A stretch of DNA of 30,948 nucleotides, from the IMG/VR virus record IMGVR_UViG_3300042504_003724, positions 1 through 30,948 of that record. The stretch is one strand, 5' to 3'. A model generated the notes under the pieces. The model was not told where the DNA came from. It made no database searches and saw nothing but the letters and a program-made list of their open reading frames with translations. Origin of the DNA: a virus. The translations under genes and the position numbers were made by a program. The first letter of the stretch is position 1, and every line of letters starts with the position of its first letter. Below are positions 1 through 30,948 of the stretch, piece after piece.

Positions 1-624
1 ATGAACATTTCCACAGTTTTTGACATTCCAATGATGTCAATTGATGGCTCGACCAATGTCATGGATGAAGCCAAGGGTAAGGTTTGTCTGTTTACGAACA
101 TTGTCACCAAAACTGGATACACGCCAAAATGTAGTCCTGTGTGGTCATACGTAAGAGCGGCACGCCAATTGTGGGAACTCCAGCAGGTACAGGAGATGTT
201 CCAAAGCAAGGGATTCACCGTTATAGCCTCACCGTGCAATCAGTTCGGAGAAATGGAACCTTCGGACAATGAGCAGATTGCTGCGTTTATTCAAGAGGCT
301 TACCCATTCGTGACTTTCCCAATAACTGAAAAAATTGAAGTAAACGGTCCTAACGAACACAATGTATGGAAATTTTTAAAGGGTGATGTGGTCCGCGCCT
401 TTGACGACAACAAGGCTGACGGTTCAGATAAAGCTGCGGCTGGTCAAAATCTGGCCGGACAGGCAATTATGCGCATCCCACACAACTATGAAAAATTTGT
501 TGTAAGTCGAGAGGGTCAACAGGTGGCTCGACTTAACTGGGCAGACCTGCCACTTGCCGACAAGCCGCTTGCCGCAGGCTCCTCCTGGACCGTCGTGGAG
601 GCGGTAAAATTTCTAGTTGGTTAA
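1..624 (+). CDS. Glutathione peroxidase-like protein lacking the peroxidatic Cys
   Basis: The fold is recognisable as the thioredoxin-like glutathione peroxidase family. It has NIVTKTGYTP at residues 33-42 (family: N-x-A-S-K-C/U-G-F-T-P), SPCNQFGEMEP at 77-87 (family: FPCNQFG-x-x-EP), and FPITEKIEVNG at 106-116. Active members reduce hydroperoxides with a Cys/Sec, Gln, Trp, Asn tetrad. Here the peroxidatic position is Thr38 (codon ACT), Gln81 is kept, Trp is His161 and Asn162 is kept. Cys44 and Cys79 remain and might substitute. The N-terminal half also carries extra residues (about 44-60) compared with typical 160-180 aa members, giving 207 aa. The gene starts exactly at the window edge, so an upstream in-frame start cannot be excluded. 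It is followed 2 nt later by the first oxygenase, suggesting co-transcription. Family membership is sure; peroxidase activity is doubtful. Confidence 0.85.
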   Translation: MNISTVFDIPMMSIDGSTNVMDEAKGKVCLFTNIVTKTGYTPKCSPVWSYVRAARQLWELQQVQEMFQSKGFTVIASPCNQFGEMEPSDNEQIAAFIQEAYPFVTFPITEKIEVNGPNEHNVWKFLKGDVVRAFDDNKADGSDKAAAGQNLAGQAIMRIPHNYEKFVVSREGQQVARLNWADLPLADKPLAAGSSWTVVEAVKFLVG

Positions 625-626
625 CT

Positions 627-1625
627 ATGAAAATGCCGTCAACTCCGGACATCGGGGAAAAAGAACTAGAGGAAATATCAAAATTGGTCGTCGACGACTT
701 GGGTGGCGGTATAGTCGTTTTCAGGAATGCCTTCAATGTTGAAAAAGAAATCTTACAACACATTGACGAATGTTCAGCCGAAGCACACAAGACCAGGTGG
801 GAGTATCTAACGGGTGAAGACGGCGTTGAGTATGGCATAAACGAGGATGGCTTCAGGTATCGCCTGGAAGACGTCCCAAACGCGCCTGTGAGGCTCCTAG
901 AGCCCGTTAATGAGCAAACTGGGGAATATGCCACCCAGTACTTCACATACCTCGAGGACGTCATCTATAAGTGCCTAATACGCTACACGGACATGTTCCC
1001 CCTTGTTGTCGGGAGCCTTTGGTGGAGAACCAGGGGCCACGTCCTGCGATACGAGGGGGAGGGCATTCTTGGCTGGCACCAGGACAATGACACCAACTAC
1101 AAGGTCACCCAGGGCATCCGATACATGCCAAGGGGCCAGGTGGCGCTTAGGCAGACGGCTGGGGCACTTGCTTATTTTAATGATTGCGTTGATTCAAAAG
1201 AGCAGCTAGACGGAACCAATTTTACCGGTGGTCATTTGAAGTTTGCTTACCTCGGAATCGACTATCAGCCAAAGAAGGGGGACATCATTATGTTCCCCAC
1301 GAATTACATTTGTGCTCACGGTGTTACGCAAATGGAGGGCGGCGTTAGGTATGCATACCTGTCCTTCTTCGGACAGGGCGGCACAGACGCCTCGGCAAAC
1401 ATCCGAATCAAAGAGAAAGACTCAAGTCGACAATGGTGTGAGCCTGTGTGGTTTGACAACATCTATGATGACTATGAAAGATACTGCAAATCTTCATATT
1501 CGATTTGGTCACACCCAACACCCGGCCTCGAGCTTGGCTCCAATCCAGTATTTCAAAATAGGTGTGTGACCCAGTATGGAGAAACGCACATTGCGCAGGA
1601 GGTGAACCAGATTGAGACGATATGA
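627..1625 (+). CDS. 2OG-Fe(II) oxygenase, LGGG family copy 1
   Basis: This is a non-haem iron dioxygenase homologue. The family couples oxidative decarboxylation of 2-oxoglutarate to hydroxylation of a substrate. The facial triad is visible: His151 and Asp153 in GWHQDND, and distal His231 in CAHGVTQ. Arg241 (GGVRYAY) sits where 2-oxoglutarate's carboxylate is bound. The N-terminus carries DLGGGIVVF (24-32), and RGHVLRY (136-142) precedes the triad; both are shared with the proteins at 1612-2565, 3839-4729 and 4726-5586. At 332 aa it is longer than a minimal prolyl-4-hydroxylase domain (about 200 aa), with about 130 extra N-terminal residues. It follows the GPx-like gene by 2 nt and overlaps the next gene by 14 nt. 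Substrate unknown; protein side chain, lipid or sugar are all possible. Confidence 0.9.
   Translation: MKMPSTPDIGEKELEEISKLVVDDLGGGIVVFRNAFNVEKEILQHIDECSAEAHKTRWEYLTGEDGVEYGINEDGFRYRLEDVPNAPVRLLEPVNEQTGEYATQYFTYLEDVIYKCLIRYTDMFPLVVGSLWWRTRGHVLRYEGEGILGWHQDNDTNYKVTQGIRYMPRGQVALRQTAGALAYFNDCVDSKEQLDGTNFTGGHLKFAYLGIDYQPKKGDIIMFPTNYICAHGVTQMEGGVRYAYLSFFGQGGTDASANIRIKEKDSSRQWCEPVWFDNIYDDYERYCKSSYSIWSHPTPGLELGSNPVFQNRCVTQYGETHIAQEVNQIETI
1597..1604 (+). promoter_or_regulatory. Shine-Dalgarno site that fixes a TTG start
   Basis: AGGAGGTG lies 7 nt upstream of the TTG at 1612, inside the end of the preceding oxygenase gene. This near-perfect site supports the rare TTG start and the 14-nt overlap over any internal ATG. 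Confidence 0.8.
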
Positions 1626-2565
1626 GGTTGACACCCCAGAACTTACAATTGATGTGCTTGAAGAAATTAAGAATCTTAAATTTACCGACCTTGGCGGCGG
1701 TGTAGTCGTATTCCATGACGTTATGGATGTTGATTTGGATTTTATATCTAAGTGGATTGACGAGAACGCTCTTGCCGCGCATCAACAGCGCTGGAAATAT
1801 GACATGGACATAAACGGAGTAGTTTATGCAAAGAACGAAGACGGAAACAAATTCTCCATAGAACAAGTTGAAGCCGTTCCCGTTCGCGTGCTCGAACCAA
1901 TCCAAGACCACACGGAGCAAGAAGTAGTAGATATTATCCGTGGCTGGGAAGACGCTATTTACAAATCGCTAATCAGATATGTAGACATGTTCCCCCTCGT
2001 GGTCGGAACAATTTGGTGGAGAAATCGTGGCCACGTGCTGCGTTATGATTCAAGTAAATATCTTGGTTTACACAATGACAACGACACCAATTATCGAGCC
2101 ACCAAAGGCGAGAGATATATCCCATACGGACAAGTTGGGGCTCGACAAACAGTTGCTGTATTGCTCTACATAAACGATTGCGTTGAGTCCATTGATGAAC
2201 TCGATGGGACCAACTACAGCGGCGGTGAGCTTTACTTTCCATACCTGAACATAAGCCATCGAGCAAAGAGGGGAGACGTAATCATCTTTCCCACAAACTA
2301 TGTCGCTTCTCATGGGGTTAATACGGTTACAGGGGGTACGCGGTATGCCTACCTTGAGTTCTTTTCTCAGGGCAGCCCTGACATCAATGCCAGAATTGAA
2401 GTAGCTGAGCCAGGCGACGTGGCTACCTGGTGCATGCCTCACTGGATAGACACGGTTTACGACGACTACCAGAAATACTGCACATACTTAGATAAGCCAG
2501 AAGTTCTAGTGCGTAATCTAGAGGGGGAGAAGGGATACATACACCCTCTCAACATGGGCGAGTAA
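1612..2565 (+). CDS. 2OG-Fe(II) oxygenase, LGGG family copy 2
   Basis: This is a tandem paralogue of the preceding gene. Both have DLGGG at the N-terminus (26-30 here), MFPLVVG (126-132), RGHVLRY (139-145), the iron motif H-x-D in LGLHNDND (His154, Asp156), a distal His234 (ASHGVN) and a co-substrate Arg244 (GGTRYAYLEFF). The jelly-roll strands YINDC (186-190) and SGGELYFPYL (203-212) are also present. All predicted catalytic residues are intact, so the copy should be active. It starts with TTG, supported by AGGAGGTG 7 nt upstream, and overlaps the previous gene by 14 nt, which suggests translational coupling. Similarity is spread over the whole length rather than limited to the catalytic core, consistent with a local tandem duplication. 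Substrate unknown. Confidence 0.9.
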   Translation: MRRYEVDTPELTIDVLEEIKNLKFTDLGGGVVVFHDVMDVDLDFISKWIDENALAAHQQRWKYDMDINGVVYAKNEDGNKFSIEQVEAVPVRVLEPIQDHTEQEVVDIIRGWEDAIYKSLIRYVDMFPLVVGTIWWRNRGHVLRYDSSKYLGLHNDNDTNYRATKGERYIPYGQVGARQTVAVLLYINDCVESIDELDGTNYSGGELYFPYLNISHRAKRGDVIIFPTNYVASHGVNTVTGGTRYAYLEFFSQGSPDINARIEVAEPGDVATWCMPHWIDTVYDDYQKYCTYLDKPEVLVRNLEGEKGYIHPLNMGE

Positions 2566-2569
2566 TCAA

Positions 2570-3112
2570 GTGAATAACGTTGGAATAGTTTCACTGGGAA
2601 GCATGGGGGAGACGATTGCCCAAAGCGTCCACGAATCAGGTAATACTGTTCACTGGTCTTCAGAGGGGCGCTCCGAAAGGACGTTGAATAGGGCGCGCCA
2701 GATACGATGGGCCATAGAGCATCGAACCATCAGAGAACTTTTTGACTCATCTGACATTATTATCTGTATAGGTAGGGGCGGCATAGCTGAAGAGACTATT
2801 GAGTCGGCGACGAAATTTGAATTCAAAGGAATATACGTTGATGGGAACAACCTTCACGGTCTGGAGTCAGAGCAAAACATTTATTCAATCGCTAAAGCTG
2901 CTGGTATTAATTATGTCGAAGCGCTTTTTAGGGGATACCCAATGGGTTACGACCAGGGCGGAGGAGAAGATAAGAGGAACGTATACTTATCCGGACCGCA
3001 CCGCTCTGTCGAAATTGTTGAGTCGCTTTTTTCTGACGGAATATGGGAAGTTGAGATTGTTTTGGAGTCTGCAAAAAGTTTAAATAGAACTAGATTTAAA
3101 CGGCTTTTTTAG
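2570..3112 (+). CDS. Truncated 3-hydroxyisobutyrate/6-phosphogluconate dehydrogenase-like Rossmann protein
   Basis: The N-terminus VGIVSLGSMGETIA (4-17) matches the beta-hydroxyacid dehydrogenase dinucleotide-binding fingerprint G-x-x-x-L-G-x-M-G. Further family-like blocks are SDIIICIG (61-68), YVDGNN (89-94) and YVEALFRGYPMG (115-126). Family members are about 290 aa with a helical C-terminal domain that completes the active site. This protein stops at 180 aa, just where that domain would begin. It could be a cofactor-binding relic or a minimal protein with another role. The GTG start at 2570 is 4 nt after the preceding stop. The last 11 codons coincide with the terminator hairpin at 3072-3111, so the 3' end may have been lost when the terminator formed. 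Family assignment is fairly sure; enzymatic function is not. Confidence 0.7.
   Translation: MNNVGIVSLGSMGETIAQSVHESGNTVHWSSEGRSERTLNRARQIRWAIEHRTIRELFDSSDIIICIGRGGIAEETIESATKFEFKGIYVDGNNLHGLESEQNIYSIAKAAGINYVEALFRGYPMGYDQGGGEDKRNVYLSGPHRSVEIVESLFSDGIWEVEIVLESAKSLNRTRFKRLF
3072..3111. terminator. AT-rich bidirectional terminator between convergent operons
   Basis: There is a perfect 8-bp inverted repeat, GTTTAAAT (3078-3085) and ATTTAAAC (3094-3101), with an 8-nt loop. A run of five A lies on its left side (3073-3077) and six T on its right (3105-3110). Read on either strand, the hairpin is followed by a T-run. It sits exactly where the plus-strand genes (ending 3112) meet the minus-strand genes (ending 3117). 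The stem is AT-rich and so weaker than a textbook intrinsic terminator. Confidence 0.65.
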
Positions 3113-3116
3113 GTAT

Positions 3117-3842
3117 TTAACACTCTCCAACAAGAACGTTCCCCTGCTGGCTATTGCTTAAGCCAACATCGGATTTGAATTGTTTAACCCATTCAAGGGC
3201 TCTTGGTTTATTTTCCTGGCCGTTGCCATGGTAAAACCATGACAGAAAAGCCCAGCGCTCGCCTTCAACTACTTCGTCAACCTCATGGCAACCAATAAAA
3301 TTAGATGGATATATTAACGCGGAACCGAATTCTGGCTCCACCGTTATGCCCCACGTCCTAAATCTAACCCCGCCTCCAGAATAACCATCATTTATGAATA
3401 TTGATGTCGTTAGGGTGTTAAAAGCAGGACTTGTAGTTAGTGGCTCCAACGTCCCTGGCTTGTAGGGAATATTGCAATCAGAATGAGGCCCCATACCGTT
3501 ACCGGGAAGGTATCTAATTAGATATCCATCAGTTTGTCCAGTTATGCATTCCGCGGCGACGGGGAATATTTTGCAGTATTCAACGGCGGCAGTATAAATT
3601 GCGCTTCTCAATACGACGGTTACTCCAAGGTCCCCAATGTCTGTGTATCTGGCGGGGGCGGCTTGTTTGCCCTGCTCATCGAATTCATATCCACCATCAC
3701 TAATTATCTTGCCGTCCACAAGTGAATACCCTTGTGGAACTTTAGTCATAGGCAAAGACAGCAATTCTCCATCATCAAAATTGTTGCGCTCAATCAAGTT
3801 GCGAATCATCACGATTCCGTTACCAAGGTGCGTTATTCTCAT
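3117..3842 (-). CDS. 2OG-Fe(II) oxygenase, LGGG family copy 5 (short, divergent)
   Basis: The catalytic core of the 2-oxoglutarate/iron dioxygenase superfamily is complete: GPHSDCN (His120, Asp122), distal His186 in GCHEVDE, and Arg196 in GERWAFLSWF. The N-terminal block is HLGNGIVMI (5-13), a degenerate form of the LGGGVVVF marker of its neighbours, which makes it the most diverged and shortest (241 aa) member of that group. The jelly-roll strand SIFINDGYSGG (147-157) is clear. It is the last gene of the minus-strand run, ends 5 nt from the stop of the convergent plus-strand gene, and overlaps its upstream neighbour by 4 nt (ATGA). Activity is likely; the substrate cannot be read from the sequence. 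Confidence 0.88.
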   Translation of the reverse strand: MRITHLGNGIVMIRNLIERNNFDDGELLSLPMTKVPQGYSLVDGKIISDGGYEFDEQGKQAAPARYTDIGDLGVTVVLRSAIYTAAVEYCKIFPVAAECITGQTDGYLIRYLPGNGMGPHSDCNIPYKPGTLEPLTTSPAFNTLTTSIFINDGYSGGGVRFRTWGITVEPEFGSALIYPSNFIGCHEVDEVVEGERWAFLSWFYHGNGQENKPRALEWVKQFKSDVGLSNSQQGNVLVGEC

Positions 3843-4729
3843 GCGTGCTCACCCATTGTCAGTCTGTATGTTTTTGACGATTTATCTTCTCCAACCGAAT
3901 CCAGATATTCAAGGAATTTTTCCCGAAGGTGCGGAATGTAAACATTTGAAGACACTGCTGCTTTGTCTGGATTTACCACTGGGTCCTCAACCTCTTCGTT
4001 GACTGCAGGGTTTGGAGTGCCATGTGCATACCAGCCGAGATAGGTGAATCTTTCGCCGGAGCTGACGGGAGTCACCTCGTGGGCAGCCATATAGTTTGAC
4101 GGAAACATCAATATATCTCCCCTTTGTGGAGTGTAATCAATATCCAAATAAGTAAATCTATGATGCCCTCCGGTAAAATCTCCTGGCTCAGATAGCTTGC
4201 TCCCGTCTACGCAGTTACCAAAGTAAACAAGACAGGAAAGTGTGTTTCTTGATGCCAATTGATGAGGTGGGTGTGGGAGTCCATATACGTAGTCAACACT
4301 GGTGTCGCTGTGCTCCCCGATATACCCTCCACAGTCGGACGAGTAGCTAACCAAATGACCCTTAACCTTCCACCATATATTCTTGAAAACAAGAGGGAAC
4401 ATGTGCATATATCTAAAAAGATACTTATCTTTACACTCCTCGATAAAGGTGAATAATTCGACAACTTCGGGCCTGGTGTCCTGATGAACCCGAGACCCCC
4501 TTTTGGGCATTTTGTCTATCCCATTTTTTGAAAAGAAATAACCACTCCTATTGACGTATTCTTCTAGGCCATTGTCGGGGTTTATTGCAGGCTGATACAT
4601 GTCCCCCATTTCTCTATTGACTATTTCCTTGGATATTCTGTTTGCGTACTCCCAGTCAAGCCTTATTGCGTCACGGAATACGACAACACCCCCACCCAAA
4701 TGCTCAGCTTTTACATCGTTAAAAATCAT
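3839..4729 (-). CDS. 2OG-Fe(II) oxygenase, LGGG family copy 3
   Basis: A 296-aa dioxygenase homologue with HLGGGVVVFRDA (10-21) at its N-terminus and the iron ligands His140 and Asp142 (GEHSD), distal His217 (AAHEVTP) and Arg227 (GERFTYLGWY). MHMFPLV (108-114) and WWKVKGHL (119-126) correspond to MFPLVVG and RGHVLRY of the plus-strand copies. It overlaps both neighbours by 4 nt (ATGA junctions), typical of a translationally coupled phage operon. It is a member of the group that straddles the convergent terminator, so its duplication history involves an inversion or an independent insertion. Substrate unknown. Confidence 0.9.
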   Translation of the reverse strand: MIFNDVKAEHLGGGVVVFRDAIRLDWEYANRISKEIVNREMGDMYQPAINPDNGLEEYVNRSGYFFSKNGIDKMPKRGSRVHQDTRPEVVELFTFIEECKDKYLFRYMHMFPLVFKNIWWKVKGHLVSYSSDCGGYIGEHSDTSVDYVYGLPHPPHQLASRNTLSCLVYFGNCVDGSKLSEPGDFTGGHHRFTYLDIDYTPQRGDILMFPSNYMAAHEVTPVSSGERFTYLGWYAHGTPNPAVNEEVEDPVVNPDKAAVSSNVYIPHLREKFLEYLDSVGEDKSSKTYRLTMGEHA

Positions 4730-5586
4730 TTATGGTCATCTTTCCGGGATTTAAACACAGCCTTCCCAGTTGGTATTTTACCCTCATCGCCGTATTTGTC
4801 CATAAGGTATTGCTCGTAGTCTTTCACTAAATCTGGCATCCACCACTGTCCACCTATTGGCCTGGCATGTCCTTGTATCGGCTCATTTGGGGAAATTCCA
4901 CGTTCTTGATTGGGCGAGCCCTGGGCAAACCAAGATAAATATGAATATCTAGACCCAGACGTTACTTCCATTATTTCGTGAGCGCCAAGATAGTTGGCTG
5001 GCATGAATAGCACGGTTCCCATTTTAGGTTTCATGGTTATACCGAAATATGGTATTTCCATTTCGCCGCCAGTAAACGAGTACTCATCGCACTCGTTGCC
5101 CTCGCAATTGCTATTCAAGTAGACCAAAGCGCTAATTACGTTCCTTGTTGCGTGCTCAAATGGGGGGAGCTGACCATATTTGTAATTAACATCATTATCG
5201 CAGTGAAATCCCAACTTGGAGCCAGTTGGGTACTTTAGGACATGCCCCTCACTTTTCCACCACAAGCACTGCAAGGCTGCTGGGAATATTTCTATATATT
5301 CGAGAAGACATTGGTAAATTACTCGTTCACAATCTTGGAAGAATTGATGTTCAAGTTTTTGGATTCTAATTGGGTTTTTCTTAATTTCTTCCAATTCATA
5401 TATAAACCCGCTTTTATTTATTGCGTGCACTGGTATGCCATCAAGGTCCAAAACATACTCATACTGCTCTTTGATTGCTGCATCAGAAAGCCTGTCTATA
5501 AGCTCTACTATTTCCGCAACTGGGACACTGATTGCGTCTTCAAAAGCTACAACGCCACCACCAAGGTTCTTGATTGTTCCAGGCAT
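4726..5586 (-). CDS. 2OG-Fe(II) oxygenase, LGGG family copy 4
   Basis: This 286-aa protein shows NLGGGVVAFEDA (7-18) and the catalytic set His128-Cys-Asp130 (LGFHCDND), distal His203 (GAHEIME) and Arg213 (GSRYSYLSWF). The motif HCDNDVNY matches HQDNDTNY and HNDNDTNY of the plus-strand copies, so it is closer to those than its neighbour at 3839 is. KSEGHVLKY (111-119) is the equivalent of RGHVLRY. It is expected to hydroxylate or otherwise oxidise an unknown substrate using Fe(II), O2 and 2-oxoglutarate. It overlaps the downstream gene by 4 nt and is separated by 9 nt from the upstream one. Confidence 0.9.
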   Translation of the reverse strand: MPGTIKNLGGGVVAFEDAISVPVAEIVELIDRLSDAAIKEQYEYVLDLDGIPVHAINKSGFIYELEEIKKNPIRIQKLEHQFFQDCERVIYQCLLEYIEIFPAALQCLWWKSEGHVLKYPTGSKLGFHCDNDVNYKYGQLPPFEHATRNVISALVYLNSNCEGNECDEYSFTGGEMEIPYFGITMKPKMGTVLFMPANYLGAHEIMEVTSGSRYSYLSWFAQGSPNQERGISPNEPIQGHARPIGGQWWMPDLVKDYEQYLMDKYGDEGKIPTGKAVFKSRKDDHK

Positions 5587-5595
5587 ATGAATATA

Positions 5596-6225
5596 CTAGT
5601 CGTAGGCAGACCAGTCTGGAACAGGGGTTCTATTTGGGCTCACTGGAGAAAAATTTGCACTGACCACTATTCTCGGTTCATCCGATAGGTGCCTATCGGT
5701 GTGGTGCTGAATGAAAGAGTTAAAAATTAAAAACATACCCTCTTCTGGAATCACTGGAATTATCGTCTCGATGGTGTTGCATACGCTTATGTTGAACATC
5801 AATTTTGCACTTCCGGGTGGAACGTTTACATAATACGCAACAGAGTAATACTCGCCTGGATGCATATGCGTGTTTGACTTATGAGAATGCACCCCTACGG
5901 ATTGCCCTTTTGTTAGAGTCAGTGACCAACACTCATTTATGGTCATCGGTTTTTTAGCAATAAAGCTAACCTTTTCCGTCATTAATTTTTTTAATTTTTT
6001 GCATTCTTCTCCTTCTGGTAAGGAATTATCGCCAGAAGCTTCTTTGACATAGTTTAAGTAACTCGTTTTATTCTCTAAAAGATTTACATTAGATTCTTGA
6101 ATTTCAAGGCTCTGCGCGTGATTATGTATTTCCTGTGAGAGCCTAATATTATTGATGTCTAAGGATGATTTATATATGTTCACTGGGCAGATTGGTATTG
6201 AAAAAAATTCCTCATTCATAAACAA
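5596..6225 (-). CDS. Putative 2OG-Fe(II) oxygenase with H-x-H iron motif
   Basis: The C-terminal half has the double-stranded beta-helix layout seen in the phage oxygenase family I associate with Pfam 2OG-FeII_Oxy_5. It has GVHSHKS (111-117), then HPGEYYSVAYYVNVP (122-136), a distal His174 or His175 (IQHHTD), and Arg185 in PRIVVSANF. The proximal motif is His-Ser-His (113-115) rather than the usual His-x-Asp; HMH at 120-122 is also nearby. The N-terminal 90 residues are helical-looking and unassigned. The start at 6225 (MFM) overlaps the upstream gene by 14 nt; the second Met at 6219 is an alternative. Family membership is likely, but metal binding by this variant is uncertain. A cupin-like non-enzymatic protein is the main alternative. 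Confidence 0.65.
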   Translation of the reverse strand: MFMNEEFFSIPICPVNIYKSSLDINNIRLSQEIHNHAQSLEIQESNVNLLENKTSYLNYVKEASGDNSLPEGEECKKLKKLMTEKVSFIAKKPMTINECWSLTLTKGQSVGVHSHKSNTHMHPGEYYSVAYYVNVPPGSAKLMFNISVCNTIETIIPVIPEEGMFLIFNSFIQHHTDRHLSDEPRIVVSANFSPVSPNRTPVPDWSAYD

Positions 6226-6883
6226 AATTAGCCATGTCTACAGGAGGATTTGATTTTAGCCAAACGTTTACGACCATTACGTTTCTCATTCCAGAAACGC
6301 AGGGGCTAGTTTGATGAATCACCCTTCCTGCGTCAAATATTATTAACCTGTTTTCCTTAAACGCAATTCTTTCTCGCAACTCAATTGGGTCTAACTTTTT
6401 TTCAAGATTCTCCCATTCAAGAGCATTTAGTTCACCGAAATTAAGCTTGGACTCAAAAAGCTCCAAGAAACCACCAACGACTTTTTCGTTTGACGGTCCG
6501 TAGTAGACGCAGCCAATTTCTGGACCATTATAAATCTTTGTGTCCTGATACAAGAACGTATCCTCGTCAACATGCGGCCCAAGAAATTGTCCTGGCCCAA
6601 ACGTACGTGTCCAATACTCGAACCCAAGAATATTCTCTTTTTCAAATGGGAGATTGCTTTCCCATATGTCTCTGATTACCTTTTTTCTTAGAGTGTCGGC
6701 CGAGGACGTCCACCATCCATCCCAAAACATATACGGTGCGTAGCAGCTGGCCTGGTCATTGTGATAGGAATTGACCTCACTTGCTATTCGGCTGTCCGTT
6801 TGCATTATTCCTGGGAAAAATGACTTGTCCGACTTGATTTCATCAAGTAGTGATGAACTTAAAAAGTTATCGAATATATTCAC
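6212..6883 (-). CDS. 2OG-Fe(II) oxygenase, P4H-superfamily
   Basis: A 223-aa dioxygenase homologue unrelated in its N-terminus to the LGGG group. Iron ligands are His104 and Asp106 (LGPHVDED) and His190 (RVIHQTSP); Arg200 (GMRNVMVVNVW) is the expected co-substrate contact. The block NRLIIFDAGRVIH (178-190) is the usual strand preceding the distal His. Two Trp-rich stretches (WDGWW 54-58, FEYWTRTFGPG 88-98) may shape the substrate pocket. It begins 18 nt after the methyltransferase-like gene stop and overlaps the next gene by 14 nt. The residues predict an active enzyme; the substrate is unknown. Confidence 0.85.
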   Translation of the reverse strand: MNIFDNFLSSSLLDEIKSDKSFFPGIMQTDSRIASEVNSYHNDQASCYAPYMFWDGWWTSSADTLRKKVIRDIWESNLPFEKENILGFEYWTRTFGPGQFLGPHVDEDTFLYQDTKIYNGPEIGCVYYGPSNEKVVGGFLELFESKLNFGELNALEWENLEKKLDPIELRERIAFKENRLIIFDAGRVIHQTSPCVSGMRNVMVVNVWLKSNPPVDMANFVYE

Positions 6884-6901
6884 GTTCGGACACTATCACG
6901 G

Positions 6902-7657
6902 CTAGTGTTTCACAAAAGTCGTGTGTCCATAATTTTCTGAACTGTGATATGTGTATCCGTTGTTTGACTTCAACACTTCATGCATCCTGTTGTTCGGGTG
7001 AAAGAAAAAGTCGTCTCTGTATAGTTTGCCAGAGTTGTTTGAAGCCAGAACCAAGAGGACACCACCAGAACTCAGTGCATTTACGCAATTCTGCAAAATT
7101 TCTAAATCTGTCTCAACGTCTTCTATGCGCATTTGTATGAAATCAAAACCAATCGCATCGCCGGTTCCTATCTCCTCAAGTTCAACAACCGAATAGTCGA
7201 TGTCCATGTAGTTTTCGCCTTCATTGTCAATCTCAAAATCGCGGATAAACTGTTCGAAATTCCACAATGGTTGAGTATTAGGGAAACAAATGTGAACGCC
7301 TGGATTATCTTTTTTATACAAGAAAGTAGCCAGAGTTCCATCAACTCCAAAAATTAAACATTTGTTTGGTTTTTTTAATGAGTAAACATACTCAACTGGG
7401 ACCACACCACAAGCGACCAGGTCCGCCCATGGGGATATCGGGTCCCTAAGCCAATCAACATACCAAAGGCCTTCAGTGGAACCCCTCGCGGCCACCGACA
7501 TATTTAGCCCAACTGACTCTCTCCATTGGTAGATGCGTTCCATTGATTCGAACGTGTGTTTTCTTATTTCTTCGGCCGTCATTGTCGGCACAGAATCCCA
7601 AGACGTATTTGAAAGTGCGACCTGCACCATTGCTGTTCTCAGTTGTCTGTTATCCAT
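6902..7657 (-). CDS. Methyltransferase-like Rossmann-fold protein (degenerate SAM motif)
   Basis: No confident family hit by eye. Residues 100-111 (CLIFGVDGTLAT) could be a worn version of the SAM-binding glycine loop. FDFIQMRIEDVETDL (171-185) followed by LQNCVNALSSGGVLLVL (188-204) matches the order strand 4, helix, strand 5 of class I methyltransferases, where an L-x-x-GG-x-L turn is typical. The C-terminus (GYTYHSSENYGHTTFVKH) could form the last hairpin. The first 90 residues are unassigned and hold several Trp. It starts inside the end of the upstream small gene (8-nt overlap). If it is a methyltransferase it would fit a modification cassette; loss of cofactor binding is also possible. 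Confidence 0.4.
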   Translation of the reverse strand: MDNRQLRTAMVQVALSNTSWDSVPTMTAEEIRKHTFESMERIYQWRESVGLNMSVAARGSTEGLWYVDWLRDPISPWADLVACGVVPVEYVYSLKKPNKCLIFGVDGTLATFLYKKDNPGVHICFPNTQPLWNFEQFIRDFEIDNEGENYMDIDYSVVELEEIGTGDAIGFDFIQMRIEDVETDLEILQNCVNALSSGGVLLVLASNNSGKLYRDDFFFHPNNRMHEVLKSNNGYTYHSSENYGHTTFVKH

Positions 7658-7967
7658 TTTTTACAGCCTTTGCAAGAGAGTAATTCCAAGCTGCTCTTCG
7701 CGCTCGGTCTTTGAGTGTTGCATTCATTTTGGCGAAAAATCTAGGTATCGCATTCGTCGTATATATCGGCTCACCGCTTCCCCTGATGTCGCTGCTGTAC
7801 TTCCACATGCTCCCCAGTCTTGCAACCAATTCCTCAATATCCATTGAATCTATGCTGTCTGGGTCGAAATCTAGCATGTATGCAAAAACAGCAAGCTGCT
7901 TTTCGTTGTAATGTATTTGGTTTTCAGCGTTGTAAAGATTTTCGCCAGTAGCAGCTCTATGCCTCAT
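7650..7967 (-). CDS. Hypothetical protein (105 aa)
   Basis: Not recognised. It is soluble and probably helical, with an Arg/Ala-rich C-terminal part (AKMNATLKDRARRAAWNYSLAKAVKNG region, about residues 79-105) that could bind nucleic acid or pack as a helix. An acidic middle stretch, DFDPDSIDSMDIEEL, covers about residues 33-47. It overlaps the upstream gene by 11 nt and the downstream gene by 8 nt, which supports it as a real, translationally coupled gene. Nothing indicates membrane insertion or a catalytic motif. Confidence 0.6.
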   Translation of the reverse strand: MRHRAATGENLYNAENQIHYNEKQLAVFAYMLDFDPDSIDSMDIEELVARLGSMWKYSSDIRGSGEPIYTTNAIPRFFAKMNATLKDRARRAAWNYSLAKAVKNG

Positions 7968-8265
7968 TGAAAAGCTCCTCTATTTCTTCGTTTTTTGTAA
8001 AATCGCCTGGCTCTGTTGTTTCCCATTTTTTCTGCGGGTCATTTGACTGCAGTAAGTCACAGAACCACATTGCACCATCTGGTAGCTCGTATGACATTAA
8101 TCGTGGATTCCATTTAACCACTTGGGAATTTCTATTCGGATTCTGCTGTGGCTCTTGTATGTTTGGGAAGTCCGGGTCGATATCTGGGCACGCTTCGTAC
8201 CTTCCTTCACTCAAAGCCTCTTCAACAATGGATAACTTCTTGGGTATGCGAGGCACAATTTTCAC
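7957..8265 (-). CDS. Hypothetical protein (102 aa)
   Basis: Not recognised. The N-terminus is basic (MKIVPRIPKK) and is followed by an acidic, proline-rich linker (CPDIDPDFPNIQEPQQNP, about 26-43). A compact segment WNPRLMSYELPDGAMWFCDLL (about 52-72) and a strongly acidic tail complete it. No membrane segment. It lies 10 nt after the upstream stop and overlaps the downstream gene by 11 nt, as expected for a genuine small phage gene. Confidence 0.6.
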   Translation of the reverse strand: MKIVPRIPKKLSIVEEALSEGRYEACPDIDPDFPNIQEPQQNPNRNSQVVKWNPRLMSYELPDGAMWFCDLLQSNDPQKKWETTEPGDFTKNEEIEELFNEA

Positions 8266-8275
8266 AGCCTGCCCA

Positions 8276-8509
8276 CTAACTCTGTAGTCTTACCAATGCC
8301 GCCAATTGCAGTTTCAAACATTCATATGCGTCATACTGGGCAACGAGAGCGCTGTTTTCTGACAAAGACATATCTATTGGATTTGCCATGTCTGGCTCTA
8401 GGTCTTCATCCTCGATACCTAAAGTAAAAGCCAGTGTATAAATAGAGTATTCGAGAATTTGAACCGCCTCCGCTTTTGCGCTGGCCAATTGCTCTACTGA
8501 TAGTGCCAT
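8276..8509 (-). CDS. Hypothetical small acidic helical protein (77 aa)
   Basis: Not recognised. The sequence is almost entirely helix-favouring, with an acidic central loop (GIEDEDLEPDMANPIDMS, about 31-48) between two amphipathic helices. It might act as a small chaperone or adaptor, but that is only a structural impression. It is separated from both neighbours by about 10 nt in the minus-strand run. Confidence 0.55.
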   Translation of the reverse strand: MALSVEQLASAKAEAVQILEYSIYTLAFTLGIEDEDLEPDMANPIDMSLSENSALVAQYDAYECLKLQLAALVRLQS

Positions 8510-8518
8510 GTTTGAAGG

Positions 8519-8755
8519 TTACTCCGCAATCTTCGATTTGACGTTGCTAATTTTTGCAAGGAAGTCAACAATCAGCTTGTGGCCCTGAATCATCCCGTGG
8601 TGGTCTGTGCCTGGTACAAAATTCTCTGCATCAAACGTGTCGGGGTCAAAGCCTTCCTGAATGAGTCTCTCCATGAGCTGTCTCTCCAGGTCCTTGAGGG
8701 TGCGCTGGTAGACGAGCTTCTTCTCCTGGGTTGAAAATGAGGATTCAAATTTCAT
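8519..8755 (-). CDS. Hypothetical helical protein (78 aa)
   Basis: Not recognised. I chose the ATG at 8755 because GGAG lies 5 nt upstream on the coding strand (complement at 8761-8764). A TTG at 8794 would add 13 residues and has a weaker AGGG site. The protein starts MKFESSF. It has a long charged helix (TQEKKLVYQRTLKDLERQLMERL region) with heptad-like spacing, so a short coiled coil is possible, then a DPDTFD loop and a second helix. It belongs to the block of four small unknown genes (7650-8755). Confidence 0.6.
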   Translation of the reverse strand: MKFESSFSTQEKKLVYQRTLKDLERQLMERLIQEGFDPDTFDAENFVPGTDHHGMIQGHKLIVDFLAKISNVKSKIAE

Positions 8756-8812
8756 ACTGTCTCCATTGTGCCTATAGTCGTACGGATACCCCAATTGTAC
8801 CCTAATTCTATA

Positions 8813-9514
8813 CTAGGGATTGGCCAGTTTGGGCATTCCGGTAAAGGTGGGTCCTATCTGTTTGCCGTCTGCGTCAACACCTGTTTTAATTCCCTTGGTC
8901 CAAGTCCATGGATTTTCATACCTATTATCTTCTTTTAGCTTGCCGTATTTCATTCGCGATTCAACCAACTCTTTGTCGTCCCAAAGATTTGACGTAACGA
9001 TTTCTGTGCTCTCAAGGACAGAATTATCGTAGATATTAAAGAAGCAGAACGGGGTTCCAGCCCCAAATACCACAGGCTCTCCAATTTTGGTTATTTTCCA
9101 ATTCATCTGGGATTCGTCTGGCCACCAATAACTAGGGATTGTGGCGGTAAGTGGGGTGGCTCCGTCAACAAAATAGTTCGGGGAACCAGTCATCCAGGTG
9201 TTGTAGCCCTCTTCGGTGCTTATAACCCAACCAATATTTATTGAAATCATTCCAATTATTGATGAAATTGCCTGAACCCGACCAGATGAGGTTATCTCTC
9301 CAGAAAGAATTTCTGGCGGTGTATTGCCACCATTCCACTGGACGACCAGGTCTTCTTCAAGAACAACTTCCCACCCGTAGACATTTGCAACAGTCATTGG
9401 CATACATTGATAGGCGTGCTTGTTGTACGTAGCATCCATCCAGTCACGCTTAAGCCTAGATTGCTGTATTAGGGGTGAACTTATATGTGTTCGTTTTAGG
9501 AATAGTTTTGTCAT
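8813..9514 (-). CDS. DUF6065-like hypothetical protein
   Basis: The N-terminal third carries RDWMDAT (23-29), AYQCMPMTVANVYGWE (34-49) and WNGG (60-63). I associate this combination with the uncharacterised family DUF6065, found in phages and bacteria; the name is from memory and should be verified. The rest is rich in aromatic residues and glycine, ending in a loop-rich tail with GIKTGVDADGKQIGPTF (about 208-224). No membrane segment or signal peptide. Its start overlaps the stop of the upstream prolyl-hydroxylase-like gene by 4 nt (ATGA), so the two are probably translated together. Biochemical role unknown. Confidence 0.6.
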   Translation of the reverse strand: MTKLFLKRTHISSPLIQQSRLKRDWMDATYNKHAYQCMPMTVANVYGWEVVLEEDLVVQWNGGNTPPEILSGEITSSGRVQAISSIIGMISINIGWVISTEEGYNTWMTGSPNYFVDGATPLTATIPSYWWPDESQMNWKITKIGEPVVFGAGTPFCFFNIYDNSVLESTEIVTSNLWDDKELVESRMKYGKLKEDNRYENPWTWTKGIKTGVDADGKQIGPTFTGMPKLANP

Positions 9515-10242
9515 TTTTGAAAAATAAATCTTCCGACTTGATTCGCTGTTGGGCTAACTATACCCGGCCCGTACTCGACGTCGGTGCCATCTATGTTCTT
9601 TCCGTATCCCTTCCACTGTCTATGGAACCTGTCATTGTAGTCAAACATTGTGACAGCTGCGTACTTGGTTCCCCTAGTAACGGGCTTGGACGCATGAGAG
9701 TAAATAAAGGTAGAAGGGAACAAAACAATGTCTCCATATTTTGGCTTGAAAGTTATATCCAGAAATGGGAAAAACAGTTCACCGCCATCGTAGTCATCGT
9801 TTAGGTACATGACCGAAGAGACCGTGCACACATAGGAGAATCCATGGTCTGCGTGCACATTGAAGTGTTGGCCTTCGTTGTATCTAACATAATTAATTGC
9901 TTCCATGAAATCCATGCGGATGTTGTATCTGGATTCGTAATCTTGCAAGCAAGCAGTCAACCCGGTCACGGTGTCGTTGTATATATTTATCAACTCACTG
10001 AATTGCGTTGGACAGTGTTCAAAGTGAGCAGGGCTCATCTTGCAATCGACACAGTCTCTGTAGTCCTTCATAACTTGCCCGTCGCCAACAAGAGCCTGCA
10101 TCCACGAGTATGGCGGAGTTGTGCTATCCCCAATTGTCGCCTCTAGGCGTTCTGGTATTTTTAAGTCTTCACTCAATATGTTCCTGTAAACCAGAAATCC
10201 AGCTTTCGGGTCTCCAACATACTCAACATCAATGTTTCTCAT
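9511..10242 (-). CDS. Prolyl 4-hydroxylase-like 2OG-Fe(II) oxygenase (Lys variant)
   Basis: The core is typical of phage prolyl-4-hydroxylase-like domains: NVHADHG (His130, Asp132), VMYLNDDYDGGELFFPF (144-160), FPSTFIYSH (175-183, distal His183) and GTKYAAV, where Lys193 replaces the Arg found in all neighbouring copies. Animal collagen prolyl hydroxylases also use Lys to bind 2-oxoglutarate, so function is plausible. The longest reading frame begins at 10347, but that would overlap the upstream gene by 98 nt. The Met at 10242, 7 nt past the upstream stop, gives 243 aa and is preferred. A Cys-rich stretch (DCVDCKMSPAHFEHC, 63-77) could bind a metal. It overlaps the downstream gene by 4 nt. 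Confidence 0.85.
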   Translation of the reverse strand: MRNIDVEYVGDPKAGFLVYRNILSEDLKIPERLEATIGDSTTPPYSWMQALVGDGQVMKDYRDCVDCKMSPAHFEHCPTQFSELINIYNDTVTGLTACLQDYESRYNIRMDFMEAINYVRYNEGQHFNVHADHGFSYVCTVSSVMYLNDDYDGGELFFPFLDITFKPKYGDIVLFPSTFIYSHASKPVTRGTKYAAVTMFDYNDRFHRQWKGYGKNIDGTDVEYGPGIVSPTANQVGRFIFQK

Positions 10243-10249
10243 TGGCTCA

Positions 10250-10777
10250 TCATATCTGGGAAAACCATATCGCCAACGATAGACGCTCTCCTTCGAGAAC
10301 ACTATCAACGTAATGACTATATGGTAAATTGCTTGGAAAAATGACACAACTACCAGCGCGCGGTTTATATCGGTAGCCAGCTTTAGGGAAAACTAAGTCC
10401 CCGCCCGAGAATCCATCGTTTAAATAGACAACCGCAGAAACAACGAAATTATTGCAACCCAACTTTGGCGTTCCGTCAAGGTTTTGGCTATCCGCATGTT
10501 CTTCGGGCAGATTTCCTGGAATCACCCCAATAAGTACCGCCGTATCAATGATTAGGGCTGTCTTGAATTCTTCTTCTGCAATTTTTAAAACCCTTTCACA
10601 TATGCCCTCAAAAACACCATACGAAAACGCATCGTATTCAAACAAGGCATGTTTATCGTAGTATCCGGTTGATGGGTCATTTTCTGAATAGTTTGACGGA
10701 AAACCAATTTCTTTAATTGCGTCTAATATGGCCTCATATTCTTTCGGTTCTATCAAGTTTAATTTGCTTATAATCAT
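10250..10777 (-). CDS. Prolyl 4-hydroxylase-like 2OG-Fe(II) oxygenase (short)
   Basis: A compact 175-aa catalytic domain with EEHADSQ (His94, Asp96), VVYLNDGFSGGDLVFP (116-131), PYSHYVDS (distal His155) and GERLSLAIWF (Arg165). The length is close to a minimal P4H-type domain without substrate-binding extensions. Family members hydroxylate proline or other residues in proteins or peptides; the target here is unknown. It starts 3 nt after the upstream oxygenase stop and ends 7 nt before the next start, in the middle of a run of three P4H-like genes. Confidence 0.87.
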   Translation of the reverse strand: MIISKLNLIEPKEYEAILDAIKEIGFPSNYSENDPSTGYYDKHALFEYDAFSYGVFEGICERVLKIAEEEFKTALIIDTAVLIGVIPGNLPEEHADSQNLDGTPKLGCNNFVVSAVVYLNDGFSGGDLVFPKAGYRYKPRAGSCVIFPSNLPYSHYVDSVLEGERLSLAIWFSQI

Positions 10778-10780
10778 CTT

Positions 10781-11413
10781 TTATTTAACCGTATAGAAAG
10801 AAGGGGTGGTATACCTGTATCCCTTTGTTATCATCGTAACTCCGTGCAGGTAGTTGACGTCACCTGGATGAGCAATTGCTAGGCCTGGCTTTGGCCTAAT
10901 GCTTATATCATGCTGCGGGTAATATAGCTCTCCGCCTTCAAAATCATCATTGTAATAAAATAATGAGTTCAGGTCGTAGTCGACAAAGGCGTTTGGCTCA
11001 CCGTTGTTGAGCTGCTTATCGGCATGTGGCCTTTGCTCAATCCCTGGTCTCCATTTCATGATTACTGGGGGTCGAGAGGAAAGTTCTAGGCCATAAATTT
11101 CTTCAAGAGCAGTTTGCATCTTTTGTATATATTTATCGATAATGTTAAAAACCGGCACTGAAAGTCTTTGGAGAATGTCGCTGCTGCATTGCCTGTCGTT
11201 CCAGTAATCAGCGTTATACAGACAGGTCCCATCTTCAGCGTAAACGCTTTCTTTTGAATTATTCCACTCGTTTATTGTTGGACAAAATTTTTGTATTACC
11301 TCAATATCTGATTTGTCAATAAAATTTTCAAATATGTGGATGTTTTCTGGTCCTGAACCAAAATGACCTGGTTCCACCCTCCATGGTGACAGCGAGTTTT
11401 CGCTCATTTTCAT
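10781..11413 (-). CDS. Prolyl 4-hydroxylase-like 2OG-Fe(II) oxygenase
   Basis: A 210-aa dioxygenase homologue with RPHADKQ (His129 or 130, Asp132), SLFYYNDDFEGGELYYP (150-166), IRPKPG (172-177), NYLHGVT (distal His190) and GYRYTTPSFY (Arg200). It is close in layout to the enzyme at 12918-13538: both share the IHADG/PHADK core, the IRPKPG or IKPKPG turn and the HGVT-x-x-x-x-G-x-RY end. The two therefore probably form a pair of paralogues flanking the two sulfotransferase-like genes. It overlaps the upstream sulfotransferase-like gene by 4 nt. Confidence 0.88.
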   Translation of the reverse strand: MKMSENSLSPWRVEPGHFGSGPENIHIFENFIDKSDIEVIQKFCPTINEWNNSKESVYAEDGTCLYNADYWNDRQCSSDILQRLSVPVFNIIDKYIQKMQTALEEIYGLELSSRPPVIMKWRPGIEQRPHADKQLNNGEPNAFVDYDLNSLFYYNDDFEGGELYYPQHDISIRPKPGLAIAHPGDVNYLHGVTMITKGYRYTTPSFYTVK

Positions 11414-12168
11414 AGATTAGCACTCTCGCCGCTTCTCACCAGATGATAAACCATACTGTCAATGTCGCAGCGACTGAGGATTTCTCTGACGTGGCTAATA
11501 TCGGGAGTAAAATTGTTTTTAAAAGAAGAATTAGATACGTTTTTGATTGATTGGTCTAGTTTCAATCCATGGTCAAGTAGGATTTTTTTTCTGAGCCACT
11601 CAATCCCGATGTGTCTATTGTCCAGAGTAAATATAAACATATTTTCTATTTTGTTTTTTATTTCTTCTTCGCTCGGCATATCAGACTCAATAAATACAAT
11701 ATTTTCCCTACTTTGGACATCGTCATCCGTAAGCGAAACTACAGAGCTATCTGCCAAACCAATTCTACAAAATAACATCTTTGATTGCAGATTTCCAGAA
11801 TTGGAGAATAATTCGTTTGCTCCAAATGGAGTCATATAGCCGTACAAGAATTCTTCCATAAATTCACTTGACATAACTCTGTCTGAATTCGCACACACAT
11901 ATGAGGCAATGCTCATATAGTGGCTAATGGGTTCCCTCACAAAAGAAAACACATCAAATTTTTCATCTTCAACGGACACTGGGTTGGTTGCAAAGTGGCC
12001 CGAAACGAATGGGATATCTGTAAAACTTTTCTTGTCGTACATCAATCGACTAGTGCCGGTGTTGTTTATTTTGCGAAGCAGACCAGCATTGACAAACGTT
12101 CCATAAAGCGCATCACACACAGACTTGCCAGAGGTGCGTGGTATGTGAAGATGATAAATCCTATGCAT
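11410..12168 (-). CDS. Sulfotransferase-like protein 1
   Basis: The N-terminus YHLHIPRTSGKSV (5-17) is the 5'-phosphosulfate-binding loop of PAPS-dependent sulfotransferases of the carbohydrate/heparan type. The 3'-phosphate motif is visible as FVREPISHYMS (76-86) with Arg78 and Ser86. SGHF (56-59) between them is another family marker. These enzymes transfer sulfate from PAPS to hydroxyl groups of sugars, or in related families to tyrosine. The length of 252 aa is that of a bare catalytic domain with no membrane anchor. It overlaps the flanking sulfotransferase gene by 8 nt and the downstream hydroxylase by 4 nt. A hydroxyl acceptor made by a neighbouring oxygenase is an attractive but untested idea. 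Confidence 0.78.
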   Translation of the reverse strand: MHRIYHLHIPRTSGKSVCDALYGTFVNAGLLRKINNTGTSRLMYDKKSFTDIPFVSGHFATNPVSVEDEKFDVFSFVREPISHYMSIASYVCANSDRVMSSEFMEEFLYGYMTPFGANELFSNSGNLQSKMLFCRIGLADSSVVSLTDDDVQSRENIVFIESDMPSEEEIKNKIENMFIFTLDNRHIGIEWLRKKILLDHGLKLDQSIKNVSNSSFKNNFTPDISHVREILSRCDIDSMVYHLVRSGESANL

Positions 12169-12928
12169 TTTGCCTCAACGGTCGTTCTTTCATCTTTGCA
12201 TAAAGTTCCATATCTAGTTCTATTTTGCTAGTGATTGAAATCACTTGTCTTTTGTTCAGCTTAAACGAGAGTGGTGGAGTCTCGTTGACGATAGAGTCGT
12301 CGGTCTTTATTGACGTATTAAACATTCGGATTAGAATAGTGTTGACAAAATCAATCAACTGACCCCTTTCTTCGGTGAGGCCAATTATTATATTCTCAAG
12401 TCTTTGGCTAAGCTGAGAGTATGACTGAGGTTTTTCTACAAAAAAACTTTTGGCTATGTCTATAATTGGGTTTCCAAATTCATTAACGCCCACCTGTTTC
12501 TCTATACCGGCAATTTTTGAATACAAAAAACAAGATTGTGGATTTTCGCACCCCGACATACCCTCAAACCTAGAGTTGATTTCGTTGTTGTTGGACAAAA
12601 ATTCATCCAAGAAATTTCTATCAAATGTATCTCCTTGTTGCAGAGCGGAATATTTGGCCAGACTTAGATACTGCTCGAACGGTTCTCTAATCATAGAAAA
12701 AGAAATTAGATTATCAATTGAGCCAATTGGATTCCTACCAAAGTGTCCACAAATTATGTTATGCGACTCGGCTATTTTTGGGTCAAATACGAATTCGAAA
12801 TCTTTAGGCAGGTATACATTCGGCGAATTTATTGCAAGTGGATTTTTTGCACATTCGATAAGGTCGTAGTGCATCTTTGTGCCCGATGTTTTCGGAATAT
12901 GTAAAAAGTAAAGGTTCTCACCCTTCAT
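12161..12928 (-). CDS. Sulfotransferase-like protein 2
   Basis: A paralogue of the downstream gene: LYFLHIPKTSGTKM (6-19) for the 5'-phosphosulfate loop, CGHFGRNP (60-67), and MIREPFEQYLS (79-89) with Arg81 and Ser89 at the same spacing as in the first copy. The C-terminal IELDMELYAKM segment (about 236-246) matches the end helix common in this family (pattern D-x-x-LY). It is 255 aa with no signal peptide or transmembrane segment, so it should be cytosolic where PAPS is available. Its start lies within the end of the upstream P4H-like gene (11-nt overlap) and it overlaps the downstream copy by 8 nt. Confidence 0.78.
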   Translation of the reverse strand: MKGENLYFLHIPKTSGTKMHYDLIECAKNPLAINSPNVYLPKDFEFVFDPKIAESHNIICGHFGRNPIGSIDNLISFSMIREPFEQYLSLAKYSALQQGDTFDRNFLDEFLSNNNEINSRFEGMSGCENPQSCFLYSKIAGIEKQVGVNEFGNPIIDIAKSFFVEKPQSYSQLSQRLENIIIGLTEERGQLIDFVNTILIRMFNTSIKTDDSIVNETPPLSFKLNKRQVISITSKIELDMELYAKMKERPLRQNA

Positions 12929-13538
12929 TCATTTTTGCCATTTCCATAAGTATCTTATGCTTGGTGGGAGTCCAAAAATGTGGTGATGTATATCGAATTC
13001 CCGATTTAACCTCAGTAACCCCATGAGTGTACATGTTGGTTGACGGAAAGAATATCAGGGTTCCGGGTTTTGGTTTTATGAAAATGTCGTATTTTGGAAA
13101 AAAAAGTTCGCCGCCTTCATAATCATCATTTAAATAAATAATTGAACCATAATCAACTATGTAGTTATACCCTGGCCACCCACCAGCCGTTTCGCCGTCT
13201 GCATGAATGTCTTGATACTCACCCGGGTACCACTTCCTAATACCTGGCTTTGTCTTTTCAAGCTTTCTTCCAAATTTATATTCAATTTCATGCTGAACAT
13301 TATCGACATACTGCTGCATAATGTGAAATACTTGCGTGGAATTTTTTTCAATGTATTCAGGCATGTGAATACTGTCCGTACCAAGCTCACTTCTGGACTC
13401 CCATTCCGAAACCGTTGAGCAATATGTAACTATTTCTTCTAAGTGTTTTTCACTTATGAAGTTTTCTTTTATTATTATGTTCGATGGGTCAGCAGAGGGC
13501 AGACTGGATAAATCAAAAGCCTCTTCTCTGAATGCCAT
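12918..13538 (-). CDS. Prolyl 4-hydroxylase-like 2OG-Fe(II) oxygenase next to the PPFF protein
   Basis: A 206-aa P4H-type enzyme with QDIHADGE (His112, Asp114), IIYLNDDYEGGELFFPKYD (133-151), IKPKPGTLIFFPS (154-166), YTHGVTE (distal His172) and GIRYTSPHFW (Arg182). All catalytic residues are present. The gene is the first of the modification block and starts only 9 nt after the stop of the FN3 protein whose C-terminus is a run of PPFF units. That makes the Pro-rich tract a natural candidate substrate, although nothing in the sequence proves it. It overlaps the first sulfotransferase-like gene by 11 nt. Confidence 0.9.
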   Translation of the reverse strand: MAFREEAFDLSSLPSADPSNIIIKENFISEKHLEEIVTYCSTVSEWESRSELGTDSIHMPEYIEKNSTQVFHIMQQYVDNVQHEIEYKFGRKLEKTKPGIRKWYPGEYQDIHADGETAGGWPGYNYIVDYGSIIYLNDDYEGGELFFPKYDIFIKPKPGTLIFFPSTNMYTHGVTEVKSGIRYTSPHFWTPTKHKILMEMAKMNEG

Positions 13539-13547
13539 CGAACATGC

Positions 13548-14792
13548 TCACTTAAATCCAGGACCGAATGAAGGCGGGAAGAAGGGCGGGAAGAATGGAG
13601 GGAAGAATGGCGGAAAGAACGGAGGAAAGAAGGGAGGGAAGAACGGTGGGAAGAATGGTGGAAAGAATGGTGGAAAGTAGGGCGGGAAGTAAGGAGGGGC
13701 AACTGGGGTTACGGAGTTGGATGAATTAGAGGTTTGAGAGCCGTAAGCATTGGATGCAGTAACTGTGAATGTGTAAGCAGTGCCGTTTGACAAACCAGTA
13801 ATAGTCGCTGGCGATGCTGCTGTGGATGAAAGACCACCAGGAGATGAAACTGTTGTATGTGTTGTTGCACCAGTACCAGCTCCTCCAGCTGTATATGTAA
13901 TGGTCGCTTGCGCGTTTCCACCTGCCGCAGAAACAGAAGTCGGCTGTCCTGGTCTATTTCCTGCTGTAACGGAGTTAGAGGACACTGATGTCGCTGAACC
14001 GTACGCGGTAGATGCACTGACCGTAAATGTATAAGCAGTACCAGCGGTTAGCCCAGTTGCTCTAATTGGGCTCGTTCCAGTGAAAGTCAAGCTCCCTGGA
14101 GTCGTGGTTACCGTATATGTAGGAGAGCCGGTTCCAGCTGAGCCTGGAGTAAAAGGAACATCAATAGCTCGGTCTACGTTCTGAACTATTACAGCAGTAC
14201 CTATTGTTGGGGCAGTAGGCGCGTTACCTGCAGTAACCGAACCAGTTGAGCCAGAAGTTGCCGAACCGAATAAGTTTGATGCAGTAACCGTAAAGGTATA
14301 TGAAGTTCCAGCTGTTAGACCAGTAACTCGAATTGGGCTAGAACCAGTTGCGGTAATTCCGCCAGGTGACGAAGTTGCGGTAAATGTTGTTACACCGGTA
14401 CCAGCGGTTCCAGCAGTGTAGGTAACATCAATTGCTCTATCAACGTTTGAGACAATTGAAGCAGTTCCGATTGTTGGGGCGCCAGGGTTTTGGCCGATTG
14501 CCACAGAACCAGTCGTAACGGTATCGGATGGGACACCGTAATTGGTATTTGCCACCAAACTAAACGTATATGTTGTTCCAGCTGTCAGGCCAGTAACTGT
14601 TATTGGTGAACTTGAAGCAGAGGCGCTAACACTGCCAGGACTTGATGTGGCTGTGTAAGTAATTGTGTCCTTGCCGATATATTCGGACGGGGTAAAAGAT
14701 ATTGAAGCTACCGTGCCTACGCCGGTATTAGTCGCAACGACGTCTGTTGGTGTCGTTGGCTTTTTACCACCACTATCTTTTAATGATTCCAT
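13548..14792 (-). CDS. Four-FN3 virion protein with C-terminal PPFF repeat
   Basis: About 414 aa. Four tandem fibronectin-III-like domains of roughly 85-90 residues (about 11-101, 102-190, 191-279, 280-362) share signatures such as TGLTAGT-x-YTF and A-x-N-x-YG. FN3 domains are common on phage tails and capsids, where they bind surfaces. Residues 366-409 are an uninterrupted tract of PPYF twice, PPFF eight times and PPSF once, followed by GPGFK. The eleven Pro-Pro pairs would need EF-P for smooth translation. The start at 14792 lies 3 nt after the upstream stop. It shares its last FN3-PVAPPYFPP module with the protein at 22661-23209. It is probably a tail or decoration protein; the exact position on the virion is unknown. 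Confidence 0.75.
   Translation of the reverse strand: MESLKDSGGKKPTTPTDVVATNTGVGTVASISFTPSEYIGKDTITYTATSSPGSVSASASSSPITVTGLTAGTTYTFSLVANTNYGVPSDTVTTGSVAIGQNPGAPTIGTASIVSNVDRAIDVTYTAGTAGTGVTTFTATSSPGGITATGSSPIRVTGLTAGTSYTFTVTASNLFGSATSGSTGSVTAGNAPTAPTIGTAVIVQNVDRAIDVPFTPGSAGTGSPTYTVTTTPGSLTFTGTSPIRATGLTAGTAYTFTVSASTAYGSATSVSSNSVTAGNRPGQPTSVSAAGGNAQATITYTAGGAGTGATTHTTVSSPGGLSSTAASPATITGLSNGTAYTFTVTASNAYGSQTSNSSNSVTPVAPPYFPPYFPPFFPPFFPPFFPPFFPPFFPPFFPPFFPPFFPPSFGPGFK
13566..13697 (-). repeat. 12-bp repeat encoding PPFF tetrapeptides (11 units)
   Basis: Eleven 12-nt units encode PP[F/Y/S]F. Third codon positions vary: all four Pro codons (CCA, CCC, CCG, CCT) and both Phe codons are used. The pattern is therefore conserved at protein level rather than being a recent DNA slippage tract. 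A shorter sibling lies at 22850-22909. Confidence 0.9.
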
Positions 14793-14795
14793 GAT

Positions 14796-15572
14796 TTATG
14801 CCGAAAGGTCTCCGATGAGTACCCAGGTATCTGCTGCTCGTTTTATCAGCGTAGCACCAGACCACTGAGCACGAAGCTTACGTCCTGGAGTCGCGTTAAT
14901 CGTCACTCCAGAGCCCTGAGTGACAGTGCACTGACCTGAGCCGGTCTGGATAATCGTGATGTGAGTTCCAGTGGGGAAAGCAACCGAAGAATCTGGTGGA
15001 ACAGTTAATGTATTTGAAGTTCCCACACCCATTTCAACAATCTTATTTCTATCTGCAAGAACAAGTGTGTAGCTGGCTGCTTGAGCATTCGTCAACGGTT
15101 CGGCCAACTTGTTTCGACCTATTCCAGCATCTGAGGATATGTCTCCGTCGACGATAGTTCCATCTTCAATCATGTATGAAGTAATCACCGCTTGGTCTGT
15201 TCTTACAACTGCAGTACCTGCAATTTTGTCTGGGTCAATTTCTGCGCCGCTGGTAATATGAGTATCGCTAATAGCGTCATCAATAATCGTCAGTGAACCA
15301 GCGGCAGTCAATTGCACGTCTCCGGATATGGCGGTTGAAGTGGCAACACCAGAAGAGTTGTACATAACAATCTTGCCAGCATCGCTGTCCACAAGCCTAT
15401 TGAGAGGAACAGAATCCTCGGTTAGAGACGAACCCGCAACAGCACCCGAAGAGAACATTGCCGAGGGAATTGTTACAAGCACCCAACCAGAACCGTTGAA
15501 GGTCCAGGTCTTACCCGCACTTACGTGAAGGTCGCCTGATTGCGCGTCTGATGGAAAGTCAATTGCTGGCAT
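14796..15572 (-). CDS. Tail fibre protein with shared C-terminal tip domain
   Basis: Starting at the Met at 15572 gives 258 aa beginning MPAIDFPSDAQSGDL and GKTWTFNGSGW. This is the phage fibre opening motif (FPS-x-P-x-x-G-x-x-x-x-x-GK-x-W-x-x-NG-x-W), also present in the 58-aa gene at 21688-21864. A longer frame opens at 15596 but overlaps the upstream gene and lacks a ribosome site. The C-terminal 100 residues (TLTVPPDSSVAFPTGT, ITIIQTGSG, TPGRKLRAQWSG, WVLIGDLS) match the C-terminus of the 1265-aa fibre at 23206-27003, suggesting a common tip, trimerisation or receptor-contact domain. The middle carries short IxDGTIVDGDIS-type repeats typical of fibre shafts. Confidence 0.75.
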   Translation of the reverse strand: MPAIDFPSDAQSGDLHVSAGKTWTFNGSGWVLVTIPSAMFSSGAVAGSSLTEDSVPLNRLVDSDAGKIVMYNSSGVATSTAISGDVQLTAAGSLTIIDDAISDTHITSGAEIDPDKIAGTAVVRTDQAVITSYMIEDGTIVDGDISSDAGIGRNKLAEPLTNAQAASYTLVLADRNKIVEMGVGTSNTLTVPPDSSVAFPTGTHITIIQTGSGQCTVTQGSGVTINATPGRKLRAQWSGATLIKRAADTWVLIGDLSA

Positions 15573-15574
15573 GA

Positions 15575-18340
15575 TTAAGCCTGTGCTTCCGTCCATGAGA
15601 GGCGGGCAAACACTGTCGCAGTAGCAGAGCCAATGTTTGTAGCAACAATGTGCAATGTGTCTGGACCGTCTGGGTAAATGCCTGTTGTTGTTATCGTCGT
15701 GCCTCCGCCAAGAATTGAGTTACCAAGGTCTCGAACGTCTCCGAGGTCAATCTGCACACCACCGGTTCCACCAACAAAGAAACCACCAGTTACTTCACCA
15801 CCGCTAACAGTCGTTGATGTTCCTTGGTAGTCTGCAATTTGGGCCAAACTTGATGTAACCGCTGTTGGCTTTGCCCATGTACGAGAGTTTGATGGAACAC
15901 CATTCAGGATAGCCTGAACAAGAACGTTTGATGTAGACGAAGTCGTCGTTACGTCAAGGTTTCTTAGCACCAACTGCATTCTGTTAACAAGCTCTCTTTC
16001 ACCGAAGAACGCCGAGGTTCCGTTATCTGCTGATGGAGAGACGCGAATAGCAATCAAGGTTCGTGTTACTCCTGCACCGATAGAAATACCGGTTGTCTGA
16101 CCATAAGTAAACACGAGCGACTTGTCGTCGTCAAATCTTCCGTCCATGATTGCCGATGTACCCCAGTGAGATATTGAAGGCGCATACGTTGGGAATGCAA
16201 GCTCAACTCCAACTGGATTGGATGCTGAGTATGTAAATGCAAGAGCCGCGCTTGTTCCCATCGGGATTGCGTTTACTGTTGGGTTAGCCCCAGTCACAGC
16301 AGCACTCAACTTGATATTGGTGCCGCTAATTTGCTGAATGAATGTTCCGTCTGGTACGTCTGCTCCAGTGACTCTTTGACCGACTTGCAGTCCAGAGTTT
16401 GATGCGACAGTTCCATCGTTTGCTCCAGCAGCAATTGTTAAGGCGAGTGACGCGTTTCCTGTTTGCTGTCTTGTAAGACCAGTAAATGTTGTTGCAGTTT
16501 TACCAGTGTAGTTAATATATTCGTAACCAGTTGCTGTATTGAATACACACAATGTTCCAACGCTTGGGAATCCTGTTGTGCTTCCGACATTCATCGTTGT
16601 TGTTTCGGAGTCAGACAAAGTTCCAGTTAGCTGCGTATGTGGCGGCTGGCTGAGAGCTTCGTATCGAGCTGGAAGGTTTCCCGAACGCATGTATGCTTCG
16701 GCATTTGTGTTGTTGTTGATTATCTTGTGACAGTAAGTAACTTTTCCGTCTTTTGCACGCATACCCCAACGGATGAAACCAGCACCATACCAAGAATAGT
16801 CGATGTAGAACATCTGCATTCTTGAAAGGTCAACGTTGTAGCCGGAAGCTCCAGTTCCATCAAACTTGTCTAGATTCCATTCAGCTTGTGGATACTTTGT
16901 GTCCACTGTTTTGGAAACTGAAACCATGGTTGAAGTAGCACCACGCCATGCAGGGCTAATGGTCAATTCGGTGTTGCTTGCAATGTCTGTAATTCTGTAC
17001 GACTGACCTCGAGCAACGATATAGTCACCGATTTCAAGCTGACCAGCATATCTCGTTGGGAACGCTGCGTTTGTTTGAGTCACGGTGCATGAGCCATTTG
17101 TGAATGTTGACTTTCCAGAAATCTGGAATGTTGATGAACGTTTTACGGCCCACAACGTTTGCCCGTCAAATTCAAAGAACACTCCGTTTTGGTCGTCAAA
17201 CAAACCAATTCTGTTTACGTTTCCATACCAACCTGCAACGGTAATGTAATAAGGACCAGAAGCAAGAACGTTCGTTCCAGTCGAAGTTGCTGGAGTATAC
17301 GTAAATGTATTGTACCCAGTAATCGTATAAACGGTTGTTGTACCGTTAAAGATTGCCTCATTGGCGCCAAAAATAGTTATTGTCGAGCCTGGGTAGAGGT
17401 TATGCTTTTCCTTGGTTTGCACTGTAACCAAGTTTGTTGACGTGTTGTATGACAACTGGTCCAACTGAAGGTCTGGTTTGAGCAGTGTTCCAGATGACAT
17501 CTGGATGCCTTTTCCTGACTGATATCGGAAATAACGGCGTGTTTGACGTGCGGCTAGTTCATAGTTGGATGTTCCGTTGTTTGAGAAAATAACGCCGCCG
17601 TCAAAAGGTCTGTGTAGAAAGTTTCCTGATGGTGCCGTATAGACCGATGCGCTTGTTGCTGTAAGAGTCCCAGTTGGTGCAACTGGGGCATGATAAACAA
17701 ACTGCGTTGCGCTAATTATTCTTGAAACAAAGTTTGCTCCGTTTGGCGGGTTTGTGCCTGAAGTAGTAATTCCAGTTACTGCCACTTCGTTGCCGATTGA
17801 AAGACCGTGCGGAATTGTCGTGGTCACTGTAACTGCAGTGCCAGAATACGAAACTGTCGGAGCTGCGCCTATTTTTGCGTTTGTAAAAATAACACCAGTA
17901 AAAATTGAAGTCTTATTTGCATCAAAAATTGCTGTCAATGTTCCGGTGTTTACCGCTTTACCTGTGTATGTAAATGATGTATTTGTCGTAACAGATTCAA
18001 TTAGGTACGCACCGTTGGCAATAGATAGTTGTGTATCTCTGACGGTAATAGGCGTTCCAACAGCAAGCCCAGTTGTATCAGTCAGTGCAACCGTAACTGT
18101 TCTTGATGAAGTACTCATCGTGATGCCAGTAATCGACGATATAAAACTTGCCGAGTCATAAATAAACGGTCTATTTCCAACTGTCGTAAGGTTTTCCCAC
18201 TTTGAAATTTGTGTTCCATACTCAAAGTCGGTGTCAATCAACGACTGTGGCTGTGAGACTCTTAACTTTTGGACAGGGTCAAAAAGTACTTCTTCTGGTG
18301 TAATCGGCGTTAAGCCAGGTGGTATTTGGTTAAGACCCAT
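15575..18340 (-). CDS. Large virion structural protein, probably tail/baseplate (921 aa)
   Basis: The protein is long, beta-rich and low in Cys. Its N-terminus contains LTPITPEEVLFDPVQKLRVSQPQSLIDTDFEYG. Immediately after come repeated Ig-like segments with the pattern V-T-V-x-T-x-x-x-HGL-x-x-G-x-x-x-x-V (for example TIPHGLSIGNEVAVTG and KEKHNLYPGSTITIFG), which I read as repeated beta-sandwich modules. The middle (about 420-530) is a more compact domain with FDGTGASGYNVDLSRMQMFYIDYSWYG and GFIRWGM; the C-terminus returns to beta sandwich. Similar large proteins occur in the tail gene clusters of aquatic myoviruses, but I cannot name an orthologue. It overlaps the 103-aa structural gene by 1 nt and the next gene starts 2 nt after it. 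Confidence 0.65.
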   Translation of the reverse strand: MGLNQIPPGLTPITPEEVLFDPVQKLRVSQPQSLIDTDFEYGTQISKWENLTTVGNRPFIYDSASFISSITGITMSTSSRTVTVALTDTTGLAVGTPITVRDTQLSIANGAYLIESVTTNTSFTYTGKAVNTGTLTAIFDANKTSIFTGVIFTNAKIGAAPTVSYSGTAVTVTTTIPHGLSIGNEVAVTGITTSGTNPPNGANFVSRIISATQFVYHAPVAPTGTLTATSASVYTAPSGNFLHRPFDGGVIFSNNGTSNYELAARQTRRYFRYQSGKGIQMSSGTLLKPDLQLDQLSYNTSTNLVTVQTKEKHNLYPGSTITIFGANEAIFNGTTTVYTITGYNTFTYTPATSTGTNVLASGPYYITVAGWYGNVNRIGLFDDQNGVFFEFDGQTLWAVKRSSTFQISGKSTFTNGSCTVTQTNAAFPTRYAGQLEIGDYIVARGQSYRITDIASNTELTISPAWRGATSTMVSVSKTVDTKYPQAEWNLDKFDGTGASGYNVDLSRMQMFYIDYSWYGAGFIRWGMRAKDGKVTYCHKIINNNTNAEAYMRSGNLPARYEALSQPPHTQLTGTLSDSETTTMNVGSTTGFPSVGTLCVFNTATGYEYINYTGKTATTFTGLTRQQTGNASLALTIAAGANDGTVASNSGLQVGQRVTGADVPDGTFIQQISGTNIKLSAAVTGANPTVNAIPMGTSAALAFTYSASNPVGVELAFPTYAPSISHWGTSAIMDGRFDDDKSLVFTYGQTTGISIGAGVTRTLIAIRVSPSADNGTSAFFGERELVNRMQLVLRNLDVTTTSSTSNVLVQAILNGVPSNSRTWAKPTAVTSSLAQIADYQGTSTTVSGGEVTGGFFVGGTGGVQIDLGDVRDLGNSILGGGTTITTTGIYPDGPDTLHIVATNIGSATATVFARLSWTEAQA

Positions 18341-18651
18341 TACGCTATCTCCATCCCGCTGATGTGGAATTTAATGTCAGTTGAGTTTGCATTTCCAGTA
18401 ATTGTGTCGCCAGCCGTAAGAACCTGCTTTAGGTCAAGCGAAATAACCGAATTTCCTGGTATCTCTAAGGTTGGAACAAGAGGAATTCCGTCGAGATTGA
18501 GCGAGTATGTTCCTCCAGCTACGGCGTTATTAGCCACAACAACATTAGTTACTACAGTGGTCGTCAGAGACGGCACGGTGTACAGCGTTGTCGCCGGGTT
18601 AGTGTAAACAGTTGCGGCGCCCCTGAATAGGACCTTAGCTGTATTAGCCAT
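18340..18651 (-). CDS. Small virion structural protein (103 aa)
   Basis: A beta-rich protein of about 100 residues with alternating strands (TTLYTVPSLTTTVVTNVVVANN, about 22-43; GGTYSLNLDGIPLVP, about 47-61; NSVISLDLKQVLTAGDTI, about 68-85). The layout of an N-terminal strand pair, a TVPS turn and a closing AGDTITG hairpin is common for small tail or neck accessory proteins of large phages. It sits between the 1006-aa fibre and the 921-aa structural protein, its stop overlapping the next start by 1 nt. Exact location on the virion is unknown. Confidence 0.6.
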   Translation of the reverse strand: MANTAKVLFRGAATVYTNPATTLYTVPSLTTTVVTNVVVANNAVAGGTYSLNLDGIPLVPTLEIPGNSVISLDLKQVLTAGDTITGNANSTDIKFHISGMEIA

Positions 18652-18667
18652 TTATTGCTCCAGTCAT

Positions 18668-21600
18668 TTAGAACGCTCCCATGATAGACGCTACGTTGAC
18701 GTCGTCGGTGCTAGTCGAGCGAGATACAAGCACCCATGAACCGTCATAGTAAACAAACACTTCGCTTGTCGTATTTTTGAACCAGAATTGACCGTTTGCA
18801 GGGTTTTCTGGTGACTCTGAACCAATAACAGCGCCGATACCAGATGCGCCAATTTCAATCCAGTAACCATCGTAGTACACAAAGGTGATAGCTGAGTCTG
18901 TTTCAAACCAGAAGTCTCCTAGGTCCGGAGATGCTGGAGGAGTGGTGCCGAGTGTCATCTTTGCACCCTGGTCGATTATCTTATAGGTGCTTCCGTCCCT
19001 AGTGGACTCCCATCTATCCAGTGTCTCATTCCACCTGATTTCAACGCTTGCGCTTGAGCCTCTGTCAATTTTGATTGCCCCATCAAGCGTTGGAGCCCCA
19101 ACTGTTCCGGCATTAAGAACAATTTCGCCACTAGAAACATTGAGGGACGCCTGATTTGTTACTTCTGTGTTCGTTGCAAAAAGATTTTGCACGACAAGTG
19201 TGTCAAATTGCACGCAAGCACTAGTGCCGACGGCTTGTCCGATAGAGATTATTGGAGTAGCAGATTCTCCAGCGTTGTCTGTAATTGTTATACCTGTTCC
19301 AGCAACCAGATTGGCTACATAGTTGCCAGTTGTGTCGGTTCCCATTACTACGGAGTTTGGTTGAATCGCTGTCGACATTGTCACATTGCCAAGGTCGGTG
19401 AAAGTCACCGAACCAGAAACATCGCCAGAAAGCGTCAGAATTGGCGATACACCAGTAATAACTGGGCTAGTTAAAGTTTTGTTTGTTAACGTATCCGTGG
19501 TATTAGTACCGACAAGAGTCGTTGTTGCATCTGGGAAAGATATAACCCTGTCTGCTGTTGGGTTTGCAAATGTGATTACTGTTTCAAATTCGTCTGGCGT
19601 TGAGCCTTCAAAAGTAATGCCTCCGCCAAATTTGACTTCCGGGCTTCCAGACGAGATTGACGAAGCAGGGGTTTCGACGGGTGTGTATTTGAACTGAAAC
19701 GCAGACGAGACTTGAGCAACAGTAAAGCTGCCGTTGTAGCCTTCTTGTGTCGCTCCAGAAACCGTAATCCTTGCTCCGACATAAAGGCCGTGCTCGGAAA
19801 GAGTATTCACGGTGGCAAGATTGGTTCCAGCGTTATAGGTAAGGTTTCCGTTGACGGTTAGGTTCGTGTTACCTATAGACAGTCCAGCAAAAAGAGGTGA
19901 ATCACTTGAGCCGATAGGTTGTCCGATACTTATGGTCGGAGTTCCAGCCTCCTGCGCAACTCCGTTAGTTAGAGATACGCCAGTTCCGGCGATAACTGAA
20001 GCAACATAGTTTCCGCTTGTATCAGTGTTTAGGTCAACTAAATCTGGAACCCAAGCTGTTCCGTTCCACTTAAGAAACTGTCCATTTGTTGGTGTTGGTG
20101 CAGTGACATCTGAAAGGCCGTCTAGGCCGTGATTGGATATTGATGAAACTGTTGCAGCGTTTCCAGATATGCTTCCATCAACAGAACCAGTCACATTCCC
20201 AACCAGGTTGCCTGTGACGTTTCCGAATACGTTTCCTGTCAGATTGCCAAGAACGTCTCCACTAACGCTACCAGAAACATTCCCCAAAACGTTTCCGATG
20301 ACGTTTCCTGTTACGTTACCAACATGTAATCCTGTTGTTGTACCAGAAACATTTCCAACCACGTTGCCATAAAGAGGACCATAAAATGAACCACTTGCGC
20401 TTCCGTCAAATGTTCCAATTACATCGCCATCAACTGTTCCAATCAGTTCTCCAAAATGTGTTCCTACTAAGTTGCCAACAAATTCCGACGCATACATATT
20501 ATTGTTAGCGGTTACATTTTGGAAAAAGGTCGGGTTTAGTAGGTCTGCCTTGTCGTTTAATTGTGATTGAATATTTGCGCTTGCACTATTAAGGAATTCA
20601 AGCTGATTCTTGGTTGTACCAAGTTCGAACAACTTGTTTAAGTCCGAAGAGCTTGCCTGCAACCCGGTTATATCCGAAGTGCCGAGACTTATGTTGGCGG
20701 AACCATCAAATAACTGACCACCAATAAATCTTGGTGTTTTGAGAACTTGAGCCTCTGCCGCAATTCCATTCAGGTACCCAGTAATCCCGGCAAAAGTAAC
20801 ACTCGAGCTTGGAGATACATCCTGCCCAATAGACAGTTGATTGCCTGTTTTTGTAATTCCTGTTCCTGCGAAAATTACAGCAGTGCCAGAGAACTGGGTA
20901 AATGAAATATTGTCCGTCCCAATAATATGAGCGCCGTCGGTCCCTGTGCCGGTTGTAACCACCAAGAATGCCTGAGAGACGTTTGTCGAACCCCCAGCAA
21001 CAAACGCCGCATCTCCAGGGTTTGGAGTTGCATAATAAGAACTTGTGTCAAAATCTTCAGAGCGAGTAAGAACCCATGGAACAGATACGCTTCCCTGCGT
21101 GGTCACATCATAAATACCGTTATGGACAGCGTTTGCCTGATTTTTTACAATAATTCTGTTTCCAGTTGAAGCATTGGTGCCGTCAACGACAAGTCGAGCG
21201 CTTGCAGATGCGGTCAAAGTTGCACCAACACCGCCTGTTCCGTTGTTGTATGTTGGGGTATTTGGCAGAGCGGCGGCGGTGGCAAGATTGGCGGATTCGT
21301 GCCAATTAATCGAAGAAGCAATCCCGTCAACATACGCTTTGGTTGCTACATGACTATCATTTACTGGCAGGTTCCCTATAGTTACCTGGGCAAATGTTGG
21401 CGAAGCTGAAGTTCCTACAGATTGAGGAAGCGATATTGTTGGGGTGGAGCCAGAACCAGAGTTGCCAGTTATCGTCAAGCCAGTTCCAGCGACTAGCGAT
21501 TCAACGTAATTTGCACCCTCTAGGGAGCCATAAAAATAATCAAGCCCAGTCCATTCGGTGGAGCCGTCACCAAGCTTTATCTTGCCAGTGTCGGACTCAA

Positions 21601-21688
21601 GGCCTATTTCTCCGGCGGAAAGTACTGGGTCAACCGATGTCCATGTGGCAGCCAGGTCGCGACGGAACAGAATCTTCTTATAAGCCAT
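18668..21688 (-). CDS. Long tail fibre with tetrad repeat shaft (1006 aa)
   Basis: Residues about 23-50 (LSAGEIGLESDTGKIKLGDGSTEWTGL) form the small N-terminal fibre domain found in many phage fibres and in the Bordetella Mtd family. Residues about 110-270 (AYVDGIAS..., GNRIIVKNQ, NGIYDVTTQG) are a common fibre domain. Residues 403-510 are 27 uninterrupted (V/L/F)-x-G-(N/S/T/D) tetrads, probably a thin beta-structured shaft. Three copies of GTG-x-x-x-T...SIGQ-x-(V/I)G(T/S)S modules and two C-terminal P-x-x-GDFWF-type repeats (YYDGYW, YYDGSW) complete it. It should be a host-binding adhesin. The start overlaps the stop of the 58-aa gene by 1 nt (TAATG). Confidence 0.85.
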   Translation of the reverse strand: MAYKKILFRRDLAATWTSVDPVLSAGEIGLESDTGKIKLGDGSTEWTGLDYFYGSLEGANYVESLVAGTGLTITGNSGSGSTPTISLPQSVGTSASPTFAQVTIGNLPVNDSHVATKAYVDGIASSINWHESANLATAAALPNTPTYNNGTGGVGATLTASASARLVVDGTNASTGNRIIVKNQANAVHNGIYDVTTQGSVSVPWVLTRSEDFDTSSYYATPNPGDAAFVAGGSTNVSQAFLVVTTGTGTDGAHIIGTDNISFTQFSGTAVIFAGTGITKTGNQLSIGQDVSPSSSVTFAGITGYLNGIAAEAQVLKTPRFIGGQLFDGSANISLGTSDITGLQASSSDLNKLFELGTTKNQLEFLNSASANIQSQLNDKADLLNPTFFQNVTANNNMYASEFVGNLVGTHFGELIGTVDGDVIGTFDGSASGSFYGPLYGNVVGNVSGTTTGLHVGNVTGNVIGNVLGNVSGSVSGDVLGNLTGNVFGNVTGNLVGNVTGSVDGSISGNAATVSSISNHGLDGLSDVTAPTPTNGQFLKWNGTAWVPDLVDLNTDTSGNYVASVIAGTGVSLTNGVAQEAGTPTISIGQPIGSSDSPLFAGLSIGNTNLTVNGNLTYNAGTNLATVNTLSEHGLYVGARITVSGATQEGYNGSFTVAQVSSAFQFKYTPVETPASSISSGSPEVKFGGGITFEGSTPDEFETVITFANPTADRVISFPDATTTLVGTNTTDTLTNKTLTSPVITGVSPILTLSGDVSGSVTFTDLGNVTMSTAIQPNSVVMGTDTTGNYVANLVAGTGITITDNAGESATPIISIGQAVGTSACVQFDTLVVQNLFATNTEVTNQASLNVSSGEIVLNAGTVGAPTLDGAIKIDRGSSASVEIRWNETLDRWESTRDGSTYKIIDQGAKMTLGTTPPASPDLGDFWFETDSAITFVYYDGYWIEIGASGIGAVIGSESPENPANGQFWFKNTTSEVFVYYDGSWVLVSRSTSTDDVNVASIMGAF
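20159..20482 (-). repeat. 27-unit tetrapeptide repeat (fibre shaft)
   Basis: It encodes residues 403-510 of the 1006-aa fibre as 27 consecutive tetrads with Gly at every third position of the tetrad (for example VTGN, VIGN, VLGN). The 12-nt units are diverged at synonymous sites. Similar tetrad runs are known in phage fibres. Confidence 0.9.
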
Positions 21689-21864
21689 TAAGCATTTCCT
21701 CCGTCAGCAGTTGACAGTTCGTCTTCGATTTCCGTTATAGAGAAACCACCGTCAATTATCGCATACTGTATTCTCTTCCAGAACAAACCATTCCAGGACC
21801 ATGCTTTTCCTGCTACAACAAACTCATCATCTGTTGACGGAGAGGAAGGAAACGTGATTGCCAT
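21688..21864 (-). CDS. Small fibre-type protein (58 aa)
   Basis: An ATG at 21864 opens a 58-codon frame closed by TAA at 21688-21690. That TAA overlaps the ATG of the 1006-aa fibre (TAATG), a typical coupled junction, and the frame fills an otherwise empty 196-nt gap. The protein opens MAITFPSSPSTDDEF and continues AGKAWSWNGLFWKRI. It therefore has the same FPS...GK-x-W-x-x-NG-x-xW module that opens the 258-aa fibre protein at 14796-15572. It is probably a small fibre or baseplate accessory subunit or a remnant N-terminal module. The coding call is supported by position and homology to its neighbour. Confidence 0.7.
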   Translation of the reverse strand: MAITFPSSPSTDDEFVVAGKAWSWNGLFWKRIQYAIIDGGFSITEIEDELSTADGGNA

Positions 21865-21884
21865 ACGGGCAATTATCCCACATT

Positions 21885-22127
21885 CTACTCGACAACAGTT
21901 TCAAGTCTCCCGGCTTCCATTAGCTTTTTTGAAAACGTGTTGAGCCCATGAATCAAACCAAGTGGTTCTGGAATGTTCAGCTCAACGCAGATGTCTATTA
22001 GTTTCCCGTCTCGAATGTCGGTCCAGGCATCAATCATTGCTTGTGCCCCAGATTTACCACTGATGTGGTATTTATCTGAAATGAGCTGAATCAGGTCGTC
22101 GTCGTAATTCCAGGTCTTAATTTCCAT
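21885..22127 (-). CDS. Hypothetical protein (80 aa)
   Basis: Not recognised. The sequence MEIKTWNYDDDLIQL..., followed by AMIDAWTDIRDGKLIDIC and LGLIHGLNTFSKKLMEAG, looks helical and soluble, with several acidic patches. It lies between the 58-aa gene and the oppositely oriented zinc-ribbon-like gene, whose start is only 14 nt away. No structural-protein signature is visible, so it may be a regulatory or accessory insert together with its divergent neighbour. Confidence 0.55.
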   Translation of the reverse strand: MEIKTWNYDDDLIQLISDKYHISGKSGAQAMIDAWTDIRDGKLIDICVELNIPEPLGLIHGLNTFSKKLMEAGRLETVVE

Positions 22128-22141
22128 GATATAAACTTACT

Positions 22142-22378
22142 ATGAATATGACCAACCCATGGCAGGAGTATAAAAAGAAATTAGGCGACACTCGTCCATG
22201 GGACATGTTTAATCAAAACATTGAACAAGCCTCGGGCGAAGAAGCGTTAAGGCGTTTGTCCATCTGTGAAGAGTGTCCGAGCCTCTTGAAATTGACACAT
22301 CAGTGCAAAGAGTGTGGATGTTTTATGAAGATGAAGACAAAATTAAAGCACGCTGCGTGTCCACTAAAAAAGTGGTAA
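22142..22378 (+). CDS. Cys-rich zinc-ribbon-like protein on the opposite strand (78 aa)
   Basis: The C-terminal half has six Cys: Cys42-x2-Cys45, Cys55-x2-Cys58-x-Cys60 and Cys73 (CEECPSL, CKECGCFM, ACPLKKW). The spacing suggests binding of one zinc ion or more. Small proteins with the pattern C-x2-C...T-x-x-C-x2-CGC-x-M-x-x-K-T...CP-x-x-x-W are frequent in aquatic phages. I believe they are uncharacterised. The N-terminus is helical and charged. It is the only plus-strand gene between 3112 and 30538, divergent from 21885-22127 (14 nt) and convergent with 22385-22603 (6 nt). A TATAAAC at 22131-22137 just before the ATG might be a promoter element giving a leaderless message; this is weak. Confidence 0.7.
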   Translation: MNMTNPWQEYKKKLGDTRPWDMFNQNIEQASGEEALRRLSICEECPSLLKLTHQCKECGCFMKMKTKLKHAACPLKKW

Positions 22379-22384
22379 AAATTC

Positions 22385-22603
22385 CTAGGTCCACATTTGA
22401 CCAATCTTTGGCAAATTTCCGTCAGCAGGAAAGCCCCCTTCGAGAATGTGGATTTGTGGACTTGAACTAAGGCATGCAATTTTTCTCTCCGCCGCTGGTG
22501 GCAGTACCTCGATGTAGGCTATCTCCCCATCAACAGTGAATAAAAATGTTGGAAACCCTGTTAGGTTGGGTACCGCCATACTGTTTTCGTCTTGAATGCT
22601 CAT
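22385..22603 (-). CDS. Hypothetical protein (72 aa)
   Basis: Not recognised. I prefer the ATG at 22603 because AGGA lies 6 nt upstream on the coding strand; a GTG at 22645 would add 14 residues. The protein starts MSIQDENSMAVPNL. A central strand pair, FPTFLFTVDGEIAYIEVLPP (about 17-36), is followed by ACLSSSPQIHIL (about 44-55). It resembles a small beta domain, perhaps a tail accessory. It follows the Cys-rich PPFF protein and is convergent with the zinc-ribbon-like gene. Confidence 0.5.
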   Translation of the reverse strand: MSIQDENSMAVPNLTGFPTFLFTVDGEIAYIEVLPPAAERKIACLSSSPQIHILEGGFPADGNLPKIGQMWT

Positions 22604-22660
22604 TGTCTTTCCTGCTTTCTGGATTAATTGTTTTCTTAAATTCACTACCTATTTTAATCA

Positions 22661-23209
22661 TCAGCATGAACCAACTCCTGCGCAGCCTGTAAAATTCGCA
22701 AATGTTGCTGGGCATCCACAATTCGGGTCGCCATAAGCATCCCAAATTCCACCAAAAAAACAGCCCTGTGCGGTGGAGTTTGGAGAACAGTCAGTAAACG
22801 TATACATGTAGGCGTAAGCCGAGCCGCATACGTATCCAGCGCATGGGTCGAAAGCTGGTGGGAAAAACGGTGGGAAGAATGGCGGAAAAAACGGTGGGAA
22901 ATATGGTGGGGCAACAGGAGAAACAGAATTGGTCGCAGAGGAAGCAGCGGTCACTCCAGAACCACTTACAGTTGTGACTGTAAACGTGTAAGCGGTGCCG
23001 TTGCTCAAACCAGTAATTATTATTGGAGAACCTATTCCCGCTGCGGTTATTCCCCCAGGATTTGATGTTACAAGATAGGAAACTTCTCCTTTTCCTTTAT
23101 GCACGGGAAGCGTAAAAGAAACAGTTGCTAGAGCATTTCCTGCCGTAGCAGAAACGTTGGTTGGAAGGTCAACAAACTTTCCACCGCTTGCGTGATTGCC
23201 CGAAATCAC
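22661..23209 (-). CDS. FN3 virion protein with short PPFF repeat and Cys-rich tail
   Basis: The 182-aa protein has three parts. One FN3-like domain spans about 12-98 (TGLSNGTAYTFTVTT at 66-80 matches the fourth FN3 of the 414-aa protein). A PPYF-PPFF-PPFF-PPFF-PPAF tract covers 101-120. A tail (121-182) has eight Cys at 123, 128, 141, 150, 164, 166, 176 and 182. The even number of Cys suggests a disulfide-stabilised or metal-binding tip, rich in aromatic and small residues. NSV-x-PVAPPYFPP is shared with the 414-aa protein, so both are built from the same module. It overlaps the 1265-aa fibre stop by 4 nt (ATGA). A host-contact role is likely but not shown. Confidence 0.7.
   Translation of the reverse strand: MISGNHASGGKFVDLPTNVSATAGNALATVSFTLPVHKGKGEVSYLVTSNPGGITAAGIGSPIIITGLSNGTAYTFTVTTVSGSGVTAASSATNSVSPVAPPYFPPFFPPFFPPFFPPAFDPCAGYVCGSAYAYMYTFTDCSPNSTAQGCFFGGIWDAYGDPNCGCPATFANFTGCAGVGSC
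22850..22909 (-). repeat. Short PPFF-encoding repeat (5 units)
   Basis: Five 12-nt units encode PPYF, three PPFF and PPAF at residues 101-120 of the 182-aa protein. It is the second occurrence of the tract at 13566-13697. Confidence 0.85.
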
Positions 23210-26200
23210 GACGTCGCCAAGTCACCTATGACAAACCACTCGTTTGCATTTTCTGTTTTTATCAAAACGCAAGATGCGTATCTGGCTCTCAAGTAAACAC
23301 CAGGTGTTGCGAGGAGTGTTACTCCAGCGCCTGCAAGAATTCTTGTCTTACCAGTTCCGCGCTGAACAATGGTGATGCTCGTACCAGTCACAAAAGCAAC
23401 ACTCGAAGCCGGTGGAACGGTCAGGTCATTGGCGGAGCTTGAATCCATAATGATGATTGTTTCTGCAGCGTCCCCAGCAGCAAGCGTGTAATTACCGGCT
23501 TTTGCTCCAAGTGTTTGGACACCAGTCGTGGAAATGGTTGCGGTTGAACCTTCGCCCTGAGTGTGAGAGATTGATATACCAGTGCTTGCAGACACATTGA
23601 CCATGTAGTTACCGGTTGTATCAGCACCAAGTTCAATACCGTTTGCCTTAATAGTGAAAGGACCATCGCTGTAGTCAAACTTGTCGTCGTCGTACTGGAT
23701 AATTCCTGGAACCGTCGTGCTCGCCTTGCGATGTGTGGCAGCAGTTCTCCCTGTCACACGCCCATATGAATCAACAGTTATACCGGTGAGCAACATGCTT
23801 GCCGAGTTGTCGTCGATAGTCGAGTTTGAAACCGAGACAGTTGGCAAGTTGGGGTCATTAGTCCAGTATGAACCGTTCCACTTTAAAAAATCTCCCGACG
23901 CAGGAGAGTTGAAAGCCCGCACTGGACGAACATAGAGTGAGTTACTCTTTGCGGAAAAACCCTGTCCGCCATCACCCAGATTTTGATATTCAGCTTGTGT
24001 TGCGCTGTATTCTGTGGAGCTCCAGTAATTACTGCTAAGCAGCCCGGGAATGGTGCCCGGGTCCAAATCTTCGACTGCATACAGCTCTTGCAACTCATCA
24101 GTTGATGGAAGGAACCAGTCCGAAAAACCACCATATTCATAGTCCGATGCATATGCTGCCGCACTGGTTGCGGAAACATTCCCAGACTGAGCGACAATGT
24201 CTATCGTGTTTTGAGCACCGAATCCGAATCCGGTTGCGTCTGCCCCAGAAACCGCTAAAGATTGGTTTGCACCAGTGGCCCAACTTCTTTGAACCTGGGA
24301 CGCAGATGGCGCAACTTCGAAATACTTACCAGTAGAGTTACCGATTGTATCTGGAGTAATGAAAATTATCCCGCCAGCCGGACCAGTTGCACCAATTTGA
24401 TATGCGGTTGAAACATCTGGTAGTTCGCTAATGCTTGTAAGAGCTGCTGCAGATATGTCAGCCGTAGTTCCAATTTCTAAATATGCGCTACCATCTTCTG
24501 TGATTTCCCACTTATCGGATGTTTCATTCCAGCGAATAGAAACATTATCGGAAGTTCCGCGTTGAACCTCAACTCCAGCATTTGTTAAGGGGGAACCAGA
24601 AACATTCGAATTGAGAACAATAATGTTATCTTCAATCTCAAGTGTTTCTGTATTCAAGGTCGTGGTTGTTCCGTTTACCGTAAGGTCGCCACCAACTACC
24701 AAATCGCCAGTTGCATTGATATTTGCGAAAGTAACTGATGCGCTCGTGCCTACTGCCTGACCAATGGCAATAGTTGCGTTTGAACCTTCGCCAGGGGTGT
24801 GAGTAATGGTTACGCCAGTGCCCTGTGTAATGTCGGACATATAGTTTCCAACAGTGTCTGTTCCAAGGTTGATTGCGTCGTTAACCCATACTGTTGATGC
24901 GCTGTTGTAGCGCAAAAACTGTCCATCGGTTGGAGACGTTAAAACAACATCGTGCATCCACTCAAGGTGGTTGTTGCCGGGAATAATTCTTATTGCAATT
25001 TGACCAGTGGAAGCATGACGAACGGTAATGAATGCAACAGCAAGGTCATGTTGTGGTCTTACATTTGTGAGTTTTCCATCAACGGTTGGGTGGGCAAAAA
25101 GGATGTCACCAGCAGCCCAAGTCTCGTCACCAACCGCAAGTGCACTGACGGTGCTTCCTCTTGTGTCAAGACCAGTTAGAGTTCCAAAACTCATCACTTC
25201 GCCGTTAACGCCGTTAGATATATTGCTTGTAGCAATGCCCATCGCACGAAGTTCTGAGTTTTCTGTTCCTGTTACTTGAAACGGTGCAACATCTATTCTT
25301 CCGCTAGGTTCTGCGCTAACAGCACCAACCAAGGTTCCTTTGGGTATGGTTGAGCCAGTATTGTTTCTGACAAGGTATACATCTGGGATGTTGCTGTTTA
25401 CCCAGTTCGTTCCGTCATACATCAATCCTTGGAATTGAAGCGGAGAAGTAATTACAACATCTGAAATTTCATCAAGGCTCACACCAGAGTTAACAACGCT
25501 TGCGCTGATGGTTATGTCTGTAGTTCCGTTAAAAGAAGCAGAACCGCTTAAGTCTCCAGCGAGCGAGATAGTTCGTGCGGTTTCTAACGCGCTTGCAGTA
25601 GACGCATTCCCAGTAACATCTCCTACGAGGTCTGCTGTGACATTTGCAAAAGTTACCGAAGCAGAAGTTCCCACTGCCTGTCCAATTGCAATGGTTGCGT
25701 TTGAACCTTCGCCTGGAGTGTGCGTAATTGTTACACCAGTTCCTTGAGTAAGGTCAGACATGTAGTTCCCGGTTGTGTCTGTTCCGAGCGCAACGCTATT
25801 TGGCTGAATTGTTGTGGAAATAGTTGCATTTGTAGAACCGTCAAACGACACAGAACCAGAAACATCTCCGCTTAGAGAGATTGTTCGTGCATTTTCAAGA
25901 GTTGTAGCAGTAGAGGAATTACCGATTAATGGTGCAGTGACTGCTGCGAACTGAACAGAAGAAGAGGTCCCAACCGCCTGACCAATTGCAATGGTTGGAC
26001 TTGAACCTTCCCCTGGAGTATGGGTTACCGTTACGCCAGTTCCTTGTGTTAGGTCGGACAGATAATTTCCGTTTGTGTCAGTCCCAAGCGTAATGCTGTT
26101 TATTTGAACAGTTGTAGGTATTGTGATGTTTTGGGAACCATCAAAAGAAACTGAACCAGATACGTCTCCAGACAATGAAATAACACGCGCATTTTCAAGT

Positions 26201-27003
26201 GTCAACGCTGAACCGGCAGGACCATTTTCCCATTCTGTTCCGTTATATACAAGCGACTCGCCACTCACTGGGTTGTCAATTAACACATCAACCAACTCGT
26301 AAATTTCTTGAACACCAGAGCTAGAGTCGGTAGTCTGAACCCAAGCCCCCGAATAATATGTATAAAGCTCTAATTCAAGAGAGTTGTACCAAAGGTCGCC
26401 GACTCTTACCTCGTCAGTAGGTTCTGTGTCTGAAACGGTAATGAAGTGGATTGTTTCGTTAATCCAAACAGAAGCAGAGTTCTTGTAGACAAGGAAATCA
26501 CCCTCTTCTACGTTGTTGATTGTTACATCACCAATGTCATTAAGGCTGTTGATTGTCGGTATCGATGCCCACTCAACGCCGGCAGATGCAGAAGTGCTTG
26601 CTTTTAGAAAGTATCCGTTTGGACCAACACCGAGTCGCAGGAGATTTGTTCCATCAGTAGTGAGCAGGTCGCCTTTAGTAGTAAGTTTGCTTACCAGCTC
26701 GTTTGCTTCATCCGCGTCATTAGCCGTGAAAACTGGATAAATTATTGAACCAATTGGATGCTCAGATGCAGTTGTATCGTCTTGCGCTCTTACAAGAGTC
26801 AGTGTTGAGCCGGATATGGTGGCAAGACATTTTTCTTCAAAGATAGAAGAAGGATTGATTACAACGTAAAACGGAATGCCAGCAATTGCCGGCCATCCAG
26901 TGGTCGCTGCAATGTCAACAGTTGTTCCAACGTTTGTAAGAAGCGTCGTCGTCGTCGTGTTGCGGGCGGCACCCGAATATTGTTTGCGTGTATATGCAGC
27001 CAT
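23206..27003 (-). CDS. Large tail fibre/adhesin with DUF1566-type lectin-like domain (1265 aa)
   Basis: The N-terminus (MAAYTRKQYSGAARNTTTTTLLTN region) and an early TKGDLLTTDGTNLLRLGVGPNGYFL segment (about 107-132) are typical of phage fibres. Residues about 265-600 hold repeats of roughly 100 aa (ISLSGDVSGSVSFDGS, LGTDT-x-GNY-x-SDLTQGTGV, HTPGEGS...IAIGQAVGTS). Residues about 866-1028 resemble the DUF1566/C-type-lectin-like fold: GGIIF, FEVAPS, GGFSDWFLPSTDELQELY, YWSSTEY and YVRPVRAF. The last 100 residues share a tip domain with the 258-aa fibre at 14796-15572. It should be a receptor-binding or adhesive fibre. AGGAG lies 5 nt before the ATG. Its stop overlaps the Cys-rich FN3 gene by 4 nt. 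Confidence 0.85.
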   Translation of the reverse strand: MAAYTRKQYSGAARNTTTTTLLTNVGTTVDIAATTGWPAIAGIPFYVVINPSSIFEEKCLATISGSTLTLVRAQDDTTASEHPIGSIIYPVFTANDADEANELVSKLTTKGDLLTTDGTNLLRLGVGPNGYFLKASTSASAGVEWASIPTINSLNDIGDVTINNVEEGDFLVYKNSASVWINETIHFITVSDTEPTDEVRVGDLWYNSLELELYTYYSGAWVQTTDSSSGVQEIYELVDVLIDNPVSGESLVYNGTEWENGPAGSALTLENARVISLSGDVSGSVSFDGSQNITIPTTVQINSITLGTDTNGNYLSDLTQGTGVTVTHTPGEGSSPTIAIGQAVGTSSSVQFAAVTAPLIGNSSTATTLENARTISLSGDVSGSVSFDGSTNATISTTIQPNSVALGTDTTGNYMSDLTQGTGVTITHTPGEGSNATIAIGQAVGTSASVTFANVTADLVGDVTGNASTASALETARTISLAGDLSGSASFNGTTDITISASVVNSGVSLDEISDVVITSPLQFQGLMYDGTNWVNSNIPDVYLVRNNTGSTIPKGTLVGAVSAEPSGRIDVAPFQVTGTENSELRAMGIATSNISNGVNGEVMSFGTLTGLDTRGSTVSALAVGDETWAAGDILFAHPTVDGKLTNVRPQHDLAVAFITVRHASTGQIAIRIIPGNNHLEWMHDVVLTSPTDGQFLRYNSASTVWVNDAINLGTDTVGNYMSDITQGTGVTITHTPGEGSNATIAIGQAVGTSASVTFANINATGDLVVGGDLTVNGTTTTLNTETLEIEDNIIVLNSNVSGSPLTNAGVEVQRGTSDNVSIRWNETSDKWEITEDGSAYLEIGTTADISAAALTSISELPDVSTAYQIGATGPAGGIIFITPDTIGNSTGKYFEVAPSASQVQRSWATGANQSLAVSGADATGFGFGAQNTIDIVAQSGNVSATSAAAYASDYEYGGFSDWFLPSTDELQELYAVEDLDPGTIPGLLSSNYWSSTEYSATQAEYQNLGDGGQGFSAKSNSLYVRPVRAFNSPASGDFLKWNGSYWTNDPNLPTVSVSNSTIDDNSASMLLTGITVDSYGRVTGRTAATHRKASTTVPGIIQYDDDKFDYSDGPFTIKANGIELGADTTGNYMVNVSASTGISISHTQGEGSTATISTTGVQTLGAKAGNYTLAAGDAAETIIIMDSSSANDLTVPPASSVAFVTGTSITIVQRGTGKTRILAGAGVTLLATPGVYLRARYASCVLIKTENANEWFVIGDLATS
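24690..26215 (-). repeat. Imperfect ~300-bp direct repeats in the fibre gene
   Basis: The segments around 26215-25920, 25890-25620 and 24860-24700 repeat the same order of motifs (GTDT-x-GNY, TQGTGV, HTPGEGS, IGQAVGTS) with many synonymous differences. The same module occurs three times in the 1006-aa fibre, so these segments could support recombination between the two fibre genes. Boundaries are approximate. Confidence 0.75.
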
Positions 27004-27026
27004 GATTACTCCTAGTTTACTTCATG

Positions 27027-28823
27027 TCAACTTATTAGGGCCTGAATACCCCAGTATCCAGCTGTAATACCTTGAATTGGGTCTATGTCGTAAAGCGCTG
27101 TCTGTTCAGATACACCAGAGCCACTTGCAGTGCGAATACTTGTAAGCAGTCTTACTGCTGAATCACCAGCCGTTGCTCCACCAGATGCAGTTGCCGACCT
27201 AAGGAACGTAATGACTTCACTGAGATTGCTCGAAGAGCCAGCTCCGCTTCCAGACGCTGTTCTTGGCGCTGTGTGCAAACCAATTGCAGTATCGCCAGCA
27301 GTGGCTCCACCAGTAGCTGCTCCTGAACGAATATTGCTATAAAGAGTCGAGTTGCTTGAGCCGCCGACCCCAGCAGCAGATGCATTTCTGTGTACAGTCC
27401 TGAGTTGTGTTGAAGACTGGCCACCTAGGCCGGAACCATCTGCCATTCTTGGCGCGGTATGTAATCCGACGGCAGTATCTCCGGTCGTCGCAAATCCTTC
27501 ACCCGTAGCTCCTCTTGGTGCCACATGTAAACCAACTGCCGTCTGAGATGAGGTTCCGGCAGATAGTGAAGTTCTGTAAAGAATCTTGAATTCATTAGTG
27601 CTTTGGTTTCCATCTCCAGAACCATTTGCTGTTCTTGGTGCGGTATGTAATCCATTAGAAGAGTCTGAGCCCTGACCAGAATCGTCTGCACTTCTAGGTA
27701 TTGTCCTAAGCTGGTTTGAAGTCTGAGAGCTCGTTCCATTCGAACTTGCAGTTCGTGGCGCGGTATGTAATCCGACGGCCGCATCCCCGGCAGTAGAACC
27801 ACCTGACGCAATTGCTGTTCTAAGTTTTCCAAATTGAAATGAATTAGATGATGAGGATTGTCCGCTTGCCGAACCAGTTCTCAGTAATGTATTTTTTACT
27901 TCTGAAGACGACGAGCCTGTTCCCGTTGCTGAGCCGTTTCGCAGGTGGGTGTGTAGTGTGACTGAGCTTTCGCCGCCAAGACCGCTAGCAGAAGCGGCTC
28001 TTGGTGCCGTATGTAGAGCTGTCGCCGAATCTCCAGCAGTAGCAGAGCCTGAACCTTGAGCAGTTCTGAGATTTGAATGAACAATTGAGTTGTTGGATGT
28101 GCCGGAACCACTAGCCGAAGCAGTTCTGAGGTGTGTATGGAGGGCCAGGACAAATGAACCGCCATTTCCTGAACCAGTAACATTTCTTGGCGAGATGATA
28201 AGTCGTACTGCAGACTCGCTTGATTCTCCATCTGCGCTTGCCGTTCTTAGAGCAGTGTGCAATCCAGTTGCAGTTGAACCGCTTGTTGCCGAGCCTAAAG
28301 CAGAAACGACAGCCGTTCTAACCCTCGTTGACGATTCGCTTGATTCACCAGAACTGGATGCGCTTCTAGGTGCAGTGTGTAGTGCTATTGCGGCGTCACC
28401 AGCAGTTGCACCACCTGACGCGGTTGCACTTCTAAGGAATGTTATTACTTCACTTAGATTGCTTGAAGAGCCGGTTCCGCTTCCTGTTGCGCTTCGTGGC
28501 GCCGTATGTAGACCAGCAGATGTGCTGTTTCCATCTGCTGAGGCAGAAGCCGTTCTTGGCGCGGTATGGAGACCGATTGCTTGGTCTCCGGCTGTTGCAG
28601 AACCAGAAGCAGTAGCACCTCGTAGCAGGGTGTGAAGAGAGACAACAGCCTGCCCTGATGTAGCAGATGCCGAAGCGGTTCTTGGTACTGTACGTAGTTG
28701 TGATACAGACGAAGAACCGGTTGCCGTAGCAGAGGCAGTCTCCGATACTGTTTTAAATCCTACATAGAACGACGACGTCCCTCGGAATGGCTCCGAGAAA
28801 CTAATTATCTCTTGTTCATCCAT
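27027..28823 (-). CDS. Repetitive virion protein, 27 x ~20-aa LHTAPR-T-A-S-G repeats
   Basis: Apart from about 22 N-terminal and 20 C-terminal residues, the 598-aa protein consists of about 27 units of 18-24 residues. Each approximates [L/F]-[H/R]-T-A-P-R-[T/S/N]-A-[S/T]-[A/G]-S-G-x-G-x-S-S-x-x-[G/A]. It is made largely of Ser, Thr, Ala and Gly, with one Arg and often one Pro and one His per unit, and has no Cys. Such a regular array suggests a beta-solenoid or an extended fibrous stalk. The Ser/Thr and Pro residues offer many identical sites for modification. It lies between the tail protein at 28846 and the 1265-aa fibre. No named family is recognised. Confidence 0.7.
   Translation of the reverse strand: MDEQEIISFSEPFRGTSSFYVGFKTVSETASATATGSSSVSQLRTVPRTASASATSGQAVVSLHTLLRGATASGSATAGDQAIGLHTAPRTASASADGNSTSAGLHTAPRSATGSGTGSSSNLSEVITFLRSATASGGATAGDAAIALHTAPRSASSSGESSESSTRVRTAVVSALGSATSGSTATGLHTALRTASADGESSESAVRLIISPRNVTGSGNGGSFVLALHTHLRTASASGSGTSNNSIVHSNLRTAQGSGSATAGDSATALHTAPRAASASGLGGESSVTLHTHLRNGSATGTGSSSSEVKNTLLRTGSASGQSSSSNSFQFGKLRTAIASGGSTAGDAAVGLHTAPRTASSNGTSSQTSNQLRTIPRSADDSGQGSDSSNGLHTAPRTANGSGDGNQSTNEFKILYRTSLSAGTSSQTAVGLHVAPRGATGEGFATTGDTAVGLHTAPRMADGSGLGGQSSTQLRTVHRNASAAGVGGSSNSTLYSNIRSGAATGGATAGDTAIGLHTAPRTASGSGAGSSSNLSEVITFLRSATASGGATAGDSAVRLLTSIRTASGSGVSEQTALYDIDPIQGITAGYWGIQALIS
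27090..28757 (-). repeat. 27-unit degenerate ~60-bp coding repeat
   Basis: It encodes residues 23-578 of the 598-aa protein. A larger duplication is visible: units 5-6 and 25-26 share SSSNLSEVITFLRSATASGG, yet their DNA differs at many third positions, so this is an old duplication kept by protein-level selection. Confidence 0.85.
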
Positions 28824-28824
28824 G

Positions 28825-28839
28825 AGGGGTTACTCCCCT
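28825..28839 (-). promoter_or_regulatory. Hairpin sequestering the ribosome-binding site
   Basis: An AGGGG / CCCCT inverted repeat (5-bp stem, 5-nt loop) ends 1 nt before the ATG of the 598-aa repeat protein. The AGGGGAG ribosome site lies mostly in one arm, so folding could limit translation. The stem is short and regulation is speculative. Confidence 0.4.
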
Positions 28840-28845
28840 TGTGGA

Positions 28846-29223
28846 CTAGTTAAGTGTCAGTGTGAGGGAGGTAATCTCGAAAGTATCACCTGCGGTGACA
28901 GCAGCAGCTGCAGAAAGAGCGCCGTACCAGAGTGGATTGCCACCAGTTGATGCATCCCACATTGACCAGTGTGTATATGTCTCTGTTGCTGCAACGTTGG
29001 TCCATTCAGCTCCTGCTGAAACTTTTGTGCCCACCGTGGAGACAGTGCTAGCGGCATTAAAAGTAATAGCCTTGCGGGTTGTCTCTACTGCTGGGTTTGC
29101 TGTTCCGTCTTCGCCTGGGTCCCCAAGATGAAGCTTAAGGAACGTAGCAGGAGCCGAGTAGGCTTGACCCGAACCATCCAAGGTATCGAGTAGCTGGAGT
29201 TCTAAATAATTTGAAATTGTCAT
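28846..29223 (-). CDS. Tail protein of the actinophage/cyanophage ISNYLE type (125 aa)
   Basis: The pattern M-x-ISNYLE-x-x-LLDTL (1-15), then FLKLHLGDPGEDGTANP (28-44), TYTHWSMWDASTGGNPLWYGAL (about 82-103) and a closing AGDTFEITSLTLTLN (111-125) is one I know from small tail or fibre-associated proteins of mycobacteriophages and related phages. They usually lie next to tail-fibre genes, as here. The protein is a single beta domain with no Cys and is likely a structural subunit of the tail tip. It lies 22 nt upstream of the repeat-protein gene. Confidence 0.7.
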   Translation of the reverse strand: MTISNYLELQLLDTLDGSGQAYSAPATFLKLHLGDPGEDGTANPAVETTRKAITFNAASTVSTVGTKVSAGAEWTNVAATETYTHWSMWDASTGGNPLWYGALSAAAAVTAGDTFEITSLTLTLN

Positions 29224-29278
29224 GAATGATACCTTTTTGCTAGGGGCCGGTTAATACCGCTTGTTACAAGAATAACAC

Positions 29279-29716
29279 CTATGGGGTGAACTCTATTTGA
29301 ACAGAAAGGTCACCCCCAGGATTCAATGACCCTATTTGGTCAATGTCAACCGTTAAATAGTCACCGGTGGTTAATTCTGTTATTTGGGGGGTGTTTGTTG
29401 AAACCAATGTCTGTCCGGCAAAAATTTTTGGCCTGCTCAACTGGGTAGTAAATATTGTCGTCCCATTCTTGTTGACGTCGATTATTAAATCTGAGCCAGT
29501 TGGGGCGGTACCCACTGAGGCCCTTATGTTCCCAATGGTTATCGGACCTGGTATGTAGAACTTTGCTCGACCAGTTCCGGTGCTCAAGGTGCCTGGGACC
29601 GTGAATACTTGCACTTGATATGTAAATTGCTGCACCCCTGGAGCACGCGTCGTCGTTATCAGGATTCGGTTTGGGGTTTCGGTTGTGACTACCTGAACTA
29701 CATTTTCCGTCGTCAT
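29279..29716 (-). CDS. Beta-rich virion protein (145 aa)
   Basis: The sequence alternates strands and short turns: TTETPNRILITTTRAPG (11-27), YQVQVFTVPGTL (33-44), KFYIPGPITIGNIRASVGTAPTGSDLIIDVNKNG (52-85) and SVQIEFTP at the end. This block (IGNIRASVG-x-APTG-x-DLIIDVNKNG-x-x-IF) recurs in phage tail proteins and probably forms a jelly-roll carbohydrate-binding-like domain. It overlaps the upstream gene by 4 nt. No enzyme motif is seen. Confidence 0.65.
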   Translation of the reverse strand: MTTENVVQVVTTETPNRILITTTRAPGVQQFTYQVQVFTVPGTLSTGTGRAKFYIPGPITIGNIRASVGTAPTGSDLIIDVNKNGTTIFTTQLSRPKIFAGQTLVSTNTPQITELTTGDYLTVDIDQIGSLNPGGDLSVQIEFTP

Positions 29717-30129
29717 CGCGTCACCTCTGGAGAAAGCACAAACTCTCCCTGCAAAATTCTGTCGACCTCATTTGTGGGTGAGATAATTTCAATGTCGTAC
29801 ACACCTGATGTTGTTATGTTGCGCGTGTCTTCAGCCCTAATGAATAGGCTTATTTTTCCGTCAGTTGGGGTTGGGTCGCCAAGAATAATTCGGAAAGTTG
29901 CAGCATTTTCTGTGGTTAGGGTGGCGATGGTGGTTGCCGATTCGACGTATTTCCTGACCTGCATTCTTGCTGTGTATCCAGTCAGGTCCCACGGAAGAAA
30001 TTCCGGACAGACGGAAGGGTCGGCACAGTCGGCAGGATAATCCGAATTCGTGTATTGCAGGGTCAGCTGAAGGTCAAAAGTGGACCCCTGCTGGCAAACC
30101 ATTTTATATCGACCCGCTACCATTGACAC
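29713..30129 (-). CDS. Virion structural protein, baseplate/fibre-type (138 aa)
   Basis: The C-terminal 90 residues follow a layout seen in phage baseplate or fibre N-terminal domains: PWDLTGYTARMQVRK (46-60), then a G-x-I-x-LFI-x-AEDT strand pair and YDIEI...RILQGEF-x-LSPEVTR at the end. The N-terminal part includes QQGSTFDLQLTLQY and a Cys-containing insertion (PADCADPSVCPEF, about 32-44) whose two Cys could pair. The role is probably structural, upstream in the operon of the fibre genes. It overlaps the next gene by 4 nt. Confidence 0.6.
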   Translation of the reverse strand: MSMVAGRYKMVCQQGSTFDLQLTLQYTNSDYPADCADPSVCPEFLPWDLTGYTARMQVRKYVESATTIATLTTENAATFRIILGDPTPTDGKISLFIRAEDTRNITTSGVYDIEIISPTNEVDRILQGEFVLSPEVTR

Positions 30130-30160
30130 GGCTTTTCTCCAATCATCGACCTATAAGATT

Positions 30161-30200
30161 GTAGATTAGAAAGCGCCGACTTGGTCGACGATGCGCTTTA
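30161..30200 (-). terminator. Possible terminator/attenuator hairpin after the holin-like gene
   Basis: On the coding strand AAAGCGC pairs with GCGCTTT, enclosing a CGAC-CAA-GTCG inner stem with a 5-nt bulge on one side (about 30170-30199). A weak T-containing tail follows. The left arm overlaps the stop codon of the holin-like gene. It may partly separate holin expression from the virion genes. Confidence 0.45.
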
Positions 30201-30413
30201 GAGGACCGAACCACTGTCCTTGTTTGGTCCAACCTTCTTGAGTCCAAGCGCCGCTGCGATTGTCAGAGCCAAGGCGGAAACTCCAACCTTCAGGTTGTCA
30301 GTATTTGACAGTGAGTCAAAATCCAACCCGCTTGCCATTGCTGAACCCAGCCAGCCGGTCAAGAAAGCCATTACTGCTCTTTCGACGGTATCTTTGATAA
30401 ATTTAGTGCTCAT
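30198..30413 (-). CDS. Holin-like small membrane protein (r1t-type)
   Basis: The ATG at 30413 has a perfect AGGAGG 4 nt upstream, so the 71-aa form is chosen over a longer frame beginning at 30455. Two membrane segments are visible at about 11-29 (AVMAFLTGWLGSAMASG) and 42-58 (KVGVSALALTIAAALG), with a basic, polar C-terminus (KKVGPNKDSGS). The start KFIKDTVERAV-x-x-F-x-x-x-W resembles r1t-family holins, which form pores at the end of infection. No endolysin gene is seen in the window. It is followed by a hairpin and the structural genes. Confidence 0.7.
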   Translation of the reverse strand: MSTKFIKDTVERAVMAFLTGWLGSAMASGLDFDSLSNTDNLKVGVSALALTIAAALGLKKVGPNKDSGSVL

Positions 30414-30417
30414 AGGT

Positions 30418-30423
30418 CCTCCT
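30418..30423 (-). promoter_or_regulatory. Strong Shine-Dalgarno site for the holin-like gene
   Basis: AGGAGG on the minus strand lies 4 nt before the ATG at 30413. It decides this start against the in-frame upstream start at 30455. Confidence 0.8.
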
Positions 30424-30537
30424 GTGTTTGTTGACCAACATAAGGGTATCACCAATTCTTGCCCGCTGAATGAATACAGTCACTTAATTGTTTACACCGT
30501 AAATTAGTTCTTTGAATTATTAGGGTAATATTTTTTA
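30424..30537. other. Intergenic region between divergent genes
   Basis: This 114-nt AT-rich stretch separates the minus-strand block from a plus-strand gene and is the largest gap without a gene in the window. It is the most likely place for promoters in both directions. I see no convincing -35/-10 pair; TTGTTT at 30487 is only a weak candidate. No tRNA or other RNA gene is visible. Confidence 0.35.
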
Positions 30538-30948
30538 ATGAAAATTAACGGATATGAAATACCGAACGAGCACTACCCCTTGGTTGTTCGGCAGTCGCGT
30601 TATAGCGGCGTCTATGAGGGCGGGCATTTCTTTTGCTATTCAGGAAGTGCCCCCCTGCCGGATGCATACCTTGATTATCTCGAGGGAGATGACTGTGATG
30701 CTCTTGATTTTTGGGCCAGCGAAGAAGCAAAAAGATTTGGGGTCGGCAATAGCCCAAATGATGCATTGGATGATTTCTGTAAAAAAAATTCTTTTTGGGC
30801 GACTGAGTCTGCGGAATATAAACAAATAATTTCTGGTTTTGAGGCAAGAATATTGGCGAACAGGCATGGAACTGAGTCGGTGGAGCGCACCGACTATTAT
30901 CAAATGTCTCAGCCAATTTTTGTCCCAAGAAAACAAAGTGAGTTTTAA
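30538..30948 (+). CDS. Hypothetical protein (136 aa)
   Basis: Not assigned with confidence. The sequence MKINGYEIPNEHYPLVVRQSRYSGVYEGGHFFCYSG is followed by an acidic stretch (YLDYLEGDDCDALDFWASEEAKRFGVG). The second half is helical, and the C-terminus is polar (QMSQPIFVPRKQSEF). The YSGVYEGGHF segment recalls small phage or plasmid accessory proteins whose function I cannot name. It is divergent from the holin-like gene and complete, ending with TAA at the window edge. An AGGG lies about 15 nt before the ATG, so the ribosome site is weak. Confidence 0.6.
   Translation: MKINGYEIPNEHYPLVVRQSRYSGVYEGGHFFCYSGSAPLPDAYLDYLEGDDCDALDFWASEEAKRFGVGNSPNDALDDFCKKNSFWATESAEYKQIISGFEARILANRHGTESVERTDYYQMSQPIFVPRKQSEF

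Follow-up and report, generated by a model that had tools for sequence, protein, structure and literature searches.

The virus-encoded enzyme vCPH of PBCV-1 (5c5t) has the P4H fold, as do the models of two proteins (O and G) described below, but it belongs to a eukaryotic virus and acts on a collagen-type substrate, whereas the locus considered here is from a bacterial virus, has an aromatic-proline repeat and arrays up to eleven enzymes. The algal enzyme Cr-P4H-1 (3gze, 2jig), whose structure was determined in complex with (Ser-Pro)5 in extended form, is the best structural match of O and has a P4H-type iron/2OG site; the two are, however, 17–18% identical, and the substrate of Cr-P4H-1 is the cell wall, without phage context. 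Among phages, the marine T4-like members S-SCSM1, P-SSM2, S-SSM7 and HTVC008M carry many enzymes of the same superfamily (PF13640, PF13759) per genome, but their genes are mostly dispersed, those tested have no FF-PP repeat, and the sampled members lie outside the O clade; papers interpret them as genes of metabolism or repair. By sequence profile, the LGGG group is related to bacterial PiuC (PKHD-type) and the O group to bacterial P4H; neither is a phage gene, and we know of no repeat-bearing tail gene beside either. One paper states that the enzymes needed to hydroxylate collagen prolines are absent from bacteria and viruses (PMC3368898), and our literature searches for prolyl hydroxylation in phages, for PPFFPP repeats and for virions as targets of 2OG enzymes returned nothing relevant.

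An Array of 2OG Oxygenases beside a Tail Module

The window, by which we mean the whole stretch of 30,948 nucleotides that was analyzed (IMG/VR record IMGVR_UViG_3300042504_003724), derives from a large uncultured aquatic phage. Within positions 627–13538 the ORF listing contains 11 intact 2OG-Fe(II) oxygenase ORFs, two on the plus strand and nine on the minus strand (Table 1), just as the original prediction had counted them, and the Pfam and PHROG profiles agree. Eight of the proteins passed the PF13640 cut-off (34–50 bits), and an independent six-frame scan of the whole record for this family also returned eight matches. One other, H, passed the cut-off for PF13759, and the remaining two fell below that for PF13640 (I, 24 bits; Q, 21 bits). 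Most of the 11 show a likeness to collagen-type prolyl hydroxylases. Because a GTG start at 10347 makes O overlap the preceding gene, and because the model has low confidence over the ~35 N-terminal residues, we moved the start of O to the ATG at 10242, which is probably the true one.

Table 1. Genes of the oxygenase array and the adjoining tail module
Gene	Coordinates	Strand	Description	Evidence
B	627..1625	+	LGGG-group 2OG oxygenase	PF13640 5e-8; H151-D153-H231-R241
C	1612..2565	+	LGGG-group 2OG oxygenase	PF13640 3e-8; H154-D156-H234-R244; sister of B in tree
E	3117..3842	-	LGNG member of LGGG group	PF13640 3e-9; H120-D122-H186-R196
F	3839..4729	-	LGGG-group 2OG oxygenase	PF13640 7e-10; H140-D142-H217-R227
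G	4726..5586	-	LGGG-group 2OG oxygenase	PF13640 2e-9; H128-D130-H203-R213; modeled fold
H	5596..6225	-	PF13759-type 2OG oxygenase, H-x-H	PF13759 9e-9; phrog_81 1e-24; H113, H115, H174, R185
I	6212..6883	-	Divergent 2OG oxygenase	PF13640 sub-threshold; phrog_274 6e-6; H104-D106-H190-R200
J	6902..7657	-	Conserved protein	Methyltransferase-like by eye only
N	8813..9514	-	DUF6065 protein	PF19541 5e-42; 4-bp overlap with O; 74-84% conserved
O	9511..10242	-	Prolyl-hydroxylase-like 2OG oxygenase, HADHG motif	PF13640 5e-13; H165-D167-H218-K228 (GTG-10347 numbering)
P	10250..10777	-	P4H-like 2OG oxygenase	PF13640 3e-11; H94-D96-H155-R165
Q	10781..11413	-	P4H-like 2OG oxygenase	phrog_61 2e-17; H130-D132-H190-R200; relatives adjoin FFPP genes
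R	11410..12168	-	Sulfotransferase-like paralogue of S	Conserved motifs in alignment
S	12161..12928	-	Sulfotransferase-like protein	Invariant LHIPKTSG, GHF..NP, R-E-P..QY.S motifs
T	12918..13538	-	P4H-like 2OG oxygenase	PF13640 8e-9; phrog_61 8e-26; H112-D114-H172-R182
U	13548..14792	-	Tail-module protein, proposed substrate	Fibronectin-III-like repeats; phrog_1696 "major tail protein" 1e-7
W	15575..18340	-	Virion structural protein, anchor of controlled test	phrog_5838 3e-272
Z	22661..23209	-	Second tail-module protein, candidate further substrate	FN3-like domain; short (FFPP)n tract; weak phrog_1696 0.0087

The array had been put forward as unusual on the premise that phages carry one to a few such genes. 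This premise fails for marine myoviruses, named members of which have up to 11 PF13640 matches each, and cyanophage S-SCSM1 has 24 2OG genes (PMC9602691), so that number alone does not make the array exceptional. What is novel is a clue to the substrate: a tail gene with a proline-rich repeat that adjoins the oxygenases.

That gene, U, sits 9 bp upstream of the minus-strand oxygenase run, in which T is the first gene to follow it. The C-terminus of U is a tract of ten PP[FY]F repeats that ends in PGFK; the tract is unbroken over 45 residues, and 20 loci shared it residue for residue even though synonymous changes had altered up to 33 of the 45 codons. Its neighboring genes suggest that the tract would lie on the virion surface. 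W is 42–45% identical to virion structural proteins from S-PM2 and other named cyanophages. U, the strongest clue to a substrate, had been missed in the original prediction.

Other genes are interspersed with the oxygenases. R and S conserve 5'-PSB-like LHIPRTSG and R-E/D-P...S motifs in alignment; neither has a Pfam sulfotransferase match, and a PDB profile match to a heparan sulfate 6-O-sulfotransferase was not significant (E = 0.33). J has no match in Pfam or the PDB.

Two Modeled Members Resemble Prolyl Hydroxylases

AlphaFold yielded models of O (pLDDT 83.6) and G (pLDDT 86.1), both of which matched DSBH oxygenases with a Foldseek probability of 1.00; the other nine proteins were assigned by Pfam and PHROG alone. 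The best match of O was the algal P4H with (Ser-Pro)5 (3gze, 6.8e-11), and its leading matches were nearly all prolyl hydroxylases, with vCPH (5c5t) in third place. For G, vCPH ranked first (7.8e-10) in a list likewise dominated by prolyl hydroxylases. Sequence profiles led from O to BaP4H (4e-7) and from T and Q to P3H1 (1e-9) and BaP4H (3e-7). The modeled structures of O and G and the profiles of O, T and Q thus resemble prolyl hydroxylases more than they do other 2OG enzymes, and the corresponding activity is predicted. The LGGG profile was closest to PiuC, so the kinship with prolyl hydroxylases is weaker for that group. We also considered a TET/JBP base oxygenase: Tet_JBP scores were 15.8 and 16.9 bits (B and T) against a cut-off of 34.9, and TET matches in the PDB had E values of ~0.07 versus 1e-7 to 1e-9 for P4H/P3H.

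In the phylogeny, the five LGGG/LGNG proteins (B, C, E, F and G) form a single monophyletic expansion within the lineage. Of the five that had been grouped as LGGG, E in fact reads LGNG. The FFPP-adjacent O-type enzymes group together with support (100/99), and none of the 20 named-phage 2OG enzymes sampled falls in their clade.

The Oxygenases Are Intact and under Purifying Selection

Ten of the 11 proteins have H-x-D, a distal H and then R or K exactly 10 residues on. The catalytic metal and 2OG residues are kept across 9–20 orthologues per gene, which bears out both these ten and the single H-x-H of the original prediction. Orthologues of H retain H113, H115, H120, H174 and R185; the H-x-H is therefore a family trait rather than decay, and the iron site of H is putative. 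Values of dN/dS were ~0.04–0.21 for array genes in which dS was unsaturated, indicating purifying selection, saturated dS making the ratio unreliable for several others. P is the fastest evolving of the P4H-like set (44–66% identity to close orthologues). The earlier argument that the set is maintained by selection rather than decaying is upheld by these results; its corollary, that diversity implies different substrates, is not, given that five members are monophyletic and that the modeled G is prolyl-hydroxylase-like.

Synteny of the array extends to 23 contigs of related uncultured phages. The array is standard among uncultured relatives, but we found no characterization of it. Duplications are visible as the B/C pair and as additional copies of O and T in L015 and L026–L029. 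GenBank phages included no close relative: megablast of 24 kb and a distant blastn of the repeat DNA, in which the BLAST low-complexity filter may mask repeats, yielded nothing useful.

O-Type Oxygenases Accompany FF-PP Repeats

PF13640 was present in 35 of 36 contigs chosen solely for FFPPFFPP (the exception was G022/L049), most with 5–12 matches each, and the PF13640 genes lay on the same strand as the repeat gene and almost solely downstream of it. A non-redundant set of 63 FFPP loci had ~0.3–0.8 same-strand 2OG genes per kb downstream versus ~0–0.07 per kb upstream, and a 2OG gene was found no more than 3 kb downstream in 29 of the 37 FFPP loci having at least 3 kb of downstream DNA. A T-type gene immediately follows the FFPP gene in L087 and L114. 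Collagen-like GPAGPA control loci had a 2OG gene within 3 kb in 1 case of 118; because the GPAGPA pattern is palindromic and GC-biased, we preferred a control anchored on W.

This test compared loci orthologous at the tail protein W, those with at least five FF(x)PP repeats being scored as repeat-bearing. All 26 repeat-bearing loci had a 2OG gene, and 24 had an O-type gene, the two misses (L327 and L394) having only 5.0 and 5.6 kb of DNA downstream of W. In contrast, none of the 54 loci without repeats had an O-type gene. Counted by cluster, the figures were 8/8 with repeats versus 0/39 without (p = 3e-9), the clusters being not fully independent. W loci first scored as repeat-free yet rich in 2OG genes turned out to bear FF[SAG]PP variants. 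Among 85k bacterial genomes there were four genuine repeat genes; O/Q-type genes lay downstream in all three that had downstream DNA, versus none of eight chance repeat frames.

O is the oxygenase type most tightly tied to FF-PP repeats, and the LGGG group was not enriched at FFPP loci outside its own lineage. When subtypes of O and of the repeat were compared, the [QK]EHADHG form of O occurred in 10 of 11 FFxPP phages, a match that is suggestive only, common descent explaining it equally well. FFPP repeats were not found in the named kyanoviruses tested, despite several PF13640 matches; phage 2OG enzymes must therefore also have other substrates. The consistent co-occurrence of repeats and oxygenases across phages argues that the enzymes probably modify the repeat-bearing tail; the linkage could also be co-inheritance of a tail cassette.

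Discussion

Genomic linkage and modeled folds lead us to conclude that the phage probably encodes a system of prolyl hydroxylases with which it modifies a proline-rich protein of its own tail. The minus-strand genes would constitute a late tail-maturation module, in which U, and probably Z, would be tail proteins whose C-termini form an extended rod built of aromatic-proline repeats (PPFF/PPYF). With Fe(II), O2 and 2-oxoglutarate, O above all, and also T, Q and P, would hydroxylate prolines in the tract during virion assembly. The reaction would resemble that of P4H on collagen or on the Ser-Pro proteins of algal walls, and it would make the rod stiffer or alter its surface. B, C, E, F and G, the LGGG group, are a lineage-specific expansion with a similar fold and may target the same or neighboring virion proteins. 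We infer the substrate, product and timing, as well as the roles of the LGGG group, H, I, R, S and N. The suggestion that the array might be an undescribed modification system is a plausible one; the enzymes are intact and under selection, and the system is apparently undescribed.

A more elaborate version of this scheme, which we consider doubtful, is a multi-step tailoring of the fiber in which the FF-PP prolines, and perhaps their neighbors, would be hydroxylated by several enzymes one after another and the hydroxyls sulfated by R and S to create a chemically built, adhesive virion surface. If true, it would represent post-translational tailoring by a phage, directed at a repeat substrate of its own, and we found no example of this kind in the literature searched.

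It is unlikely, in our judgment, that the oxygenases are auxiliary metabolic genes that act on the metabolism of host or phage (the balance of 2-oxoglutarate, nitrogen or succinate) and lie near tail genes because of an insertion hotspot. This is the usual reading of cyanophage 2OG genes and has been proposed for cyanomyoviruses (PMC3037559; PMC9602691), and accessory genes do gather near phage tail modules. Generic metabolism, however, predicts no dependence on a neighbor's repeat, such as O-type genes displayed at the W locus; fold and profile matches point instead to peptidyl-prolyl hydroxylases, and psbA was absent from the FFPP phages tested, whose host is therefore probably not a cyanobacterium. 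That the enzymes hydroxylate a host protein (EF-Tu or a ribosomal protein, for example) and not the virion strikes us as quite improbable: the P. putida P4H/EF-Tu complex (4iw3) is among the best structural matches of O, but a host target leaves both the FF-PP linkage and the position in the tail module unexplained. Very improbable is a collection of duplicates, selfish or in decay, that occupy a hypervariable island near the tail genes and have no coherent function; duplications are indeed seen, but catalytic residues are conserved, dN/dS is low where dS is unsaturated, and synteny is kept. Finally, a TET/JBP-type system for DNA or RNA base modification is scarcely credible, since the Tet_JBP matches of B (0.008) and T (0.004) score far below the Pfam cut-off and P4H/P3H match far better in the PDB, even though some of the matching PHROG families carry the name "DNA endonuclease".

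2OG oxygenases are abundant in aquatic phages, and we found no demonstrated substrate for them in the literature searched. For the oxygenase type most often adjacent to the repeats, the linkage offers a defined and simple candidate substrate in PPFF/PPYF peptides. If the phage does modify its tail in the manner we favor, then the annotation of genes of this kind should change from "auxiliary metabolic" to virion maturation, and some bacterial viruses would use collagen-type enzymes to modify tail proteins of their own, contrary to the statement cited at the outset (PMC3368898).

The Oxygenase Array and Its Constraint

The window is 30,948 bases long and covers an IMG/VR virus record from end to end. 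It contains eleven open reading frames of the 2OG-Fe(II) oxygenase superfamily, two on the plus strand and nine on the minus strand, as originally predicted. The predicted ten intact catalytic sets and single variant were also found: ten of the oxygenases have H-x-D, a distal His and an Arg or Lys exactly ten residues further on, conserved in 9–20 orthologues each, and the eleventh (H) has H-x-H instead, which is conserved among its orthologues. The residue at the 2OG position is Lys in O and Arg in the other nine. In a tree, B, C, E, F and G (the LGGG group) form a single clade (support 100/99), O lies in a separate clade, T, Q and P group together, and H and I stand apart. The ratio dN/dS is ~0.04–0.21 where dS is unsaturated, and several of the genes have a dS beyond measurement with dN still low. 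The oxygenase genes are not decaying copies, in keeping with the earlier argument for selection rather than decay.

The O profile matched the P4H of Bacillus anthracis (4e-7) and LH3 (1e-4); the T/Q profile matched P3H1 (1e-9) as well as PiuC and BaP4H; and the LGGG profile matched PKHD-type PiuC-like proteins (3e-6). When modelled with AlphaFold, both O and G match prolyl hydroxylases, the first matches being an algal P4H with (Ser-Pro)5 for O and PBCV-1 vCPH for G, with target-normalised TM-scores of ~0.55–0.7 that speak for the fold at the family level and do not prove a substrate.

Features of the window (plain coordinates) and of other loci (prefixed L)
Feature	Coordinates	Strand	Remark
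Glutathione-peroxidase-like gene (PF00255)	1-624		Adjoins array; retained in relatives
DUF6065 protein	8813-9514		Overlaps O by 4 bp; conservation equal to oxygenases
R and S, paralogues	11410-12928		Inside array; LHIPRTSG, GHF..NP and R-E/D-P motifs
U, tail-module protein	13548-14792	-	Stop codon 9 bp before start of T
W, virion structural protein	15575-18340	-	Relatives in named cyanophages
Z, tail-module protein	22661-23209		Shorter version of U's tract
PAPS reductase and Nol-like carbamoyltransferase genes	L032:13687-14850; L038:10696-12129 (172-kb relative)
FFPP tail proteins with C-terminal Hint/intein-like domains	L376:13920-15260; L090:6071-7390; L146:3043-5565; L128:2128-3858		Sub-threshold Pfam matches

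Relatives and Named Phages

The array is syntenic across 23 uncultured viral contigs (query-gene identity 55–100%), two of them 170 and 172 kb long, and the 15 syntenic relatives scanned have 5–12 PF13640 matches per record. The 172-kb relative encodes a contractile tail sheath and a TerL of phrog_979, with best matches of ~41% to psiM2 and Gordonia phages; psbA was not found in it. PF13640 counts in named phages are 0 in T4, 1 in S-CRM01, 9 in P-SSM2 and HTVC008M, and 11 in S-SSM7 and S-SCSM2R, and 24 2OG genes are reported for S-SCSM1 (PMC9602691). Thus, the number of oxygenases is no surprise, and the original premise that phages usually carry one to a few does not hold for marine myoviruses. 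In PHROGs and in phage entries of RefSeq, several 2OG oxygenase families go under the names "ferrochelatase" or "DNA endonuclease", which is likely a misannotation.

Linkage of O-Type Oxygenases to a Tail Repeat

Tail genes lead, in the minus-strand reading direction, into U, which has fibronectin-III-like repeats and a C-terminal end of the form PVAPPYFPPYFPP(FFPP)n...FK. A 45-residue tract of U is identical at 20 loci, in a search that itself targeted identical tracts, with up to 33 codons differing, all synonymously; it is present in all close relatives whose DNA extends to the end of U. The Hint/intein-like ends of some FFPP tail proteins in other phages suggest, from sub-threshold Pfam matches, that the repeat protein processes itself.

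Among the matches listed in an IMG/VR scan for FFPPFFPP, 35 of 36 contigs had PF13640 matches, mostly 5–12 each and mostly on the same strand as the repeat gene; G022 was the sole FFPP contig with none. At 63 non-redundant loci, the density of same-strand 2OG genes was 0.68, 0.29, 0.62, 0.75, 0.83 and 0.60 per kb in kilobases 1–6 downstream, versus 0–0.07 per kb upstream. Among loci whose first downstream 2OG gene was no more than 1.2 kb away, that gene was O-type in 50 of 61. FFPPx3 was confined to 12 stretches across 85k bacterial and archaeal genomes, eight of them chance frames and four genuine repeat proteins, probably from viral contigs in MAGs; O/Q-type genes accompanied 3/3 genuine repeat genes with downstream DNA versus 0/8 chance frames.

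A controlled comparison was anchored on W, using 80 IMG/VR loci with W orthologues; the repeat-bearing class was defined by at least five FF(x)PP-type repeats. All 26 repeat-bearing loci had a 2OG gene and 24 an O-type gene, the two misses (L327 and L394) having just 5.0 and 5.6 kb of DNA downstream of W, versus 6/54 and 0/54 of the repeat-free loci (p = 2e-18 for the O-type contrast). The loci in these linkage tests share descent; by nucleotide cluster (47 in all), O-type genes were present in 8/8 with repeats versus 0/39 without (p = 3e-9). The HMMs of the W-anchored and FFPPFFPP-contig tests were built from the window's own families, and PF13640 agreed at the contig level. Four loci initially scored as exceptions (L362, L364, L367 and L399) have pentapeptide FF[SAG]PP variants, standing in for FFPP, immediately before the O-type gene. 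A [QK]EHADHG motif occurs in most FFxPP phages.

Scope and Proposed Mechanism

The FF-PP repeat is absent from the named kyanoviruses tested despite their many 2OG genes, and our claim is therefore limited to O-type enzymes and their array companions and does not extend to phage 2OG enzymes at large. The LGGG group is present in the window's lineage and rare at other FFPP loci. We found no earlier description of a repeat-linked oxygenase system in open-licence papers. R and S, for which there was no Pfam match, are putative sulfotransferases by their motifs and could sulfate a hydroxyl. Beyond the observed gene content, catalytic residues, fold and linkage, we infer a substrate, product, timing and function as follows: late in expression, neighbouring genes would yield U and the enzymes, and the oxygenases would act on the PP[FY]F rod by hydroxylating its prolines, which may alter the stiffness or surface of the rod.
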